Shown piece after piece: positions 1 through 64,000 of a DNA stretch of 64,000 bases. The stretch's first letter is position 1, and each line of letters starts with the position of its first letter. Origin of the DNA: Limimaricola soesokkakensis (lineage in GTDB: Bacteria; Pseudomonadota; Alphaproteobacteria; Rhodobacterales; Rhodobacteraceae); assembly GCF_900172345.1 (NCBI RefSeq), contig NZ_FWFY01000005.1, positions 62,001 to 126,000 of the forward strand. Direction: 5' to 3'. The position numbers and the translations under genes are program-made. The notes beneath the pieces are model-generated. The model did not search any database, was not told the DNA's origin, and worked only from the letters and a program-made list of their open reading frames with translations.

Positions 1-450
1 GTGGGTGACGCCGTAGGACATCGAGTCCTGCTTCTGGGCGTCGATGAAGGCCTGGGTATCCTCGTGGACGCCGCATTTGGCCATCAGCACCTGCGGGTCA
101 TTGGTGCCGCGCGCGATCGGGATCAGGCCCTCGGCGCCGCTGGCGCCGTTCTTGGCCTGAGTCACGGCATGACCGGTGGTCCAGACGAGGATGGTGTGAC
201 CATCGGCGGGCTGACGGTCCAGATACTCCATCGACACCGCGCCCGAGCCGCCCTGCCGGCTGGCGATGACCATGTCGGTGCCCAGCACCGGCGCCACCGA
301 GGCGATCATCATGCGGGCGGTCGTGTCGGTGCCGCCACCGGCGCCCGAATGGGTCACCACCTCGATGGTGCCGTCCGGATAGGCATCCTGCGCAAGCGCT
401 GCGACGGGGGTCGTGATGGCGGCAAGGATCGCCACGGTTTTCATCAGCAT
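1..450 (-). CDS. TctC/Bug-family tripartite tricarboxylate transporter substrate-binding protein (partial, 3' end outside window)
   Basis: The complement of positions 450 to 1 reads as an open frame that runs off the left edge, so only the first 150 codons are present. It starts with a short signal peptide (MLMKTVAILAAITTPVAALA) followed by a mature N-terminus with GTIEVVTHSGAGGGTD, which is typical of periplasmic TctC/Bug solute receptors that bind organic acids for TctAB permeases. A GGGAGGAG ribosome-binding site about 10 nt upstream supports the ATG at 450 over a second ATG at 444. The ligand cannot be told from the sequence, and any TctA/TctB genes would lie outside the window. A perfect 16-bp palindrome at 532-547 upstream is a likely operator. 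Confidence 0.8.
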   Translation of the reverse strand, partial: MLMKTVAILAAITTPVAALAQDAYPDGTIEVVTHSGAGGGTDTTARMMIASVAPVLGTDMVIASRQGGSGAVSMEYLDRQPADGHTILVWTTGHAVTQAKNGASGAEGLIPIARGTNDPQVLMAKCGVHEDTQAFIDAQKQDSMSYGVTH

Positions 451-531
451 CTTCAAGTCTCCTCCCTGATTCCCACTGCACCAAGCCGGGTGCACCCCAA
501 TCGTTAAACCGCCGAAATCGACATGTCAAAG

Positions 532-547
532 TTTTGGCATGCCAAAA
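532..547. promoter_or_regulatory. Perfect 16-bp palindrome, probable operator of the TctC gene
   Basis: TTTTGGCATGCCAAAA is a perfect dyad 82 bp upstream of the TctC start, in the gap shared with the 3' end of the WYL regulator gene. Its symmetry and AT-rich ends suit a dimeric repressor such as a GntR- or LacI-type protein. No matching regulator lies in the window, so it would be encoded to the left. Confidence 0.45.
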
Positions 548-691
548 TACCGGAAAGTGGTCGATCGGTTAAATTATGGAGGAAAAGCCGCGGGCTCTCA
601 CCCGACGAGGGCGCAAGCGATTGCGGGAGGGCGGTCCGAGCCGCCGAGAGGCGCATACGATCGGAGGCGGCCTATCGGGTGTGTCCGCGGA

Positions 692-1435
692 CTAGCTTCG
701 AGACCGGGCGTCGCGATTCCGCTCCACCCAGCGAGGGCCGGATCTCCGGCTGTCTTCGCCCGACAGATCGGCAAGATACTGGCGCAGGAGCCGCGCGCGG
801 TTCGGGCGGAAGCTCTCGCGCGTCGGCTGGACCGACACGATCCGCGCGACGCGGAACTTCCGGAAATCCTGTCTAAGGCAGCAAAACGCCAGCACCCCGA
901 TGCCCGTGTCGAGATAGACGATGGCGATGGGATGAATGCGCCGCTCGCTCGGTGCCCCCTGCGCGTCGCGATTCGAGATGTCGAGCGCGCGTTCGTCCCA
1001 GCAGGCCGCCCGGATCACCGAGAGGTCTGGCACCTGCTGCACCTGCGCTTGGTGGCGATGCACCATGTGGGTCGCGTGAAGCACCTGCCGCTGCAGGCGT
1101 TGCGGCAGGGTCGCGGCGATCTTGGCAAGCGCGGAATCGGCGGCCCGGGCCATCTGCGGATCGCCACGCTGGCGCACATCGCCGAGGCCGAGCACCAGCG
1201 CCTCCAACTCGATCCGGTCAAAGCTCTGCGGCGGCAGCGCCGGGTCCTCGGTCAGGGTGTAGCCCAGCCCCGGCGCGCCGTCGATCAGCGCGCCACTGGC
1301 CCGGAGGCTGGCGATGTCCCGATACAGCGTCCGAAGCGACACCTCAGTCTCGCCTGCTAGCCGTTCGGCGGTTACCGGGCCCGGCAGGACCCGCAGGGCA
1401 TTCAGCAGGCGCAACAGGCGGTCGGAGCGGCTCAT
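692..1435 (-). CDS. YafY-type HTH/WYL-domain transcriptional regulator
   Basis: This 247-aa protein has an N-terminal winged HTH of the DeoR-like YafY group (SRSDRLLRLLNALR, then VSLRTLYRDIASLRASGA) and a C-terminal WYL-type ligand domain (HPIAIVYLDTGIGVLAFCCL followed by RQDFRKFRVARI). The ATG at 1435 was chosen because it begins right at the conserved HTH; the longer open frame upstream is only antisense read-through of the GST gene. It is divergent from the GST gene starting 78 bp away, an arrangement in which YafY-type proteins often control the neighbour. The effector is unknown. Confidence 0.85.
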   Translation of the reverse strand: MSRSDRLLRLLNALRVLPGPVTAERLAGETEVSLRTLYRDIASLRASGALIDGAPGLGYTLTEDPALPPQSFDRIELEALVLGLGDVRQRGDPQMARAADSALAKIAATLPQRLQRQVLHATHMVHRHQAQVQQVPDLSVIRAACWDERALDISNRDAQGAPSERRIHPIAIVYLDTGIGVLAFCCLRQDFRKFRVARIVSVQPTRESFRPNRARLLRQYLADLSGEDSRRSGPRWVERNRDARSRS

Positions 1436-1513
1436 GGGATCCTGACGGAAACTGGCAGTAGGGTGAGCATATGATGGCAGCCGGATCGACACCACATCGA
1501 GAGGATCTTCACC

Positions 1514-2137
1514 ATGCTCACCCTCTACCACGCGCCACTCAGCCGGTCGTCGCGTATCATACACCTGATCGAGGAGCTGGGGATCCACGACCGGATCGAG
1601 ATCCGGATCGTGCCGATCCTGCGCAATGACGGGTCGCTCAGCCCGGGCGAGGCGCACAACCCCCACCCGGAGGGAAAGGTGCCGCTGCTCGTACATGACA
1701 GCGTCGAAATCTGGGAATCCAACGCCATTATCCTCTACCTTACCGACCTGTTTCCGCAGGCGGGGATGGGACCGGTGGCGGGCGATCCGATGCGCGGACG
1801 CTACCTGAGCTGGCTGGCCTGATACGGCAACGTGGTCGAACCGGTGCTGGTCTTCGGCGCTGCCGAGCTGTCGCACCCCTATCTCGACCGCACCTTCCGG
1901 GGCCGGACCGAGATGATTGCGCGGCTGGCGGGCGCGCTGCAGGACGCGCCCTTCCTGATGGGCGAAGCCTTTACAGCGGCGGACCTGCTGCTCGTCTCGC
2001 CCTTCATATGGTTCCCCGAGACCGCGCCGGACCATCCCGCGATCCGGGCCTGGATCGACCAATGCGAGGCCCGCACCTCGGCGGTCAAAGCGGCCGCCTT
2101 CGACGCCGAACTACTGAGCCGCTCCGAGGTGGCCTGA
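1514..2137 (+). pseudogene. Glutathione S-transferase interrupted by an in-frame TGA
   Basis: Two open segments (1514-1822 and 1823-2137) are in the same frame and together give a normal-length GST of about 207 residues. The N-terminal thioredoxin-like part (MLTLYHAPLSRSSRIIHLIEE, with the GKVPLL and ESNAIILYL glutathione-site motifs) and the C-terminal helical part (FLMGEAFTAADLLLVSPFIW) are both intact. Codon 103 is TGA, in RYLSWLA-stop-YGNVVEPV, where relatives usually have an aromatic residue; one G-to-A change from TGG would explain it. It is probably a recent nonsense mutation or a sequencing error. No selenocysteine-insertion context was seen. The WYL regulator is divergent. Confidence 0.75.
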
Positions 2138-2142
2138 GGCCT

Positions 2143-2182
2143 CGAAGCGGCACCGGCCGAAGTTCCGGCGGGTGCCGCTTCG
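2143..2182. terminator. GC-rich hairpin after the GST gene
   Basis: Perfect 12-bp arms (CGAAGCGGCACC and its complement) enclose a 16-nt loop, 6 nt after the GST stop. There is no clear T-tract, so it may terminate weakly or only protect the 3' end. Confidence 0.5.
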
Positions 2183-2912
2183 ACCCTCCACGACGCATCG
2201 TCGCGCCCGACCCGCCGTCCAAAGAACCGTTGAGCTGCGCCGCCTGAGATCAATGCGCCGGCGGCGCCGCTACACCGGACGCGGCTGTTGTCACGCTGTC
2301 GCCCCCCGGAATCGGGCTGTAATACGCGCCTTTATCGACGCCACGCGTCGTTCATATTCGCGATCAGGCGGCGCCCAACCGCGCTGCATTCGGCACCTTG
2401 CGGGGCCGGTTTCGCCGCGTTCTTCGGCAGACAGGTGTCTGCGGTGACCCGCGCTCGCGTGAAATCCCGAAAATGACTGGCGGCCGCATGGGTTCTGCCT
2501 GTCCGAATAGCTGAGCGAGGTGGGCAAACCCCTGCCTCGGCCGCAACGGCGCGGCGGTTTTCGTCACATCGGCCCTCCCCGCGCGGCAACGGCGCTGCGC
2601 ACTCTCCTGACACCCCGCCGGATCGCGGGAGCCATGCCCCCTCGGGCGACGCTCTCCCGGATCGAAACCGTCGCGGCCCGGAAAACCCGGTTCCGCCCGA
2701 AACCCCGGAGGACGCCATGTCCCGTCACCCCCTCGTCATCGGTCATGGCCCGGCGCGCCGCTCCGATATCTGCCGCGCAGCGCGCGCCACCGCCTGCCGC
2801 CCCACGCTGGACGCTCTCCTACCCGCCCGGTCCGGCGGCCGGAACATCGAACCGGGATCGATCCCCGGCGCCTGATCGCCGGACACCTCAAAACTCTGAG
2901 AAAGCTTAGAAA
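2183..2912. other. Long intergenic region upstream of the cyanate operon, no convincing gene
   Basis: About 730 bp lie between the GST hairpin and the FNT gene. Open frames here are short, rich in Arg, Pro and Ala, overlap on both strands and lack convincing ribosome-binding sites, as expected from random high-GC sequence. The region should hold the promoter of the cyanate operon, but I could not pick out a clear regulator-binding palindrome. There is no CynR-like regulator next to it. Confidence 0.5.
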
Positions 2913-3764
2913 ATGTCGTATGTCGCTCCCAAGGAATTCGCGGTCAAGATGGTCGATGCCGGCGAATCCAAGATCTTCATGTCCACCAAGGACACCCTGA
3001 TCCGATCCTACATGGCCGGCGCGATCCTCGCGCTCGCCGCCGCCTTCGCCGTGACCATCGCGGTGCAGACCGGCAATTTCCTCGTCGCCTCGCTGCTGTT
3101 CCCGGTCGGATTCTGCCTGCTCTACCTTATGGGCTTCGACCTGTTGACCGGGGTGTTCACGCTGGCGCCGCTCGCCGTCTTCGCCAAGCGTCCCGGCTGC
3201 ACTTGGGCCGGCGTGCTGCGCAATTGGGGCCTCGTCTTCTGCGGCAATTTCGCGGGCGCGATGACCACGGCGATCCTAATGGCGGTCGTTTTCACCACCG
3301 GCTTTTCGGCCGAGCCCGACGCGGTCGGCCAGCGGATCGGCACCATCGGCGAGGCCCGGACCATCGGCTATGCCGCCGCCGGCGGCGCCGGGCTGCTCAC
3401 CGTCTTCGTGCGCGCGATCCTGTGCAACTGGATGGTCTCCACCGGCGTCGTCGCCGCGATGATGTCGACCTCGACCTCGGGCAAGATCATGGCGATGTGG
3501 ATGCCGATCCTCGTCTTCTTCTATCTCGGCTTCGAGCATTCCATCGTGAACATGTTCCTGTTCCCCTCGGGCATCATGCTGGGCGGCGAATTTACCTGGG
3601 CGGACTACTTCATCTACAACGAGATCCCGGTCGTACTGGGCAACCTCGTCGGCGGCCTGACCTTTGTGGGCGGCATGATCTACATGACCCATTTCCGGGA
3701 ATCGCCCAAGCGCAACGCCAAGTTCGCGCGCAACGACGACATGACCGGTTTTCCCGCCGAGTGA
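2913..3764 (+). CDS. Formate/nitrite transporter (FNT) family channel, possibly for cyanate
   Basis: A 283-aa integral membrane protein with about six hydrophobic segments and FNT-like features: YLMGFDLLTGVFTLAP near residue 80 and a GFEHSIVNMFLFPSG motif near residue 210. FNT proteins are pentameric channels that move small monovalent anions (formate, nitrite, hydrosulfide). The gene is the first of three on the + strand, followed 53 bp later by a kinase/phosphatase gene and then cyanase. That context suggests it may bring in cyanate or export bicarbonate or a related anion. The substrate is inferred from context only; nitrite or formate remains possible. Confidence 0.85.
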   Translation: MSYVAPKEFAVKMVDAGESKIFMSTKDTLIRSYMAGAILALAAAFAVTIAVQTGNFLVASLLFPVGFCLLYLMGFDLLTGVFTLAPLAVFAKRPGCTWAGVLRNWGLVFCGNFAGAMTTAILMAVVFTTGFSAEPDAVGQRIGTIGEARTIGYAAAGGAGLLTVFVRAILCNWMVSTGVVAAMMSTSTSGKIMAMWMPILVFFYLGFEHSIVNMFLFPSGIMLGGEFTWADYFIYNEIPVVLGNLVGGLTFVGGMIYMTHFRESPKRNAKFARNDDMTGFPAE

Positions 3765-3817
3765 TCGCCCCTCACGGGCTCCGCTCCGGCGGCCCCCCCC
3801 CTTGCCGGAGCCCCGCC

Positions 3818-5542
3818 ATGCCGAAGGACACCAACGCCCCCGATACGCTGCGCGTGTCGATCGGCCAGTTCTCCTCGGCCGGGCGCAAGCCGGAGAACCA
3901 GGATTTCCACGGCGCGCTGATCCCCGGGGGCGAGGCGCTGGCGCTCAAGGGCATCACGCTGGCCGTGGCCGACGGCATCTCCTCCTCGCGCGTGAGCGCC
4001 GAGGCTGCCGAAACCGCGGTGAAGGCCCTGCTCGCGGACTACTACGCGACGCCGGACAGCTGGACCGCAAGGACCGCGGCGACCCGGGTGATCGCCGCCA
4101 CCAATGCCTGGCTGCACGGGCAGAACAACTCGGTCGGGGACATCAACCAAGGCCGCGTCTGCACTCTCTCGGCCCTGATCGCCAAAGGCCGCGAGGCGCA
4201 TGTCCTGCATATCGGCGACAGCCGGGTCAGCCGCCTGACCGGCGCCAGCCTCGAGCCCCTGACCACCGACCACCGCCTCACGCTCTCGGCCGAGGAATGC
4301 TATCTCGGCCGTGCTCTCGGCATCGACGCCACGGTCGAGATCGACTACCGGCGCGTGCCGCTTTCGGTGGGCGATATCTTCCTGCTGAGCTCCGACGGGG
4401 TGCACGACTTCATCACCGGCACGATGGTCCGCGATGCGGTCGCGACCGGTGATCTGGACCAAGCGGCGAGGCAGCTCGCCGACGCCGCGCTGCGGGCCGG
4501 AAGCCGCGACAACTTGACGGTCCAGATCCTGCGCATCGACGCTCTGCCCGATGGTGCGGACGCGCTTGGCACCGATGCCGCCCGGCTTCCGGTGCTGCCG
4601 CTGCCGAGACCCGGCGACAGCATCGACGGCTTTCGCATCCACCGCCAAATCCACGCAACCGCGCGCAGCCATGTCTATCTCGCCACCGACGCGCAGGGGC
4701 GCGAGGTCGCTCTGAAGATCCCCGCGACCGAGATGGCGCAGGACGAGGAATACCTGCGCCGCTTCGTGCTCGAGGACTGGATCGCGCGGCGGATCCATTC
4801 CCCGCATGTGCTGCGCGCGGCCTCGCGCGCCGGGCGGTCTACCGCGCTCTACGCCGTGACCGAACTGGTCCGGGGCGTCACCCTCCGCCAGTGGATGACC
4901 GACAACCCTGCGCCGCCGCTCGACCGGGTCCGGGACATCGCCGCCCAGATCGCCGCGGGGCTGCGCGCCCTTCACCGCCGCGAGATGGTGCATCAGGACC
5001 TGCGCCCCGAGAACATCATGATCGACGCGAGCGGCACGGTGACGATCATCGATCTCGGCTCGGCCGCAGTGGCGGGGGTCGAGGAAGCCCGGCCCGGCCT
5101 GCTGGGCCAGCTTCCAGGCACCTACCAGTACACCGCGCCGGAATATTTCGCGGGCGACGCGGTCAGCTGGCGCTCGGACCAATACGCCTTGGGCGTAATC
5201 CTCTACGAGATGCTCTGCGGCAGGCTGCCCTATGGCACGCAGGTCGCGCGGGTGCGGTCGCGCCGCGATCAGGCCCGCCTGACCTATCGCTCCGCCCGCG
5301 ACGACGACAGCACCCTGCCCGCCTGGGTCGACATGACGCTGCGCCGTGCGACCCATCCCGACCCGCTGCGCCGCTACGACGCCCTGTCGGAATTCGTGGC
5401 CGATCTGCGTCGTCCCGGCGCCGACTGGCGCGCGACGCGGCACGTGCCGCTGGTGCAGCGCAACCCCGTCCAATTCTGGCAGTCGGTCTCGGCGATCCTC
5501 GCCCTGCTCTGCCTCGTCATGGCCGTCCGGATGGGCGGCTGA
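3818..5542 (+). CDS. Bifunctional PP2C-type protein phosphatase / Ser-Thr protein kinase with a C-terminal membrane anchor
   Basis: The 574-aa protein carries two opposing signalling enzymes. Residues of about 10-245 are a PP2C phosphatase with metal-site motifs KPENQDFHG, VADGISSS, HIGDSRVSRL, SSDGVHDF and SRDNLTVQ. Residues of about 265-530 are a Hanks-type kinase: Ala-Leu-Lys (ALKIPA), catalytic loop MVHQDLRPENIMI (HRD changed to HQD), metal loop DLGSA (DFG changed to DLG) and the APEYF motif. A hydrophobic segment near residues 550-570 (SVSAILALLCLVMAVRM) probably anchors it in the inner membrane. The gene sits between the FNT gene (53 bp) and cyanase (21 bp), in the same orientation. The obvious candidate target is the FNT channel or cyanase, but no phosphosite can be named. 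The ATG at 3818 begins just before the PP2C domain. Confidence 0.9.
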   Translation: MPKDTNAPDTLRVSIGQFSSAGRKPENQDFHGALIPGGEALALKGITLAVADGISSSRVSAEAAETAVKALLADYYATPDSWTARTAATRVIAATNAWLHGQNNSVGDINQGRVCTLSALIAKGREAHVLHIGDSRVSRLTGASLEPLTTDHRLTLSAEECYLGRALGIDATVEIDYRRVPLSVGDIFLLSSDGVHDFITGTMVRDAVATGDLDQAARQLADAALRAGSRDNLTVQILRIDALPDGADALGTDAARLPVLPLPRPGDSIDGFRIHRQIHATARSHVYLATDAQGREVALKIPATEMAQDEEYLRRFVLEDWIARRIHSPHVLRAASRAGRSTALYAVTELVRGVTLRQWMTDNPAPPLDRVRDIAAQIAAGLRALHRREMVHQDLRPENIMIDASGTVTIIDLGSAAVAGVEEARPGLLGQLPGTYQYTAPEYFAGDAVSWRSDQYALGVILYEMLCGRLPYGTQVARVRSRRDQARLTYRSARDDDSTLPAWVDMTLRRATHPDPLRRYDALSEFVADLRRPGADWRATRHVPLVQRNPVQFWQSVSAILALLCLVMAVRMGG

Positions 5543-5563
5543 ACCGTCCCAAAGGAGGACCAC

Positions 5564-6031
5564 ATGAAAGACCTCGCACTGTTCGACGACCTGACCAAGG
5601 AGGACGTGACTGTCCTGATCGTTCGGGCCAAGAAACGCGCCGGGCTGAGCTGGGAGGGGATCGCCGAAAAGATCGGCATGTCCTCGGTCTGGACCCATTC
5701 CGCGGCGATGGGGATGAACGCGATGCCGGCGGAAAAGGCCGAAGCGCTGGCCAGCCTTCTGGAGTTGCCCGCCGAGGCGGTCGCGGTGCTGCAGGACAGC
5801 CCGACCAAGGTCTGGGAGCAGGCGGTACCCACCGATCCCTGTATCTACCGCCTCTACGAGATCGTCGGCGTTTATGGCCCGACCATCAAGGCGCTGATCC
5901 ACGAGAAGTTCGGGGATGGCATCATGTCGGCGATCGATTTCGACATGAAGATCGAACGGGTCGAAAACCCGAAGGGCGACCGCGTGAAGATTGAGATGTC
6001 CGGCAAATACCTCGGCTACAACGCCTGGTAG
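5564..6031 (+). CDS. cynS: Cyanate hydratase (cyanase)
   Basis: This 155-aa protein matches the cyanase family in length and layout: an N-terminal helical HTH-like domain and a C-terminal catalytic domain with DPCIYRLYEIVGVYGPTIKA and HEKFGDGIMSAIDF. The three catalytic residues known from E. coli cyanase are present at equivalent positions: Arg96, Glu99 and Ser122. The enzyme converts cyanate plus bicarbonate to carbamate and CO2, carbamate then yielding ammonia and CO2, and acts in the cytoplasm as a decamer. An AAAGGAGG ribosome-binding site precedes the ATG. It is the last gene of the FNT-kinase-cynS operon, so the operon likely detoxifies cyanate or uses it as a nitrogen source. Confidence 0.97.
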   Translation: MKDLALFDDLTKEDVTVLIVRAKKRAGLSWEGIAEKIGMSSVWTHSAAMGMNAMPAEKAEALASLLELPAEAVAVLQDSPTKVWEQAVPTDPCIYRLYEIVGVYGPTIKALIHEKFGDGIMSAIDFDMKIERVENPKGDRVKIEMSGKYLGYNAW

Positions 6032-6037
6032 GGCAGC

Positions 6038-6064
6038 GGCGCGGGCTGGTAACCGGCCCGCGCC
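6038..6064. terminator. Hairpin terminator after cynS
   Basis: Perfect 9-bp arms (GGCGCGGGC and complement) with a 9-nt loop, 6 nt after the cynS stop. No T-tract follows. It lies in the gap between two convergent genes, cynS and the ABC-F gene. Confidence 0.55.
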
Positions 6065-6249
6065 ACGCAGTGATCGGTCGTGTCGATTCGAGGACCCGGC
6101 GGGAACGCCCGAACGCCCGCGGGTCCGCCGAGCACGGGACGCATCCAGCGTGACAAATCGGCGCTCCACCGGCAACCGGCCGCCGGAGGCTTGCCCCCTG
6201 CCCTGCCCGCAACGGCTAACCTGTCGGGTGAACCGCCGCCCGGAATGTT

Positions 6250-7857
6250 TCAAAAAAGGCCGAACCCGTCTCGGCCCCCGCCCAGCTCCACCCGCCGATC
6301 CAGCCGCAGCCGGTCCAGAAACGCCTCGTCGTGGCTCACCACCAGCAGCGCGCCGTCATAGCCGATGAGCGCCGCCTCCAGCGCCTCGATCCCGTCGAGA
6401 TCGAGATGGTTCGTCGGCTCGTCGAGGATCAGCAGGGCCGGTGGCACCGGGCGGCCGATGGTGCAGGCAAGCCCCGCCCGCAGCCGTTCGCCACCGCTGA
6501 GCGACCCGGCCTGCCGCAAGCCGTCCTCGGCGCGAAACCGGAACCGCGCCAGCGCCGCGCGGCATTCCATTTCCGGCGCCGCCGGGTTCAGCCGCTTGTA
6601 GGCGTCGCGCAAGGACATCCCCGGTGCCAGCAGGTCGACATGCTGATCGAGATAGGCGCAGGCGACCTCCAGCCGTGCCGTCCCGGCGCAGGGCGCGCGC
6701 CGCCCGGCCACGAGGTCGAGAAGCGTGGTCTTGCCGCTGCCATTCGGGCCGGTGATCGCGATGCGCTCGGGCCCGGTCATCACCAGCGACAGGTCGCGAA
6801 TGACCGGGCGGTCCGGGTCGGGGCCGGCGCTGACCCGGTCGAGCCGCAGCACCACCCGCGACCGTGCGAGACCCGTGGGCGAAATCTCCATCGCCAGCGG
6901 CGCCACGATCTCGATCGCCTCGCGCGCCGCCGCGACCCGCGCCTCCGTCGCGGCGCGCCGGTCCTCGCGCAGCCGCGCCCCGGCGCCGCCAGAGCCCTCC
7001 GCCCGCTCCTTCGCCGCATCGAGAAGAATCTTCGGCTGCCCGCCCTTCGCCCGCCCCTTGCGGCCGCGGCTGTCCTTGCGCGCCTTGCGCTCGGCCGCCT
7101 GCTGCGCCCGGCGCTTCTGCGCGGCGCGGTCCTTTTCGGCATCGGCCAGATCATGCCGCGCCGCCTCGATCTCGCGCGCCTTCCACGCGCGGTAGGCGCT
7201 GTAGCCGCCGCCATAGCGCCGGGCCCCCAGCTCCGACAACTCGACGATTGCATCCATTTCCTCGAGCAATTCGCGGTCATGGCTGACCACGATGGCCGCG
7301 CGCCGCCAATCGCGCAGCACCTCCGCCACCAAGGTCCGCCCCGCCCGGTCGAGATTGTTGGTCGGCTCGTCGAGCAGCAGCAGGTCCGGTTCGGCGAAGA
7401 GCAGCGCCGCGAGACCGCCCCGCGTTCGCTCTCCGCCCGAGAGATCGGAGAGCGGCGCCTGTGGATCGAGGGCGAGGCCGCAGCGGTCCAGCGCCGCCGC
7501 CATGCGCGCGGGTAGCGTCCAGTCGGCCTCGGCCAGCTCGTCGATCCCGGCCAACCCCGCCTCGGCCCGGTCGAGCAGCGCCAGCGCCTCGCGCGCCTCG
7601 AACAGCTCCGCGATGGTTTCCCCGGCCGCGAACTGGACGTCCTGGCGCAGCATTGCCACACGCCCGTCGCAACCGACCTGCCCCGAACGCGGCCGCAGTT
7701 CCCCGGCGATCAGCCGCAGCAGCGTGGTCTTGCCGCTGCCGTTGCGACCGACGAGGCCGCTGCGCTCGGCGCCGAAGACGGCGTCGAGATCGGACAGGAC
7801 GGGGGTGCCGTCAGGGGCGGACCATGAAAGTTGGGAAAGGGTGACGGAGGTGGACAT
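6250..7857 (-). CDS. ABC-F family ATPase (translation factor / antibiotic-resistance type)
   Basis: A 535-aa protein with two ABC ATPase domains and no membrane segments, the layout of ABC-F proteins, which act on the ribosome rather than as transporters. Domain 1 has GRNGSGKTT, the LSGGERTRGGLA signature and LLLLDEPTNNLD. Domain 2 has GPNGSGKTT, SLSGGERLRAGL and LLILDEPTNHLD. The linker of about 80 residues (around 225-305) is very rich in Arg, Lys, Ala and Gln and predicted coiled, as in the interdomain (P-site tRNA interaction) linker. Whether it is a housekeeping factor or a resistance protein cannot be told. A small ORF (7811-7915) overlaps its start and may couple or regulate translation. 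Confidence 0.92.
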   Translation of the reverse strand: MSTSVTLSQLSWSAPDGTPVLSDLDAVFGAERSGLVGRNGSGKTTLLRLIAGELRPRSGQVGCDGRVAMLRQDVQFAAGETIAELFEAREALALLDRAEAGLAGIDELAEADWTLPARMAAALDRCGLALDPQAPLSDLSGGERTRGGLAALLFAEPDLLLLDEPTNNLDRAGRTLVAEVLRDWRRAAIVVSHDRELLEEMDAIVELSELGARRYGGGYSAYRAWKAREIEAARHDLADAEKDRAAQKRRAQQAAERKARKDSRGRKGRAKGGQPKILLDAAKERAEGSGGAGARLREDRRAATEARVAAAREAIEIVAPLAMEISPTGLARSRVVLRLDRVSAGPDPDRPVIRDLSLVMTGPERIAITGPNGSGKTTLLDLVAGRRAPCAGTARLEVACAYLDQHVDLLAPGMSLRDAYKRLNPAAPEMECRAALARFRFRAEDGLRQAGSLSGGERLRAGLACTIGRPVPPALLILDEPTNHLDLDGIEALEAALIGYDGALLVVSHDEAFLDRLRLDRRVELGGGRDGFGLF

Positions 7858-7915
7858 GGGACATGGCTTCTCGCAGCGATACCGAAAGGCGGAAGGCGGC
7901 GCGCACGTGGTCCAT
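7811..7915 (-). CDS. Candidate 34-aa leader ORF overlapping the ABC-F start
   Basis: On the minus strand an ATG at 7915 is preceded by AGAGGAG about 9-10 nt upstream, a stronger ribosome-binding site than any seen before the ABC-F ATG at 7857. The ORF begins MDHVRAAFRLSVSLREAMSH, runs through the ABC-F start in a different frame and ends at 7811. Leader ORFs that sense ribosome stalling are known in front of several ABC-F resistance genes, so this could be a regulatory uORF or a coupling device. It may also be chance in GC-rich DNA; the amino-acid sequence resembles no known leader that I recognise. Confidence 0.35.
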   Translation of the reverse strand: MDHVRAAFRLSVSLREAMSHVHLRHPFPTFMVRP

Positions 7916-8039
7916 GTCGATGGTTCTCCTCTGACCCGCGCAGGATACGCCCATTCGCGCCCTGCGCAAAGTCACCGATGCGGGACGGACGCCCGATCTC
8001 GTCCCGGTCGAGGCATCGGTTCTCCTTATCCGCAAGCTG

Positions 8040-8076
8040 CCGGCCCCGGGACAGCCCGTCGCTGTCCCGGGGCCGG
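8040..8076. terminator. Strong hairpin terminator after idnD
   Basis: Perfect 15-bp arms (CCGGCCCCGGGACAG and complement) flank a 7-nt loop, 8 nt beyond the idnD stop on the minus strand. There is no T-rich tail, but the stem is long and GC-rich. Confidence 0.7.
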
Positions 8077-8084
8077 AACGCCTG

Positions 8085-9119
8085 TCACGCGTCGAACCGG
8101 ATCTGCACCTTGATCGCGCTGTTGCGGTCGCTGGCCAGCCGGAAGCCCTGCTCGGCCTCGTCGAGGCCGACCGCATGGGTGAGCAGCGGCTTGACGTCGA
8201 TCCGGCCCGCGCGCATCGCGGCGACCCCTTGGGCGAATTCCTCGTGGAACCGGAACGACCCGCGCAGGTCCAGTTCCTTGGCGGTGACAAGCATCATCGG
8301 CAGCGACATGTCGCCGCCCAGCCCCAGCTGCACCGCCACGCCGCGCGGGCGCATCGCCGCCAGCGCCGGCGCGATCGCGGCCGCCACGCCGGTGCATTCG
8401 AACAGCACGTCGAAGCTGCCCTTGCCCGCCGCGTAGCCCGCGAGCGTTTCGGCATCCTGCCCGGTGTTGATCGTGACGTCGGCCCCAACCTGCCGCGCCA
8501 CGCCGAGCGTGAAATCGGTCAGGTCGGTGGCCACGATCTCGGCCGCGCCCGCGTGGCGCGCGGCGATGATCGAGAGCAGGCCGATCGGGCCACAGCCGGT
8601 CACCAACACCCGCTTGCCCAGGAGTTCGCCCGCCCGCCGGGCCGCGTGCAGCGTCACGGCCAGCGGCTCGGCCATCGCCGCCTCGCCGGGGCTCAGCCCG
8701 GTCGCCAGCGCGCATTGCGCCGCATTGGCCACCAGCTCCTGCCGGAATGCCCCCTGGATATGCGGGAACGGCATGGCCGAGCCATAGAAGCGCATGTTCT
8801 CGCAATGGTTCGGGCGACCGGCATGGCACTGCGCGCAGCCGCCGCAGGGCCGCGAGGGCGAGACGGCGACGAGATCGCCCGCCGTGAGCCCGGTCACGCC
8901 GGGGCCGCATTCGACGACCCGGCCCGACACCTCGTGGCCGAGGATCATCGGCTCGCGCAGCCGCACCGAGCCGAAACCGCCATGCGAATAATAGTGCAGG
9001 TCCGAGCCGCAGATCCCGCCCCGCTCGATCGCGACGCGCAGCTGCCCCGGCCCGACCGCCTCGGACGGGCGCTCCTCGACCCGCAAATCACGGGCGGCAT
9101 GGATGACGACGGCCTTCAT
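8085..9119 (-). CDS. idnD: L-idonate 5-dehydrogenase-like zinc alcohol dehydrogenase
   Basis: A 344-aa medium-chain dehydrogenase. The catalytic zinc region (GGICGSDLHYYSHGGFG, then GHEVSGRV) and the structural zinc cysteines (CGGCAQCHAGRPNHC) are intact, and the cofactor site reads VTGCGPIGLLS. SDLHYYSHGG is characteristic of the L-idonate 5-dehydrogenase branch, which oxidises L-idonate to 5-keto-D-gluconate. It is divergent from the gluconate 5-dehydrogenase gene, which would reduce that product to D-gluconate, and gluconokinase is encoded 5 kb away, so the three steps form one pathway. A palindrome in the divergent promoter is a likely LacI-type operator. Another polyol or sugar acid is possible as substrate. 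Confidence 0.85.
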   Translation of the reverse strand: MKAVVIHAARDLRVEERPSEAVGPGQLRVAIERGGICGSDLHYYSHGGFGSVRLREPMILGHEVSGRVVECGPGVTGLTAGDLVAVSPSRPCGGCAQCHAGRPNHCENMRFYGSAMPFPHIQGAFRQELVANAAQCALATGLSPGEAAMAEPLAVTLHAARRAGELLGKRVLVTGCGPIGLLSIIAARHAGAAEIVATDLTDFTLGVARQVGADVTINTGQDAETLAGYAAGKGSFDVLFECTGVAAAIAPALAAMRPRGVAVQLGLGGDMSLPMMLVTAKELDLRGSFRFHEEFAQGVAAMRAGRIDVKPLLTHAVGLDEAEQGFRLASDRNSAIKVQIRFDA

Positions 9120-9248
9120 CGGGCGCAAGCCCCATGGGCGAGGCACGCACCCTGCCCGAGAACCGATTGATGATCGAGCGGCTGCCTCATGTTCCCTCTC
9201 CCTCGGATCGAAACGGCATAGCCGCGCCAGACCCTGCTTGACTCGTTT

Positions 9249-9262
9249 TGTTATCGATAACA
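9249..9262. promoter_or_regulatory. 14-bp palindromic operator between idnD and idnO
   Basis: TGTTATCGATAACA is a perfect dyad with a central CG, the format of LacI/GntR-family operators and similar in shape to the known GntR/IdnR sites of enterobacteria. It lies in the divergent promoter region, 44 bp before the idnO start and 130 bp before the idnD start. The LacI-family gene directly after idnO is the obvious candidate to bind it. Confidence 0.7.
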
Positions 9263-9305
9263 TAGAAGGTGGACGAGGACATGTCTACACCGTCAGGAGA
9301 GCTGG

Positions 9306-10097
9306 ATGACCCAAGGCAAAGCGTATCTGGAAACCATGTTCGGCCTGTCCGGCCGGCGTGCCCTGATCACCGGCTCCTCGCAGGGGATCGGCCTCGCGCT
9401 TGCCCGCGGTCTGGCGCAGGCCGGGGCCCAAATCGTACTCAATGGCCGCGACCCGGCCCGGTTGGAGCAGGCGCGCGAGACGCTCGCCGCGGAGCTGCCG
9501 GAGGCCGAAATCGCCACCCTCGCCTTCGACGCGACCCGCCATGACGAGGTGCGCGCCGCGATCGACGGGTTCGAGGCGCAGACGGGCGCCATCGACATCC
9601 TCGTGAACAACGCCGGGATGCAGCACCGCACGCCGCTCGAGGACTTTCCCGCCGACCGCTTCGAGGCGCTGCTGCAAACCAACATCGCTTCGGTGTTCCA
9701 TGTCGGCCAGGCGGCGGCGCGACACATGATCGCGCGCGGCCACGGCAAGATCATCAACATCTGCTCGGTGCAGACCGCCCTCGCCCGCCCCGGGATCGCC
9801 CCCTACACCGCCACCAAGGGCGCGGTCGGCAACCTGACCAAGGGCATGGCGACCGACTGGGCCCGGCACGGGTTGCAATGCAACGCCATCGCGCCCGGCT
9901 ATTTCGACACGCCGCTCAACGCCGCGCTGGTCGCCGATCCGGACTTCTCGGCCTGGCTCGAAAAGCGTACCCCGGCGGGGCGCTGGGGCAAGGTCGACGA
10001 GCTGATCGGCGCCTGCGTCTTCCTTTCGTCCGAGGCGTCGAGCTTCGTCAACGGCCACGTTCTCTATGTCGACGGTGCGATCAGTGTCTCGCTCTGA
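9306..10097 (+). CDS. idnO: Gluconate 5-dehydrogenase (short-chain dehydrogenase)
   Basis: A 263-aa classical SDR with TGSSQGIG (cofactor site, about residues 22-29), NNAG near 100, and the catalytic Ser/Tyr/Lys set in NICSVQTALARPGIAPYTATKGA. The HRTPLEDFPADRFEALLQTNIASVF segment and the overall length are typical of 5-keto-D-gluconate reductases (IdnO/Gno). It would interconvert 5-ketogluconate and D-gluconate in the cytoplasm. An AGGAGAG ribosome-binding site precedes the ATG. It is divergent from idnD and co-directional with a LacI regulator 66 bp downstream. Confidence 0.88.
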   Translation: MTQGKAYLETMFGLSGRRALITGSSQGIGLALARGLAQAGAQIVLNGRDPARLEQARETLAAELPEAEIATLAFDATRHDEVRAAIDGFEAQTGAIDILVNNAGMQHRTPLEDFPADRFEALLQTNIASVFHVGQAAARHMIARGHGKIINICSVQTALARPGIAPYTATKGAVGNLTKGMATDWARHGLQCNAIAPGYFDTPLNAALVADPDFSAWLEKRTPAGRWGKVDELIGACVFLSSEASSFVNGHVLYVDGAISVSL

Positions 10098-10163
10098 TCC
10101 CGCATCGACGCCGCGCGCGGGGCTGCGCCCCCGCGCCGTTTCGGCCTGACCGGGGGGCGGCGC

Positions 10164-11198
10164 ATGAGCCCGGCCGCGCGCGGCGCGACGATCCGGATGT
10201 CCGATGTCGCCCGGGCCGTGGGGGTCTCGGCGATGACCGTCTCGCGCGCTTTCAAGGGCGACGACAGCGTCAGGCCCGAAACCCGTGACAAGATCCTGCG
10301 AAAGGCGGAGGAGCTGGGCTACGTCTTCGACGCCACGGCCGCGAATTTGCGCCAGAACCGGACCGGTTTCGTCGCCGTCACCGTGCCCACCATCGACAGC
10401 GCGAACTTCGCCCAGACGGTGCGCGCGCTGACGCAGGGACTGGCGCGGGAAGGTTTGCAGATCCTGCTCGCCAACACCGAGTACGATCCCGCGCAGGAAG
10501 AGGCCGTCATCGCGCAGCTTCTGCGCCGCAAGCCCGAGGCGGTGGTGCTGACCGGCGGGCAGCACACGCCCCGTACGCGGCAATTGCTGCGCGCCTCGAA
10601 GCTGCCGATCGTGCAGCTCTGGGACCTGCCGGACGATCCGCTGGATCACGTCGTTGGCTTTTCCAACGCCGCTTCGATCGGGCTGCTCGTCGATCACCTC
10701 GTGTCGCGGGGCCGTCGGCGCATCGGCTTTCTGGGCGGCGATTCCGACCGCGATCCGCGCGGCCGGCAGCGCCGGGCCGGCTTCGTCGCGGCGTTGGCGC
10801 GGCATGGTCTCGAAACCTTCCGGCTGGCCCCGCTCGGTGAACCGCCGATCAGCATGGCCGCCGGCGCCGCGGCGCTCGACGCGCTGCTCGCGCGGCATCC
10901 CGACACCGACGCGGTGATCGGCGTCTCCGACCTCGTGGCCTTCGGGGCGCTGGCCGAGTGCCAGCGGCGGCGGATCGCGGTGCCGGGCACGCTGGCGCTC
11001 GCGGGCTTCGGCAATTACGAGATCGGCGCGGTCTGCGCGCCGCGTCTGACGACGGTCGACGCCCATGCCGAGCGGATCGGCGCCGAGGCGGCGCAGCTGG
11101 TCGGCGCGCTCCTGAACGGCGACCGGTCCGGGCCGCCCCGGCGGATCGAGATCCCGCCTGCTCTGATCATCCGCGAGACCTCGGGCGAGCCGCGCTGA
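10164..11198 (+). CDS. LacI-family regulator (GntR-like), candidate for the idonate/gluconate genes
   Basis: A 344-aa protein with an N-terminal LacI HTH (SDVARAVGVSAMTVSRAFKG, then VRPETRDKIL and a hinge near ANLRQNRTGFVAVTVP) and a periplasmic-binding-protein-like effector domain. The C-terminal part resembles the GntR gluconate repressor branch (GVSDLVAFGALAECQRRRIAVPG, LALAGFGNYEIG). It is the second gene after idnO, so it likely controls idnD and idnO through the 9249-9262 palindrome, with a sugar acid as inducer. It may also be autoregulated. Confidence 0.85.
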   Translation: MSPAARGATIRMSDVARAVGVSAMTVSRAFKGDDSVRPETRDKILRKAEELGYVFDATAANLRQNRTGFVAVTVPTIDSANFAQTVRALTQGLAREGLQILLANTEYDPAQEEAVIAQLLRRKPEAVVLTGGQHTPRTRQLLRASKLPIVQLWDLPDDPLDHVVGFSNAASIGLLVDHLVSRGRRRIGFLGGDSDRDPRGRQRRAGFVAALARHGLETFRLAPLGEPPISMAAGAAALDALLARHPDTDAVIGVSDLVAFGALAECQRRRIAVPGTLALAGFGNYEIGAVCAPRLTTVDAHAERIGAEAAQLVGALLNGDRSGPPRRIEIPPALIIRETSGEPR

Positions 11199-11247
11199 TC
11201 CCGGCGCGAACCCGGGCGCGGCCAAGACCCCCCTGCCCCATGAAAAA

Positions 11248-11273
11248 GGCCCGCCCCCTGCAGGGGGCGGGCC
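11248..11273 (-). terminator. Rho-independent terminator of the TRAP operon, shared with the convergent LacI gene
   Basis: A perfect 26-bp palindrome (arms GGCCCGCCCCCTG and complement) is preceded on the + strand by five A residues, so on the minus strand it ends in a T-run. It lies 22 nt past the dctM stop. As the stem is symmetric it may also stop transcripts from the LacI gene ending at 11198. Confidence 0.85.
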
Positions 11274-11295
11274 GGTGGTGCCCAAGGGGCGCGTC

Positions 11296-12615
11296 TCAGT
11301 ATATGGCGATCGCCGGGAACAGGATCAGCACCGCGACCGCCAGCGCCTGAAGCCCGATGAAGGGCAGCAGCGAGCGGAAGATGTCGCCGAGGCTGATATC
11401 CGGTGGCGCCACGGATTTGAGATAGAACGCCGCCGGCCCGAAGGGCGGGCTGAGAAAGCTCATCTGCATGTTCATGCAGAACACCACGCCGAACCAGACG
11501 GGGTCGTAGCCCATCGAGGTGATGATCGGCACGAAGATCGGCATGGTCAGAAGCGCGATCCCGACCCAGTCGAGGAACATGCCCAGCACGAACAACAGCG
11601 CCATCATGAACAGCAGCACGATCACCGGCTCGTCCGAGATGCCCGTGATCAGCGCCGAGACGAACTTGATGCCGCCCATCAGGTTGAACACCCCCACCAG
11701 CGCCGTGGCGCCGATGCCGATCCAGACGATCATGCCGACGGTTTGCAGGGTCTGCAGCGCCGCGGCCTTCATCAGCCCGATCGTGAACTCGCCGCGGATC
11801 ATCGTCGAGAGCGTCACCCCGAGCACGCCGACGGCCGAGGCCTCGGTGACGCTAGCGATGCCGCCATAGATCGAGCCCAGCACGCCGATCACTACGAGGA
11901 TCGGCAGGAACAGCCCCTTGGCCAGCCGCAGCTTCTCGGCGGTGGAGGCGCGCGGCCCCTCGACCACCGGCGCCATCGCCGGGTTGAGATAGGCGCGGAT
12001 CAGCACATAGGCCACGTAGAAGCCCGCCAGCATCAGCCCGGGGATGAAGGCCGCGGTGAACAGGTCGCCGATCGAGACGTTGGCGGTCAGCCCGTAGATG
12101 ATCAGCACGATCGAGGGCGGCACCATGGTGCCGAGCGCGCCGCCGGCGCAGACCACGCCGATGGCGAGGTTCTTGTCGTAACCCAGCCGCAGCATCTGCG
12201 GCAGCGCGATCAGGCCCAGAAGCACCACCTCGCCGCCGATGATGCCCGACATCGCCGCGAGGATGACGGCCACGAGGATCGTCTGGATCGCGATGCCGCC
12301 CCTGAGCCGCCCGCCGAACAGGCGCATCGCGTCGAACAGGTCGCGGGCGATGCCGGACCGGTCGAGGATCGCCGCCATCAGCACGAACATCGGCACCGAG
12401 ACGAAGACGAAGCTCGAGACGAAGGAATAGACCCGGGAGGTGATCAGCGGCACCGCCATCGGGCCGAACCAGCCGAGCGCGAAGATCAGCGCCACGAGCA
12501 GTGTGACGTAGGCCAGCGGGATGCCGGTGACCAAGAGCACCAGCAGCATCGCGAACATCAGCCCGGTGGCCCCCTCGATGCCGAGACCCTGCAGCAGTCC
12601 GAAGAATTCCATCAA
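11296..12615 (-). CDS. dctM: TRAP transporter large permease subunit
   Basis: A 439-aa multi-spanning membrane protein of the DctM family with about 12 hydrophobic segments. Family features include the start MEFFGLLQGLGIEGATGLMF, VPMFVLMAAILDRSGIARDLFDAM and the conserved GCxG-like GVVCAGGALGTMVPPSIVLIIYG. It forms the ion-coupled channel of a TRAP importer. Its start overlaps the dctQ stop by 4 bp, so the two are translationally coupled. With gntK in the same operon, the substrate is probably a sugar acid such as gluconate or idonate. Confidence 0.92.
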   Translation of the reverse strand: MMEFFGLLQGLGIEGATGLMFAMLLVLLVTGIPLAYVTLLVALIFALGWFGPMAVPLITSRVYSFVSSFVFVSVPMFVLMAAILDRSGIARDLFDAMRLFGGRLRGGIAIQTILVAVILAAMSGIIGGEVVLLGLIALPQMLRLGYDKNLAIGVVCAGGALGTMVPPSIVLIIYGLTANVSIGDLFTAAFIPGLMLAGFYVAYVLIRAYLNPAMAPVVEGPRASTAEKLRLAKGLFLPILVVIGVLGSIYGGIASVTEASAVGVLGVTLSTMIRGEFTIGLMKAAALQTLQTVGMIVWIGIGATALVGVFNLMGGIKFVSALITGISDEPVIVLLFMMALLFVLGMFLDWVGIALLTMPIFVPIITSMGYDPVWFGVVFCMNMQMSFLSPPFGPAAFYLKSVAPPDISLGDIFRSLLPFIGLQALAVAVLILFPAIAIY

Positions 12616-13166
12616 CGCCGTCCCCGCGCGTAGTTCACGGCCAGGATCGCGAACTGGACCGTCATGACGCCCAGAACGAGCATGAGAAAGATCTTGATCA
12701 GGCCCGGATAGACCGGATTCCAGGCGCTGCCGGACCGCTCGATGCGGATCTCGCCGGTGGGTGCGAAGGCGGCGCGCGACACCATGATCCAGGCGGCCCA
12801 GGTGAACATCGCCGCCGACAGGCCGCAGATGATCGAGATCACCACGTCGAAGGCGCGGCGCAGCTTCGGCCCGAGCTGGTCATAGATCAGCACGACCCGG
12901 ATATGGCTGTCGCGCGCGGTGCAGTAGAGCCCGCCATAGACGAAGGCCACGCCCGACAGGAACACGGTGGTCTCGTGCGCCCAGATCGTGGGCCGGTTGA
13001 AGAAGTAGCGCAGCACCACCTCCTGGATCAGGATCAGCATGGCGATGATGATGCCCACGGCAAAGACGATGCCGACCCGGTCGATGGCGCGGCCGAGCCA
13101 GCCCGCCTCCGGGATCGGCCCGCCCTCGTCGCGGGGCGGCGTGATGTCGGTGTGATCTTCTGTCAC
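12612..13166 (-). CDS. dctQ: TRAP transporter small permease subunit
   Basis: A 184-aa DctQ-family protein with four predicted membrane segments (for example VGIVFAVGIIIAMLILIQEV and IKIFLMLVLGVMTVQFAILA). The motif ETTVFLSGVAFVYGGLYCTARDSHIRV is characteristic of the family. It partners DctM in the membrane. It is separated from the upstream dctP by an 89-bp gap that holds a hairpin. Confidence 0.88.
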   Translation of the reverse strand: MTEDHTDITPPRDEGGPIPEAGWLGRAIDRVGIVFAVGIIIAMLILIQEVVLRYFFNRPTIWAHETTVFLSGVAFVYGGLYCTARDSHIRVVLIYDQLGPKLRRAFDVVISIICGLSAAMFTWAAWIMVSRAAFAPTGEIRIERSGSAWNPVYPGLIKIFLMLVLGVMTVQFAILAVNYARGRR

Positions 13167-13199
13167 TGGCCTTGTCCCTCGTTGAAAGGTGCTTGCGAA

Positions 13200-13227
13200 G
13201 ACGCCCGGGACCGCGGGCCCGGGCGTC
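13200..13227 (-). terminator. Intra-operon hairpin between dctP and dctQ
   Basis: Perfect 10-bp arms (GACGCCCGGG and complement) with an 8-nt loop lie 28 nt past the dctP stop and before dctQM. There is no T-run, so it is probably a 3'-end stabiliser or partial terminator that raises binding-protein output over the permeases. Similar hairpins follow the other three complete binding-protein genes in this window. Confidence 0.6.
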
Positions 13228-13255
13228 TCAGGGATACGGCTGGGCCGCGCAGGTC

Positions 13256-14272
13256 TTACTCGGCGATCAGGCCGTTCTCGGTCAGGTAGCCGGTCAGCGT
13301 GTCATAGACCTTCTGCGCGTTCTCGGAGCGCACGGCCACTTTCTCCCACTCGCCCATGGCGATCTGGCGGAACTTGGCGCGCTCCTCGTCGGACCAGTCA
13401 TGCACGGTGATCTCTCCCGAGGCATTGGCCTCCTCGAGCGCGGCCTGATCGGCCTCCTTGAGCGAGGCGATCTGGTTCTGGGCGAACTGCTTCACCGACT
13501 CTTCCATGATCCCCTTGAGATCGTCGGGCAGCTCGTCCCACTTGGCCTCGTTCATCGAGACTTCGACCAGCGGCATCGAGTGGAAGCCCGGATAGACCGG
13601 GTGCGCGGCCACGTCATGCATGCCCTGCGCGTGGTTGACCGAGAACACCGAGTAGTCGGCCGCGTCGATCACGCCCTTGTCGAGCGAGGTGAAGACCTCG
13701 GAGCCCGGCAGGTTCACCGGCGCCGCGCCGGCGGCGGCGAAGACCTGCTGCACGAGGCCCTCGGGGGCGCGCAGCTTCAGGCCCTTGAGATCCTCGACGC
13801 CCTCGAGCGGCACGTTCGAGACGAAGGCCTCGAGGCCCGGGGTGCTGACGCCGATGAATTCGAGCCCGTAGGGCGAGAGCAGCTCGTCCATCAGCTCGTG
13901 GCCGCCGCCCTGCTCGACGAAATCGAACATCTGCTGCGGGTCGGACCAGGCGCCGACCGGGTTGGCGATCAGGCCGAAGGCCGGATCCTTGCCGGCGAAA
14001 TAGGAGGTGTCGGTGATGTGGCCGTCGAGGATGCCGGCCGCGATCGCGTCCTGCGTCTCGTTATGGGCGACGATCGAGTCCACCGGCAGCAGCTCGACCG
14101 TGACGCGGCCATCGGTCAACTCGGCGACGCTCTCGGCCCACTGCTTCTGCAGTTCGAAGTTCGGGTTGCCCGCCGGGTCCGAGGACTGGAAGCGGAAGCT
14201 GTAATCCTGCGCGGCGGCGGCGCCCGCCAGCGTCAGAGCGGTCGCGAGCGTGATGGTGAAGGTCTTGGTCAT
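13256..14272 (-). CDS. dctP: TRAP transporter substrate-binding protein
   Basis: A 338-aa periplasmic protein with a clear signal peptide (MTKTFTITLATALTLAGAAAA) and the DctP fold. Family motifs include ESVAELTDGRVTVELLP and, in the ligand-pocket region, LKGLKLRAPEGLVQQVFAAAGAAPVNLPGSEVFTSLDKGVIDAADYS; the conserved Arg that pairs with a substrate carboxylate is in LKLRAP. Its ATG overlaps the gntK stop (ATGA). Being co-transcribed with gluconokinase points to gluconate or a related aldonate as ligand. Confidence 0.9.
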   Translation of the reverse strand: MTKTFTITLATALTLAGAAAAQDYSFRFQSSDPAGNPNFELQKQWAESVAELTDGRVTVELLPVDSIVAHNETQDAIAAGILDGHITDTSYFAGKDPAFGLIANPVGAWSDPQQMFDFVEQGGGHELMDELLSPYGLEFIGVSTPGLEAFVSNVPLEGVEDLKGLKLRAPEGLVQQVFAAAGAAPVNLPGSEVFTSLDKGVIDAADYSVFSVNHAQGMHDVAAHPVYPGFHSMPLVEVSMNEAKWDELPDDLKGIMEESVKQFAQNQIASLKEADQAALEEANASGEITVHDWSDEERAKFRQIAMGEWEKVAVRSENAQKVYDTLTGYLTENGLIAE

Positions 14273-14829
14273 GTGGTCCTCCTCGGGGTGTGGTCCGCCT
14301 GCCCGGACCCGTCGGGCCCTCCCTGCAGGCGGGATGAAAGCTGTGTCAGTGCCGTGGCGATGATCTCGACGGGCGAAGGCGCCACCGAAACCGCGATGGC
14401 ATCCTCGTCGGGGCCCGGCGGCTCCAGCGTCTGCAGCTGGCTGTCGAGCAGCGAGACCGGCATGTAATGCCCCTCGCGCCGCGACATCCGCTCGCGCAGC
14501 AGCGCGCGGTCGCCATCGAGATAGATGATCGGGAACGGGCCCAGATGCGCGCGGAGCCTGTCGCGATAGGCACGCTTTAGCGCAGAGCAGGCGACCACGG
14601 CGAAGGGCTCGGTCTCGGCCATCGCCTTGGCCACGAGGTCGAGCCAGCCCCAGCGCAGCGCGTCGGTCAGCGGCTCGCCGCGCGCCATGGTCGCGACGTT
14701 CTCCTCGGGGTGCAGGTCGTCGGCATCGACATAGACGCCGCCCAGACGATCGGCGAGACCGCGCGCCACGGTGCTCTTGCCCGCGCCGCTCACGCCCATC
14801 ACCAGAATCGGTCCCTGCCGCTCGCTCAT
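14269..14829 (-). CDS. gntK: Gluconokinase
   Basis: A 186-aa small kinase of the GntK/AroK-like P-loop group: Walker A GVSGAGKSTVA, then DADDLHPEENVATMARGEPLTDALRWGWL (the substrate-binding segment of gluconokinases), CSALKRAYRDRLR, and HYMPVSLLDSQLQTLEPP, all diagnostic for thermoresistant-type gluconokinase. It phosphorylates D-gluconate to 6-phosphogluconate, feeding the Entner-Doudoroff or pentose-phosphate route. It leads the minus-strand operon gntK-dctPQM and is divergent from a LacI regulator, with two palindromic operators between them. The C-terminal tail of about 20 residues is unusual and probably disordered. Confidence 0.95.
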   Translation of the reverse strand: MSERQGPILVMGVSGAGKSTVARGLADRLGGVYVDADDLHPEENVATMARGEPLTDALRWGWLDLVAKAMAETEPFAVVACSALKRAYRDRLRAHLGPFPIIYLDGDRALLRERMSRREGHYMPVSLLDSQLQTLEPPGPDEDAIAVSVAPSPVEIIATALTQLSSRLQGGPDGSGQADHTPRRTT

Positions 14830-14866
14830 GCCGCCTCCCTTGTCGCAGCCGCTCCCCACGGCTAGA

Positions 14867-14882
14867 ATGACAGCGCTATCAT
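14867..14882. promoter_or_regulatory. LacI-type operator 1 in the gntK/lacI promoter
   Basis: ATGACAGCGCTATCAT differs from a perfect dyad at one position. Its centre lies 19 bp from that of the perfect site at 14886-14901, so two repressor dimers would sit about two helical turns apart and could cover both divergent promoters. Confidence 0.7.
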
Positions 14883-14885
14883 TAG

Positions 14886-14901
14886 ATGACAGCGCTGTCA
14901 T
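14886..14901. promoter_or_regulatory. LacI-type operator 2 in the gntK/lacI promoter
   Basis: ATGACAGCGCTGTCAT is a perfect 16-bp palindrome with a central CG, 19 bp upstream of the LacI start at 14920. It is distinct in sequence from the idnD/idnO site, which suggests a different regulator, most simply the adjacent LacI protein. Confidence 0.75.
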
Positions 14902-14919
14902 GCGTCAAGGGGGAGATCA

Positions 14920-15951
14920 ATGGCGAAGCGGGTAACACTGGCCGAAGTGGCGGCCCGGGCCGGCGTTTCGCCGATCACGGTGAGCCGGGCCTTGCGGCGT
15001 CCGGACACGGTGCAGGCCGAGACCCGGGCGCGGATCGACGCGGCGGTGGCCGAGCTGGGCTACGTGCCGGACCCGGCGGCGCGGGCCCTCGCCACCGGCC
15101 GCGCCGACGTGATCGGCGTGCTGATCCCCTCGGTCACCAATGCCGTGTTCACCGACGTGCTCTCGGGCATCTATGACGGGCTCGCCGACAGCCGCTTCGA
15201 CGTGCAATACGCGATCACGCGCTACGACCCCGGCACCGAGGAAAAGCTGATCGGCGTGTTCCTGCGCCAGCGCCCCGCCGGTCTGATCATCTCGGGCATC
15301 GACCAGACCGATGCGGCGCGGCGGCTTCTCGACCGCGCTTCCTGCCCGGTCGTGCAGGTGATGGAAACCGGCCCCGACCCGGTCGACATGATGGTCGGCT
15401 TCTCGCATCACGACGCGGCGGCGGCGGCGACGCGCCACCTGATCGATCGCGGCTATCGCCGGCCCGGCTTTCTCGGCGCCCGGATGGACCCGCGCACGCA
15501 ACGCCGCTTCGCGGGGTTTCGCGCCGAGGCCGAGGCGGGCGGCGTGTTCGATCTCGACCGGGTCGAGACCACCGAGGTGCCATCGAGCGTCGGCGGCGGC
15601 GCGGAACTGCTGCGCGCGCTTCTGGGGCGCCACCCCGAAACCGACGCGGTGTTTTGCAACAATGACGACCTCGCGCTCGGCGCGCTGTTCGAGGCGATGC
15701 GCATGGGGATCCCGGTACCCGGGCAACTCGGCATCTGCGGCTTCAACGATCTCGAGATGATGCGCGCCGCCGAGCCGTCGCTCACCTCGGTGCGCACCAA
15801 CCGCTTCGAGATGGGCGCGCGGGCGGTCGAGATGATCCGCGCCCGGCTCGACGGTCGCGACCCCGGCCCCGCCATCCTCGACCTCAAGGCCGAGATACTG
15901 GCAAGGCGCAGCACGGATGGCCCGACCGGCAACCGGCCGGTCGAGACTTAG
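14920..15951 (+). CDS. LacI-family regulator of the gluconokinase/TRAP operon
   Basis: A 343-aa LacI protein: HTH LAEVAARAGVSPITVSRALR with hinge helix AARALATGRADVIGVLIPS, followed by the effector domain (FCNNDDLALGALFEAMRMGIPVPG near residue 250). The divergent gntK-dctPQM operon and the two palindromes directly upstream make it the likely local repressor and an autoregulator. The recognition helix (SPITVSRA) differs from that of the 10164 regulator (SAMTVSRA), in keeping with the different operators. The GMC oxidoreductase gene follows in the same orientation after 118 bp. Confidence 0.88.
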   Translation: MAKRVTLAEVAARAGVSPITVSRALRRPDTVQAETRARIDAAVAELGYVPDPAARALATGRADVIGVLIPSVTNAVFTDVLSGIYDGLADSRFDVQYAITRYDPGTEEKLIGVFLRQRPAGLIISGIDQTDAARRLLDRASCPVVQVMETGPDPVDMMVGFSHHDAAAAATRHLIDRGYRRPGFLGARMDPRTQRRFAGFRAEAEAGGVFDLDRVETTEVPSSVGGGAELLRALLGRHPETDAVFCNNDDLALGALFEAMRMGIPVPGQLGICGFNDLEMMRAAEPSLTSVRTNRFEMGARAVEMIRARLDGRDPGPAILDLKAEILARRSTDGPTGNRPVET

Positions 15952-16069
15952 ACGCCGGCTCGAAGACCGGCCCCGAAAATGCAGCGCGGCTCAACCGCAA
16001 GGAGATCGCATCTTTCCGCTGGTCGTGCCGCCCCGGCCTCTGCCAGTCTGCGGGGCGGAGGCGTTGGTC

Positions 16070-17689
16070 ATGGCGGTTTCGGACTACATCATCATCGGCG
16101 CAGGCTCGGCGGGCTGCGTGCTGGCGGAGCGGCTGAGCGCCTCGGGGCGATACAGCGTGCTGGTGCTCGAGGCCGGGCCGCGTGACCGGTCGCCCTGGGT
16201 GCGGCTGCCGCTCGGCTACGGCAAGACCTTCTTCCATCCCCGGCTCAACTGGCGCTATCGCAGCGCCCCCGATCCCGGGCTCAACGGGCGCAGCGATTAC
16301 TGGCCGCGTGGCCGGGTGGTCGGCGGTTCGAGCTCGATCAACGCGCTGATCTGGGCCCGGGGCCTGCCACATGATTTCGACGATTGGGCGGCGGACGGCG
16401 CCGAGGGCTGGGACTGGGACGCTGCCCGCCGCGCCTTCGAGGCGATGGAAACCCGCGTCGCGGCCGATGGCAGCCGCGACGGCAGCGGGCCGCTCCATGT
16501 GCAGGACGTCTCGGACCAGATCCACCCGGTGACCCGCCACTTCTTCGACGGCATGGCGCAGGCCGGACTGCCCGCCTGCCCCGATTGCAACGGCGCCCGC
16601 TTCGAAGGCGCCACGACCTATCGCATCACCACCCGGTCCGGCCTGCGGCACTCCGCCGCCCGCGCCTACCTCGCCCCGGCGCTGCGGCGATCCAATGTGA
16701 CGCTGCGCACCGGCGTCACGGTCACCCGGATCGGCTTCGAAGGGCGCCGAGCCGCAACGGTGGAACTGCGGATCGGTGACCGGATCGAGACCTTGCGCGC
16801 CGGGCGCGAGATCCTGCTTTGCGCCGGCGCCGTCACCTCGCCCCGGCTCTTGCAGCTTTCGGGCATCGGCCCGGCCGAGCTGCTTCGCGCCCATGGGATC
16901 GAGGTGCTGGCGGATGCGCCGCATGTCGGTGGCCAGCTTCAGGACCATCTCGCGGTAAACTACTACTTCAAGGCCAATGAGCCGACGCTCAACGACCAGC
17001 TGCGCCCGTTCTGGGGCAAGGCCCGGGCCGCGATCCGTTACGCGCTGAGCCGTCGCGGGCCGCTGGCGCTTTCGGTCAATCAATGCGGCGGCTTCTTTCG
17101 CGGCACGGCCGAGAGCCCGCAGCCGGATCAGCAGATCTACTTCAACCCGGTCAGCTACAGCACCACGCCTACGGGCCGCCGCGACCTCGTCCGGCCCGAT
17201 CCGTTTCCCGGCTTCATCATCAGCTTTCAGCCCGCCCGGCCAACGAGCCGGGGCCGGATCGACATCTCATCCGCCGATCCGCTGGCCCCGCCGGATATCC
17301 GCCCCAATTCGCTCGCGACCGAGGCGGACCGGGAAACCGTGATCGCAGGCGGGCAGCTGTGTCGCCGGATCATGCGCAGCCCCGCGCTTACCGCACTGGT
17401 CGAGAGCGCCGTCGATCCCGACCTGCGCGCGCTCGACGGCGCGGCCATTCTCGACGATTTCCGCGATCGCTGCGGCACCGTCTTTCACCCGGTCGGCACC
17501 TGCCGCATGGGCGCCGACCCGCGCCGCTCGGTGGTCGATCCACGGCTGAGGCTGCATGGCTTCGACGGGCTGCGGGTGGTCGATGCCTCGGTCTTTCCCA
17601 GCATCACCTCCGGCAATACCAACGCGCCGACGATGATGGTGGCGCATCGCGCCGCCGAGATGGTCCTCGACGACGCCAGGACCACCTGA
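16070..17689 (+). CDS. GMC-family FAD-dependent oxidoreductase (choline-dehydrogenase-like)
   Basis: A 539-aa flavoprotein. The N-terminal ADP-binding motif DYIIIGAGSAGCVLAERLS, the GMC signature PRGRVVGGSSSINALIWARG near residue 85, and the C-terminal catalytic His in VFHPVGTCRMG plus SGNTNAPTMM identify the glucose-methanol-choline family. It would oxidise an alcohol or polyol and pass electrons to a quinone or oxygen. The substrate is unknown; betA-type context (betB, betI) is absent, and the position after a sugar-acid regulator suggests a sugar, polyol or related alcohol. It ends 7 bp from the convergent enolase-superfamily gene. Confidence 0.85.
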   Translation: MAVSDYIIIGAGSAGCVLAERLSASGRYSVLVLEAGPRDRSPWVRLPLGYGKTFFHPRLNWRYRSAPDPGLNGRSDYWPRGRVVGGSSSINALIWARGLPHDFDDWAADGAEGWDWDAARRAFEAMETRVAADGSRDGSGPLHVQDVSDQIHPVTRHFFDGMAQAGLPACPDCNGARFEGATTYRITTRSGLRHSAARAYLAPALRRSNVTLRTGVTVTRIGFEGRRAATVELRIGDRIETLRAGREILLCAGAVTSPRLLQLSGIGPAELLRAHGIEVLADAPHVGGQLQDHLAVNYYFKANEPTLNDQLRPFWGKARAAIRYALSRRGPLALSVNQCGGFFRGTAESPQPDQQIYFNPVSYSTTPTGRRDLVRPDPFPGFIISFQPARPTSRGRIDISSADPLAPPDIRPNSLATEADRETVIAGGQLCRRIMRSPALTALVESAVDPDLRALDGAAILDDFRDRCGTVFHPVGTCRMGADPRRSVVDPRLRLHGFDGLRVVDASVFPSITSGNTNAPTMMVAHRAAEMVLDDARTT

Positions 17690-17696
17690 TCCGCGC

Positions 17697-18929
17697 TCAG
17701 TCCCTCGGAGCGGGCGCGCCCCCCTCGAACAGGTTGCCATTGACGTAGTCGCAGGGCGCTTCGCTCATCTCAAGATGCAGCCCGGTGCCCTCGTAGGGAT
17801 GGGCGCGGGCGAAATCTTCGTCCACCTCGATGCCGAGCCCCGGGGCCTGCGGCGCGGTAACGAACCCCTCATCGACCCGGATCGTGCCCCGGATCAACCC
17901 GTCATGGAACGGCGTCTCGATGGTCTCGGCCATCAACAGGTTGGGGATCGACGCCGCGAGATGGATGTTGGCGGCCCATTCCACCGGCCCGGCATAGAGA
18001 TGCGGCGCGATCTGCGCGTTGAAGCTCTCGGCCATGGCGGCGAGTTTGCGCGCCTCCCAGATGCCGCCGGCACGGCCAAGCGCCGGTTGCAGAATCTGCG
18101 CCCCGCCGGTTCGCAGCAGCAGCGCGAATTCGGCGCGGGTGGCAAGCCGTTCGCCGGTCGCCACCGGCAGGCCGGTCGCCCGCGCCACCTCCACGAAGTC
18201 GAGCGGATTGTCGGGCGGGATCGGCTCCTCGAACCACAGCGGATCGAACGGCGCGATCGCCCGGCCGAGCCGGATCGCGCCGGCGGTGGTGAACTGCCCA
18301 TGCGTGCCGAAGAGCAGGTTGGCGCGGTCGCCCACCGCCGCGCGGATCGCCCGGCAGAACGCGACCGAGCGGGTGATGTCGCTCATCGCGGGCTGGTGGC
18401 CGCCCCGGATCGTGTAGGGTCCGGCCGGGTCGAACTTCACCGCGGTGTAGCCGCGCGCGACGGCCTCGGCCGCGGCCTCGGCGGCCATGTCCGCATCGAT
18501 CCAGAAGTCGGGCAGGGGATGGTGCTCCGACGGGTAGAGATAGGTATAGGCGCGCACGCGCTCGTTCATCAGCCCGCCGAGGAGCGCCCAGACCGGACGG
18601 TCGCGCGCCTTGCCGAGAATGTCCCAGCAGGCGATCTCGAGCCCCGAAAAGGCGCCCATCACGGTCGGGTCGGGCCGCTGGGTGAAGCCCGAGGAATAGG
18701 CGCGGCGGAACATCAGTTCGATGTTCTCGACGCTCTCTCCTTCCATGTGACGTTCGAACACGTCGCGGATCACCGCCTCCATCGCGCGCGGCCCGACCGC
18801 GGCGGCGTAGCATTCGCCCCAGCCGGTGATGCCGTCATCCGTGGTGAGCTTGACGAGGATCCAATAGCGCCCGCCCCAACCCGGGGCCGGTGGCGCGACG
18901 ATCAGGATCTCGAGGTCTCGCAATCGCAT
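17697..18929 (-). CDS. Mandelate racemase/muconate lactonizing enzyme family protein (enolase superfamily)
   Basis: A 410-aa protein with the two-domain enolase-superfamily layout: an N-terminal capping domain (ILVKLTTDDGITGWGECY, MGAFSGLEIACWDILGKARDRPVWALLGG) and a barrel with KFDP, WFEEPIPPDN, ERLATRAEF, QPALGRAGGIWEARKLAAMAE and PHLYAGP. These proteins abstract a proton next to a carboxylate, usually dehydrating or epimerising sugar acids. The first metal-ligand position, normally Asp in motifs such as DFHGR of galactonate dehydratase, appears as Gly in FGTHGQF, while the His is kept. Substrate unknown; the sugar-acid neighbourhood fits an aldonate. It is convergent with the GMC gene and precedes the replication region. 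Confidence 0.82.
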   Translation of the reverse strand: MRLRDLEILIVAPPAPGWGGRYWILVKLTTDDGITGWGECYAAAVGPRAMEAVIRDVFERHMEGESVENIELMFRRAYSSGFTQRPDPTVMGAFSGLEIACWDILGKARDRPVWALLGGLMNERVRAYTYLYPSEHHPLPDFWIDADMAAEAAAEAVARGYTAVKFDPAGPYTIRGGHQPAMSDITRSVAFCRAIRAAVGDRANLLFGTHGQFTTAGAIRLGRAIAPFDPLWFEEPIPPDNPLDFVEVARATGLPVATGERLATRAEFALLLRTGGAQILQPALGRAGGIWEARKLAAMAESFNAQIAPHLYAGPVEWAANIHLAASIPNLLMAETIETPFHDGLIRGTIRVDEGFVTAPQAPGLGIEVDEDFARAHPYEGTGLHLEMSEAPCDYVNGNLFEGGAPAPRD

Positions 18930-19013
18930 CGGCCGTCTCCTCGTTCCAGCAGCGAGGGAGAGGACAGCAGGCGGACGGCAGCCTGTCCAGCCCCGGCATG
19001 GGCGGAGCGACCG

Positions 19014-19029
19014 ATTGCCAACTGGCAAT
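19014..19029. other. parS-like 16-bp palindrome (site 1)
   Basis: ATTGCCAACTGGCAAT is a near-perfect dyad (central AC instead of a self-complementary pair), 85 bp before the MLE start and 119 bp past the repB stop. The same motif recurs at 19113, 22984 and 63789, flanking the rep-par genes. That distribution fits ParB-binding centromere sites. Confidence 0.7.
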
Positions 19030-19112
19030 TCAGTATTTCTGTAATGATATTAGATTCTTAGTTGAGAAATTCCGGTGCGGTCGGGGCAGGGCGCGGCCTC
19101 GCCTCCGATCCG

Positions 19113-19128
19113 ATTGCCAATTGGCAAT
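19113..19128. other. parS-like 16-bp palindrome (site 2)
   Basis: ATTGCCAATTGGCAAT is a perfect dyad 20 bp after the repB stop. Between sites 1 and 2 lies a strikingly AT-rich stretch (about 19030-19075) in an otherwise GC-rich region. Confidence 0.75.
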
Positions 19129-19147
19129 CGGCCCTGCAGACGCCCGA

Positions 19148-20197
19148 TCAGATCGGGTTCGCCTCGGCGTATTTGCGGAAGAAGGCGAGGAAGGCGCGAT
19201 CGGGATCCTCGGCCGGGGACTTGCCCTTGGACCATTCGCGCCACTGCCCCTCGATGTTGTAGATGTCGTAGCCGGGGAAGCGCAGCCGCGCCGTCTCGTA
19301 GGTCTCGGTGCGCAACGCCTCGCCCTGCCGGTCGAGCCAGGCCGGGCGCGGCCGCGGCGGGGTCTGGCCCGGGATCGTGGTCGTGCCGCCCTGCCCGCGC
19401 GCCTCCTCGGCGGCCCGCGCCCGGCGACCGGTGCTGGCGAAGCTCAGGCTGCGCTCGGTCTTGTCGGTGGCATCGCCATCCTTGCGCCACCAGCGCAGCT
19501 CCACATGGGTCACGCTGCGCCCTGTCTTGATCGGCGCGATCTCGACCATGTAATCCGACAGCGCGCAGACCTCGGCCACCGCCGGATCGATCGCCCGCAG
19601 CCGCAGGTTCGACCACGAGGTCAGCTTGCCCTTGGGCACGCCGAGCACGGCGCGGATGCCATCGAGCGTGAAAGTCTCGGAGGACTTCCAGCGCAGGTTG
19701 CCGCGCTTCTGCACCATCTCGTAGAGCGTCAGCGCGTATTTCGACGACAGCGCGAACATCACCTCGCGCTGCAGCCGGGCGAAGACGGTGGAGTTGGTGA
19801 TCACCTTGCGCAGCCGCGCCGGGATCTCGTATTCGAACAGACCATCGCTGCGCGCCATCTCGACGTTGCCACCGAGGAGCTGCACCCGCTCGACCGCCGG
19901 CTTGCCGTCCCAGATCACCTCCATCTTGACGATCGCGCTCATCAGCCGCTCGATCGAGTCGCCGATCCGGTCGTTGGAATTGTGGTTGCCCCGCAGGTCG
20001 GACTTGGCGATCACATGCATCACCGGCTTGTCGATCGCCTCCCAGGCATTCTCCAAGAGCTGGTTGTAGATCCGGCGGTCGGCGAGGGTGAGCGGCGTTA
20101 CCTCGATCAGGTCGACGAGCTCGCCCGGCTTGATCAACGTCTCGGGTGTGGGCCGCGCGTCGACCGTGCGGTAAGAGGGTTGGGGCAGCTTTGCCAT
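19148..20197 (-). CDS. repB: RepB-type plasmid replication initiator (Rep_3 family)
   Basis: A 349-aa initiator with the tandem winged-helix layout of Rep_3 proteins: LTLADRRIYNQLLENAWEAI, then LLGGNVEMARSDGLFEYEIPARLRKVITNSTVFARLQREVMFALSSKYALTLYEMVQKRGNL (conserved SKYAxxLYE motif near residue 155) and FTLDGIRAVLGVPKGKLTSWSNL. These proteins bind iterons and open the origin. It is divergent from parA and parB, with a block of five 22-bp iterons in between, the arrangement of RepB-type Roseobacter plasmids. The C-terminal extension of about 100 residues (AAEEARGQGG to the end) is partly low complexity. An inverted repeat at 20230-20243 may mediate autoregulation. Confidence 0.93.
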   Translation of the reverse strand: MAKLPQPSYRTVDARPTPETLIKPGELVDLIEVTPLTLADRRIYNQLLENAWEAIDKPVMHVIAKSDLRGNHNSNDRIGDSIERLMSAIVKMEVIWDGKPAVERVQLLGGNVEMARSDGLFEYEIPARLRKVITNSTVFARLQREVMFALSSKYALTLYEMVQKRGNLRWKSSETFTLDGIRAVLGVPKGKLTSWSNLRLRAIDPAVAEVCALSDYMVEIAPIKTGRSVTHVELRWWRKDGDATDKTERSLSFASTGRRARAAEEARGQGGTTTIPGQTPPRPRPAWLDRQGEALRTETYETARLRFPGYDIYNIEGQWREWSKGKSPAEDPDRAFLAFFRKYAEANPI

Positions 20198-20229
20198 GTC
20201 TTGACCGCCAATGCGCGTTACCTGTTGCG

Positions 20230-20243
20230 CATACTTTTGTATG
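20230..20243. promoter_or_regulatory. Inverted repeat upstream of repB, candidate autoregulatory site
   Basis: CATACTTTTGTATG has perfect 5-bp arms around TTTT, 33 bp before the repB start. Rep_3 initiators often repress their own gene through an inverted repeat related to the iterons in such a position. The resemblance to the iterons here is only partial. Confidence 0.45.
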
Positions 20244-20284
20244 GGCGGAGATGTAAGTCAATCGACAGCGGTCGCGGGGAGGGC

Positions 20285-20306
20285 CACCCGATAAGTAAGG
20301 TTTGAG
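20285..20306. repeat. Isolated iteron-like copy
   Basis: CACCCGATAAGTAAGG matches the core of the 22-bp iterons further right (CCCGATAGGTA type). Its distance of 103 bp from the first ordered copy is not a multiple of 22, so it is an outlying site, possibly used by RepB for control of repB expression. Confidence 0.45.
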
Positions 20307-20388
20307 ACGGCGGCGGGTGGAGGCGGCGATTCGCATCCCCCTGCAAAACAGGGCTTTGCGAGAGGGGTGATTCCTGCAATCCCGGCCC

Positions 20389-20498
20389 ACCCCAAAGGTA
20401 AGAGTTCGGCACCCGATAGGTATCGCCAGCCATCCCGATACGTATCGCCAACCCACCCCATATGTTGCGCCAATCGTCCCGAAAGGTAAGCGATACAG
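20389..20498. repeat. Five 22-bp iterons: origin of replication
   Basis: The cores AAAGGTA (20394), ATAGGTA (20416), ATACGTA (20438), ATATGTT (20460) and AAAGGTA (20482) recur at exactly 22-bp spacing, each preceded by a CCC run, over about 110 bp between the divergent repB and parA genes. Exact two-turn phasing puts every site on the same helix face, as in iteron-type origins bound by Rep_3 initiators. No clear DnaA box was found by eye. Confidence 0.85.
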
Positions 20499-20647
20499 GC
20501 GCTTCGCGCAGTGAAACAAGGGCCCCGCGCGCCATGAACAGAGAACCCTAGAATCCAGAACAAGGGGTTTTCGGATTCGGATTTCGGGGTTTTGGGCGCC
20601 CTGCGGAGCCGATTTGCTACAAATCGGGATGGGGGAGGGGGGGCGAG

Positions 20648-20733
20648 GTGCCGCAAAATCCGAACCGTGCGGCTCTTTGGGCCCGAGTGCGGTATTTGCG
20701 CCACGCCATGGACAGGTTCGGTTTTCGCGGCAC
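20648..20733. repeat. 19-bp inverted repeat with a 48-bp spacer in the origin-parA gap
   Basis: The arms at 20648-20666 (GTGCCGCAAAATCCGAACC) and 20715-20733 pair at 17 of 19 positions. The structure lies between the iterons and the parA start. It could form a cruciform, a structured parA leader or a binding site for ParA or an antisense RNA. No promoter was identified with confidence. The other 20500-20647 sequence contains short TTTCGG/GGGGTTTT repeats and no gene. Confidence 0.5.
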
Positions 20734-20810
20734 CGCTCTGCGGATAGCGCACTTTACCTCCGTGCCGCGCCACCGCATCTTGGAGGCCGAACGCAGGCAA
20801 GGATATCGCT

Positions 20811-22010
20811 TTGGACATGGAAGACTATCCCGTCGGGCTGGATGAAATCGACGCGCTGGCGGGCCGGGCAGGGAGGGTGATCGAGAAGCTCCGCGCGCGG
20901 GTCTTCGCGCCCGGCGTCAGCAAGAGTCTCGATCTGCGCTTCAACGTGCGCAGCGCTGCCGAGATGTGCGGCCGCACCGAGAAGGCGCTGCGCGACGCCG
21001 AGGGCGACGGCCGGCTGCCCGAACCCGAGAAGGACCCCGATACCGGACGGCGCACCGGCTATTCGCTGGCCGAAGTGAACCGGATGCGCGAGGTGTTCGG
21101 CACGCTGCCGCGGCGCGCGCCCACCGATCCGGCGACGGTGCTCGCGGTGCAGAATTTCAAGGGCGGGGTCGGCAAGTCGACGGTGGTGACGCATCTGGCG
21201 CAGTATCTTGCGCTCAAGGGCTACCGCGTCTGCGTCATCGATTGCGACAGCCAGGCCTCCACCACCAGCGTCTTCGGCCTCAACCCCGACGTCGATGTCG
21301 ACGAGGAGGAGGACACGCTCTACCCGTTCTTCCGCCATGGCGGGCCGACCAGCCTGCATTACGCGCTGCGCGCCACCTACTGGCCCGGCATCGCGCTGAT
21401 CCCCGCCAATCTTGGTCTCTATGACGCCGAGTACGAGTTCGCGGCCCGCATGGTGCGCGAACAGGATTTCGTGCTCGACCGGCTGCGCGCCGGCATCGAG
21501 ACGATCTCGGACCAGTTCGACGTGATCCTGCTCGACCCGCCGCCGGCGCTCGGGATGATCTCGCTGTCGGTGCTGCGCGCGGCCAACGCGATCATCGTGC
21601 CGGCGCCGCCCAACAACATCGATTTCGGCTCGACCGCGCATTTCCTGCGGATGATGTCCTCGACCCTGGGCGAGCTCGCGCAACATGGCGGGACGCGGGG
21701 CTATCATTTCGTGAAGATCCTTGCGACCAAGATGAACGACCAGAAGAGCGCCCATGGCGCGATCAAGCGGATGATGGATGCGGTGTTCCCGCAGGACATG
21801 CTGTCGGCGGTCCTGAAGGACAGCGCCGAGATCGACAACGCGACGGCGAACCTTATGACCGTCTATGAGCTGACAGGGGCAGCGACCCGCACCGAGACGC
21901 ACAAGCGCTGCCGCGTCTATCTCGATGCGGTGGGGCGCGAGGTCGAGACCGAGATCCGCAAGACATGGCCGAGCCACCACGCGGCGCTGCGCAAGGAGGG
22001 GATCCTGTGA
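20811..22010 (+). CDS. parA: ParA-family partitioning ATPase
   Basis: A 399-aa type Ia ParA. Residues of about 40-95 form a DNA-binding region with a MerR-like helix (FNVRSAAEMCGRTEKALRDAE). The ATPase begins with the deviant Walker A KGGVGKST at residues 117-124, followed by CVIDCDSQAST and VILLDPPPALGM. The long N-terminal HTH lets such ParAs repress their own promoter. The ATG at 20811 (MDMEDY) was taken; an ATG 6 nt later is equally possible. It overlaps parB (GTGA), so both are translated together. It segregates the replicon with ParB and parS. Confidence 0.93.
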   Translation: MDMEDYPVGLDEIDALAGRAGRVIEKLRARVFAPGVSKSLDLRFNVRSAAEMCGRTEKALRDAEGDGRLPEPEKDPDTGRRTGYSLAEVNRMREVFGTLPRRAPTDPATVLAVQNFKGGVGKSTVVTHLAQYLALKGYRVCVIDCDSQASTTSVFGLNPDVDVDEEEDTLYPFFRHGGPTSLHYALRATYWPGIALIPANLGLYDAEYEFAARMVREQDFVLDRLRAGIETISDQFDVILLDPPPALGMISLSVLRAANAIIVPAPPNNIDFGSTAHFLRMMSSTLGELAQHGGTRGYHFVKILATKMNDQKSAHGAIKRMMDAVFPQDMLSAVLKDSAEIDNATANLMTVYELTGAATRTETHKRCRVYLDAVGREVETEIRKTWPSHHAALRKEGIL

Positions 22011-22984
22011 GCAGGAAGCACGACGACATCTTCAACGACGTCCTGAACGGTCTCGACGAGACCGAAACCCGCGAGGACGGGGCCGGGCGGGCGCAGACGC
22101 GGTTTCTCAAACGCTCCACCGCCATGTCCGAACAGGTCGCGGGCGGGCGCCAGGAAAAGGTGCTGCGCCTCGTCGATCCGGCCAGCTGCGTCATGTGGGA
22201 GGGGCACAACCGCGCCTACGAATTGCTGACACCCGAAAACTGCGCCGACCTGATCGAAGGGATGAAGGCGCAAGGCCAGCAGGAGTTTCCCGCTATCGTG
22301 CGGCGGCTGCGCCCGGCGGGGCAGGGGGACGGCCCCGAGTTCGAGGTGATCTGCGGCGCCCGGCGGCATTTCACGGTGAGCTGGCTTCGGGCCAACAACT
22401 ACCCGCAGTTCCGCTACCTGATCGAGGAGCGCGAGCTGACCGACGAGGAGGCGTTCCGCCTCGCCGATATCGAGAACCGCGACCGCGAGGACATCTCGGA
22501 TTTCGAGCGTGCCCGCGACTATGCCCGCGCGGTCGAGGCCTATTACGGCGGCCAGCAGAAGCTGATGGCCGAGCGGTTGCAGGTCTCCCCCGGCTTCCTG
22601 TCGCGGTTCCTGCAACTGGCCAAGCTCGAGCCCGAGATCGTCGCGGCCTTCCCGTCGATCCGCGACATCAAAGAGCTGCATGCGCGGCAGCTGCGGCCGC
22701 TGATGGCGGAGCCCGGCGCGCGCGAGGCGGTGCTGGCGGAGGCTAGGGCCATTGCCGAGGAGGGCGCGCGCCTCGCCGCCCCGGCGGTGCTGACGCGGCT
22801 CAAGGCGGCGGGCAAGGTGACGGCGCCGCGCAAGCGTTCGGACCGGGTGGTCCAGCATCGCGACGGCAATGTCAGCATTCGCCGCAGGGGCAAATCCTAC
22901 GTGATGGAGTTCGACGCCGATCTCAGCGACGCGGCGTTGCGATCCGCCCTCGACCTGTTCCTGAAGGAGCGGAAGTCGCGCTGA
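22007..22984 (+). CDS. parB: ParB-family partition protein
   Basis: A 325-aa protein starting with GTG at 22007 that overlaps the parA stop; the longer frame upstream is ruled out because it lies inside parA. It contains a ParB/Srx-like domain (ICGARRHFTVSWLRANNYPQF and EAFRLADIENRDREDISDFE) and a KorB-type HTH (AERLQVSPGFLSRFLQLAKL), with a C-terminal dimerisation region. The GARRH box is the CTP/DNA-spreading motif of ParB proteins. A parS-like palindrome starts at the last base of its stop codon. Confidence 0.93.
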   Translation: MSRKHDDIFNDVLNGLDETETREDGAGRAQTRFLKRSTAMSEQVAGGRQEKVLRLVDPASCVMWEGHNRAYELLTPENCADLIEGMKAQGQQEFPAIVRRLRPAGQGDGPEFEVICGARRHFTVSWLRANNYPQFRYLIEERELTDEEAFRLADIENRDREDISDFERARDYARAVEAYYGGQQKLMAERLQVSPGFLSRFLQLAKLEPEIVAAFPSIRDIKELHARQLRPLMAEPGAREAVLAEARAIAEEGARLAAPAVLTRLKAAGKVTAPRKRSDRVVQHRDGNVSIRRRGKSYVMEFDADLSDAALRSALDLFLKERKSR

Positions 22985-22999
22985 TTGCCAGCTGGCAAT
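22984..22999. other. parS-like 16-bp palindrome (site 3)
   Basis: ATTGCCAGCTGGCAAT is a perfect dyad immediately after parB. With the copies at 19014, 19113 and 63789 it gives the consensus ATTGCCANNTGGCAAT. The following sequence (CAATTCCCAATTG, 23005-23017) contains weaker related half-sites. Confidence 0.75.
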
Positions 23000-23064
23000 A
23001 GGGGGCAATTCCCAATTGAATCAAAGTCTTGATTGCCGCACTTCGACAGGAGCGGCAAGCTCGC

Positions 23065-24084
23065 TCAAAGCGCCGTCAGGAAGATCCCGGCGAGGAACAG
23101 CGTCTCGGCGGCGATCAGCGCGATCGCGGCGCCGCCGACCTGCATCACCGTGGCGAGCGAGGTCTTCATGCCCACCGCCGCGATCGCGATCAGCAGCGCC
23201 CAGCCCGATGCATCGGCCAACAGGCGCCCCAGCATCTCCGGCACCAGCCCCAGCGAGTTCAGCGCCCCGAGCGCTAGAAAGCCCAGCACGAAGCCCGGGA
23301 TCAATGGCGGCCGCTTGCCTCCGGCGCTGTCGCCGAGGCCGCCGGCGCGGATCGCCAGCGAGAACAGCAGCACGACCGGGGCCAGGAGGCTGACCCGGAT
23401 CAGCTTGACCAGCGTCGCGGTCTCGCCTGCCTCGGGCGAGATCGAGAAGCCGGCGCCGACCACCTGCGCGACGTCGTGGATCGTCGCGCCGAGGAACACG
23501 CCGGTGGTGCGGGTGTCGAAGCCGACCCAGCCGGTCAGCAGCGGGTATGCGATCATCGCCAATGTCGAGAGCAGGGTGACGCCGAGCACGGTGAAGCTCA
23601 GATCGGTCTCGGAGCTCTCGTCGCGCGGCAGCACCGCGGCGATGGCCATGGCGGCGGAGGCGCCGCAGATCGCCACCGCGCCCCCGGTCAGCAGACCGAA
23701 GCGCCAGCCCTTGCCGAGCGCGCGGCCCGCGAGAAAGCCCAGCAGGATCGTCGCGGCCACCGCCGCCACGATCAGCCCGATCAGGCCCGCGCCGAGATCG
23801 AGCAGAAGTTCGACCGAGATCCGCGCGCCCAAGAGCGCCACGCCGAGGCGCAGCACGTGGCGGGCGGTGAAGCCGATGCCCTCGACGCAGCGGCCTTCGA
23901 GCGACAGGAATTGCAGCGTCATCCCCAGCAGCAGCGCCATCAGCATCGCCGGCGCGCCATAATGCTCGGAGATGAACTGGGCCGCCACGGCGACCACGGC
24001 GGCGACGGTGAAACCGGGCAGGAGAACGGGCAGGCGCAGCACCGGCGCGCGCAGCCGGGCTGGCGCGATCGCATCAATGAACAT
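23065..24084 (-). CDS. cuyZ: YeiH/CuyZ-type membrane protein, putative sulfite exporter
   Basis: A 339-aa protein with about ten hydrophobic segments and the motifs of the YeiH (conserved hypothetical 698) family: ALLLGMTLQFL, LRLGVALLGARIS, TGGAVAICGASAAMAIA and GATIHDVAQVVGAG. Members of this family are found next to sulfonate desulfonation genes, where CuyZ is proposed to export the sulfite released by CuyA. It is the last gene of the minus-strand sulfonate operon, 57 bp after the HisD-like gene with a hairpin in the gap. Transport of sulfite is inferred from context. Confidence 0.85.
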   Translation of the reverse strand: MFIDAIAPARLRAPVLRLPVLLPGFTVAAVVAVAAQFISEHYGAPAMLMALLLGMTLQFLSLEGRCVEGIGFTARHVLRLGVALLGARISVELLLDLGAGLIGLIVAAVAATILLGFLAGRALGKGWRFGLLTGGAVAICGASAAMAIAAVLPRDESSETDLSFTVLGVTLLSTLAMIAYPLLTGWVGFDTRTTGVFLGATIHDVAQVVGAGFSISPEAGETATLVKLIRVSLLAPVVLLFSLAIRAGGLGDSAGGKRPPLIPGFVLGFLALGALNSLGLVPEMLGRLLADASGWALLIAIAAVGMKTSLATVMQVGGAAIALIAAETLFLAGIFLTAL

Positions 24085-24106
24085 CGGGGATTTCCTTGGC
24101 GTTGAC

Positions 24107-24131
24107 GGCGCCCCGGTCGGGCCGGGGCGCC
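24107..24131 (-). terminator. Intra-operon hairpin before cuyZ
   Basis: Perfect 10-bp arms (GGCGCCCCGG and complement) with loop TCGGG, 11 nt past the HisD-like gene stop. No T-run follows. It may reduce read-through into cuyZ or protect the upstream message. Confidence 0.5.
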
Positions 24132-24141
24132 GGGGGAGGGC

Positions 24142-25455
24142 CTAGCCCACGACCTTGGCGGCGGCGGGGCCGGCCTCGGTCACGGCGTAGCGGGTCAGGC
24201 GGATGTCGGCGGCACGGGCATGGCCCTCCATCCCCTCGACGCGGCTGATCCGGGCGGTGGCGCCGCCGAGCTGACGCGAGGCGGCGCGGTCGGCGCGCTG
24301 CCAGGTCACCGTCTTCATGAACTTGTGCACCGAGAGGCCGCCGGTATAGCGCGCCGCCCCCGAGGTCGGCAGCACGTGGTTCGGACCCGAGGCCTTGTCG
24401 CCATAGGCCACGGTGGTCTCTTCGCCGAGGAACAGCGAGCCATAGGCGCGCAGCCGGTTCAGCCACCAGTCGAGATCGGCAGCCTGCACGTGCAGATGTT
24501 CGGGCGCGTAGTCATCGGCGACCCGCGCCATCGCCTCACGGCTATCGCAAAGCATCACCTCGGCGAAATCGGCCCAGGCGGCACGGGCGCTCGAGGCGTT
24601 GGGTTCGGGCAGCGCGTCGATCAGGCCGGGCATGATCTGCATCACCTTTTCGGCGAGGCCGCGATCGGTGGTGGCGAGCCACACCGGCGAGTTCCAGCCA
24701 TGCTCGGCCTGGCTCACGAGGTCGATGGCGACGATCTCCGGATCGGCGGTCTCGTCGGCCAGCACCATGCTGTCGGTGGGGCCGGCGAACATGTCGATGC
24801 CGATCTCGCCGAACAGGATGCGCTTGGCCTCGGCGACGTACTGGTTGCCGGGGCCGACGAGGATGTCGGCGCGCGGCAGCCCGTAGAGCCCCTCGGCCAT
24901 CGCCGCGACACCCTGCACGCCGCCCAAGTTGAGGATCGCGTCGGCGCCGCAGAGATCCATGGCGAAGAGGATCGCCGCCGGGATGCCCTCGCCGGGGCGC
25001 GGCGGCGAGCAGGCGGTGATGTGGCCGACGCCCGCCACCTTGGCGGTGGTGATGGTCATCAGCGCCGAGGCGATGTGGCTGTAGCGCCCGCCGGGCACGT
25101 AGCAGCCCGCCGCAGAGACCGGGATCTGCCGCTGCCCGGCGATCAGACCGGGCAGGATTTCGACCTCGCAGCCCTGTACCGTCCGCATCTGCGCCTCGGC
25201 AAAGCGGCGGATGTTGGCATGGGCGAAGCGGATGTCGTCCTTCAGGCTCTCGGGAAGACGGGCGGCGGCGGCGCGGCGGGTGTCCTCGTCGACCAGCACC
25301 GGGCCGTCCCAGCGGTCGAGCTCGCGGGCATAGGCCTCGACCCGGGCCTCGCCGCCCGACTTGATCTCGGCCAGCATGGCGCTGACGGCGGCGCGGGTGT
25401 CGGCCTGGTCGCTTTCGGCGTGGCGCTTGGCGGATTTGAGATAGGTCACGGTCAT
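24142..25455 (-). CDS. HisD-family dehydrogenase, HpsN-like (sulfonate alcohol to acid)
   Basis: A 437-aa histidinol-dehydrogenase-family protein: GCYVPGGRYSHIASALMT, ILNLGGVQGVAAMAEG, VGPGNQYVAEAKR, FAGPTDSMVLAD and EHGWNSPVWL match the catalytic core, including the zinc and NAD regions. There are no other his genes nearby. Known relatives in this context are HpsN enzymes, which oxidise 2,3-dihydroxypropane-1-sulfonate to sulfolactate with two NAD+. As HisD itself oxidises an amino alcohol to an amino acid, an alternative substrate here is an amino-hydroxy-sulfonate (cysteinolate to cysteate). It follows a TauABC transporter in the same operon (8 bp after tauC). Confidence 0.82.
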   Translation of the reverse strand: MTVTYLKSAKRHAESDQADTRAAVSAMLAEIKSGGEARVEAYARELDRWDGPVLVDEDTRRAAAARLPESLKDDIRFAHANIRRFAEAQMRTVQGCEVEILPGLIAGQRQIPVSAAGCYVPGGRYSHIASALMTITTAKVAGVGHITACSPPRPGEGIPAAILFAMDLCGADAILNLGGVQGVAAMAEGLYGLPRADILVGPGNQYVAEAKRILFGEIGIDMFAGPTDSMVLADETADPEIVAIDLVSQAEHGWNSPVWLATTDRGLAEKVMQIMPGLIDALPEPNASSARAAWADFAEVMLCDSREAMARVADDYAPEHLHVQAADLDWWLNRLRAYGSLFLGEETTVAYGDKASGPNHVLPTSGAARYTGGLSVHKFMKTVTWQRADRAASRQLGGATARISRVEGMEGHARAADIRLTRYAVTEAGPAAAKVVG

Positions 25456-25463
25456 GTCGGGTC

Positions 25464-26357
25464 TCACATCTTGCCTTTCCAGGGGATGACCTTGCGCTCG
25501 ATCCAGCGCATCAGCAGGTCGAAGGCATAGGCGATCGCGGCGATCACGATGATCCCCATGATCACGGTCGGGGTCTGCAGGAACTGGCTGGCGGAGAGCA
25601 CCATGTAGCCAAGCCCCTTGGTCGCGGCGACCATCTCGGCGGCGACCAGCGTGGTCCAGCCGAAGCCGACGCCGACGCGCATCGCGGTCAGGATCTCGGG
25701 CAGCGCCGAGGGCAGGATCACGTGGCGCATCACCTGCCAGCGCGAGGCGCCGAAGCTGTAGGCGGCATGGATCTGCTCGATCGCGGCGGAGCGCACGCCG
25801 GCGCGAGCGCCGAGCGCCACGGGGGCGAAGACCGACAGGAAGATCAGCAGCACCTTGGAGGTCTCGCCGATGCCGAACCAGATGATCATCAGCGGCAGGT
25901 AGGCCAGCGGCGGGATCGGCCGGTAGAACTCGATCGGCGGATCGAACAGGCCGCGCATGACCGGGCTCATCCCCATGGCGAGGCCGAGCGGGATGCCGAC
26001 GGCGCAGGCCAGAAGGAAGGCGCCGAAGACGCGGGCGGTCGAGACCGCGACATGTTCGAGGAAGGAGGTGTTGGTGAAGCCGTTCTGCCAGACATCGACG
26101 AACTTGGCGACGATGGCCTGCGGGCTTGGCACGAAGAGCGGCTTGACCAGACCCAGCGCGGTGATCGCCCACCAGACGAAGAGCAGGAACAGGATCGAGA
26201 CGACCGAGAGCCACATCGTGTCGCCCTGTCCGGGCACGCCGTAGGTCTCGCCGGGCTTGGTGGGGCGACCGCGCGCGAACCAGGCGAAGACGCCGCTGCG
26301 CGGGTTGATGCGGGCCTTTTCGGCGACGCTGGTGCTGTGCTTGACGGTCTCGATCAT
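25464..26357 (-). CDS. NitT/TauT-type ABC transporter permease
   Basis: A 297-aa inner-membrane protein with six predicted spans and the BPD_transp_1 coupling region (AAYSFGASRWQVMRHVILPSALPEILTAMRVGVG, the EAA-like loop). PPIEFYRPIPPLAYLPLMIIWFG is typical of TauC/SsuC permeases. Its ATG overlaps the ATPase stop. The transporter, encoded with CuyA and an HpsN-like enzyme, should import a C3 sulfonate. Confidence 0.9.
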   Translation of the reverse strand: MIETVKHSTSVAEKARINPRSGVFAWFARGRPTKPGETYGVPGQGDTMWLSVVSILFLLFVWWAITALGLVKPLFVPSPQAIVAKFVDVWQNGFTNTSFLEHVAVSTARVFGAFLLACAVGIPLGLAMGMSPVMRGLFDPPIEFYRPIPPLAYLPLMIIWFGIGETSKVLLIFLSVFAPVALGARAGVRSAAIEQIHAAYSFGASRWQVMRHVILPSALPEILTAMRVGVGFGWTTLVAAEMVAATKGLGYMVLSASQFLQTPTVIMGIIVIAAIAYAFDLLMRWIERKVIPWKGKM

Positions 26358-27142
26358 GCCGCTTCCTCCTCATCGGCGAAGATGATGCCGAGCACCTCCT
26401 CGCGCAGGCGGATGAATTCCGGGGATGCCTTGATTTGCCGGGCCGGCTCGCCCGCGAGCACGCGGCGCGAGAAGGGCAGGTCGAAGCGGTGCGAGATGCG
26501 GCCCGGACGGGGCGACATCACGATCAGCTTGGTGCCCATGAACAGGGCCTCTTCGACGCTGTGGGTGATGAAGAAAACCGATTTGCCGGTGTCGTTCCAG
26601 ATCCTGAGGATCAGCTCCTGCGCCTTTTCGCGGGTCAGCGCGTCGAGCGCGCCCAAGGGCTCGTCCATCAAGAGCACCTTGGGGTCGCAGGTCAGGGCGC
26701 GGGCGATGCCGACGCGCTGCTGCATGCCGCCCGAGAGCCGGTAGACCGGGGATTTCTGGAACCCGTCGAGGCCCAGCAGCTTCACGAAATCCTCGGCGAT
26801 GGCGAGCCGCTTGGCCTCGGCCACGCCCTGCATCTTGAGCCCGAAGGCCACGTTCTCGATCACGTTGAGCCAGGGCAGCAGCGCGTGTTTCTGGAACACG
26901 ACCGAGCGGTCGGCGCCGGGGCCGGTGACCGGGCGGCCATCGAGCAGGATCTCGCCCGAGCTGGGCGCGAGAAAGCCCGCGATCAGGTTCAAAAGCGTGG
27001 ATTTGCCGCAGCCGGAGGCGCCGAGCGCCACCACGAAATCGCCCTCGGCGATGGCAAGATCAATGCCGCGCAGCGCCTCGACCGGCGGCCGGCCCTCGGC
27101 TGCGGGAAACACCACGGAGGCGGATTTGATGTTCAGTCCCAT
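26354..27142 (-). CDS. NitT/TauT-type ABC transporter ATPase
   Basis: A 262-aa ABC ATPase: Walker A GASGCGKST, signature RLSGGMQQRVGIARAL, Walker B VLLMDEPLGALDALTRE and switch His in FFITHSVEEA. The sequence is characteristic of TauB/SsuB. It powers the permease encoded directly after it (4-bp overlap). It is separated from the binding-protein gene by a 63-bp gap with a hairpin. Confidence 0.93.
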   Translation of the reverse strand: MGLNIKSASVVFPAAEGRPPVEALRGIDLAIAEGDFVVALGASGCGKSTLLNLIAGFLAPSSGEILLDGRPVTGPGADRSVVFQKHALLPWLNVIENVAFGLKMQGVAEAKRLAIAEDFVKLLGLDGFQKSPVYRLSGGMQQRVGIARALTCDPKVLLMDEPLGALDALTREKAQELILRIWNDTGKSVFFITHSVEEALFMGTKLIVMSPRPGRISHRFDLPFSRRVLAGEPARQIKASPEFIRLREEVLGIIFADEEEAA

Positions 27143-27169
27143 TGGACCACTCCTCGTCGGGGTCTGGGG

Positions 27170-27197
27170 GGTCCCGGCCCGCGCGGGGGCCGGGACC
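27170..27197 (-). terminator. Intra-operon hairpin between the binding-protein and ATPase genes
   Basis: Perfect 11-bp arms (GGTCCCGGCCC and complement) with a 6-nt loop, 8 nt past the binding-protein stop. It lacks a T-run, so it should act as a 3'-end stabiliser or attenuator that favours binding-protein mRNA. Confidence 0.6.
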
Positions 27198-27205
27198 GGG
27201 GGCCG

Positions 27206-28192
27206 TCACTGGGTGGCGGCGGTGCCGATCTCGGTGTTCACGAAGCCGGAATAGTCCTCGGCCACCTGATCGATGCGCCCGGCTTCCTTGAGGAAAGCGG
27301 CGGTGTCGCGCATCGTCTCATGGGCGCTGCCGAGCCAAGTCTCGCCGAGCTGCTCGGAGAGCGGCACGAAGGTGAAGCCTTCGAGGATCGTGGGGATCTG
27401 CGCGGCGTCGGCGCCGGTCTCGGCGGCGATGGTCTGCACCGGTTCGCTCTCGGCGGTCCAGGCGGCGGGATCGGCGAGATAGGCGGCGTTGGCCTCGTCC
27501 ATCGTCCTGGCGAAGGCGGCCACGGCCTCGGCGTTCTCGGCGGCGAACTCGGCGTTCACCACCCAGGCGTCGAAGGTCGGGAAGCCCCATTCGGCGGTCT
27601 CGGCCGAGGTGGCGAGGCGGGTGCCGGTCTCGAGGATCTGGTTCTGCACCGGCTGCCAGATGAAGGCGGCGTCGATCGCGCCCTGTTCCCATGCGGCGGC
27701 GATCTGGTCGGGGGGCATGTTCAGCAGGGTCAGGTCGGAGGCGTCGATCCCGGCATGGTCGAGCGCGCCCATCAGCGAGAAATGCGCGGTCGAGCCCACC
27801 GGCACCGCGACCCGCTTGCCGGCGAGATCCTCGAGCGTTTCGATCTCGGCGCCATCGCGGGCGATCAGGCTCTCGGCCGAGCCCAGCACCTGCGCCAGCA
27901 TGAACATCTCCAGCTCGACGCCCTGGCTGGTGGCGATGGCGAGCGGCGAGGAGCCGAGCTCGGCGAGCTTGATGTCGCCGGAGGCCATGGCGGCGATCAC
28001 CTCGGAGCCGGAGCCGAACTTGCGCCATTCGATGTCCCAACCGGTGGCTTCGTCGAAGCGGCCCTCGGCCAGCGCCACCTGCATCGGCGTCGGGTTGCCG
28101 AAATGACCGATGGTCACGGTCTCGGCCTGAGCCGATCCGGCGGTCAGGAAGGTGGTGAGCGCGAGCGCTACGCGTGTCGTCGTCCGTGTCAT
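27206..28192 (-). CDS. TauA-type ABC transporter substrate-binding protein
   Basis: A 328-aa periplasmic protein with signal peptide (MTRTTTRVALALTTFLTAGSAQA) and TauA/SsuA features: VTIGHFGNPTPMQVALAEGRFDEATGWDIEWRKF, IKLAELGSSPLAIATSQGVELEMF, and LAGKRVAVPVGSTAHFSLMGAL. TauA binds taurine; here the operon enzymes point to a C3 amino- or hydroxy-sulfonate. It lies 61 bp after the racemase-like gene. Confidence 0.92.
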   Translation of the reverse strand: MTRTTTRVALALTTFLTAGSAQAETVTIGHFGNPTPMQVALAEGRFDEATGWDIEWRKFGSGSEVIAAMASGDIKLAELGSSPLAIATSQGVELEMFMLAQVLGSAESLIARDGAEIETLEDLAGKRVAVPVGSTAHFSLMGALDHAGIDASDLTLLNMPPDQIAAAWEQGAIDAAFIWQPVQNQILETGTRLATSAETAEWGFPTFDAWVVNAEFAAENAEAVAAFARTMDEANAAYLADPAAWTAESEPVQTIAAETGADAAQIPTILEGFTFVPLSEQLGETWLGSAHETMRDTAAFLKEAGRIDQVAEDYSGFVNTEIGTAATQ

Positions 28193-28253
28193 TTCATATT
28201 CCTCTGTTGGTTGGCTGCACCGACGCTGTTCCCGCGCCGCTCTGCATGCGGTG

Positions 28254-28976
28254 TCAGGCGGCGGTGCCGTCTTCTTGAGTGGGCGCGCCGAGGGCGGCGT
28301 CGCGGATCGCCGCGACCAGAAGGTCGAGCGTGTCGATGCCCTCCGCTTCGGGCGCGAGCGCCCCGGCGATGAGCGAGAACTCGGTGCAGGCGACGAGTTG
28401 CAGCGTCGCGCCGCGACGGGCGAGATCGGCCGAGGCGGCGCGCAGCGCGGCGCGGCTGTCCTCGTCGGGTCCGTGCGCCTTGATCGCGCGGATCGCGGCC
28501 AGAAGCGCGTCCTCGTCCTGCGGGTGGAGCAAGGTGAGGCCGGCCTCGGCGCAGGCCCGGTCGAACAGGCCGATCCGGCGCAGCGCCGGCGAGCCCAGAA
28601 GACCCAGCTTGCCGCCCGGCCCGAGCCGTTCGGCGGCCCGCGCCACCGAGAGCGCCACCATGTCGATGAAGGGCACCTCGACGGCGGCGCGGATTTCGGG
28701 GGCGTAGTGATGCGCGGTGTTGCAGGGCATGGCCAGCGCGGTGGCGCCGCCCGTTTCGAGCCGGCGCGCCATCTCGGCCAGCACCGGGCCGGGATCCTCG
28801 CCGCGCCCCTCGATCAGCCGCGCGATGCGCGAGGGCACCTGCGGGTTCATATCGACGAGAAGCGGGATGTGGTCGGCGTCGTCGCGGGCCGGGGTGGCGG
28901 CGATCACGCGCTGCATCAGGAGCACCGTCGCCTCGGGGCCCATGCCGCCCAATATGCCGATCCGTTTCGGGGTCAT
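28254..28976 (-). CDS. Aspartate/glutamate racemase-family protein, candidate cysteate racemase
   Basis: A 240-aa cofactor-independent racemase-family protein with both catalytic cysteines in the expected settings: AMPCNTAHHY near residue 86 and LVACTEFSLI near residue 200. GILGGMGPEAT at the N-terminus is the family signature. These enzymes racemise aspartate or related acids by a two-base mechanism. Cysteate is the sulfonate analogue of aspartate and CuyA is encoded two genes upstream, so D-/L-cysteate racemisation is a reasonable inference, not shown. The ATG overlaps the aminotransferase stop by 4 bp. Confidence 0.8.
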   Translation of the reverse strand: MTPKRIGILGGMGPEATVLLMQRVIAATPARDDADHIPLLVDMNPQVPSRIARLIEGRGEDPGPVLAEMARRLETGGATALAMPCNTAHHYAPEIRAAVEVPFIDMVALSVARAAERLGPGGKLGLLGSPALRRIGLFDRACAEAGLTLLHPQDEDALLAAIRAIKAHGPDEDSRAALRAASADLARRGATLQLVACTEFSLIAGALAPEAEGIDTLDLLVAAIRDAALGAPTQEDGTAA

Positions 28977-30184
28977 ACCGCGCCCTCCGGGCTGCGCAGC
29001 GCCGCGAGGGCGGCGTCGAGATGATGGGCGATCGCATCGCAATCGGCCGGCTTGAAGGTCAGCGGCAACCGCATGTCGAACAGGGTCGAGAGGATCGCGT
29101 CGGTGCGGGGCAGGGCCTGCGCGCGCAGGTAGCGCCAGCTGCCATGGTTCGAGGTGAAGCCCACCGGCTCGGCGGCGCCGAACCATTTCAGCTCGACCCC
29201 GCGCGCCGCCGCCTCGGCGACCAGTTGCCGCGCCGCCTCTGCCCCGAGCCCCGGCAGCCGGAACTGGATCGAGGAGCCGACATAGAACTCGGGCTCGGGC
29301 CGCTCGGGCAGCGTCACGCCGGGCATGGCGGAAAGGCGCTCGGCCATCCGGTCGTGCAGCGCGTTCCAGCGGGCGATGGCGTCGTCGAGCCGCTCGAGCT
29401 GCGGCAGAAGGATCGCGGCGCGCAGATTGTCCATCCGCGCCGACATGTTCGGCGTCTCGAGCCGGATCTTCTCGAAATGCTCGGGCCCGGGCGCCGCGCC
29501 GTGGCGCTCGTAGAGCATGTAGGAGCCCGACATGATGATCGCGCGGGCCATCCGCTCGGGGTCGTCGGTGGTGAGGAAACCGCCCTCGCCGGAATTCATG
29601 TGCTTGTAGGTCTGGGTGCTGAAGCAGCCCATCGCGCCGAAATTGCCGGAGCGACGGCCGTTCCAGCGCGCGCCCATGGTGTGGGCGCAATCCTCGATCA
29701 CGGTCAGGCCGCAGTCGTCGGCGACCCGCATCAGCCGGTCCATGTCGCACAAGTGCCCGCGCATGTTCGACAACAGCAGGTGCCGGGCGCCCGAGGCGCG
29801 GGCCTTGGCGGCGAGGTCGTCGAGGTCGATCACCAGATCCTCGGTGATCTCGACCAGCACCGCCTCGGCCCCGATGGCGGCGACGGCGCCGGGCACGGGG
29901 GCGAGGGTGAAGGCGTTGGTCAGCACGCGGTCGCCGGGGCGCACGCCGCAGGCGCGCAGCGCGATCTGCATCGCCTGCCCGCCCGAGGCCAGCGCCAGAC
30001 AGTAGCGCGCGCCCTGCCAATCGGCATAGGCCGCCTCGAGCCGGGCGGTGAGCGAGGTCTCGCCCGGCGCGGTGTTGTAGCGGTGCAGCCGCCCGGTGCG
30101 GAGCAGCTCCAGCGCCGCCGAGATGCCCTCCTCCGGGATCGGCTCCTGCTGGGTGAAGCTACCGGTGAAACGCGTCTCGGCCAT
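28973..30184 (-). CDS. DegT/DnrJ/EryC1/StrS-family PLP aminotransferase
   Basis: A 403-aa fold-type-I aminotransferase. It shows SGGQAMQIALRACG near residue 75, the PLP-Asp in VIEDCAHTMGARW, and the PLP-Lys in STQTYKHMNSGEGGFL near residue 195. Family members usually aminate nucleotide sugars or cyclitols, but no sugar pathway lies here. Being between cuyA (4 bp gap) and the racemase-like gene (4 bp overlap), it is probably part of sulfonate metabolism, for example interconverting sulfopyruvate and cysteate, or a keto-sulfonate and cysteinolate. The reaction is unassigned. Confidence 0.85.
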   Translation of the reverse strand: MAETRFTGSFTQQEPIPEEGISAALELLRTGRLHRYNTAPGETSLTARLEAAYADWQGARYCLALASGGQAMQIALRACGVRPGDRVLTNAFTLAPVPGAVAAIGAEAVLVEITEDLVIDLDDLAAKARASGARHLLLSNMRGHLCDMDRLMRVADDCGLTVIEDCAHTMGARWNGRRSGNFGAMGCFSTQTYKHMNSGEGGFLTTDDPERMARAIIMSGSYMLYERHGAAPGPEHFEKIRLETPNMSARMDNLRAAILLPQLERLDDAIARWNALHDRMAERLSAMPGVTLPERPEPEFYVGSSIQFRLPGLGAEAARQLVAEAAARGVELKWFGAAEPVGFTSNHGSWRYLRAQALPRTDAILSTLFDMRLPLTFKPADCDAIAHHLDAALAALRSPEGAV

Positions 30185-30188
30185 GGGT

Positions 30189-31214
30189 TTACTCCGCTGC
30201 CAGCTTGTCGCCCGGGGCGCGCTCGAACACCGCGTCATAACCGAACAGCGCCGCCGCCCCGCCGGTGTGGATGAACACCACCCGCTCGCCCTTCTTGAAG
30301 CGGCCCTTACGGATCTGGTCGATCAGACCCGCCGCGCCCTTGCCGGAATAGACCGGGTCGAGAAGGATGCCTTCGAGCTCGGCGAACATGCGGATCGCCT
30401 CGATCGTGTCCTCGCGCGGGATGCCGTAGCCGGGGCCGACATAGTCGCAGTTTGCGACCACGTCCTCGCGGGCGACGATGCCCTCGCAGCCGAGCTTCTC
30501 GGCGGTGAGGCGCGCCAGCTTGTAGACGTTTTCCTCCTGCTTCTCGCGCGGTGCGCGCACGCCGATGCCCAGAAGCGGGATCTTGGCGTTGATCGCCTTG
30601 AGGCCGGTGATCAGGCCGGCCTGGGTGCCGGCGGAGCCGGTGGCGGTGACGATGTGGTCGATTACCATTCCGCGATCATTGGCCTGGCCCACCAGCTCGA
30701 AGGCGCAGTTGACGTAGCCGAGCGCGCCGGTGGCGTTGGAGCCGCCGCCGGGGATGGTGTAGACCTTGGCGCCGTCCTTGCGGAAATTATCGGCCACCGC
30801 CTCCATCTCGGCATGCATGTCGAGATCGGGGCCGCGGGTCTCGGTGGTGGCGCCGTGCAGGTGGTCGAGCAGCACGTTGCCGTTGCGGTTGTAGTTGTGA
30901 TCCTTGGAGCCGGTGCGGTCCTCCAAGAGCAAGTGGCAGCGCAGGCCGAGCTTCGAGGCGAAGGCGGCGGTCTGGCGCGCGTGGTTCGACTGGGTCGCGC
31001 CCTGGGTCATCACCATGTCGGCGCCCATGGCCTGTGCCTCGGCCATGAGAAACTCGAGCTTGCGGGTCTTGTTGCCGCCGGTTGAGAGGCCGGTGCAGTC
31101 GTCGCGCTTGATCCAGATCTCGGGGCCGCCGAGTTCGGCGCTCAGGCGGTCGAGCCGCTCGAGCGGGGTGGGCAGATGGGCGAGATGGACGCGGGGAAAC
31201 CGGGCCAGATGCAT
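30189..31214 (-). CDS. cuyA: L-cysteate sulfo-lyase
   Basis: A 341-aa PLP enzyme of the D-cysteine desulfhydrase/ACC deaminase group. The start [43 protein letters not shown] (PLP-Lys in NKTRK) and [20 protein letters not shown] are very similar to the characterised Silicibacter pomeroyi CuyA as I recall it. It cleaves L-cysteate to pyruvate, ammonium and sulfite in the cytoplasm. It leads the minus-strand operon and is divergent from a LysR gene 113 bp away. D-cysteine desulfhydrase is the alternative, but CuyZ, the Tau-type transporter and the HpsN-like gene favour cysteate. Confidence 0.93.
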
Positions 31215-31327
31215 GTGACGCTCCCGTTCATAATTCACTATGGGAATACTGCGCCCGCGAATACCGCTATGCAAATGCGAAGTTCACATTGTAATATGCA
31301 GGATATGCAACTTAGCGGGACCCTTGC
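31215..31327. promoter_or_regulatory. Divergent cuyA/LysR promoter region
   Basis: This 113-bp gap is clearly AT-richer than its surroundings and contains repeated TATGCA elements (31269, 31298, 31306), two of them 8 bp apart in AATATGCAGGATATGCAACT. Such repeats in a divergent LysR promoter are candidates for the activator site, but no single inverted repeat stands out. Confidence 0.4.
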
Positions 31328-32230
31328 ATGCGCTTGGAATGGTTGGAAGACTTGATTGCCGTGGCGGAGACCGGATCCTTCTCGGAAGCCGCCGAACGCC
31401 GCTCTTTGACGCAGTCTGCCTTTTCTCGCCGCATTCGGCAGATTGAGGACTATGTCGGGGTCGAATTGTTCGACCGCAGCCGCAAGCCGGTGCAGCTGCA
31501 AAGGACCACCGAATCCCAGCGCGACCGAATCCTCCAGATCATCCGTACGCTGCGCCAGCTGGTCGCGGATCTGCGCAGCGGCAGCCAGATGGCCGAGAAC
31601 CACGTGGTGCTGGCGAGCCAGCACGCGCTGACCACCTCGCGCACGCCGCGGCTGCTGCAGGGCGTGCTGGCGCATCACGACTCGATCTCGATCCGGCTGC
31701 GCTCGGCCAATTTCGACGATTGCTACGGCCAGCTTCTGTCGCGCAAGGCGGATATCGCGCTGGTCTACCGGATCGAGGGGATCGCGCCCGAGGTGGAGGC
31801 CGACTATCTGGAGACGGTCGAGGTCGGGCATGACCGGCTGATCCCGGTCCATGCGGCGGCGCGGCGGGCCGATCACCTGCGCGACCGCGCCATGGGGCTG
31901 CTGCCGATCGTCTCCTACCCCGACGCGGTGTTTCTCGGGCAGGTGATGAACCTGCTGATCCTGCCGAACCTGCCGCAGCCGTTGCAGGCGGTGCAGCGGG
32001 TGGAGACGGCGCTGACTCTGGCGGCGCAGGAGATGGCGCAGGTCGGGATCGGCACCGCGTGGATTCCGCACAGCCTGGCGCGGGACCGGATCGCCGAGGG
32101 CAGCCTGATCGACCTTTCCGACGAGTTGCCGAGCTGCGAGTTGGTGATCACCGCGATGCGGCTGGCCGGGCCCAAGCGCCGCTCCGAGGACGCGGTCTGG
32201 ACCGAGCTGCTGAGCGAGGCCGGCATCTAG
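31328..32230 (+). CDS. cuyR: LysR-family regulator, probable activator of the cysteate operon
   Basis: A 300-aa LysR protein: N-terminal HTH MRLEWLEDLIAVAETGSFSEAAERRSLTQSAFSRRIRQIEDYVGVELFDR split across the usual positions 1-60, then a co-inducer-binding domain. It is divergent from cuyA, the classical LysR arrangement, and a LysR gene (cuyR) accompanies cuyA in other Roseobacters. The inducer is probably cysteate or a precursor. Confidence 0.85.
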   Translation: MRLEWLEDLIAVAETGSFSEAAERRSLTQSAFSRRIRQIEDYVGVELFDRSRKPVQLQRTTESQRDRILQIIRTLRQLVADLRSGSQMAENHVVLASQHALTTSRTPRLLQGVLAHHDSISIRLRSANFDDCYGQLLSRKADIALVYRIEGIAPEVEADYLETVEVGHDRLIPVHAAARRADHLRDRAMGLLPIVSYPDAVFLGQVMNLLILPNLPQPLQAVQRVETALTLAAQEMAQVGIGTAWIPHSLARDRIAEGSLIDLSDELPSCELVITAMRLAGPKRRSEDAVWTELLSEAGI

Positions 32231-32524
32231 GGGGGACCGGGGCCGGGCGAAAACGGTCGGGGGCGGCATCTGAATTGTATCCAGGGATAAGGCCGAAGGG
32301 GCGGGGCGGGCGCGGTGACCTTGGTGATTTTTGCCCGATCCGGCAGCGGGATAGGGCGCGGGGCCGGGGCCCACGCGGCCAGTCGCGCCCTGTCGTCGCG
32401 CATACATTTCGCGACAATTCTCGACTGTAGCTTGTCCCGGGACTGCGCCATCTCAGACCCGACCCCGGCGCGGTGCAGCGCTGCGAAGACCGGGGGTGAC
32501 GTTCCAATCGCAAGGACGACGAGA
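32231..32524. other. Intergenic region, no gene seen
   Basis: A 294-bp gap between the LysR gene and the EF-hand gene. Nothing resembling a conserved gene or an obvious terminator was found. It presumably carries the promoter of the EF-hand gene. Confidence 0.4.
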
Positions 32525-32962
32525 ATGAAAATCGCAGGCAAGATCAGCGCCATCGCCGTGATGGCAACCCTGTCGGGCATCATCGCGGGCGCGGCTTCGG
32601 CCCAGCAGCATCCAGAGATGAAGCCGCTGCCGCGCGCCGAGGCGCTGAAGCTGGCGGGCGCGCGTTTCGACGCCGCCGACACCAACCGCGATGGCCGGGT
32701 GAGCGCCGAGGAGGCGCGCGCGGCGCGGCCGGAGGCCCGCCCGGGCAAGGGCGAAGGCCGTGGCCACGGGCCGCGTCAGGGCCTGGACCAGAACCGGGGG
32801 CAGGAGCAGCGCCCGGCCGCCGAGGCGCGGGCCGAGTTCAAGCCGCTGTCGCGCGCCGAAACCCTCAGCCAAGAGGCCGCGCGCTTCGACGCCGCCGACA
32901 AGAACGGCGACGGCGTGCTCAGCGTCGAGGAGATGCGCGCGAGCCAGCCGCCGCGCCGCTGA
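32525..32962 (+). CDS. Secreted EF-hand calcium-binding protein
   Basis: A 145-aa protein with a signal peptide (MKIAGKISAIAVMATLSGIIAGAASAQ cleaved after the Ala-rich end) and two EF-hand loops, DAADTNRDGRVSAEE and DAADKNGDGVLSVEE, each preceded by a similar PLSRAE/ALK helix, so the protein looks like an internal duplication joined by a linker rich in Arg, Gly and Gln. It is likely a periplasmic calcium-binding protein of unknown role. It stands alone between the sulfonate and inositol regions. Confidence 0.85.
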   Translation: MKIAGKISAIAVMATLSGIIAGAASAQQHPEMKPLPRAEALKLAGARFDAADTNRDGRVSAEEARAARPEARPGKGEGRGHGPRQGLDQNRGQEQRPAAEARAEFKPLSRAETLSQEAARFDAADKNGDGVLSVEEMRASQPPRR

Positions 32963-32969
32963 TCCCCGC

Positions 32970-33056
32970 GCATCCGGCCGGGCCGGGGCCATGCCCCGGA
33001 TCCCCGGCATCCGGCCGGGCCCGGACGCAGTCGAGGCGGGATCGCGCGATCCCGCC
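32970..33056. terminator. Double hairpin and direct repeat between the EF-hand and inositol transporter genes
   Basis: The 15-bp element GCATCCGGCCGGGCC occurs at 32970-32984 and 33007-33021. A 7-bp stem with a CAT loop lies at 32983-32999, and a perfect 22-bp palindrome (arms GGCGGGATCGC and complement) at 33035-33056. This gap between convergent genes most likely terminates both transcripts. Confidence 0.6.
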
Positions 33057-33093
33057 CCGACATGCCGCTGAAAGCGGCCTGCGGCCTCCCGGA

Positions 33094-33873
33094 TCAGACC
33101 GTGCTGCCGAGGCTGCTTTCCAGCGTCGCCAGCTCCTGGCCGCCCGCCATCATGTCCTGCAGCTCCTCGGGGGTGATCTCGCCGCGCTTGGCCGTGCCAT
33201 AGGTGCGGCCCCGGTTCAGCACGGTGAAGCGGTCGCCCACCGCCATGGCGTGGCGCACGTTGTGGGTGATGAAGACCACCGCCACGCCCTGCTTGCGCAC
33301 GGTGTCGATGGTGGCGAGCACGTTGGCGGTCTGGCGCACGCCGAGCGCCGAGGTCGGCTCGTCGAGGATCAGCACGCGGGCGCCGAAATGCACCGCGCGG
33401 GCGATGGCGACGGTCTGGCGCTCGCCGCCCGACAGCGTGCCGACGGCCTGATCGGGGCCGCGCAGCACGATGCCCATCTTCTCCATCTCCTGCATCGTCA
33501 CCCGGTTGGCGAGGTCGTGGTCGAAGAAGGAGAAGGGGCCGATCTTGCGCGTCGGCTCGTTGCCCATGAAGAAGTTGCGGCTCACCGACATCAGCGGGAT
33601 CATCGCGAGATGCTGGTGCACCGTGGCGATCCCGGCGGCGATGGCGTCGCGCGGATCGGCGAAGTGCATGTCGCGGCCCTCGAACAGGATCTCGCCGCGG
33701 GTCGGCTTGTGCACGCCGGAGAGCGTCTTGATGAAGGTCGACTTGCCGGCGCCGTTATCGCCCAGAAGGCAGTGGCATTCGCCGGCATGGATGTCGACCG
33801 AGACACCGGCCAGCGCGATGACCGAGCCGAAATGCTTCTCGATGTTCTTCATCTGGATCAGGGGCTGGGTCAT
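33094..33873 (-). CDS. Sugar (inositol) ABC transporter ATPase, single-domain
   Basis: A 259-aa ABC ATPase: Walker [11 protein letters not shown]-loop region VHQHLAMIP, signature [16 protein letters not shown] and Walker [13 protein letters not shown]. Sequence features resemble the ribose/FrcA-type sugar importers, but only one ATPase domain is present instead of the usual tandem of about 500 residues, so it should act as a homodimer. It is last in the minus-strand binding protein-permease-ATPase operon next to inositol genes. Confidence 0.9.
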
Positions 33874-33874
33874 G

Positions 33875-34993
33875 TCAGCGCTCTCCGGTGATGATGCGGC
33901 GGATATAGGTGTTGAGGATCACCGCAAAGAGCAGGATCACGCCGAGGAACACCCGGAACAGCGAGCTTTCGACGCCCGCGAAGAACAGCCCCTGCTGGAC
34001 CACCCCGAAGATCAGCGCGCCGAGCGCGGCGCCGATCACCGAGCCGTAGCCGCCAGTCAGCAGCGCGCCGCCGATGACCACGGCGATGATCGCCTCGAAC
34101 TCCTTCAACAGGCCCCGGTCGGCCCCGGCCGAGCCGAACTCCATCACCTGGCAAGCGGCGAAGACGGTGGCGCAGAAGGCGGTGAACATGAACATGGTGA
34201 TCTTGACCCGGTTCACCGGCACGCCGGAATTGCGCGCGGCCTCGGCGTCGCCGCCGGCGGCGAAGATCCAATTGCCGAAGCGGGTGCGGGTCAGCAGCAC
34301 ATGGCCCACCACCACCAGCCCGAGCGCCCAGACGATCAGCATCGGGATGCCGTTCACCACCGGTTCGCCGGCGCGGGTGCCGCGCTCGAAGGTGGCGATG
34401 ATCCCGGCCTCGCCCATCCAGGTGAAAAATCCCTTGCCGATGGTGCCGCCGAACAGCGCCGCGAGCCAGTCGCCCTCGGCCGCCTCGCGGATGCCGCCGA
34501 TGATGGTCTTGCGCTCGATAGTCTGCGGCAGGAAGATCGTGAAGCCGCGCAGGATGAACAGGAAGGCCAGCGTCACGATGAAGCTGGGCAGGCCGGTGCG
34601 CACGACGATGAAGCCGTTGAGCGCGCCGATCGAGATGCACAGCGCGAAGGTCACGAGGATCGCGACCCACATCGGCCAGCCCAGCGTCACGCCGAAGATG
34701 GCCATCATCATCCCGGCGAAGCCGATCATCGAGCCGACCGAGAGGTCGAACTCGCCCGCGATCATCAAGAGGCAGGCGCCGACGGCGATGATCATGAACT
34801 GCGCCGAGACGACGGACCAGTTCATGATGCCTTGGCTGTTGAACATGCCGCTGTCGAAGGCGAACAGTCCGAAGAAGACGAACACCGCGATGGTGCCCAC
34901 GATGCCGCCCAGCTCGGGACGGATCATCGCGCGGCGCATCGGCGAGATCTGCTTGACCCGTTCGTCCATCACGATTTGCGGTGTATCTGCCAT
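33875..34993 (-). CDS. Sugar (inositol) ABC transporter permease
   Basis: A 372-aa RbsC/XylH-type permease with about ten membrane segments and family motifs [44 protein letters not shown] and [21 protein letters not shown] soluble insertion at about residues 165-215 ([10 protein letters not shown] to the next span) is longer than in RbsC. It lies 1 bp upstream of the ATPase gene and 74 bp after the binding-protein gene. Confidence 0.9.
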
Positions 34994-35027
34994 GCCCGCT
35001 TACTCCAGGGATCGGTTGAAATTCGAT

Positions 35028-35057
35028 GGGGGCGGCCAATGGGGAGGTGCCGCCCCC
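35028..35057 (-). terminator. Intra-operon hairpin between the inositol binding-protein and permease genes
   Basis: Perfect 9-bp arms (GGGGGCGGC and complement) around a 12-nt loop, 10 nt past the binding-protein stop. As with the other binding-protein genes here, it likely uncouples the level of receptor and permease. Confidence 0.55.
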
Positions 35058-35067
35058 GCGCGCTCGC

Positions 35068-36015
35068 TCAGCGGTATTCGCCGGCGAACTTCTCGACCAT
35101 CTCGAGCCCCTCGGCGGTGACGAAGCCGGGGCCGGAGTTGATGTTGTTGCCGGGCAGCACGCCGTAGCGGTGGTAGTTGGTCAGCACCACCACCGGCAGG
35201 TAGGCCTGCAGGAAGGGCTGCTGGTCGATGCCCCACTCGATGACGCCGTCCTTGATGCCCTGCACGATGTTGGCGCCGAGATCGAAGGTGCCGAAATAGA
35301 TGTCGCCCGCCATGCCGGTCTCGTCGAGCGCCAGCAGCGTCGGATCGGCCGAGGTCGGCCCGAGGGTGAGCACCGCGTCGGTGTCGGGATTGGCCGAGAG
35401 ATAGGCCTGCACCCGGTTCTTGATCTCGGCCGGGTCCTGGCCGCTGTCGATCATCTGCTCGCCCAGCTCGACGCCGAGCCCGTCGGCGAAGCCCTGACAG
35501 CGCTCGGTCGAGGCGGGGGAGCTGATGTAGTGGTTCACGCAGAGGAAGCTCTCGACGCCGTCCTCCTTGGCCCGCTCGCCCGCGGCGAGGCCCGCATCGT
35601 ATTCGGGCTGGCCCACATACATCAGCGCGCCGACCTCGCGCGCCTGCTCGGGCGTGCCCGAATTCATGATGATCACGTCGACGCCGCTGTCGACGGCCGA
35701 GCGGACCGGGCCCGAGAGCACGTCGAAATCCGAGAGGGTGGTGATGATGCCATCGGGGCCGCTGGCCGCCGCCTGCTCGATGATCCGCGCCATGTCGGCG
35801 AGGTCGCCGGTCGGCGGATTGCGGTATTCGACCTCGACGCCCATCTGCTCGGAGGCCAGCGCGATCGCGTTCTTGATGGTGTTCCACCAGCTGTCGCTGT
35901 CGGGGGCGTGGCTGACGAGGATGTATTTCTCGCCCTCGGCCTGCGCTGTGCCGGCGGCGATCAGCGGCGTGGCGGCGACGGTCGCGGCCAGCAGCAGCTT
36001 CATTGTCGGTGTCAT
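35068..36015 (-). CDS. Sugar ABC transporter substrate-binding protein (likely myo-inositol)
   Basis: A 315-aa protein with signal peptide (MTPTMKLLLAATVAATPLIAAGTAQA) and the periplasmic-binding-protein type-1 fold: ILVSHAPDSDSWWNTIKNAI, GDLADMARIIEQAAASGPDGIITTLSD and TDAVLTLGPTSADPTLLALDE. A GGGAGGGA ribosome-binding site precedes the ATG at 36015. It is divergent from the LacI regulator, with an operator between them, and the regulator's second site controls iolD, which ties this transporter to inositol. Confidence 0.88.
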   Translation of the reverse strand: MTPTMKLLLAATVAATPLIAAGTAQAEGEKYILVSHAPDSDSWWNTIKNAIALASEQMGVEVEYRNPPTGDLADMARIIEQAAASGPDGIITTLSDFDVLSGPVRSAVDSGVDVIIMNSGTPEQAREVGALMYVGQPEYDAGLAAGERAKEDGVESFLCVNHYISSPASTERCQGFADGLGVELGEQMIDSGQDPAEIKNRVQAYLSANPDTDAVLTLGPTSADPTLLALDETGMAGDIYFGTFDLGANIVQGIKDGVIEWGIDQQPFLQAYLPVVVLTNYHRYGVLPGNNINSGPGFVTAEGLEMVEKFAGEYR

Positions 36016-36103
36016 CGGACATCCCTCCCTGGTGTCGTTGGTTCCGTTGGAAGAGCGGTCCTCCGCCAGCCCTTCGACTCCGACTACAACATATCGCGCG
36101 GCA

Positions 36104-36123
36104 TTTTGCAACCGGTTGCAAAA
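36104..36123. promoter_or_regulatory. Inositol regulator operator 1 (LacI-type palindrome)
   Basis: TTTTGCAACCGGTTGCAAAA is a perfect 20-bp dyad with central CG, between the transporter operon and the LacI gene. An 18-bp version occurs at 40481-40498 in front of iolD. Two identical cores at two divergent promoters of the same pathway strongly suggest one regulator. Confidence 0.85.
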
Positions 36124-36202
36124 CGGGTTGGCGCAACTCATGCTGGACCCGAGCGTTCGATGAGGTAGAGCTATGCGGTCGCGGGAGGGAAAACGGGGGG
36201 TC

Positions 36203-37210
36203 ATGGTGGTCACGCTCAAGGAGGTCGCCGAACGGGCGGGCGTGTCGCGCTCGGCGGTGTCGCGCACCTTTACCGACGGCGCCTCGGTCTCGCCCAAGAT
36301 GCGGCGCAAGGTCGAGAAGGCGGCGCGCGAACTGGGCTACAGCCCCAACGCGCTGGCCTCATCGCTCACCACCGGGCGCACCAAGCTGATCGGGCTGGTG
36401 TCGAGCAACTTCCACAACCCGTTCTTCCTCGAGATCTTCGACCTGTTCACGCGCGGCTTGCAGGAGCGCGGGCTGCGGCCCTTGCTGGTCAATCTCTCGG
36501 GCGAGACCGAGCCCGAGAACTCGGTGCGGATGCTGCGGCAATACTCGGTCGACGGCGTCGTCGTCGCCTCCTCGACCCTGCCGCCGGGCTTTGCCATCGC
36601 GTTTCGCGAGGCGGGGGTGCCGGTGATCAACGCCTTCGGGCGCTACGCCTCGGACCCGCAGGTGCACACGGTGGGCATCGACAACGTCGCATGCGGCCGG
36701 ACCGCCGCGCGTACGCTGATCGCGCGCGGCTACCGGCGGCTGGCCTTTCTCGGCGGGCCCGAAGCCGCGACCTCGACCCAGGACCGCCTGTCCGGGTTCC
36801 AGGCCGAGATCGCGCAGGCGCCGGAGCTCGGGCTCAGCGTGTCCTTCGCGGGGGCCTACACCTTCGATGCGGGGCGGCGCGAGATGCAGCGGCTGTTGCA
36901 GGAGCCGCCGGCCGAGGCCTATTTCTGCGGCGACGACGTGCTGTCGATCGGCGCGCTCTCGGCGCTGCGCGATAACGGGTTCTCGGTGCCGGGCGATGTC
37001 GGCGTGCTGGGGCTCAACGACATGGAGATGGCGGGCTGGGCCGGGATCGACCTGACCACGATCCACCAGCCGATCCGGCAGATCGTCACCTCCTCGATCG
37101 AGCTGATGGGGGCGATGCTGGACGAGCCGGACCGCTACCCGGAGGCGCGGGTGTTTCCCTGCCGGATCGTCGAGCGCGGCACGCTCAGGCCATTGCCCGA
37201 GGCGGGCTGA
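36203..37210 (+). CDS. LacI-family regulator of inositol genes
   Basis: A 335-aa LacI protein with HTH VTLKEVAERAGVSRSAVSRTFTDGASVS, hinge ALASSLTTGRTKLIGLVSS and a sugar-type effector domain (FCGDDVLSIGALSALRDNGFSVPGDVG). The ATG at 36203 (MVVTLKEVAERAG) gives the standard LacI start and has a GGGAGG upstream; an ATG at 36173 would add ten residues. It lies between the inositol transporter and catabolic genes and probably binds the two TTGCAACCGGTTGCAA palindromes, with inositol or a catabolite as inducer. Confidence 0.88.
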   Translation: MVVTLKEVAERAGVSRSAVSRTFTDGASVSPKMRRKVEKAARELGYSPNALASSLTTGRTKLIGLVSSNFHNPFFLEIFDLFTRGLQERGLRPLLVNLSGETEPENSVRMLRQYSVDGVVVASSTLPPGFAIAFREAGVPVINAFGRYASDPQVHTVGIDNVACGRTAARTLIARGYRRLAFLGGPEAATSTQDRLSGFQAEIAQAPELGLSVSFAGAYTFDAGRREMQRLLQEPPAEAYFCGDDVLSIGALSALRDNGFSVPGDVGVLGLNDMEMAGWAGIDLTTIHQPIRQIVTSSIELMGAMLDEPDRYPEARVFPCRIVERGTLRPLPEAG

Positions 37211-37236
37211 GGGGCCATTGCCCGGGACGGGCTGAG

Positions 37237-37263
37237 GGGCCGGGGCCTCGACGGCCCCGGCCC
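37237..37263. terminator. Bidirectional hairpin between convergent genes
   Basis: Perfect 11-bp arms (GGGCCGGGGCC and complement) with loop TCGAC, 27 nt after the LacI stop and 7 nt before the stop of the facing dehydrogenase gene. No T-run. Confidence 0.65.
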
Positions 37264-37269
37264 GAATGG

Positions 37270-38427
37270 TTAGCGGAACATCGGCGGCCGGGCCTCGGTC
37301 CAGGCACCGTCGCACTTGCCGCTCTTGGCCACGGCGAAGACGGCGGCCATGGAGCGCAGCCCGTCCTCGGCGCGCGGGTAGAGATCGGCGGCCGGGTCCA
37401 TCTCGCGGCCCGCCTTGCGCGCGGCGATCGCCTCGGCGAGATCGGCATAGATGTTGGCGAAGGCCAGCGGCATGCCCTCGGCATGGCCGATCGTCACCCG
37501 GCTGGTGCGGTCCGCCTCGGGCGAGAGCCCCGCCTCGCCGCGTTCGATCACCTCGCGCCGGCCGCCGAGCGGCATCCAGTAGAGCTGGTTCGGCTGCTCC
37601 TGCGCCCATGACAGGCCGCCCTTCTCGCCGAAGACCTGCAGCGTCAGCCCGTGCTGGCGGCCGATCGCCACCGAGGAGGTCCAGAGCCGCCCCACCGCGC
37701 CGCCGTCGAAGCGCAGATTGACCATCGCGTCGTCCTCGAGCGTGCGGCTTTCGATGCAGCTCACCGTGTCGGCGGAGAGGCGCGCGACCTCCTGGCCGAT
37801 CACGAAGCTCGCCATGTGCAGCGCGTGGATGCCGCAATCGGCGAACTGCGCCGAGACGCCCGCCTGCGCCGGGTCGTAGCGCCAGCGCACGCGCGGATTG
37901 TCGGCGTCAGCCGCGTCGGCGTGGTGGCCATGCGCGAATTCGGCCTTCACCAGCCGGATCTTTCCAAGATCGCCGCGCGCCACCATGGCCCGCATGTGCC
38001 GCACCAGCGAATAGCCCGAATAGCCGTAATTCACCGCGCAGATCCGGTTCGCCGCGCGCGCGGTGCGGACGATCTCCTCGCCCTCCTCGACGGTCATGGT
38101 CATCGGCTTTTCGCACAGGACGTGGAAGCCGGCCTCGAGGAACGCCTTGGTGATCTCGAAATGCGTGGCGTTGGGGGTGGCCACGGTGACGAGGTCGACC
38201 CGGTCGGGGCGGTTCCTCTCGCCCTCCAGCATCTCGCGCCAGTCGCCATAGGCGCGGTCCGGCGTGAGGCCGAGACGCCGGCCGTAGTCGCGCCCGGCCT
38301 CGGCGCGGTGGTCGAGCGCGCCGGCGCGGAATTCGAATAGCCCGTCGAGCCCCGCGCCGAGGCGATGCGCCGGGCCGATCTGGCTGCCTTCGCCGCCACC
38401 GATCATGCCCCATCCCAGTTTCGTCAT
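37270..38427 (-). CDS. Gfo/Idh/MocA-family dehydrogenase 1 (inositol region)
   Basis: A 385-aa NAD(P)-dependent oxidoreductase: Rossmann motif GMIGGGEGSQIG near residue 9, EKPMTMT with the catalytic Lys near residue 105, and the DCGIHALHMASF helix with the catalytic His near residue 210. Close in form to the longer Gfo/Idh enzymes of inositol clusters (for example scyllo-inositol dehydrogenases). It is last in the operon after iolE and dehydrogenase 2, so oxidation of an inositol isomer or epimerisation through a keto-inositol is likely. The exact substrate is unknown. Confidence 0.85.
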   Translation of the reverse strand: MTKLGWGMIGGGEGSQIGPAHRLGAGLDGLFEFRAGALDHRAEAGRDYGRRLGLTPDRAYGDWREMLEGERNRPDRVDLVTVATPNATHFEITKAFLEAGFHVLCEKPMTMTVEEGEEIVRTARAANRICAVNYGYSGYSLVRHMRAMVARGDLGKIRLVKAEFAHGHHADAADADNPRVRWRYDPAQAGVSAQFADCGIHALHMASFVIGQEVARLSADTVSCIESRTLEDDAMVNLRFDGGAVGRLWTSSVAIGRQHGLTLQVFGEKGGLSWAQEQPNQLYWMPLGGRREVIERGEAGLSPEADRTSRVTIGHAEGMPLAFANIYADLAEAIAARKAGREMDPAADLYPRAEDGLRSMAAVFAVAKSGKCDGAWTEARPPMFR

Positions 38428-38439
38428 GGCCGGACCTCC

Positions 38440-39333
38440 CTATTTGAAGCCGATGGATTCGAGATATTCGCGGTTCTTGCGGGCGTCGCCCAGCGGGTCG
38501 GGGTCGAGCGTCGGATCGCAATCCTGCTCGACCGTGCACCAGCCCTCGAAGCCCGCTTCCAGCAGCGCCTGCCGCACGGCGGGGAAATCGACGTCGCCCT
38601 CGCCCAGATTGCAGAAGATGCCCTGTCCGCAGGCGTCGTAGAAGCCGGTGCGGTTCTCGATTACCCGGGCCTTCACCACGGGGTCGATATCCTTGAAATG
38701 CATGTAGGAGATGCGGTCCTCGTGGCGCTTGATGAAGGCCACCGGGTCGAAGCCCGCATAGGAATGATGGCCGGTGTCGAAGCAGATCTTGAGGATGCGC
38801 TCGTCGACCTCGTCGAGAAGCCGCTCCAGCTCCGGCTCGAAATCCATGAAGCCCGCCGCATGGGCATGGATGCCGGTGGTCAGCCCGTATTCCTCGGTGC
38901 CGATCCGCGCGACGGTGGCGATGCGCTCGCGGAAGGCGGCCCATTCCATCGCGTCCATCTGCTCGGCCTCGGAGGCGCGGCCGGCGGTCGGGGCGCGGCG
39001 CGGCGAGATCGAGTCGATCAGCACGAGGTGCTCGGCCCCATGCGCCTTGAGCGCGCGGCAGGTGCGATGCGCGGCGTCGAGCACGTCCTCCCAGGCGGCC
39101 GGGTCGTGGAACGGGCGGAACACCACGCCGCCGATGAGCTGCAGCCCGAACTCGTCGAGCGCCGCGCCCAATTCGGCCGGGTCCTCGGGCATGTAGCCCA
39201 CCGGACCGAGCTCGATGCCCTTGTAGCCCGCTGCCGCGCAGTCGCGCAGCACGTCGCGCCAATCGGGGTTGCGCGGGTCGGCCGCGAATTCCACGCCCCA
39301 TGAGCAGGGGGCGTTGCCAATCCTGATCGTCAT
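38440..39333 (-). CDS. iolE: Inosose dehydratase
   Basis: A 297-aa TIM-barrel protein: RIGNAPCSWGVEF at the N-terminus is the hallmark of IolE, followed by GYKGIELGPVGYMP, GGVVFRPFHD, HAHAAGFMDFEPE and the metal-binding stretch ICFDTGHHSYAGFDP with HFKDIDP. IolE dehydrates 2-keto-myo-inositol (inosose) to 3D-trihydroxycyclohexane-1,2-dione, the substrate of IolD. It lies 16 bp after dehydrogenase 2 and 12 bp before dehydrogenase 1. Confidence 0.95.
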   Translation of the reverse strand: MTIRIGNAPCSWGVEFAADPRNPDWRDVLRDCAAAGYKGIELGPVGYMPEDPAELGAALDEFGLQLIGGVVFRPFHDPAAWEDVLDAAHRTCRALKAHGAEHLVLIDSISPRRAPTAGRASEAEQMDAMEWAAFRERIATVARIGTEEYGLTTGIHAHAAGFMDFEPELERLLDEVDERILKICFDTGHHSYAGFDPVAFIKRHEDRISYMHFKDIDPVVKARVIENRTGFYDACGQGIFCNLGEGDVDFPAVRQALLEAGFEGWCTVEQDCDPTLDPDPLGDARKNREYLESIGFK

Positions 39334-39349
39334 GTCCTGACCTCTGTTC

Positions 39350-40453
39350 TCAGTGTTTCTCGACATCGCGCCAGCGCCCGTCGCGCGCCGAGGCGCGGGC
39401 GGTCTCGATCACGCGCGCCACCTCGAGCCCGTCGCGGAAGCTGGGCCAGACCGTTTCGCCGGTCTCGATCGCGCGCAGGAAATCGCGCGCCTCGATGATG
39501 ATCTGGTCCTGGTAGCCGGTGCCGTGACCCGGCCCCTGGCAGAAGGGGAGGTAGTCGGGATGCGCCGGGCCGGTGAGGATGCGGGTGAAGCCGCGCGTGG
39601 CCTCGGGGCCTTCGGCGCGGTAGAGGTGGATCGCGTTCTGATCCTCCTGATCGAAGCGGATCGCGCCCTTGGTGCCGGTGATTTCGTAGGCGTAGCCCAT
39701 CTTGCGGCCCGTAGCGATCCGGCTGAAATGCATCTGCCCCATCGTGCCGCGCGCGAAGCGGCACATCAGCTGGGCCTGGTCGTCATTGTCGACCCGGCCG
39801 CCGGGGCGCTCGGTGTGCACAGTTTCCATCGTGGCCGAGAGCGAGGCGATGGGGCCAAGCAGCGCGAGCGCCGCGTTGACCATGTGTGGCGCCAGATCGC
39901 CCAGCGTGCCGTTGGCCTCGCCTGCGCAGCGCCAGGTGAACGGGGTCTCGGGGTCGGCGAGGAAATCCTCGGTATGCTCGCCGCGAAACCACGTCACCTC
40001 GCCGATCGCGCCTTCGGCGATGAGCTGTCTCGCGAACTGGCTCGCGGGGGTGCGGATGTAATTGAACGCGACCATGTTGGCCGTGCCCGAGGCCTCGGCC
40101 GCGGCGACCATGGCGCGGGCGTCTTCGACCGAGGCGCCCAGAGGCTTTTCGCACATCACCGGCTTGCCGCGCGCGAAGGCGGCCTCGGCGATCTCGCGAT
40201 GCGTCTCCTGCGGCGCGGCGATCACCACCGCCTCGACCCGGGGATCCTCGACCAGCGCGCGCCAGTCATCGGTGGCGCGGGCAAAGCCATAGGCGGCGCG
40301 GTAGCGCTCGGCGCTTTCGGGCGAGCTGGCCGCGACCATCTCGAGCCGTGGCCGGAGCGGGGTGTCGAATACCGCGCCCACGGCCGACATGGCGACGGCG
40401 TGGGCCTTACCCATGTAGCCGCCGCCGATGATGCCGATGCCGATCTCCCGCAT
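39350..40453 (-). CDS. Gfo/Idh/MocA-family dehydrogenase 2 (inositol region)
   Basis: A 367-aa oxidoreductase: GIIGGGYMGKAHAVAM at the N-terminus, EKPLGAS with the catalytic Lys near residue 103, and DLAPHMVNAALAL as the active-site helix. It leads the minus-strand operon with iolE and dehydrogenase 1, divergent from iolD across a regulator operator. Probably acts on an inositol stereoisomer or a related sugar. Assigning myo- versus scyllo- or chiro-inositol by eye is not possible. Confidence 0.85.
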   Translation of the reverse strand: MREIGIGIIGGGYMGKAHAVAMSAVGAVFDTPLRPRLEMVAASSPESAERYRAAYGFARATDDWRALVEDPRVEAVVIAAPQETHREIAEAAFARGKPVMCEKPLGASVEDARAMVAAAEASGTANMVAFNYIRTPASQFARQLIAEGAIGEVTWFRGEHTEDFLADPETPFTWRCAGEANGTLGDLAPHMVNAALALLGPIASLSATMETVHTERPGGRVDNDDQAQLMCRFARGTMGQMHFSRIATGRKMGYAYEITGTKGAIRFDQEDQNAIHLYRAEGPEATRGFTRILTGPAHPDYLPFCQGPGHGTGYQDQIIIEARDFLRAIETGETVWPSFRDGLEVARVIETARASARDGRWRDVEKH

Positions 40454-40480
40454 GTCGAACTCCCCCCTCGTCGATTTCGA

Positions 40481-40498
40481 TTTGCAACCGGTTGCAAA
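40481..40498. promoter_or_regulatory. Inositol regulator operator 2
   Basis: TTTGCAACCGGTTGCAAA is a perfect 18-bp dyad in the 122-bp gap between the divergent dehydrogenase 2 and iolD genes; it shares its core with the 36104-36123 site. Confidence 0.85.
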
Positions 40499-40575
40499 AT
40501 ACGTATCGTGAGAGTCGAAACGCCGCAAGCGGCATTCGCGACTTGCCACGAAAAACCTGGAAGGGCCGCCCCGCC

Positions 40576-42444
40576 ATGACCGCATCACAGGGTACCGTTC
40601 GCCTCACCACCGCGCAGGCCATCATCCGCTGGCTCGCCAACCAGTATATCGAGATCGACGGAGAGGAGCTGCGCGTCTGCGGCGGCGGCTTCGGCATCTT
40701 TGGCCACGGCAACGTCACCTGCCTGGGCGAGGCGCTGCACGGGGTGCAGGCCGAGCTGCCGCTCTATCGCGGTCAGAACGAGCAGGGGATGGGCTTCGCC
40801 GCCGCCGGTTATGCCAAGCAATGGCTGCGGCAGCGCTTCATGTTCTGCACCGCCAGCGCGGGGCCGGGCACGATGAACCTCCTCACCGCCGCCGGTCTCG
40901 CCCATGCCAACCGGCTGCCGATGTTGATGCTCTGCGGCGACGGCTTCGTGACCCGGCTGCCGGACCCGGTGCTGCAGCAGATGGAGAATTACGGCGACCC
41001 GACCTTCGGCGTGAACGACGCGTTCAAGCCGGTGGTGCGGTATTGGGACCGGATCACCCACCCGGCGCAGGTGATCCAGTCGCTGCCCGCCGCGCTGGCG
41101 ACGATGCTCGACCCGGCCGATTGCGGCCCGGCCTTCATCGGGCTGCCGCAGGACGTGCAGGGCTGGGCCTGGGATTTCCCGGAGGCGATGTTCGAGAAAA
41201 AACTCCACCGCATCCGCCGCGTGGCCCCCGACGAAGCCGAGATCGCGGATGCCCGCGCGGCGCTGCTCGCGGCCAAGCGGCCGATGATCATCGCCGGCGG
41301 CGGCGTGCAGTATTCGCGGGCGGCAAAGGAACTCGCCGCCTTTGCCGAAGCGCATCGCATCCCGGTGGTCGAAACCATCGCGGGGCGCGCCAACCTTCTG
41401 GCGGAGCATCCGCTCAACATCGGTCCGATCGGCGTCACCGGCTCGGACAGCGCCAACGCAATCGCGGCGCAGGCGGATGTGATCCTCGCCGTCGGCACGC
41501 GGTTGCAGGATTTCACCACCGGCTCGTGGACCGCCTTCGACGCCAGAGCCCGGATCGTCGCGATCAACGCGGCGCGGCACGACGCGGGCAAGCACCGGGC
41601 GCTGCCGGTGGTCGGTGACGCGAAGCGGGCGATCGAGGCGCTGGGGCGAGGACTCGACTACGCGGCCCCCGCTGCATGGGTCGAGAAGGCGCAAAAGGAG
41701 CGCCGCGCCTGGGACGCCTATGTCGCCGAGAACGTGAAGCCCGGCAATGGCCCGAACTCCTACGCGCAGGCGATCGGCGTGGTGAACGATCTGTGCCACC
41801 CGCGCGACCGGATCGTCGCGGCGGCGGGCGGGCTTCCGGCCGAGGTGACGGCGAACTGGCGCACGCTGGGGATCGGCACGGTCGACGTGGAGTTCGGCTT
41901 TTCCTGCATGGGCTACGAGATCTCGGGCGCATGGGGCGCGCGGATCGCGCAGGCGCAGCGCGAGCCTGAGCGCGACACCATCGTCTTCATCGGCGACGGT
42001 TCCTACATGATGATGAACAGCGATCTCTACTCGGCGGCGCTGAGCCGCAAGAAGCTGATCGTGCTGGTGCTCGACAATGGCGGCTTTGCGGTCATCAACA
42101 AGCTGCAGAACAACACCGGCAACGAGAGCTTCAACAATTTGCTCGCCGATTGCCCGACCATCCCCGAACCCTTCGCCGTCGATTTCGAGGCGCATGCGCG
42201 GGCGCAGGGCGCCGAGGCGGTGACGGTCGAAAACCCGGCCGAGCTGGCCACGGCGTTCCAGCGGGCCAAGGCGAGCGACCGCAGCCAGGTCATCGTCATG
42301 AAGGTCGACGCTTACGAGGGCTGGACCACCCAGGGCCACGCCTGGTGGGAGGTCGGCACGCCGGAGGTGACGACCAGCGAGCGGGTCCGCGCCGCGCATG
42401 AAAGCCAGGAATCGGGCCGCGCCCGGCAGCGGCGGGGGGTGTGA
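40576..42444 (+). CDS. iolD: 3D-trihydroxycyclohexane-1,2-dione hydrolase (TPP-dependent)
   Basis: A 622-aa thiamine-diphosphate enzyme with the N-terminal pyrimidine-binding domain (VRLTTAQAIIRWLANQYI, HGVQAELPLYRGQNEQGMGFAAAGYAKQ), a central domain (GGGVQYSRAAKELAAFAE) and the C-terminal diphosphate domain (VFIGDGSYMMMNSDLYSA, with VLDNGGFAVINKLQNNTGNESFNN). IolD opens the ring to 5-deoxy-D-glucuronate. The length and the start TVRLTTAQA are normal for the family. It leads the + operon iolD-C-B-J-G and is preceded by the regulator operator. Confidence 0.96.
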   Translation: MTASQGTVRLTTAQAIIRWLANQYIEIDGEELRVCGGGFGIFGHGNVTCLGEALHGVQAELPLYRGQNEQGMGFAAAGYAKQWLRQRFMFCTASAGPGTMNLLTAAGLAHANRLPMLMLCGDGFVTRLPDPVLQQMENYGDPTFGVNDAFKPVVRYWDRITHPAQVIQSLPAALATMLDPADCGPAFIGLPQDVQGWAWDFPEAMFEKKLHRIRRVAPDEAEIADARAALLAAKRPMIIAGGGVQYSRAAKELAAFAEAHRIPVVETIAGRANLLAEHPLNIGPIGVTGSDSANAIAAQADVILAVGTRLQDFTTGSWTAFDARARIVAINAARHDAGKHRALPVVGDAKRAIEALGRGLDYAAPAAWVEKAQKERRAWDAYVAENVKPGNGPNSYAQAIGVVNDLCHPRDRIVAAAGGLPAEVTANWRTLGIGTVDVEFGFSCMGYEISGAWGARIAQAQREPERDTIVFIGDGSYMMMNSDLYSAALSRKKLIVLVLDNGGFAVINKLQNNTGNESFNNLLADCPTIPEPFAVDFEAHARAQGAEAVTVENPAELATAFQRAKASDRSQVIVMKVDAYEGWTTQGHAWWEVGTPEVTTSERVRAAHESQESGRARQRRGV

Positions 42445-43415
42445 TGCTGGACCGGTTGAAGGGACGCCGCTTTCTGGTGATTGGGAGGGTCGGCATGGAC
42501 CTGACGGCGATGCCGCCCGGCACCCGCACCCGCGAGGCCACCGATATGATGGTCTCGATGGGCGGCAGCTCGGCCAATATCGCGGCCGGGCTGGTGAAAC
42601 TCGGCTGCTCCGCCTCGCTGGTGACCTGCGTGTCCGACGACGCGGTGGGCTGGTATTGCGAGGATCAGCTCGACGCCTATGGCATCGAGCGGGCCCATGT
42701 GCGCCGCGTGAAGGGCGAGGAGCGCACCTCGCTGGCCCTCGTCGAGGCCCGCGTCGCGGAGCATCAGAGCGTCATCTACCGCAACAACGCCGCCGATTTC
42801 GCGATGAACGTCGCGGATGTCGAGGCGGTGGATTACACCCGCTTCGACGCGGTGATCACCACCGGCACGGTCTTCGCCGCCGAGCCGTCGCGCGCGGCGG
42901 CCTTCCGCGCCTTCGAGCTGGCGCGCGCGGCCGGGCTGCCGGTGATCTTCGACGTCGATTACCGCCCCTATAGCTGGCCCTCGCCGCAGGTCGCCTCGGA
43001 GGTGCTGAGCCGCGCCGGGGCCATGGCTGACATCATCATCGGCAATGACGAGGAGTTCGGCTTCATGGCGGGCGGCATCGAGCGCGGCTTCGCCCATGCG
43101 CGCGCGCTCGCCGAAAGCTCCGATCTGGTGGTCTACAAGATGGGCCCCGAAGGCGCCGTGACCTTCGCGAATGGCGAGGAGTTGCGCACCGGCATCTTTC
43201 CCGTCGATGCGCTCAAGCCCACCGGCGCGGGCGACAGCTTCATGGCCGGGCTGATCTCCGGTCTCGCGGAGGCGCGCCCGCTGCGCGAGGCGGTGCTGCG
43301 CGGTTCGGCCTGCGCCTCGGTCGTCGTGGCCAAGCCCGGCTGCGCCCCCGCCATGCCCGATCCGGCCGAATTGCAGGCCTTTCTAGACACCCATCCCGGC
43401 CCCACGCAGGGCTGA
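42444..43415 (+). CDS. iolC: 5-dehydro-2-deoxygluconokinase
   Basis: A 323-aa PfkB-family kinase: FLVIGRVGMDLTAMPPGT, MVSMGGSSANIAAGLVKLG near residue 40 and the C-terminal anion-hole motif ALKPTGAGDSFMAGL. It phosphorylates 2-deoxy-5-keto-gluconate. The ATG at 42444 overlaps the last base of the iolD stop; a GTG at 42441 is an alternative. It lacks the C-terminal DUF2090 aldolase fusion seen in some IolC proteins, in keeping with a separate IolJ gene. Confidence 0.93.
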   Translation: MLDRLKGRRFLVIGRVGMDLTAMPPGTRTREATDMMVSMGGSSANIAAGLVKLGCSASLVTCVSDDAVGWYCEDQLDAYGIERAHVRRVKGEERTSLALVEARVAEHQSVIYRNNAADFAMNVADVEAVDYTRFDAVITTGTVFAAEPSRAAAFRAFELARAAGLPVIFDVDYRPYSWPSPQVASEVLSRAGAMADIIIGNDEEFGFMAGGIERGFAHARALAESSDLVVYKMGPEGAVTFANGEELRTGIFPVDALKPTGAGDSFMAGLISGLAEARPLREAVLRGSACASVVVAKPGCAPAMPDPAELQAFLDTHPGPTQG

Positions 43416-43426
43416 AAGGACATCCC

Positions 43427-44284
43427 ATGCACATCGCCCCCCATGACAACCGCAACCAGCCCATCGTCGATGCCGATCACGACCTGGTGCCGCTCAACTA
43501 CTTCAACATCGTCAAGCTGAAGCGCGGCGAGAGCTTCGACTATGCCGTACCGGGCTACGAGACCTGCGTGGTGCCCGCCACCGGCACGGTCGATGTCGAT
43601 GTCGAGGGGATGGGCTTCGAGGCGCTTGGCCGGCGCGGCGTCGATGTCTGGGATGGCGAGCCCGAGGGCGTCTACGTCCCCACGGGCGCAAAGGCCCGCC
43701 TGACCTGCCGCAGCGAGGCGGCGGAGGTCTTCGTCGCGGGCGCGAAATACGACCGGGTGCTCGAGCCCTTCGACGTGCGCGAGCCCGAGCTCGACATCGT
43801 GCAATACGGCTCGGACGACACCAAGACGCATCGCAAGATCAAGCACATCCTCGGCGCCAAGCAGCATGACAAGGTCGGCCGCCTCCTGGTGAGCGAGCTC
43901 TACACGGTGGGGCAGGGGGGCTGGTCGGGCTTTCCCAGCCACAAGCACGATACCGATCGCCGCGGCGACAATGGCGAGATGATCGAGACCCGGCATGACG
44001 AGACCTACAACTTTCGCTTCCGGCCGGATTACGGCTCGGGGTTGCAGATGCTCCAGCGTGAGGACAACGCGCCGGGCGACGCCTATCACATCGTGAACGG
44101 CTCGACCGTGCTGATCGACAAGGGCTACCATCCCTGCGCGGTGCTGCCGGGCTACGAGATGTATTACTTCACCATCCTCGGCGGGCTGAGCCAGCGCAGC
44201 CTCAAGCAGTATTTCCAGCCGACCCATGCGGCGCAGCTGCACACGATCCCGGGGATCATGGACATGGTGGCCAAGTTCAAATGA
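43427..44284 (+). CDS. iolB: 5-deoxy-glucuronate isomerase
   Basis: A 285-aa cupin-type protein of the KduI/IolB family. Metal-binding cupin motifs are visible in GGWSGFPSHKHD and ETYNFRF, with YHPCAVLPGYEMYYFTILGG in the second half. It isomerises 5-deoxy-D-glucuronate to 2-deoxy-5-keto-D-gluconate. It lies 11 bp after iolC and overlaps iolJ by 4 bp. Confidence 0.94.
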   Translation: MHIAPHDNRNQPIVDADHDLVPLNYFNIVKLKRGESFDYAVPGYETCVVPATGTVDVDVEGMGFEALGRRGVDVWDGEPEGVYVPTGAKARLTCRSEAAEVFVAGAKYDRVLEPFDVREPELDIVQYGSDDTKTHRKIKHILGAKQHDKVGRLLVSELYTVGQGGWSGFPSHKHDTDRRGDNGEMIETRHDETYNFRFRPDYGSGLQMLQREDNAPGDAYHIVNGSTVLIDKGYHPCAVLPGYEMYYFTILGGLSQRSLKQYFQPTHAAQLHTIPGIMDMVAKFK

Positions 44285-45111
44285 CGCTCGCGACGCTTTC
44301 CGAGGTGCTGGGGCCCGCGAACCGCGACGGCTATGCGGTGGCCGGCCTCGTGACGCTGGGCTGGGAGGACATGCGCGCCTATGTCGCCGCCGCCGAGGCC
44401 GAGGGCGTGGCGGTGATCCTTCAGGCCGGGCCGTCCTGCCGCAAGCACACGCCGCTCCCGATCCTCGGCGCGATGTTCCGGCATCTGGCCGAGGCGGCCT
44501 CGGTGCCGGTGGTGGCGCATCTCGACCACGGCTACACCGAGGAGGAATGCCGCGAGGCGATCGGGGCGGGCTTCACCTCGGTGATGTTCGACGGATCGAG
44601 GCTGCCGCTCGCGGAGAACATCGCCCGCACCGCCGAGATCGCCGCCATGGCGCATGCGGCGGGGGTGTCCTGCGAGGGCGAGATCGGCTTCGTCGGCTAT
44701 GCGGGGGGCGAAGGTTCGGCCGGGACCGATCCGCAGGAGGCAGCGCGCTTCGCGCGCGAGACGCGGATCGACGCGATGGCGATCTCGGTTGGCAACACGC
44801 ATCTGCAGCGCGGCGGCGAGGGCGGTCTCGACGAGGCGCGGATCCGCGCGATCGTGGAGGTCACCGAGGTGCCGCTGGTGATCCATGGCGGCTCGGGCGT
44901 GCCGCATGCGCAGCGCCGGGCGCTGGCGCGCGGCTCGCGGATCGCCAAGTTCAACATCGGCACCGAGCTGCGCATGGAATTCGGCCGGGCGCTGCGCGCG
45001 GCCGTGGCGCGCGACCCCGACCGCTTCGACCGGGTGGCGATCCTGTCGGAGGTCCACGAGCCGCTGGTCGAGGCGACGCGCGGCGTGCTGCGCGGGCTCA
45101 AGGGGGAATGA
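44281..45111 (+). CDS. iolJ: Class II aldolase, likely 6-phospho-5-dehydro-2-deoxy-D-gluconate aldolase
   Basis: A 276-aa zinc aldolase of the fructose-bisphosphate aldolase class II family: VVAHLDHGYTEEECREAI with the metal-binding His pair, GEIGFVGYAGGEG, ISVGNTH and LVIHGGSGVP, then FNIGTELR. In an iol operon, directly after iolB, this is best taken as the IolJ step that gives dihydroxyacetone phosphate and malonate semialdehyde. Fructose-bisphosphate or tagatose-bisphosphate activity cannot be excluded from sequence alone. Confidence 0.88.
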   Translation: MTLATLSEVLGPANRDGYAVAGLVTLGWEDMRAYVAAAEAEGVAVILQAGPSCRKHTPLPILGAMFRHLAEAASVPVVAHLDHGYTEEECREAIGAGFTSVMFDGSRLPLAENIARTAEIAAMAHAAGVSCEGEIGFVGYAGGEGSAGTDPQEAARFARETRIDAMAISVGNTHLQRGGEGGLDEARIRAIVEVTEVPLVIHGGSGVPHAQRRALARGSRIAKFNIGTELRMEFGRALRAAVARDPDRFDRVAILSEVHEPLVEATRGVLRGLKGE

Positions 45112-45112
45112 G

Positions 45113-46102
45113 ATGCTGAATGTCGGGATACTGGGCTGCGGCCGCATCGGCCGGGTCCATGCCGCATCGCTGGGCCGGATCGCGGGGGCGCGCGTCGCCG
45201 CCGTGGCCGATGCGATGGAGGAGGCCGCGCACGGGCTGGCTGCGAGCTGCGGCGCGACGGCGATGACGGCGGAGGCGCTGATCGACAGCGCCGAGGTCGA
45301 GGCGGTGGTGATCGGCACGCCGACCCACACCCATTACGACCTGATCCATGCCGCCGCCCGCGCCGGCAAGGCGATCCTGTGCGAGAAGCCCGTCGACATG
45401 TCGGCCGAGCGGATCCGCGACTGCATGGCCGTGGTCGAAGAAACCGGCGTGCCCTTCATGACCGCCTTCAACCGCCGCTTCGATCCGAACTTTGCCGCGA
45501 TCCGCGCCCGGATCGAGGCCGGGGAAATCGGCGCGGTCGAAATGGTGACGATCCTGTCGCGCGACCCCGCGCCGCCGCCGCCTTCTTACATCGAGGGATC
45601 GGGCGGGATCTTCCGCGACATGATGATCCACGACCTCGACATGGCCCGGTTCCTCTTGGGCGAGGAGCCGGTCACGGTCTACGCGGTCGGCGCGGCGCTG
45701 GTCGATCCGGCGATCGGCGAGATGGGGGACGCCGATACGGCGGCGGTGACGCTGACCACGGCCTCTGGGCGAATCTGCCAGATCTCGAATTCGCGGCGCG
45801 CCAGCTATGGCTATGACCAGCGGATCGAAGTGCATGGCGCTCGCGCGCTGCTGCGCGCCGACAACATGCTGCGCGACACGGTGGAGATGGCCGGGCCCGA
45901 GGGCTTCTGCCGCGCCCCGGCGCAGGCCTTCTTTCTCGAACGCTACGCCGCCGCCTACGAGGCCGAGATGCGGCATTTCGTCGAGAGCGTGGCGCAGGGG
46001 CGCGAGATGTCCCCGAGCCTTGCCGACGGGCTGCGCGCGCAGCTTCTGGCGGATGCGGCTGACCTGTCCTGGTGCGAGGGGCGAGTGGTGCGGCTCGACT
46101 GA
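45113..46102 (+). CDS. iolG: Inositol 2-dehydrogenase (Gfo/Idh/MocA family)
   Basis: A 329-aa NAD-dependent dehydrogenase of normal IolG length: GILGCGRIGRVHAASLGRI, CEKPVDMS with catalytic Lys near residue 95, FNRRFDPNFAAI, and FRDMMIHDLDMARFLLG carrying the catalytic Asp and His typical of IolG. It oxidises myo-inositol to 2-keto-myo-inositol, the substrate of IolE. It follows iolJ after 1 bp and ends the + operon. Methylmalonate-semialdehyde dehydrogenase (IolA) is not in the window. Confidence 0.92.
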   Translation: MLNVGILGCGRIGRVHAASLGRIAGARVAAVADAMEEAAHGLAASCGATAMTAEALIDSAEVEAVVIGTPTHTHYDLIHAAARAGKAILCEKPVDMSAERIRDCMAVVEETGVPFMTAFNRRFDPNFAAIRARIEAGEIGAVEMVTILSRDPAPPPPSYIEGSGGIFRDMMIHDLDMARFLLGEEPVTVYAVGAALVDPAIGEMGDADTAAVTLTTASGRICQISNSRRASYGYDQRIEVHGARALLRADNMLRDTVEMAGPEGFCRAPAQAFFLERYAAAYEAEMRHFVESVAQGREMSPSLADGLRAQLLADAADLSWCEGRVVRLD

Positions 46103-46225
46103 GCGCGGTCCAACGGCGCGGTCCTGTCTACGGCGCGGCACCGGTTCGGTGTCGCGCCGTTGTCTTGCGGGAAGGGGCGTCCCGTGGCGGGCGAGCCCCC
46201 CGCGTGACGGCGTGCCGGAACGACG

Positions 46226-46253
46226 AGGCCCGCCCCCGAAAAGGGGCGGGCCT
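46226..46253. terminator. Bidirectional hairpin between the inositol and one-carbon operons
   Basis: Perfect 11-bp arms (AGGCCCGCCCC and complement) with a 6-nt loop ending in AAAA. It lies 123 nt past iolG and 30 nt past the permease stop of the facing operon. Its stem resembles that of the 11248-11273 terminator (shared GGCCCGCCCC arm). Confidence 0.7.
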
Positions 46254-46283
46254 GAGATCGCGGTCGCAGAGATTGGCGGGGCC

Positions 46284-47519
46284 TCAGCTGCGGCCCTTCC
46301 ACGGCACCAGCCGGGTTTCGGCCTGGCGCATCAGCATGTCGATGCCGAAGCCGATCAAGCCGATCAGGATGATGCCCATCATCACGATGTCGGTCAGCTG
46401 GAACTTGGAAGCGGCGATGATCATCATGCCCGCGCCCATCTGCGCCGCGACCAGCTCGGCGGCGACGACGGTGCCCCAGCACACGCCCATCGCCACCCGC
46501 GCGCCGGTGAAGATCTCGGGCAGCGAGTTCGGCACGATAACGTGACGCAGAATCTGCCATTTTGATGCACCGAGCGAATAAGCGGCGTGAATCTTGCTGA
46601 TCTTGACGCCGGAGACGCCGGCGCGCGCGGCGATGGTCATCACCCAGAGCGCGGCGAGGAACAGCAGCACCACCTTGCCGGTCTCCCAGATGCCGAACCA
46701 GATGATGACGAGCGGGATCAGCGCCAGCGGCGGCACCGGGCGCATGAACTCGACGATCGGGTCGAACCAGCCGCGGAACCAGCCCGAGAGCCCCATCGCG
46801 TAGCCAAGCGGAATCCCGACCGCCGCGCCGAGGGCGAAGCCGGTCAGCACCCGCAGCAGCGAGGCGCCGATATGCTCCCACAGCGAGTAGTTCTGGTAGC
46901 CGTTGGTCATGATCTCGATGAAGCGACCGACCACCGCCTCGGGCGAGGGCAGCCAGATCGGCTCCATCTGCAGGCCCTTTTCGGCGGCGAAGCTCAGCGT
47001 ACCCTTGGCGGTCATCGACACGGTGCCGTCCGCGACCGGAACCGTGCCGCCCGGCGTGATCCCGGTGCCGTTCACCGACACCACGCGCGCCTCGCCCGGC
47101 AGCGGGATCAGCTTGTCGCGGCCGCTCTGGACCGCGACCGCGACCTCGCCGGGCGCGTCGGCCTCGGTGGCGGGGAGCTGCCCATCCGGCCCGACGGTGA
47201 TCCGCACCCGGCCGTCGCTTACCGCGCCGTCGCCGGTTTCGGCCTGGTAGACGAAGGAGGTCTCGCCCGCGAAGGGGCCGGGCACGTGCAGCGGCACCAG
47301 CTTGGAGCCTGTGAAGGCGCCCCAGAGCAGGAAGATCACGACGACCGAGGCGATCGAGGCGATGCGGTCGGGACGGATCGCGCTCTCGTCGCCGAAGGTC
47401 ACGGTCTTGAGGCTGCTGAAATCGGCGCGGCGCATCCGGCCGCGGCGCAGCAGCCCGGCGGCGGTGGCGGCCAGCACGAAGGAGAGGATATAGACGAGGA
47501 GGATCGCGATGCCGGTCAT
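46284..47519 (-). CDS. NitT/TauT-type ABC transporter permease with a large extra N-terminal region
   Basis: A 411-aa permease. The C-terminal 200 residues are a normal TauC/SsuC permease: EHIGASLLRVLTGFALGAAVGIPLGYAM, PIVEFMRPVPPLALIPLVIIWFG and the coupling loop AAYSLGASKWQILRHVIVPNSLPEIFTGARV. The N-terminus is unusual: an extra membrane segment (ILLVYILSFVLAATAAGLL), a second near residue 60, then about 130 residues predicted to be periplasmic and rich in beta-type sequence (VRITVGPDGQLPATEADAPG and a VSVNGTGITPGGTVPVADG repeat-like stretch) before the usual core. Typical permeases have 250-300 residues. The start overlaps the ATPase stop. Substrate unknown. Confidence 0.88.
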   Translation of the reverse strand: MTGIAILLVYILSFVLAATAAGLLRRGRMRRADFSSLKTVTFGDESAIRPDRIASIASVVVIFLLWGAFTGSKLVPLHVPGPFAGETSFVYQAETGDGAVSDGRVRITVGPDGQLPATEADAPGEVAVAVQSGRDKLIPLPGEARVVSVNGTGITPGGTVPVADGTVSMTAKGTLSFAAEKGLQMEPIWLPSPEAVVGRFIEIMTNGYQNYSLWEHIGASLLRVLTGFALGAAVGIPLGYAMGLSGWFRGWFDPIVEFMRPVPPLALIPLVIIWFGIWETGKVVLLFLAALWVMTIAARAGVSGVKISKIHAAYSLGASKWQILRHVIVPNSLPEIFTGARVAMGVCWGTVVAAELVAAQMGAGMMIIAASKFQLTDIVMMGIILIGLIGFGIDMLMRQAETRLVPWKGRS

Positions 47520-48322
47520 GATGCGGTCTCCATGTGACCCATAATTTCTTCTTCCATGTTCCAGATCATCGACAGGATTTCCTCCCTGGTCTGGCCGAAA
47601 TCGGGGTGTTTCTTGACCTCCCGCAGATCCATCTCGGCCCCGAGATCGGCGAAGGGCAGGCGGTATTCCTTGTGGATGCGGCCCGGGCGCGGCGCCATCA
47701 CGATCAGCCGCTCGCCCAGAAGCAGCGCTTCTTCCACTGAGTGGGTGATCAGCATCACCGTCTTGCCGGTCTCCTTCCACAGCGTGAGGACCAGCGCCTG
47801 CATCTTCTCGCGGGTGAGCGCGTCGAGCGCGCCCAAGGGCTCGTCCATCAGGATCACGTCGGGATCGTTGGCGAGGCAGCGGGCCAGCGCCACGCGCTGC
47901 TGCATGCCGCCCGACAGCTCGTAGATCGCCTTGTCGCGGAAATCCTTGAGCCCGACGATCTCGAGCAGCCGGTCGACCTCGGGCAGGTATTCGGACTTGG
48001 ACCGCCCGGCCATGCGTGGCCCGAAGGAGACGTTGTCGCGCACGTTCATCCATTCGAACAGCGCCCCCTCCTGGAACACCATGCCGCGCTCGGCATCGGG
48101 GCCGCGCACCGCGTGGCCGTTCAGCGTGATCTCGCCCGAGGTGGGGGCGAGAAACCCCGCCACGATGTTGAGCAGCGTGGTCTTGCCGCAGCCCGATGGC
48201 CCGAGGACCGACAGGAGTTCGCCCTGCGCGAGATGCAGCGACACGTCCCGCAGGGCCTGCACATGGGTTCCATTGGGCAAATCGAAGCGCATCGAGATGT
48301 TGTTCAGCGTCAATCCGGGCAT
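47516..48322 (-). CDS. NitT/TauT-type ABC transporter ATPase (second system)
   Basis: A 268-aa ABC ATPase: Walker A GPSGCGKTT, signature ELSGGMQQRVALARCLA, Walker B VILMDEPLGALDALTRE and LITHSVEEALLLGERL. Similar to the ATPase at 26354-27142 but with a longer C-terminus that includes an acidic/basic tail (ADLGAEMDLREVKKHPDF). It serves the permease encoded next, with the binding protein 60 bp upstream. Confidence 0.93.
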   Translation of the reverse strand: MPGLTLNNISMRFDLPNGTHVQALRDVSLHLAQGELLSVLGPSGCGKTTLLNIVAGFLAPTSGEITLNGHAVRGPDAERGMVFQEGALFEWMNVRDNVSFGPRMAGRSKSEYLPEVDRLLEIVGLKDFRDKAIYELSGGMQQRVALARCLANDPDVILMDEPLGALDALTREKMQALVLTLWKETGKTVMLITHSVEEALLLGERLIVMAPRPGRIHKEYRLPFADLGAEMDLREVKKHPDFGQTREEILSMIWNMEEEIMGHMETAS

Positions 48323-48357
48323 CCGGGCATTCCCTTGTCGGTGGGGATGGGGTGGGG

Positions 48358-48377
48358 GAGGCGCCGTCGCGCCTCCG
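48358..48377 (-). terminator. Intra-operon hairpin after the second TauA-like gene
   Basis: Perfect 8-bp arms (GGAGGCGC and complement) with a 4-nt loop, 5 nt beyond the binding-protein stop and upstream of the ATPase gene. Position matches the hairpins after the other three complete binding-protein genes. Confidence 0.5.
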
Positions 48378-48382
48378 CCGGC

Positions 48383-49378
48383 TCAGTTGGTGCCGATGTC
48401 CTGCAGCGGCGCCGTGATGATCAGCTCGCCATAGCCGGGCAGGATCGACGGCACAGTGCCATGCGCGTGGAAGAACTCGGCCGCCCCGTCGATATAGCTG
48501 CCGACGCGGCCGCCGAGCCATTTCTCCGAGAGCAGCGTGTCGACCGGGATGAAGGTGAAATCGTCGATCACCTCGCCGGCGGGGCCCTCTTCCATGCCGG
48601 CGTCGCGGGCGATGACCGGCAGCATCTCGGCCCGGTCCGCGCCGGCGTTCCACTTGGCGTTCATCTCGGCGGTGAGTTCGAGGAAATCCGCCAGCAGTTC
48701 CGGCCGGGCCGCGGCGAACTCGGCCGAGGTGGTGGTCAGGTCGAAGGAGAGGATGCCGATCTCCTCCTTTTCCGGGCCGGTCAGCAGCACGTTGCCGTAA
48801 TCCATCATCCGCGCCAGCGCGCCGCCCCAGCCGCAGGCCATGTCGACATCGCCGCGCGAGAAGGCGGCGGCGCCCTCGGCCGGAGCCATGTCGACGATCG
48901 ACATGGTCGAGGTGTCGACCTCGAAATGCTCCATCAGCTGCAGGAAGGTGTATTGCGCGCCGGTGCCGACCGGCACCGCGACGCGCAGCCCCTCCAGCTC
49001 CTTGGCGTTTTCGGCATCGATCTCGAGCGCCGCCGCGACCACGCAGTTCTCGTTGTCGGCATAGGAGGCGGCGATGTCGACGATGCGCAGGTCCTGACCT
49101 GCCGAGGCGGCGCCGATGAAGGGCAGCACGCCCTGGCTGATCGCGATCTGCACGTTGCCTGCGGCCATCGCGGCGGACATGGCGGTGCCGGAATCGAAGC
49201 GGACCCAGTTCACCGGCAGGCCGAGCTTCTCGTCATAGAGCCCCTCGGCCTTGGCGTATTGGAACGGCATCGGCCATTCGGGGAAGTAGGCGACGGTCAG
49301 CCCGTCCTGGGCGCTGGCGGCGGTCCCGGCCAGAAGACCGGTCAGGGCGAGGATCGGCAGGGTCGACTTGCGTGTCAT
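48383..49378 (-). CDS. NitT/TauT-type ABC transporter substrate-binding protein (second system)
   Basis: A 331-aa periplasmic protein with signal peptide (MTRKSTLPILALTGLLAGTAASA) and TauA-like features: LTVAYFPEWPMPFQYAKAEGLYDEKLGLPVNWVRFDSGTAMSAAMAAGNVQIAISQG and RVAVPVGTGAQYTFLQLMEHF. The operon encodes a dimethylglycine-dehydrogenase-like enzyme and one-carbon genes, so the ligand is probably an N-methylated compound, perhaps a sulfonate or carboxylate. The ligand cannot be read from the sequence. Confidence 0.9.
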   Translation of the reverse strand: MTRKSTLPILALTGLLAGTAASAQDGLTVAYFPEWPMPFQYAKAEGLYDEKLGLPVNWVRFDSGTAMSAAMAAGNVQIAISQGVLPFIGAASAGQDLRIVDIAASYADNENCVVAAALEIDAENAKELEGLRVAVPVGTGAQYTFLQLMEHFEVDTSTMSIVDMAPAEGAAAFSRGDVDMACGWGGALARMMDYGNVLLTGPEKEEIGILSFDLTTTSAEFAAARPELLADFLELTAEMNAKWNAGADRAEMLPVIARDAGMEEGPAGEVIDDFTFIPVDTLLSEKWLGGRVGSYIDGAAEFFHAHGTVPSILPGYGELIITAPLQDIGTN

Positions 49379-49458
49379 GGGTCTGTCCTTGTTGGGTCTG
49401 GATATGGCCGGTCGGGGCGGCCGGGGTGACGATCGGTTTGCCCGATTTCTCGTGGGGC

Positions 49459-49477
49459 GGCGCGGACGGGCCGCGCC
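49459..49477 (-). terminator. Hairpin between purU and the second TauA-like gene
   Basis: Perfect 7-bp arms (GGCGCGG and complement) with loop ACGGG, 17 nt past the purU stop. No T-run; possibly a processing or attenuation element inside the operon. Confidence 0.4.
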
Positions 49478-49493
49478 GGTGGCGGGATGGGGC

Positions 49494-50378
49494 TCAGCCC
49501 ATCCGTTCGCTGGAATAGGATCCCGGCGATGCGGGGAAGACGACGGTCTTGTCGCCATTGAGGAAGACGCGGCGGTTGGCGTGGGAGTGGATGGCGCGGG
49601 CGAGGACCTGCGCCTCGACGTCGCGGCCGAGCGAGACGTAGTCCTCGGCCGATTGCGCATGGGTGACGCGGACGATGTCCTGCTCGATGATCGGGCCCTC
49701 GTCGAGATCGGCGGTGACGTAGTGCGAGGTGGCGCCGATCAGCTTCACGCCGCGCTGGAACGCCTGCTTGTAGGGGTTGGCGCCCTTGAAGCTGGGCAGG
49801 AAGGAGTGGTGGATGTTGATGATCCGGCCCGACATCTTGCTGCACATCTCGTCGGAGAGGATCTGCATGTAGCGCGCCAGCACGATCAGCTCGGCGCCCA
49901 CCTCCTCGACCACCGCCATGATCCGCGCCTCGGCCTCGGGCTTGTTGGCGCGGGTGACCTTGATGCAGTGGAACGGGATGTCGTGGTTCACCACCAGCTT
50001 CTGGTAGTCCATGTGGTTCGAGACCACCGCGACGATGTCGATCGGCAGCGCGCCGATCTTCCAGCGGTAGAGCAGGTCGTTGAGGCAATGGCCGAAGCGC
50101 GAGACCATGACCACGACCTTCATCTTGCGGGCCTCGTCGTGGAACGCGTAGTCCATGCCGAAGCTGCGGGCGGTCTCGGCGAAGCCCGCTTCGAGATCGG
50201 CCAGCGTCGCACCGGTCTCCGACACGACGCTCACCCGCATGAAGAAGCCACCGGTCTCGGGGTCGTCATACTGGGCGCTGTCGGCGATGTTGCAGCCGTT
50301 CTCGGCCAGGTAGCCGGCGATGGCCGCGACGACGCCGCGGCTCGATTGGCAGGTCACGGTCAGGCAGAACTTGGTCAT
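49494..50378 (-). CDS. purU: Formyltetrahydrofolate deformylase
   Basis: A 294-aa PurU: N-terminal ACT domain (FCLTVTCQSSRGVVAAIAGYLAENGCNI, residues 3-75) and a C-terminal formyltransferase-like domain with VVSNHMDYQKLV, INIHHSFLPSFKGANPYKQAF and GATSHYVTADLDEGPIIEQD carrying the catalytic Asn-His-Asp set. It hydrolyses 10-formyl-THF to formate and THF. In this operon it would regenerate THF from one-carbon units made by the dehydrogenase. It lies 65 bp after folD. Confidence 0.95.
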   Translation of the reverse strand: MTKFCLTVTCQSSRGVVAAIAGYLAENGCNIADSAQYDDPETGGFFMRVSVVSETGATLADLEAGFAETARSFGMDYAFHDEARKMKVVVMVSRFGHCLNDLLYRWKIGALPIDIVAVVSNHMDYQKLVVNHDIPFHCIKVTRANKPEAEARIMAVVEEVGAELIVLARYMQILSDEMCSKMSGRIINIHHSFLPSFKGANPYKQAFQRGVKLIGATSHYVTADLDEGPIIEQDIVRVTHAQSAEDYVSLGRDVEAQVLARAIHSHANRRVFLNGDKTVVFPASPGSYSSERMG

Positions 50379-50405
50379 GGGCGTCTCCGAAGGATGGCGG
50401 GCGGG

Positions 50406-50424
50406 CCGGGGCGCGGTGCCCCGG
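50406..50424 (-). terminator. Hairpin between folD and purU
   Basis: Perfect 7-bp arms (CCGGGGC and complement) with a 5-nt loop, 20 nt past the folD stop, no T-run. Confidence 0.4.
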
Positions 50425-50443
50425 CGGTCGCTGATGCGGCGTG

Positions 50444-51355
50444 TCAGGCGGTGAGCCCCTCGGGCTCGGGCAGGCCGTGGGCGCGGCAGCAGGCGGTCAG
50501 CGTGTTGGACAGCAGGCAGGCAATGGTCATCGGGCCGACGCCGCCGGGCACCGGCGTGATCGCGCCCGCGACGCGCGCCGCGTCGTCGAAATCGACATCG
50601 CCGACGAGCCGGGTCCTGCCGTCCCCGGCCTCGATCCGGTTGATGCCCACGTCGATCACCGTGGCGCCGGGCTTGATCCAGTCGCCCGGGATCATCCGTG
50701 GCCGGCCCACCGCCACCACGAGGATGTCGGCGCCCCGGCAGATCGCTTCGAGATCGCGCGAATGGCGATGCGCCACGGTCACAGTGCAGTCGTCGCGCAG
50801 CAGCAGCTGCGCCATCGGCCGGCCGACGATGTTCGAGCGTCCGACCACCACGGCGTTGAGCCCCTTGAGGCTGCCCAGCCGGTCGCGCAGCATCATCAGG
50901 CAGCCCAGCGGCGTGCAGGGCACCAGCGCCTTCTGCCCGGTTGCCAGAAGGCCGACATTGGAGACGTGGAAGCCGTCGACATCCTTGGCCGGGTCGATCG
51001 CCGCCAGCACCGCCTCTGTGTCGATGTGGCGCGGCAGCGGCAGCTGCACGAGGATGCCGTGCACCGCCGGGTCGGCGTTGAGCCGCGCCAGCAGCGTCAA
51101 GAGCTCGGCCTGCGTCGTCTCGGCGGCGAGCTTGTGCTCGAAGCCGGTCATGCCGACCTCGCGAGTCTGGCGCGCCTTGTTGCGCACATAGACCTCGGAG
51201 GCCGGGTCCTCGCCCACCAGCACCACCGCGAGCCCCGGCGTGATCCCCTGCACGGATGTCAGCTCCGCCACGTGATCGGCGACGCGAGCGCGCACACCGG
51301 CGGCAAAACCCTTGCCGTCGATGCGGGCCGCGCGCGTGGTCTCGCGGATGTTCAT
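50444..51355 (-). CDS. folD: Methylenetetrahydrofolate dehydrogenase / methenyl-THF cyclohydrolase
   Basis: A 303-aa Fol[19 protein letters not shown] with the catalytic Lys, [41 protein letters not shown] and VIDVGINR are the standard motifs. It oxidises 5,10-methylene-THF to methenyl-THF and hydrolyses that to 10-formyl-THF, the PurU substrate. Its ATG overlaps the etfA stop, so it is translationally linked with the ETF genes; a chromosomal folD probably exists too. Confidence 0.95.
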
Positions 51356-52278
51356 CTCAGCGCCCCCGTCAGCTCGGGCACGAGCTCGAACAGGTCGCCG
51401 ACGAGGCCGTAATCGGCGACCTGGAAGATCGGCGCCTCCTCGTCCTTGTTGATCGCCACGATCACCTTCGAATCCTTCATGCCGGCGAGGTGCTGGATCG
51501 CCCCGGAGATGCCGACCGCGACGTAGAGATCGGGCGCGACCACCTTGCCGGTCTGGCCCACCTGCCAGTCGTTCGGGGCATAGCCCGCATCGACCGCGGC
51601 GCGGCTCGCGCCGACGGCGGCGCTGAGGCTGTCGGCCAGACCCTCGACCAGCGCGAAGTTCTCCTTCGAGGCCATGCCGCGCCCGCCCGAGACCACGCGG
51701 GAGGCCGAGGTCAGCTCCAGCCGGTCGCTTTCGGTCACCGCGTCGGTGAGCCATGCTGCGAGGCCCGGATCGGCGAGATCGGCCACGGTCTCGATCGGGG
51801 CGGCCTCGCCCTCGCCCGCCGCGTCGAAGCCGGTGGTGCGGATCGTCATGAGCTTGACCGCGTCGCGCGACCGCACGGTCTGGATCGCGTTGCCGGCATA
51901 GATCGGCCGCTCGAAGGTCTCGGCGTCCACCACCTTGAGTACGTCGGGGATCACCATCACGTCGAGCAGCCCGGCGACGCGGGGCAGCGCGTTCTTGGCG
52001 ACCGAGGTGGCGGGGGCGGCGACGTGCTCGAACTCGCCCGCCAGCACCGCGATCAGCGCCGCCAGAGGCTCGGCCATCTGGTGGGCGTATTGCGTGCCCT
52101 CGGCCAGCAGCACGCGGGCCGCGCCGTCGATCCGCGCCGCCTCGGCCGCCGCCTCGGGCGTCGCCCCGGCGCAGAGCAGCGTCACCGGCCCGAGATCGCG
52201 CACCGCGCGCATCGCCTTGGCCGTGGCGTCGCGGTTCAGCGCGCCCTTCGAGATTTCAGCTACCAGAAGAACCGCCAT
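51352..52278 (-). CDS. etfA: Electron transfer flavoprotein alpha subunit
   Basis: A 308-aa ETF alpha: N-terminal [15 protein letters not shown], and the C-terminal FAD domain with [54 protein letters not shown] and [24 protein letters not shown], which is the ETF alpha signature. With EtfB it takes electrons from the dimethylglycine-dehydrogenase-like enzyme to ETF:quinone oxidoreductase (not in the window). Starts at the last base of the etfB stop codon. Confidence 0.96.
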
Positions 52279-53036
52279 CAGAGGACCCCCGCTTCCTTGA
52301 GTTGACCGACCAGCTCGTTCACCGAGCCGAGCTTGATCCCGGCCTGGCGGCCCTGCGGCTCGCGCACCGAGACGATTTCGAGCCGCGGGCTGACATCGAC
52401 GCCGTAATCAGCGGCGCTGGTCTCCACGAGCGGCTTCTTCTTGGCCTTCATGATGTTGGGCAGCGAGGCGTAGCGCGGTTCGTTGAGGCGCAGATCGGCG
52501 CTGACGATCGCCGGCAGCTTCACCTCAATGCTCTGCAGCCCGCCATCGACCTCGCGGGTCACCTTGGCGACACCGTCCGCGATCTCGAGCTTCGAGGCGA
52601 ACATCGCCTGACCCCAGCCGAGCCTAGCGGCCAGCATCTGTCCGGTGGCGTTCATGTCGTTGTCGATCGCCTGCTTGCCGGTGATGACCAGCTCGGGCGC
52701 CTCGGCCTCGACCACCTTGGCGAGGATCCGCGCCACGGCGAGCGGCTCGATGTCCTGATGCACGTCGTCGCCGGCGTTCACGAGGATCGCGCGGTCGGCG
52801 CCCATGGCCAGCGCCGTGCGCAGCGCGTCCTGCGCCTGTTTCACCCCGATCGAGACCACGATCACCTCGGAGGCCACGCCCGCCTCCTTGAGCCGGATCG
52901 CCTCCTCGACCGCGATCTCGTCGAAGGGGTTCATCGACATCTTCACGTTGGCGAGGTCGACGCCGCTGCCATCCGCCTTCACCCGCGGCTGCACGTTGTA
53001 GTCCATCACGCGTTTCACCGGCACGAGTATCTTCAT
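52278..53036 (-). CDS. etfB: Electron transfer flavoprotein beta subunit
   Basis: A 252-aa ETF beta: [38 protein letters not shown], the [13 protein letters not shown]-site region, the [22 protein letters not shown] motif and the signature near [29 protein letters not shown]. It lies between the dehydrogenase gene and etfA, so the pair seems dedicated to this pathway. The 114-bp gap upstream holds a hairpin. Confidence 0.96.
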
Positions 53037-53116
53037 GTCGTCTCCAGTCACTGTCTTGGGGGGCGGGCCCGGCGCGGGCCCCATGGGCCTCGCCGGAGCG
53101 CCCCGATTGTCTCGGG

Positions 53117-53142
53117 CCGGGCGGGGCGCGCACCCCGCCCGG
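53117..53142 (-). terminator. Hairpin between the dimethylglycine-dehydrogenase-like gene and etfB
   Basis: Perfect 10-bp arms (CCGGGCGGGG and complement) around a 6-nt loop, 8 nt past the dehydrogenase stop. It lacks a T-run and may adjust the ratio of dehydrogenase to ETF message. Confidence 0.5.
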
Positions 53143-53150
53143 TGCTCGGG

Positions 53151-55571
53151 TCAGGCCCTGATGCGCAGGTTCTCGGGGTCGTAGAGGCCCGGATCCACCA
53201 CGGTCGCGGCGACCGCCTTGCCGATCACCTCGACCTGCAGCGGCGTGCCCACTTCGGCGTATTCGGGGTGCAGGAAGCCCATGGCGAGGTTCTTGCCGAC
53301 CCGGTGGCCCCAGCCGGCCGAAGTGATGGTGCCGATGCATCTGCCATTGGCGAGAATGCTGTCGCCTCCATGCGCCGGGGCGTGGTCGCAATCGAGCGCG
53401 AGGGTGACGAAGCGCCGCTTTAGCCCGCCTGCCAGCTGCTTCTCCAGTGCCGCCTTGCCGATGAAATCGGGCTTGTCCATCTTCACGAAGCGGTCGAGAC
53501 CGCTCTCGATCGGGTTGAACTCGGTGATCAGGTCCGCCTTCCAGTGGCGATAGCCCTTCTCGAGCCGCATCGACTCCACGGCGTGGCCGCCGAACAGGGT
53601 CAGCCCGTGCTTCTCGCCCTCGGCCCTGAGCGCCAGCCAGGCGGCGTAGAGCTGGTGGTTGGGCACGTGGATCTCGTAGGCGAGCTCGCCCGAGAAGCTG
53701 ACCGACATGACCACGGCGGGCGCGATGCCGACGAAGGCGCGGCGCACCGAGAGCCATGGGAAAGCGGCCTTCGACCAGTCGCCGCGCGACACGCCCGACA
53801 GCACCTCGCGCGATTTCGGCCCGGCGAGGACGAGGATCGTCCAGTCATTTGTGAGCGAGCGGACCTGCACCGAGCCGTCCTTCGGCAGATGCGCCTGCAG
53901 CCAGTCCATGTCGTGGTATTCGGAGGCCGCGGCCGAGCCGTACCAGATCGTGTCGGCGTCGAGATTGGCCAGCGTCGCCTCGGCCTTCACGTTGCCGTGG
54001 TGGTTCAAGAGGTAGGTCAGGCCGACCTTGCCATCCTTGCGCGGGATCCGTCCGCAGACCATGGTGTCGAGCCAGTCGCGCGCGCCGGGGCCGGTGATCT
54101 CGAAGCGGTTGAAGCCGTTGACCTCCGCGAGGCCCACGCCCGTGCGTACCGCCTCGATTTCGCGGGCCACGACGGGGAAGGTCTCGTTGAAGCGGAAGCT
54201 GTGGGTTTCCTCGAAATCAGGGCTGGGCTTGATGTAGGCCACGCGCTCCCAGCCGTTGACGGTGCCGAACTCGGCGCCCTCGGCGGCAAGCACCGGGGTC
54301 AGCGGCGTGGTCTTGGCCGGGCGGCCCGCCGGGCGGTGCTCATGCGGGAAGTGGAAGCGGAACTCGTTCTGGTAATCCTCGATCGCCTTTAGCGCGGTCA
54401 GTTCGACATTGGCGTGGCCGGTGAAGCGGCGCGGGTCGATGACCCATGTGTCGTAGCAGGCCTCGCCATGCACGATCTGCTGCGCCAGCAGCCAGCCATG
54501 GCCGCCGCCCTCGCCGAGGCCCGCACGCAGGCCGATGATGCAGAACGCGTTGCGCTTTCCGGGGATGGGGCCGACCAGCGGCGCGCCGTCGATGGTGTAG
54601 GTGATCGGGCCGTTGACGACCGAGTGGATGCCCACATCCATCAGCGCCGGCATCCGCGCGAAGGCGCCTTCGAGCACGTCCATTACCCGGTCGAGATCGT
54701 CGGGGCAGAGCGCGTTAACGAAGTTCGGGTCGATCCCGTCCATGCCCCAGGTCTTGCAGTCCTGCTCGTAGAAGCCGACCAGCAGGCCGTTCTTTTCCTG
54801 GCGGCAGTAATAATCGCTGATCGGGCAGCGCAGCAGCGGCATGCGGAAGCCCGCCTCCTCGATCGCCTTGATCGGCTCGGTGAGGAAATACTGGTGCTCC
54901 ATCGAGGCGACGGGGTGGTGCACCCCCATCATCGCGCCGACCTCGTTGACCCGGTAGCCGCAGGCGTTGACGACGATCTCGCAGGCGATGTCGCCATGCT
55001 CGGTATGCACGGTCCAGCTGTCATCCTTGTGCTGGGTCAGCCCGGTCACGGGGGTGTTGCGGTAGACCTCTGCCCCGGCGAGGCGGGCGCGGCGCGCCAG
55101 CGCCTGGCACAGCTGCGCCGGGTCGATGTCGCCATCGAGCGGGTCCCAGAGCCCGCCGAGCAGGTTGTCGGTGGAAATCAGCGGATGCCGCCGGGCGCAT
55201 TCCTCGGCATCGATCACCTCGAAGTCAACGGCCATGCCTTTCGCGACGCTGGCGAAATGGCGATAGCCCTCCATTTGCCGTTCGGTATTGGCCAGCCGAA
55301 TTCCGCCATCGGCGTGGTGGTAATTGATCGGGTATTCCGGGTCCTCGGCCAGTTCCTTGTAGAGCTTGATGGAATGGCTTTTCAGCCCGACCATGGTCTG
55401 GGTCGCGCCGAAATTGGTGACCTGCGCGGCCGAATGCCAGGTGGTTCCGGATGTGAGCTCGTTTCTTTCGACGAGCACGACGTCGGTCCAACCTTCCTGG
55501 GTCAGGTGGTAAAGGGTGGAGCATCCCGCGATGCCTCCGCCGATTACGACGACGCGTGTCTGATTTTTCAT
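53151..55571 (-). CDS. Dimethylglycine/sarcosine dehydrogenase-like flavoprotein with a GcvT domain
   Basis: An 806-aa protein. Residues 1-380: FAD-dependent DAO domain with VVVIGGGIAGCSTLYHL and the TSGTTWHSAAQ segment, whose His matches the residue that binds FAD covalently in dimethylglycine dehydrogenase. Residues of about 380-430: FAO_M-like segment. The rest is a GcvT/aminomethyltransferase-type folate-binding domain (GVGLAEVNGFNRFEITGPGARDWLDTM; SFSGELAYEIHVPNHQLYAAW; RHWKADLITEFNPIESGLDRFV). It oxidatively demethylates an N-methyl amine and passes the methyl to THF as methylene-THF. Its operon with ETF, FolD, PurU and an importer supports that. Dimethylglycine, sarcosine or another methylated amine are all possible. 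Confidence 0.88.
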   Translation of the reverse strand: MKNQTRVVVIGGGIAGCSTLYHLTQEGWTDVVLVERNELTSGTTWHSAAQVTNFGATQTMVGLKSHSIKLYKELAEDPEYPINYHHADGGIRLANTERQMEGYRHFASVAKGMAVDFEVIDAEECARRHPLISTDNLLGGLWDPLDGDIDPAQLCQALARRARLAGAEVYRNTPVTGLTQHKDDSWTVHTEHGDIACEIVVNACGYRVNEVGAMMGVHHPVASMEHQYFLTEPIKAIEEAGFRMPLLRCPISDYYCRQEKNGLLVGFYEQDCKTWGMDGIDPNFVNALCPDDLDRVMDVLEGAFARMPALMDVGIHSVVNGPITYTIDGAPLVGPIPGKRNAFCIIGLRAGLGEGGGHGWLLAQQIVHGEACYDTWVIDPRRFTGHANVELTALKAIEDYQNEFRFHFPHEHRPAGRPAKTTPLTPVLAAEGAEFGTVNGWERVAYIKPSPDFEETHSFRFNETFPVVAREIEAVRTGVGLAEVNGFNRFEITGPGARDWLDTMVCGRIPRKDGKVGLTYLLNHHGNVKAEATLANLDADTIWYGSAAASEYHDMDWLQAHLPKDGSVQVRSLTNDWTILVLAGPKSREVLSGVSRGDWSKAAFPWLSVRRAFVGIAPAVVMSVSFSGELAYEIHVPNHQLYAAWLALRAEGEKHGLTLFGGHAVESMRLEKGYRHWKADLITEFNPIESGLDRFVKMDKPDFIGKAALEKQLAGGLKRRFVTLALDCDHAPAHGGDSILANGRCIGTITSAGWGHRVGKNLAMGFLHPEYAEVGTPLQVEVIGKAVAATVVDPGLYDPENLRIRA

Positions 55572-55901
55572 TCTACCCTCGGACCGTTTCGGATTTGTGA
55601 CGAGTAGCGCGACAGATTGCCGCCCGGTCAATCGCGCCGAGGCTTCGTTCAGGGAAACAGAACGGGGGTGGGTGATCTGCTGAACGAAGGGCCGCCTCTG
55701 GCGGGAAACCCGGCCCGGCCCGGCCTGGCAGCGTCACGCGGTCGGCGGAATTTCGGGCGGGTTGCTCATCCGCGGGTCAGCTTCGAAAACCGCTCCCGCA
55801 GGGGGCTTCGGGGGGGTGCCAGCCCCGGCCCGGACCCGGATTCGAGGTCGACCGGGAGACGAAGCACGGGCATTGTCCGATGCGGGACATCCCGAGGTTC
55901 G
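55572..55901. promoter_or_regulatory. Divergent promoter region of the demethylation operon and its LysR gene
   Basis: A 330-bp gap with no convincing gene. It should contain the promoters for the minus-strand demethylation/transport operon and for the LysR gene. No unambiguous palindrome was seen by eye; a T-N11-A type LysR box cannot be excluded. Confidence 0.5.
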
Positions 55902-56951
55902 ATGATGGCGACGACACAGACCCCCCCCACCGCGACCGAGCGGCCGATCGCGCGGCTGACGCTGCGAGGCCTGCGCGCCTTCATCGCGCTGGAGGAAGCG
56001 CGCTCGGTCGCCGGGGCCGCGCAGAAGCTCGGGGTGAGCAAGTCGAACGTGTCGCAGCAGATCACCGCGCTCGAGCAGAATGTCGGTGCCAAGCTGTTCG
56101 ACCGCAACAGCCGACCGATCCTGCTGACCCCGGCGGGGCAGGTGCTCAGCATGCATGCGCACCGCATCATGGCGACGGTTTCGGCGGCGGAGGCGAACCT
56201 CGCCGAGTTCAACCTTCGTAGCCTGCCGGTCCTGAACCTCGGGATCATCGACGATCTCGACGCCTCGATCACACCGGCGGTGGCCTCTTCGTTGCAGCGG
56301 CAATTGCCGCAATGCTTCATCTCGACCTTCTCGGGCCGCTCGGACCAGGTGACGGCCAAGCTCCTGTCGCGCGATGTCGATATCGCCATTACGGGGATCA
56401 TGCCGACCGACATGCACCGCTTCAGCATCCTTCAGCTTTTGCGCGAGCAATTCGTCTTGATTTCCGCCAAAGGACAATATGACCGCCGTGAGGATTGGCG
56501 GCAGAGCCTGACCCGGCTGCCTCTCGTGCAATACGCGGAAACGATGCCTCTGGGGCGGCTGGTCTCGGGCCATTTGAAGCGCGTCGGGTTTCACCCGCAG
56601 CGGCGATTTTCGTTCGAAACGAACCGCTCGGTCATCGCGACGGTGGCGCAAAATGGCGGCTGGACGATTTCGACGCCGCTCAGCCTTCTCGATGTCGGAT
56701 CGCTCGTGTCGGAAATAGACATATCGCCATTGCCCTTCGCGAGCCTGTCGCGGCAGATCTATCTGGTGACCAGAAGCGACGAGCTCGGCAATCTGCCGAC
56801 CCGGCTTGCGCGGGAGTGCCGGGCATTGCTGCACGACAAGCTGCTGCCGGATTTCGCGAAGATCGCGCCGATGATCGCCGGCGCGATCGAGGTGCAGGGC
56901 GACGAGGAATCCCTCGGCGAACCGGCGGACCCGATTGGTTTCGACCACTAG
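55902..56951 (+). CDS. LysR-family regulator of the demethylation operon
   Basis: A 349-aa LysR protein with HTH RGLRAFIALEEARSVAGAAQKLGVSKSNVSQQITALEQNVGAKLFDRNSRP split over residues of about 20-75 and a C-terminal co-inducer domain. It has an unusual C-terminal tail of about 50 residues after the effector domain. Two adjacent ATG codons (55902 and 55905) are possible starts. It is divergent from the dehydrogenase gene, so it likely controls that operon; the inducer is unknown. Confidence 0.85.
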   Translation: MMATTQTPPTATERPIARLTLRGLRAFIALEEARSVAGAAQKLGVSKSNVSQQITALEQNVGAKLFDRNSRPILLTPAGQVLSMHAHRIMATVSAAEANLAEFNLRSLPVLNLGIIDDLDASITPAVASSLQRQLPQCFISTFSGRSDQVTAKLLSRDVDIAITGIMPTDMHRFSILQLLREQFVLISAKGQYDRREDWRQSLTRLPLVQYAETMPLGRLVSGHLKRVGFHPQRRFSFETNRSVIATVAQNGGWTISTPLSLLDVGSLVSEIDISPLPFASLSRQIYLVTRSDELGNLPTRLARECRALLHDKLLPDFAKIAPMIAGAIEVQGDEESLGEPADPIGFDH

Positions 56952-57164
56952 CGCAGAGCAGCCCTTCAGTCTCTCGATGTCGGGCCGTGCCAGCGCTGCC
57001 ACCTGTGAGGGGAAGCGCGTAAGTTTTCGCAAAGCGTGGATTTGCGGCGCCTCGTGCCCGGCGGGAAGGACGGGTCGAGTATGCGGTTGCGCAAGGCTTG
57101 GTGGACCCGTCTCTTCGCCAGTTCCGCGCCCATGCTTGATGCTGCGAAAGCTGGCCTCGACCGG

Positions 57165-57848
57165 TCAGGTCACGCTGACGGCCAGATCACCCAGACCCTC
57201 GATGCTGGCCCGCATCCTGTCGCCGCGCCTGACCGGGCCGACGCCCGCGGGCGTGCCGGCCATGATCACGTCACCTGCGGCGAGCTCGAAATACTTCGAC
57301 AGGTAGGAGATCATCTCGGGCACCTTCCAGATCATCTGGTTCAGGTCGCCCTCCTGCGCGAGGTCATCATTGACCCGCAGCTCGATCCGGCCTTGGTCGG
57401 GGTGACCGGCCTGCGCGACCGGCATCAGCGGGCCTACCGGTCCGGAGCGCTCGAACGCCTTGCCGATCTCCCAGGGGCGGCCCGCTTTCTTGGCCTCGCC
57501 CTGCAGGTCGCGCCGGGTCATGTCGAGCGCCACGCCGTAGCCCCAGACGTGATCCAGCGCATGCCTGACGGGGATGTCGCTGCCGCCGGATTTCAGAGCG
57601 ACCAGCAGCTCCACCTCGTGATGGACGTCCTGGCTGTGCGGCGGGTAGGGGAACGTGCCGGAGGCATCCAGATTGTCGGGGTTCTTCTGAAAGAAGAAGG
57701 GCGGCTCGCGGTCCGGGTCATGGCCCATCTCGACCGCATGCGCCGCGAAATTGCGGCCGATGCAATAGACCCGGCGGACCGGGTACAGGCCGCCATCGGT
57801 GGTCGGGATGGTCGGAACCGGCGGCGCCGGGATGACGAAGTCGTTCAT
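57165..57848 (-). CDS. Fumarylacetoacetate hydrolase (FAH)-family protein, fumarylpyruvate hydrolase-like
   Basis: A 227-aa FAH-fold protein: RVYCIGRNFAAHAVEMG, FFFQKNPDNL, HHEVELLVALKSGG (metal-binding Glu residues), WGYGVALDMTRRDLQGEAKKAGRPWEIGKAF and GDVIMAGTPAGVGPV. The sequence resembles NagK/fumarylpyruvate hydrolases of the gentisate pathway and related acylpyruvases. No ring-cleavage genes lie nearby, so it may be an orphan or a general acylpyruvase or oxaloacetate decarboxylase-type enzyme. It is the only gene between the LysR and oxidase regions. Confidence 0.85.
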   Translation of the reverse strand: MNDFVIPAPPVPTIPTTDGGLYPVRRVYCIGRNFAAHAVEMGHDPDREPPFFFQKNPDNLDASGTFPYPPHSQDVHHEVELLVALKSGGSDIPVRHALDHVWGYGVALDMTRRDLQGEAKKAGRPWEIGKAFERSGPVGPLMPVAQAGHPDQGRIELRVNDDLAQEGDLNQMIWKVPEMISYLSKYFELAAGDVIMAGTPAGVGPVRRGDRMRASIEGLGDLAVSVT

Positions 57849-57929
57849 GTCTCGCCTCGCTGGTGTGGACATCGATCCAACCCTATCCGCCGCCATTCGT
57901 CGAGGGCGCGCGGCTGCGGGGCAGCATGC

Positions 57930-58247
57930 TCACAGGCAGGAGGAGAAGGCCACCACCGGCAGCATCGTCCAGGCCGCCGCGAGCAGGGCCACCGCTGCGA
58001 GGGCGAGGCTGATACTGCGAAGCCGGGGATCTGGTTCGCGCCAGCGCGGCGACCTGAGGATCAGCAGGCATAGGGCCTGCAACGCGATCGCCGCCAGCGT
58101 CGCGCCGATCAGAAGCGCGCGCTCGGGCGGGGCGATGGGCGGCTCGGCCCAGCGGCTCGAGCAGAGAAGGCCGTGCAAGCCGTAGACCGCGCTGAAGGAG
58201 GCGAGCCAGAGCCCCAGCGGCAGCGACAGGCGCAGCACCGAGATCAT
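57930..58247 (-). CDS. Small membrane protein encoded after the oxidase genes, unknown function
   Basis: A 105-aa hydrophobic protein with about three predicted membrane segments (VLRLSLPLGLWLASFSAVYGLHGLL, ALLIGATLAAIALQALCLLIL and ISLALAAVALLAAAWTMLPVVAF). Its ATG overlaps the subunit I/III stop, so it is translated with the oxidase. It may be an accessory or assembly subunit; I do not recognise a family. Confidence 0.75.
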   Translation of the reverse strand: MISVLRLSLPLGLWLASFSAVYGLHGLLCSSRWAEPPIAPPERALLIGATLAAIALQALCLLILRSPRWREPDPRLRSISLALAAVALLAAAWTMLPVVAFSSCL

Positions 58248-60700
58248 GTCAGCCACCCCGGCAGCGCCGCCGCCAGAACCGCGATCCCCGAGACGAGCAC
58301 GGCGTAATCGCTCCACAGCCGCGCGATGCGTGGCTCGCCACCAATGATGGCGCCGACATGACCGGTCCGGCCACGCGCCGCGACGAAGAGCGCCATCACC
58401 AGCGCCACCGCGAGATGCAGCAGCGCGTAGCCCATCAGCACCCACAGCGTGGCGTCATAGGCATGCGCGGTCGGGTCGGGCACGCGGGTCAGGATCCGGA
58501 TCCCCGCCCATGCGAGGCCGCCGAGCCCCGGCAGCAAGAGGAGCAGCCCGGTGCCGGGGCGCAGTCTTGGTCCCAGAGCGGCGAGCCCGGCGCCCGCCAG
58601 CGCCGCGAGCGCCACGTCGGGGCCGGGCTCCGCGTAGCGCGGCGGCGGCCAGTTGGGGGCGATGGTCCATAGAAAGATATAGCCGAAGAGCAGCGAGCCG
58701 AAGAATGTGCCGTTCGCGAGAAGCAGGAAGATCGATCCCCACCAGCCCGGCGGATCGGCGACCTCGCCGGCGGTCAACAACTCGGGGCCGTGCCCCACCG
58801 GCAACGCGCCCTCGCGCGTGGTGCCGCCGAGGCTCCAGACCCAGTACAGGGCGCAGCAGATCACGCCGGTGGCCGAGATCGGCACCAGCCAGTAGGTCTT
58901 GAGCAGCATTCCCAGGAAAAACAGGCCGGTCACCGCCGACATCAGCATCGGCAGGAAGGTGTTGCCCGGAAAGACGGTGATGTAGCGCGGGGCGCCGGTG
59001 GCGATCTCGACCGAAAGGGTTTCGCGCCGGCCCCGCGACGGATCGCCGAGATACCCCTCGCCCCGCGCGAGCCGGACCGGCAGGTCGGGAGCGTCGTAGA
59101 GCGGCTCGCGCGACGTGACCTGCGGCAGGCTCGCGAAGTTGTATGGTGCCGAGGGCGTGGGCATGGCCCATTCCAGCGTGCCCGCCTTCCACGGGTCGCG
59201 CGAGCCGCGGATCGCCACCGCCGCGTTGATCACAACGTCGATCAGCACCAGCGCGAAGCCGATCGACATGACGAAGCCGCTGATCGAGGCGATCAGGTTG
59301 ATCGCCTCCCAGCCCTGACCGCTCTCATAGGTATCGATCCGTCGCCGCATGCCCAGAAGACCGGCCCAGTGCAGCAGCAGGAAGGTGCCGTGAAGCCCCG
59401 GCACGATCAGCCAGAAGGCGGTGTTTCCGAGTTTGAAGTAGGTCTTGCGCCCTGTGAAATGCGGCATCCAGTAATAGAGCGCCGCCAGCATCGGAAACAC
59501 GAAGCCGCCGACCAGCACGTAATGCAGATGCGCCACGATGAAGTAGGTGTCATGCGCCTGCCAGTCGAAGGGCACGATCGCCACCATCACCCCGGTGAGA
59601 CCGCCGATCACGAAGGTGGCGAAGAAGGCCAGCAGCCACAGCATCGGCAAATGCAGGCTCGGGCGGCCCTTCGACAGCGTGCCGATCCAGGCGAAGATCT
59701 GCACCGCCGTCGGCACCGCCACCAGCGTCGAGGCGGCCGAGAAGAAGGCCAACCCCATGTGCGGGATGCCGGTGGTGAACATGTGGTGGACCCAGAGCCC
59801 GAAGCTGAGCACGCCCAAGGACACCGCCGCCGCCACGACCCAGCCATAACCCATCAGCCGCGTGCGGGCCATCACCGGCAGGATGGTCGAGATCGCCCCC
59901 GCCGCGGGCAGGAAGATGATGTAGACCTCCGGGTGGCCGAACAGCCAGAACAGGTGCTGCCACAAGAGCGCGTCGCCGCCCGCCGCGACCTGGAAGAACG
60001 GCATGTCGAAGGCGCGCTCCAGCTCCAGAAGGATCGAGCCGAGGATCAGCGGCGGAAAGCCCGTGAGGATCATCACCGCCGTGACCAGCGCGTACCAGGC
60101 AAAGATCGGCATCCGCGACAGCGACATGCCCGGCGCGCGGTAGCGCAGCACCGTCACGGTGATCTCGACCGCCGCTGAAATGGCCGAGATCTCGACGAAG
60201 GTGATGCCGATCAGCCAGAAATCCGAGTTGATCCCCGGCGCGCCGATGGTCGAGGAGAGCGGCGGATACATGAACCAGCCGCTGTCGGGCGCCACGCCAG
60301 CCAGCAGCGAGAAGATCATCATCGAGCCGCCGAAGACGTAGCACCAGAAGCCGTAGGCGGTGAGCCGCGGGAAGGCGAGGTCGCGGGTGCCCAGCATCTT
60401 CGGCAGCAGGTAGACCGCGAGCCCCTCGAAGAAGGGGATCGCGAACAGGAACATCATGATGGTCCCGTGCATGGTGAAGATCTGGTTGTAATGGTCCGGC
60501 CCCAGAAAGGCCGAGCGCGGGCTCGCGAGTTGCGCCCGGATCAGCATCGCGAGGATGCCGCCGACGATGAAGAAGAAGATGGCGACCGCGAGGAACATGC
60601 GGCCCAGATCGGTGTGGTTGACCGTGGTGAACCAGCCCCTGAGGCCGGGCTCGGAGGCCCAGATGCGCGACAGCGCGCGGTGACGCCTGAGCGCGTTCAT
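58244..60700 (-). CDS. Heme-copper terminal oxidase, fused subunit I and III
   Basis: An 818-aa protein. Residues of about 1-530 are subunit I: the low-spin heme His in QIFTMHGTIMM, the CuB/cross-link motif GHPEVY, the CuB His pair WVHHMFTTG, and the heme His pair in AHLHYVLVGG. The rest (about 580-818) is subunit III-like, with extra membrane segments. D-pathway residues are partly kept (Asp in GTRDLAFPR, Glu in HPEVY), but Asn is Thr in the following RLTAY. The K-channel Lys usually in PTGIK reads PTAVQ, a Gln. Standard A-type K- and D-pathways are therefore altered. It overlaps subunit II by 4 bp. It is a proton-linked O2 reductase in the inner membrane; the electron donor is unclear. Confidence 0.92.
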   Translation of the reverse strand: MNALRRHRALSRIWASEPGLRGWFTTVNHTDLGRMFLAVAIFFFIVGGILAMLIRAQLASPRSAFLGPDHYNQIFTMHGTIMMFLFAIPFFEGLAVYLLPKMLGTRDLAFPRLTAYGFWCYVFGGSMMIFSLLAGVAPDSGWFMYPPLSSTIGAPGINSDFWLIGITFVEISAISAAVEITVTVLRYRAPGMSLSRMPIFAWYALVTAVMILTGFPPLILGSILLELERAFDMPFFQVAAGGDALLWQHLFWLFGHPEVYIIFLPAAGAISTILPVMARTRLMGYGWVVAAAVSLGVLSFGLWVHHMFTTGIPHMGLAFFSAASTLVAVPTAVQIFAWIGTLSKGRPSLHLPMLWLLAFFATFVIGGLTGVMVAIVPFDWQAHDTYFIVAHLHYVLVGGFVFPMLAALYYWMPHFTGRKTYFKLGNTAFWLIVPGLHGTFLLLHWAGLLGMRRRIDTYESGQGWEAINLIASISGFVMSIGFALVLIDVVINAAVAIRGSRDPWKAGTLEWAMPTPSAPYNFASLPQVTSREPLYDAPDLPVRLARGEGYLGDPSRGRRETLSVEIATGAPRYITVFPGNTFLPMLMSAVTGLFFLGMLLKTYWLVPISATGVICCALYWVWSLGGTTREGALPVGHGPELLTAGEVADPPGWWGSIFLLLANGTFFGSLLFGYIFLWTIAPNWPPPRYAEPGPDVALAALAGAGLAALGPRLRPGTGLLLLLPGLGGLAWAGIRILTRVPDPTAHAYDATLWVLMGYALLHLAVALVMALFVAARGRTGHVGAIIGGEPRIARLWSDYAVLVSGIAVLAAALPGWLT

Positions 60701-61359
60701 GGTCTCTCTCCCCGCAGGAAGGCCTGCCAGCCCTCCGCGTCATGCGCGATCACCGTGAAGCGGTGGTCGCGGTATCCCGGTCCGTTGTATTCGGCGTTCA
60801 GCCCCTCGTAGCGGCCCGGCCGGTCGGCCTCGAGCCTGAGCACGTTCACATGACCCGGCACGGCGTCGAGCTTGCCCGCCAGCCGCGGCACCCAGAAGGA
60901 ATGGACCACGTCGGCGGAGCTGATCGCCACGTCGACCGGGCGCCCGGCGGGGATGTGAAGCTCGTTCTCGGTCACCCGCCCGGGCGCGTCGGCATAGCCG
61001 AAGCGCCAGTCCCATTGCCGGGCCTCGGCGCGCACCTCGACCAGATCGGGCGTGGCGCGCGGCAGCAGCCGTTCGCCGATCACGAGACCGTAGGCCAGCA
61101 GCGCGGCGAGCACGACCAGCGGAAAGGCGAGGCCGAGCCAGACGACGAAGCGCCGCTCCTGCACCTCGCCCGGCGGCCGCCGCCAGGCCCAGGCGATCAG
61201 CCCGGCGACGAGAAGGAAGATCGCCGTCGCGCCGATCAAGAGCACCCACCACAGCGTGGCGATGATCGCGGCGGCGGGTCCGGCCGGATGCACTGCCGAA
61301 AGGCTCTCTTCGCAACCGGCGAGCAGCAGGAGTGTTGAGCCGGCGACACCACTGCGCAG
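60697..61359 (-). CDS. Heme-copper oxidase subunit II lacking CuA ligands (quinol-oxidase-like); start uncertain
   Basis: The frame gives a lipoprotein-type N-terminus (LRSGVAGSTLLLLAGC, lipobox LAGC), two membrane spans and a cupredoxin domain ending VHSFWVPRLAGKLDAVPGH and GLNAEYNGPGYRDHRF. Where CuA subunits have CSEFCG, this has NAEYNG, so the CuA cysteines are missing, as in CyoA-type quinol oxidase subunits. No in-frame ATG, GTG or TTG lies near the start. CTG at 61359 is the nearest possible codon. An ATG at 61373 is out of frame by one base, so a frameshift or sequencing error is also possible. The gene overlaps the subunit I/III gene by 4 bp. Confidence 0.8.
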   Translation of the reverse strand: MRSGVAGSTLLLLAGCEESLSAVHPAGPAAAIIATLWWVLLIGATAIFLLVAGLIAWAWRRPPGEVQERRFVVWLGLAFPLVVLAALLAYGLVIGERLLPRATPDLVEVRAEARQWDWRFGYADAPGRVTENELHIPAGRPVDVAISSADVVHSFWVPRLAGKLDAVPGHVNVLRLEADRPGRYEGLNAEYNGPGYRDHRFTVIAHDAEGWQAFLRGERP

Positions 61360-61371
61360 GAGAGGCCGGGC

Positions 61372-61884
61372 ATGGCGGAAGAGATGATCAACGAAAAGGA
61401 GGATCTGGTCGATCCGATCGCGGAAGCGCCGGGCTACGACCAGACAGAATCCCTCGTCGGGATCTGGGGCCATCCGCTGCACGCGATGAGCGTGGCCTTT
61501 CCGGTGGCGCTGACCTTCTGCAATTTCGGGGCCGACGTCCTCTACTGGTGGTCTGGCGAGCTGTTCTGGGCCCGCGCCGCGATCTGGGCGGCGGGTACGG
61601 CCTTCCTGTTCGGCCTCGCCGCAGGCGCCACGGGCACCGCCGAGCTGCTGTTGGTTCCCGGCATCCGCATCCGCGCCCCGGCATGGACCCATTTCGTGAT
61701 CGCGGTGCTGCTGCTGTCGCTGCTTGGGCTGAACTGGGGCTACCGGCTGCAGGGCTACGAGGCGGCGGTGCTGCCCTACGGCATCCTGATGTCGGGCTTC
61801 AACGTGCTCGTGGTGATGGTCACGGGATGGCATGGCGGCAAACTCGTTTTCGATTATCGTCTGGGCACGTCGAAAGGCAGCTGA
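61372..61884 (+). CDS. DUF2231-type membrane protein
   Basis: A 170-aa protein with about four membrane segments and DUF2231-like features: GHPLHAMSVAFPVALTFCNFGADVLYWWSGELFWARAAIW and GWHGGKLVFDYRLG. An AGGAGAGG ribosome-binding site precedes the ATG. Function unknown; members are often near heme or redox genes. It is on the opposite strand to its neighbours, lying between the subunit II gene and a CopD-like gene whose 3' end overlaps its own by 31 bp. Confidence 0.8.
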   Translation: MAEEMINEKEDLVDPIAEAPGYDQTESLVGIWGHPLHAMSVAFPVALTFCNFGADVLYWWSGELFWARAAIWAAGTAFLFGLAAGATGTAELLLVPGIRIRAPAWTHFVIAVLLLSLLGLNWGYRLQGYEAAVLPYGILMSGFNVLVVMVTGWHGGKLVFDYRLGTSKGS

Positions 61885-62363
61885 TTGCCGCGCGGCTCTG
61901 CGAGCCAGCCGGGCACCGGGATCTCGCTGAGCTCCGGCTTGGCGAGGACCAGCACCAGGATCGTCAGGATCGGCACCAGTAGCAGGACGAGCGGCAGCAC
62001 CGGGTTCGGCGCCCGGTGCGCGCCTTCGCGTTCGGCCACCGCGACGAGGACGTAGCCGACCCAGACGTGAAAGCTCACCAGCAGCGCCACGAAGACCAGC
62101 TTCGCGAACATCCATGTCACGAAGACCTCGCGCAGGAAGATCAGCCCGGTGCCCGAGGCGATGGCAAGCACCGCCGAGGGCGTGACAAAATAGGTATAGG
62201 CGTAATGGGTGGCGCGGCGGATGCGATCGTAATCGCTCTGGCCGATCGCCGGGTCGTGCCGCGACAGCATCAATGGCAGCGCGAAGAGCCCGCCGCACCA
62301 CAGCAGCAGCATGCCGACATGCAGCGCCTTCAGATGCGGGATCAGCCCGGCGAGCCAGCTCAT
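61854..62363 (-). CDS. CopD-like membrane protein
   Basis: A 169-aa protein with about four membrane segments: HLKALHVGMLLLWCGGLFALPLML, THYAYTYFVTPSAVLAIASGTGLIFL, VTWMFAKLVFVALLVSFHVWVGYVLV and VLPLVLLLVPILTILVLVL. Conserved His residues on the membrane (HLKALHVG, HVWVGYV) suit heme or copper binding, as in the CopD/HemJ-like group. The ATG overlaps the ctaG stop. It probably helps supply or insert copper or heme for the oxidase. Confidence 0.78.
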   Translation of the reverse strand: MSWLAGLIPHLKALHVGMLLLWCGGLFALPLMLSRHDPAIGQSDYDRIRRATHYAYTYFVTPSAVLAIASGTGLIFLREVFVTWMFAKLVFVALLVSFHVWVGYVLVAVAEREGAHRAPNPVLPLVLLLVPILTILVLVLAKPELSEIPVPGWLAEPRGNQLPFDVPRR

Positions 62364-63070
62364 GCCGCCGCACGCTCCGCCATGCGCCAGCCGCGGCGCG
62401 CGGAGAGGGCGATCACCGCGAGATAGGGCAGCATCGCCGGCACCCACATGATCAGCCCGCCGAGCTGCTGATCGGCCAGCGGCGAGAGGCCCCAGCCGAG
62501 CGGCGCCAGCGCATGCGCCGCGTAGAGCTGCGCCGGGGCGAAGGTGAGGATTGCGCCGAGCAGCCCCATCTGCATGAGCCCGGCCAGCGTCCACAGCATC
62601 GCCTCGATGGCCGATCGCTCGGCCAGCACGGCGCGCCAGAACCAGACGGCTGAGCCCAGCAGGCTCAGCTGCATGATCCAGTAGACAGCGATGTCGCGCA
62701 GCGCGAGGTCATAGGCGGCAGGCAGATGCCAGGCCCAGAGCAGGGCGGTCGAGATCAGGAAAGGCAGGGCGGCGCCCGAGGAGCGGCGGCTGGGCCACGC
62801 GGCGGCGAGCAGCGGTGCCGCTACGGCCACCAGCAGCACGTGGTGCACGACCCGTGCCGAGAACAGCGCCACCGCCATCGCGCAGAGCGGCGAGACGAAG
62901 GCGAGGGCCAGCACCGCCGTCGCGGCGAGGCCGGCGCGGCTGTGCCGCAGGGCGATCGCCATGACGAACAGGGCGCCCAGCAGCAGGGGATCGAAATTCC
63001 ACGATTGCAGCGCGTTTTCTGGCAGCGGTGCCGCGCCGCAATAGCTCCCCGGCAATATCCACTCCGACAT
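62360..63070 (-). CDS. ctaG: CtaG (caa3-type) cytochrome oxidase assembly protein
   Basis: A 236-aa membrane protein with about seven hydrophobic segments, among them MAVALFSARVVHHVLLVAVAAPLLAA and PFLISTALLWAWHLPAAYDLAL, which match the caa3_CtaG family (conserved His in ARVVHH and WAWHLP). Such proteins are needed to assemble caa3-type oxidases, probably for copper. It begins the minus-strand group ctaG-copD followed by the oxidase genes. Confidence 0.85.
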   Translation of the reverse strand: MSEWILPGSYCGAAPLPENALQSWNFDPLLLGALFVMAIALRHSRAGLAATAVLALAFVSPLCAMAVALFSARVVHHVLLVAVAAPLLAAAWPSRRSSGAALPFLISTALLWAWHLPAAYDLALRDIAVYWIMQLSLLGSAVWFWRAVLAERSAIEAMLWTLAGLMQMGLLGAILTFAPAQLYAAHALAPLGWGLSPLADQQLGGLIMWVPAMLPYLAVIALSARRGWRMAERAAA

Positions 63071-63260
63071 CCGGCATCCCCTCGCCCCGTTCGCGCAGGC
63101 GCCCGGTTTCGGCCATCCCACTGAACCGAACGTCCCGGATCGGCTCGGGTTCTACCGATGGTCGCATAAATTTGACGCGTGTCCGCAATCGGGTATGGGG
63201 CCGGGAAAACGCCCGGCCTGGCCATTGCGGGGACATAGCTAAGCATCCTATTTTTCGGGC

Positions 63261-63695
63261 ATGGGTAGCGAAGCGCTTTACCACCTGCTCGACCCAGGCA
63301 ACGCGCACCGTCTCCGGGGTGCCGAGATTTTCGACCACGCGGTCGATCCGGAGCAGCTGGCAAGATTCCTGGCCGATGAAGGTCACGTGCTGGTCTTCGC
63401 GACGGTCGGTGACGCCGTGGTTGGCTTCGCGTCCGGCACCGTGCTGCTTCACCCCGACAAGAAACCGGCCCTCTTCATCAACGAGGTCGGCGTCATCGAG
63501 CGATCGCGGCGGCAGGGCATTGGCACGGCGCTCTGCGGTATGTTGATCGAGGTGGCACGTGCGCGCGGATGCAAGGGGGTCTGGCTCGCCACCGAGGCGG
63601 ACAATCATGCCGCACGAGCGCTCTACCGGCGGCTCGAGGCGAGGGAAACGCGAGACCTGGTCGCCTATGACTGGGATGGCGCGATGGATGCGTGA
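63261..63695 (+). CDS. GNAT-family N-acetyltransferase
   Basis: A 144-aa acetyltransferase: FATVGDAVVGFASGTVLL, INEVGVIERSRRQGIGTALCGMLIEVAR (acetyl-CoA loop RRQGIGTA) and LATEADNHAARALYRRLEARETRDLVAY. The general layout resembles small aminoglycoside 3-N-acetyltransferase-type GNATs, but the match is not specific, so no substrate is assigned. The gene stands alone, divergent from ctaG across a 190-bp gap. Confidence 0.85.
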   Translation: MGSEALYHLLDPGNAHRLRGAEIFDHAVDPEQLARFLADEGHVLVFATVGDAVVGFASGTVLLHPDKKPALFINEVGVIERSRRQGIGTALCGMLIEVARARGCKGVWLATEADNHAARALYRRLEARETRDLVAYDWDGAMDA

Positions 63696-64000
63696 TCGCC
63701 GCGAAGCGATTGATACGGGTCAGCGGGCGATCCCTGTGCTGCCTTCAATCCGATACCTGCACGCCTCGCCAATCTGGCCAATGCGCCAATTGCCAATTGG
63801 AAATTTCCGACCGGTCGAGCTGGCCGAGCCGGACCGCGGCGCGAGGGTGGGTCACGGCCATGCCACGAACAGGGGAAAGTTCGGCCTGTCCGGACAACTA
63901 CGCCCTTCGCATGTCGCTCCGTCAGATCTCGCAGTCACCCGTAAGCAGTGGAGGCCGACCTGGGAAGTGTCCACCGAATGCGCTCGTGAAAAAATCTTTG
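63696..64000. other. Right-end intergenic region, no gene seen
   Basis: The last 305 bp hold no convincing gene on either strand. A degenerate parS-like palindrome is at 63789-63804. The sequence becomes less GC-rich toward the end of the window. Confidence 0.5.
63789..63804. other. parS-like palindrome (site 4, one mismatch)
   Basis: ATTGCCAATTGGAAAT differs at one base from the perfect 19113 site. It is about 41 kb from the rep-par genes by this coordinate system; on a circular replicon it could be closer the other way round. It may be a weaker outlying ParB site or chance. Confidence 0.5.

Follow-up and report, generated by a model that had tools for sequence, protein, structure and literature searches.

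The operon and its products

The window, a stretch of 64,000 nucleotides from Limimaricola soesokkakensis, contains an operon of eight genes on the minus strand between positions 23065 and 31214, in the order cuyA-degT-cuyB-tauABC-hpsN-cuyZ, with the gene of a LysR-family regulator (31328..32230, plus strand; PF00126/PF03466) divergent to it. The reading frames of these eight genes and of the LysR gene are open, with no internal stops. The gaps between neighbouring genes are 4 bp (cuyA-degT), 61 bp (cuyB-tauA), 63 bp (tauA-tauB) and 57 bp (hpsN-cuyZ), whilst degT/cuyB and tauB/tauC each overlap by 4 bp; with the ATG at 25455 taken as the start of hpsN, the tauC-hpsN gap is 8 bp, and − 4 bp from an upstream GTG. 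The order LysR/cuyA-degT-cuyB-tauABC-hpsN is found again in Shinella, Mesorhizobium, Ancylobacter, Cypionkella, Thioclava and Paracoccus and is therefore not due to chance. The gene content proposed in the initial annotation is thus borne out by the open frames, the family matches and the recurrence of this order across genera. A LysR gene adjoins cuyA in the TauABC-type operons mapped, and alignment of the intergenic stretches identified a putative LysR/promoter region (31269..31310, minus strand) with a TTGCA-N5-TGCA dyad, a pattern seen in 19 of the 22 LysR-cuyA stretches aligned. Another conserved block upstream of cuyA, TTTCGnATTnG, was discarded, being found in only 14 of the 22 and strictly absent from the window.

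CuyA (30189..31214, minus strand) passes the NCBIfam model for D-cysteate sulfo-lyase, NF052482, with 551.9 bits against a cut-off of 450. The protein previously described as Asp/Glu-racemase-like is indeed a racemase, more precisely the cysteate racemase CuyB (28254..28976, minus strand; NF052483, 287.1 bits, cut-off 190), and its two cysteines, in PCNT and CTE, correspond in the alignment to the pair in aspartate racemase 1jfl. According to the available portion of PMC11382572, CuyB interconverts L- and D-cysteate and CuyA prefers the D-form; L-cysteate belongs to an older annotation of the sulfo-lyase, found in an excerpt of PMC4334477. The initial annotation had the racemase supplying L-cysteate to a CuyA that needs it. 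That order is reversed by the NCBIfam family names together with PMC11382572, the two sources on which the stereochemistry given here is based. Because the CuyA family is named for D-cysteate and the D-form is preferred, CuyB should run from L to D.

The three transporter genes, all on the minus strand, encode a sulfonate-binding protein of TauA type (27206..28192), an ATPase of TauB type (26354..27142; PF00005) and a permease of TauC type (25464..26357; PF00528). TauA passes TIGR01729 (321.7 bits, cut-off 304.25) though not the cut-off of NF008553, and its best PDB match is the taurine-binding protein 6ssy; TauB and TauC fall below the cut-offs of NF008421 (336 bits against 357) and NF007545 (319 against 342). 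The last gene, cuyZ (23065..24084, minus strand), encodes a putative sulfite exporter of the CuyZ/YeiH type that matches PF03601 with 208.7 bits and lies under the cut-off of TIGR00698 (133.9 against 232.6). CuyA and CuyB above their equivalog cut-offs and a CuyZ-like exporter are shared with cysteate degradation by CuyA-CuyB(-CuyZ); the difference is the presence here of an alcohol-oxidising HpsN and an aminotransferase, neither of which the use of cysteate alone would require.

The aminotransferase (28973..30184, minus strand; PF01041) is of the DegT/DnrJ/EryC1 family, and the lysine before its GEGG motif aligns with a lysine of 2c7t. It is missing from some operons (L155 and L089); that of L155 consists of TauABC-HpsN-CuyB-CuyA, with a DegT relative elsewhere in the genome. 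As 94 of the 120 family genomes contain relatives of DegT, the family is not diagnostic as an operon marker. In 18 genomes with cuy-degT loci, HpsN was not in the fetched stretch; 14 of them have HpsN elsewhere. Two of these were examined, G061 and G076 (identical in place to G135 and G120), and both have it in a DHPS cluster. For this reason, DegT is possibly a sulfopyruvate aminotransferase in genomes of the G061/G076 type.

The HpsN-type dehydrogenase

The dehydrogenase gene (24142..25455, minus strand) encodes a protein that matches PF00815 with 427 bits. Its nearest PDB chain is the ‘(R)-DHPS dehydrogenase’ 8wwe (575 bits; 253 of 394 residues, or 64%, identical), compared with 231.8 bits for the best histidinol dehydrogenase match. 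The motif G-R-Y-A/S-H, defined for HpsN in the portion of PMC11382572 available, is present as GRYSH (His126), as is the equivalent of Lys353, both sulfonate-binding; the equivalents of the zinc ligands Gln248, His251, Asp352 and His411 and of the catalytic Glu318 and His319 are all conserved. That of Ser226 is Thr in the window enzyme and in every member of the three clades compared. Of the earlier label ‘HisD/HpsN-like’, the HpsN part therefore holds on the motif, the ligands and 8wwe, and the HisD part falls, the G-S-A-P-L-type motif not being present. The enzyme does pass the NCBIfam hisD model (423.9 bits over 243.8), but a second histidinol dehydrogenase serving histidine synthesis is most improbable, given that the HpsN motif takes the place of that of HisD, that the genome holds a stronger HisD match at another locus and that sulfonate genes surround this one. 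A second PF00815 match, of 561 bits on contig C38, is presumably the true hisD, and the operon copy is the sole HpsN-type gene in the genome.

The motif, the zinc and sulfonate ligands and the identity to 8wwe are features in common with HpsN of known structure (Cupriavidus 8v35; 8wwe), whereas the partners of the window gene are cuyA/cuyB and TauABC and it has no adjoining hpsO or hpsP. It also groups apart from most HpsN of DHPS operons. In a tree of 74 labelled HpsN sequences, the context (cuy or dhps) changes 3 times, compared with at least 18 times in 200 shuffles; HpsN phylogeny follows gene context. The cuy operon of Paracoccus seriniphilus (L088) carries an HpsN of the DHPS clade, so that clade membership does not decide which substrate is used. 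The substrate, zinc and catalytic columns show no difference between cuy and dhps clades, and the sequence therefore cannot tell a 2-amino from a 2-hydroxy substrate. Several positions do differ between these clades (48, 142, 357, 378 and 381) but were rejected as specificity marks, since the cuy clades share them with the proven Cupriavidus enzyme; they look like marks of lineage. Three genomes with two HpsN (G027, G033 and G067) were likewise set aside as evidence of specialisation: no cuy gene is found within 9 kb of the second HpsN, whose grouping forms a clade in FastTree only.

CpHpsN has been crystallised with L-cysteate, which binds in essentially the mode of R-sulfolactate according to an excerpt of PMC11382572. 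As L-cysteate is the predicted product of the oxidation proposed below, we counted this structure in its favour.

Candidate substrates

The initial annotation had observed that no sulfolactate dehydrogenase links HpsN to CuyA in the window, and this can now be extended to the genome (completeness 99.99%). The marker search covered HpsP, SlcD, ComC, SlcC and SuyB, and none of the five was matched at the thresholds used (E ≤ 1e-70 for HpsP); weaker paralogues of SlcD, ComC and SlcC may lie below these thresholds. On this evidence, sulfolactate would be a dead end in this organism. The proposal that cysteinolate joins the genes without a missing step gains from this result, as it would be the simplest gap-free substrate.

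The same picture is seen in a sample of 120 family genomes. HpsP occurs in 0 of the 15 with a cuy-linked HpsN. Any sulfolactate enzyme is found in 2/15 of these against 27/32 of the HpsP genomes (Fisher p = 4.7e-6), or 4/15 against 28/32 (p = 6.8e-5) when every listed match is counted; the relatives are not independent, many stretches stop at contig ends and the loci were partly found via DegT. With strict cut-offs, all four sulfolactate enzymes are unmatched in 13 of the 15. The occurrence of sulfolactate enzymes in cuy-HpsN genomes is at the background rate (2/15 against 10/73, p = 1.0), and the absence therefore argues only against the sulfolactate route.

We consider it somewhat more probable than even that the operon is a catabolic route for cysteinolate (2-amino-3-hydroxypropane-1-sulfonate). 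TauABC would import it, and the HpsN-type zinc/NAD enzyme, as a proposed cysteinolate dehydrogenase, would oxidise its CH2OH group to the carboxylate by way of the aldehyde, with L-cysteate as the product; on stereochemical reasoning, the substrate leading to the L-form would be R-cysteinolate. CuyB would convert L- to D-cysteate, CuyA would cleave the latter to pyruvate, ammonium and sulfite, and CuyZ would export the sulfite, with LysR as the likely control of the operon. DegT may be accessory, perhaps interconverting cysteinolate and its 2-keto form (3-hydroxy-2-oxopropanesulfonate). A point against this scheme is that CuyB would be unneeded for the natural enantiomer if that enantiomer led straight to D-cysteate. 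The replicon carrying this cluster is probably a plasmid.

The operon might instead serve DHPS, with HpsN oxidising R-DHPS to R-sulfolactate, a sulfolactate dehydrogenase forming sulfopyruvate and DegT acting as the missing sulfopyruvate aminotransferase (Coa) ahead of CuyB and CuyA. HpsN homologues are proven R-DHPS dehydrogenases, and DHPS degradation by a CuyA branch (Ruegeria pomeroyi, Roseovarius nubinhibens), in which HpsN is likewise the first and CuyA the last enzyme, is given in the accessible part of PMC11382572, where Coa and CuyB of R. pomeroyi are described as unknown. DegT does lie between cuyA and cuyB, and G076 combines SlcD and cuyA-degT-cuyB with a DHPS cluster. We nevertheless regard this route as unlikely, because the genome of the window differs from that pathway in having no match at thresholds to HpsP, SlcD, ComC or SlcC, nor to SuyB, because 13 of 15 comparable genomes show the same deficit of sulfolactate enzymes, and because the L155 operon has the same transporter and no DegT. 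The N-demethylase link described below would also have no role. Slightly less probable still is an HpsN that takes both R-DHPS and cysteinolate in an operon used mainly for cysteate and cysteinolate. The identical catalytic residues of the three clades and the DHPS-clade enzyme of P. seriniphilus are consistent with such breadth, as is the oxidation of L-histidinol by RpHpsN, albeit 691-fold less efficiently; activity of CpHpsN on L-histidinol was not detectable, according to an excerpt of PMC11382572. The close tracking of gene context by the HpsN lineages argues for specialisation.

An N-demethylase module and the wider meaning

The initial annotation did not include a THF-linked N-demethylase module situated about 15 kb from the operon, at 46.3–55.6 kb, together with a second transporter of sulfonate type. 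On the minus strand are the transporter permease (46284..47519; PF00528; 77% to a P. seriniphilus gene upstream of cuyA) and ATPase (47516..48322; NF008421, 284 bits, under cut-off; 82% to P. seriniphilus), and a second TauA-like binding protein (48383..49381), which is 76% identical to a P. seriniphilus protein beside cuyA, 61% to a protein near cuyA in Ruegeria SCSIO 43209 and 34% to the operon TauA. Further minus-strand genes are purU for formyl-THF deformylase (49494..50378; TIGR00655 above cut-off), folD (50444..51334, start inferred; NF010785 above cut-off), etfA (51352..52278; 71% to P. seriniphilus) and etfB (52278..53084; 78%), these two under the cut-offs of the ETF alpha and beta models, and a gene for a dimethylglycine-dehydrogenase-like FAD and GcvT-domain N-demethylase (53151..55571, start inferred from relatives; PF01266, PF16350, PF01571, PF08669; 87% to P. 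seriniphilus). A LysR gene (55617..56951, plus strand) is divergent to the module; PF00126/PF03466 match from residue 116 and its true start is further downstream. ORFs at 58.2–63.6 kb were rejected as MttB, DMGDH and LysR homologues, two being cytochrome oxidase genes.

Domain make-up and companion genes correspond to dimethylglycine/sarcosine-type THF-linked N-demethylation (DMGDH, ETF, FolD, PurU); the differences are the TauA-like transporter and, in P. seriniphilus, a single contiguous run of 12 genes comprising the module and cuyA-degT-cuyB-hpsN. A comparable cluster, in which the transporters are of TRAP and glycine-betaine type, is present in Pseudomonas sp. MPC6. Of 41 cuy-HpsN loci, 12 include a DMGDH-like or MttB gene in the fetched stretch, 8 of the 12 being roseobacter-type loci of similar make-up and so not independent, against 0/34 cuy loci without HpsN (0/32 after removal of copies, p = 7e-4). 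These counts, of demethylase genes alone, replace a pooled count with the second binding protein (15/41 against 0/34). Such genes are found in the stretch of 2/36 DHPS loci too. Their presence at cuy-HpsN loci fits an amine substrate, not DHPS.

N-methylated cysteinolate may thus be a further substrate, judging from gene content. We propose tentatively, at somewhat less than even probability, that the two clusters form one dispersed system for it, and so for an additional class of sulfur-cycle compounds: the second TauA-type transporter would import the compound, the DMGDH-like enzyme, acting together with ETF, FolD and PurU, would convert its methyl groups to formate, and the demethylated cysteinolate would then enter HpsN-CuyB-CuyA. 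The substrate might be mono- or dimethyl, or trimethyl (a betaine-like osmolyte) where relatives have an MttB homologue. In the literature on methylated taurines, bacterial catabolism appears in no title among the matches listed.

Cysteinolate, like DHPS, is an algal sulfonate, and an abundant one. In phytoplankton cells, the amount of cysteinolic acid can be greater than that of DMSP (PMC8703288, in part), and the sulfur aminolipids of roseobacters have it as their head group (PMC11631085, in part). We saw no catabolic gene set in the available portions of the literature naming cysteinolate, and an excerpt of PMC8319176 states that its biosynthesis likewise ‘remains to be established’. Candidate genes can now be named for every step of cysteinolate catabolism save for the role of DegT, and the handful of proteins involved makes the question testable. 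The cuy-linked HpsN, the second binding protein and the DMGDH-like enzyme could serve as markers of cysteinolate use in metagenomes, and annotations as ‘HisD’ and readings of hpsN transcripts as DHPS alone may hide another substrate.

The operon, its gene families and its replicon

The operon described in the initial annotation is confirmed. Its eight genes, cuyA-degT-cuyB-tauA-tauB-tauC-hpsN-cuyZ, lie on the minus strand at 23065–31214, with 4-bp overlaps or gaps of at most 63 bp between them, and a LysR gene diverges from them at 31328–32230. CuyA scores above the NCBIfam cut-off for ‘D-cysteate sulfo-lyase’ (NF052482; 551.9 bits against 450), the racemase above that for the ‘cysteate racemase’ CuyB (NF052483; 287.1 against 190) and TauA above that of TIGR01729 (321.7 against 304.25); TauB and TauC score under their NCBIfam taurine equivalog cut-offs. 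Both CuyB cysteines align with those of aspartate racemase (1jfl). CuyZ is a PF03601 member whose function we presume, and we likewise take CuyZ, SlcC and ComC to be the right labels for family members in the loci compared. A TGC[A/G]-N5/6-GCA dyad is present in 19 of 22 LysR-cuyA intergenic stretches, that of the window (31269–31310) among them; it is compatible with a single regulon but no proof of one.

Rep3, ParA and ParB genes (19148–22981) adjoin the operon next to cuyZ on a contig of 246.5 kb, so the operon is probably borne on a plasmid or chromid. The same contig carries cytochrome oxidase genes (COX1, COX2 and CtaG matches, 58244–63121). The closest operon among those compared is that of Limimaricola cinnabarinus, with proteins 84–97% identical. 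A sampled genome of the same genus (G098) has LysR-cuyA-cuyB (locus L185) with one in-frame TGA in the CuyB match and no DegT or HpsN-type match at the thresholds used; this is perhaps a decaying operon. In several TauABC-type operons an alpha/beta hydrolase lies 3' of hpsN (L084, 10323–11123; L007, L008, L016 and L155) or of cuyZ (L017); this enzyme might free cysteinolate from esters or other conjugates.

The dehydrogenase and the predicted order of the cysteate steps

In the PDB the dehydrogenase matches 8wwe, ‘(R)-DHPS dehydrogenase’, best, sharing 253 of 394 residues with it (575 bits); Cupriavidus HpsN comes next (501 bits), and the top histidinol dehydrogenase scores 231.8. It carries the motif G-R-Y-S-H, which according to PMC11382572 tells HpsN and HisD apart, together with the residues given there for sulfonate binding, zinc binding and catalysis; the Ser226 position is occupied by Thr, here and throughout the three HpsN clades that were compared. 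The other PF00815 match in the genome is stronger (561 bits), lacks the motif and is presumably hisD. HpsN has been crystallised with L-cysteate, bound essentially like R-sulfolactate (PMC11382572), so that the HpsN fold has room for the predicted product.

CuyB interconverts L- and D-cysteate and CuyA prefers the D form, according to PMC11382572, with which the NCBIfam names of both families agree; an older R. pomeroyi annotation, in the accessible text of PMC4334477, gives L-cysteate instead. On stereochemical grounds R-cysteinolate would yield R-cysteate, which is L-cysteate, and since CuyA prefers the D form the racemase would be needed to feed it, CuyB converting L-cysteate. The initial annotation had the racemase supplying L-cysteate to CuyA, an order that current annotation (PMC11382572, NCBIfam) reverses, with CuyA acting on D-cysteate.

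Sulfolactate enzymes and the context of HpsN

A route from dihydroxypropanesulfonate (DHPS) via sulfolactate has its own markers. The genome, 99.99% complete, contains no match to HpsP (E ≤ 1e-70), SlcD (1e-100), ComC (1e-60), SuyB (1e-120) or SlcC (1e-60); of the genes that the initial annotation proposed to look for, SlcD, ComC, SuyB and HpsP were thus without a match at these thresholds. The same queries were put to 120 genomes of the family from 119 genera, drawn by tool and including this one. In 15 of them HpsN is no more than 9 kb away from CuyA or CuyB (cuy-HpsN genomes), and none of these has HpsP. With strict identity cut-offs (SlcD 60%, ComC and SlcC 50%), a sulfolactate enzyme is found in 2 of these 15 (SlcC in G007, SlcD in G096) against 27 of 32 HpsP genomes (Fisher p = 4.7e-6, uncorrected for relatedness), and four of the five HpsP genomes without one have comDE near hpsN. 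Counting all listed hits gives 4/15 against 28/32 (p = 6.8e-5). The remaining 73 genomes hold such enzymes in 10 (strict) or 29 (loose) cases, and the rate in the cuy-HpsN group is at or below this background. With so few of these enzymes, most cuy-HpsN genomes would be unable to take sulfolactate any further.

The HpsN tree was calculated from 94 HpsN-like proteins of >52% identity, less three short fragments; the HpsN of sample genome G093, which sits on a 3.4-kb contig, was not included. Gene context could be assigned to 74 of the 91 sequences (39 cuy, 35 DHPS; 17 unlabelled), and it changes three times on the tree, versus at least 18 in 200 shuffles. FastTree gives a DHPS clade (support 0.99) of 38 members, of which 31 have hpsO/hpsP in the vicinity, a cuy clade of 30 that holds the window, 28 of them cuy (0.82), and a second group of 15, with 7 cuy and 8 without labelled neighbour (0.96). 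A quick IQ-TREE run recovers the window's clade with 28 members (support 82) and the DHPS clade with 38 (72); under that rooting the second group is not a single clade. In Paracoccus seriniphilus a DHPS cluster and a cuyA-degT-cuyB-hpsN operon sit on different plasmids, and the HpsN of the cuy operon falls in the DHPS clade, which counts against a strict rule of clade and substrate. At seven loci with HpsN-type genes and no labelled cuy or hps neighbour (L127, L137, L138, L147, L149, L151 and L153), one shared family, LysR-like by eye, adjoins hpsN.

The gene set is modular. At L187, L189 and L190 the stretch has LysR-cuyA-cuyB and no HpsN; cuyA-cuyB is found with HpsN at L157, and cuyA-cuyB-tauABC-hpsN at L155, where DegT is absent from the operon and a relative lies elsewhere in the genome. 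Relatives of the operon DegT are present in 94 of 120 family genomes; in the genome studied here the operon copy is the sole one. Eighteen genomes have cuy-degT loci (L018 and L047 with cuyB seen and cuyA not) without HpsN in the stretch compared, some stretches stopping at contig ends; HpsN is found elsewhere in 14 of these (65–70% identity, one with an internal stop). Many DegT-only loci (L063, L066 and others) have, by eye, glmS-, glmU-, HAD phosphatase- and MFS transporter-like neighbours, the glmS-like family being present in 18 loci. Two loci, L010 and L150, have a DegT relative close to hpsN-hpsO-hpsP but no cuyA match within the stretch, a context that suggests a DegT role tied to C3 sulfonates other than cysteate.

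A linked, putative N-demethylase module

A second TauA-like binding protein (48383–49381), 34% identical to the operon TauA and the only other in the genome at E ≤ 1e-15, lies in a module at 46.3–55.6 kb among an ATPase, a permease, purU, folD, etfA, etfB, a dimethylglycine-dehydrogenase-like (DMGDH-like) FAD/GcvT enzyme and a divergent LysR. This binding protein shares 76% identity with its counterpart directly upstream of P. seriniphilus cuyA, and 61% with another found close to cuyA in Ruegeria SCSIO 43209. On P. seriniphilus p449297 the genes form an unbroken run (DMGDH-like, etfB, etfA, folD, purU, binding protein, ATPase, permease, cuyA, degT, cuyB, hpsN), their products 63–87% identical to those of the window. 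One plasmid region of the gammaproteobacterium Pseudomonas sp. MPC6 combines cuyA, a YeiH-type exporter, hpsN, degT, TRAP genes and cuyB with DMGDH-like, a glycine-betaine-type binding protein, etfB, etfA-like, purU, folD, ETF-QO and a betaine-type transporter.

In a survey of 166 loci, 12 of 41 cuy-HpsN loci have a gene for a DMGDH-like protein or MttB (≥45%) in the same stretch, a count in which the roseobacter loci are kin and the window's own locus, whose compared stretch was cut at 42 kb, scores negative. The corresponding counts are 0/34 for cuy loci without HpsN, 2/36 for DHPS, 1/38 for DegT-only and 0/17 for HpsN-only loci; with three near-identical copies removed, p is 7e-4, 0.015, 0.0016 and 0.012, respectively. 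Stretches of at least 15 kb alone give 11/36 against 0/23 cuy loci without HpsN (p = 0.004). When the second binding protein is also counted, the figures are 15/41, 0/34, 3/36, 2/38 and 2/17. A DMGDH-like gene is also present at L205–L208 and L210, in stretches that gave no match to cuyA, cuyB or hpsN. Directly 3' of such a gene on the R. pomeroyi DSS-3 megaplasmid, SPO_RS20085 (L204, 11549–12247) is a CuyB by NF052483 (276.4 bits against 190), and is a candidate for the R. pomeroyi CuyB, called unknown in the accessible text of PMC11382572.

Among the passages and titles of openly available papers that were looked at, none named a catabolic gene set for cysteinolic acid or cysteinolate; subscription papers, among them a review of cysteinolic acid from 2022 that PMC11631085 cites, fell outside this search, and novelty is for that reason provisional. 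The comparative evidence supports the proposal of the initial annotation that the operon would act on cysteinolate, in contrast to its L/D order. As N-demethylation requires an amine, the demethylase linkage argues for an aminosulfonate substrate, and suggests that methylated cysteinolate may be an upstream substrate.
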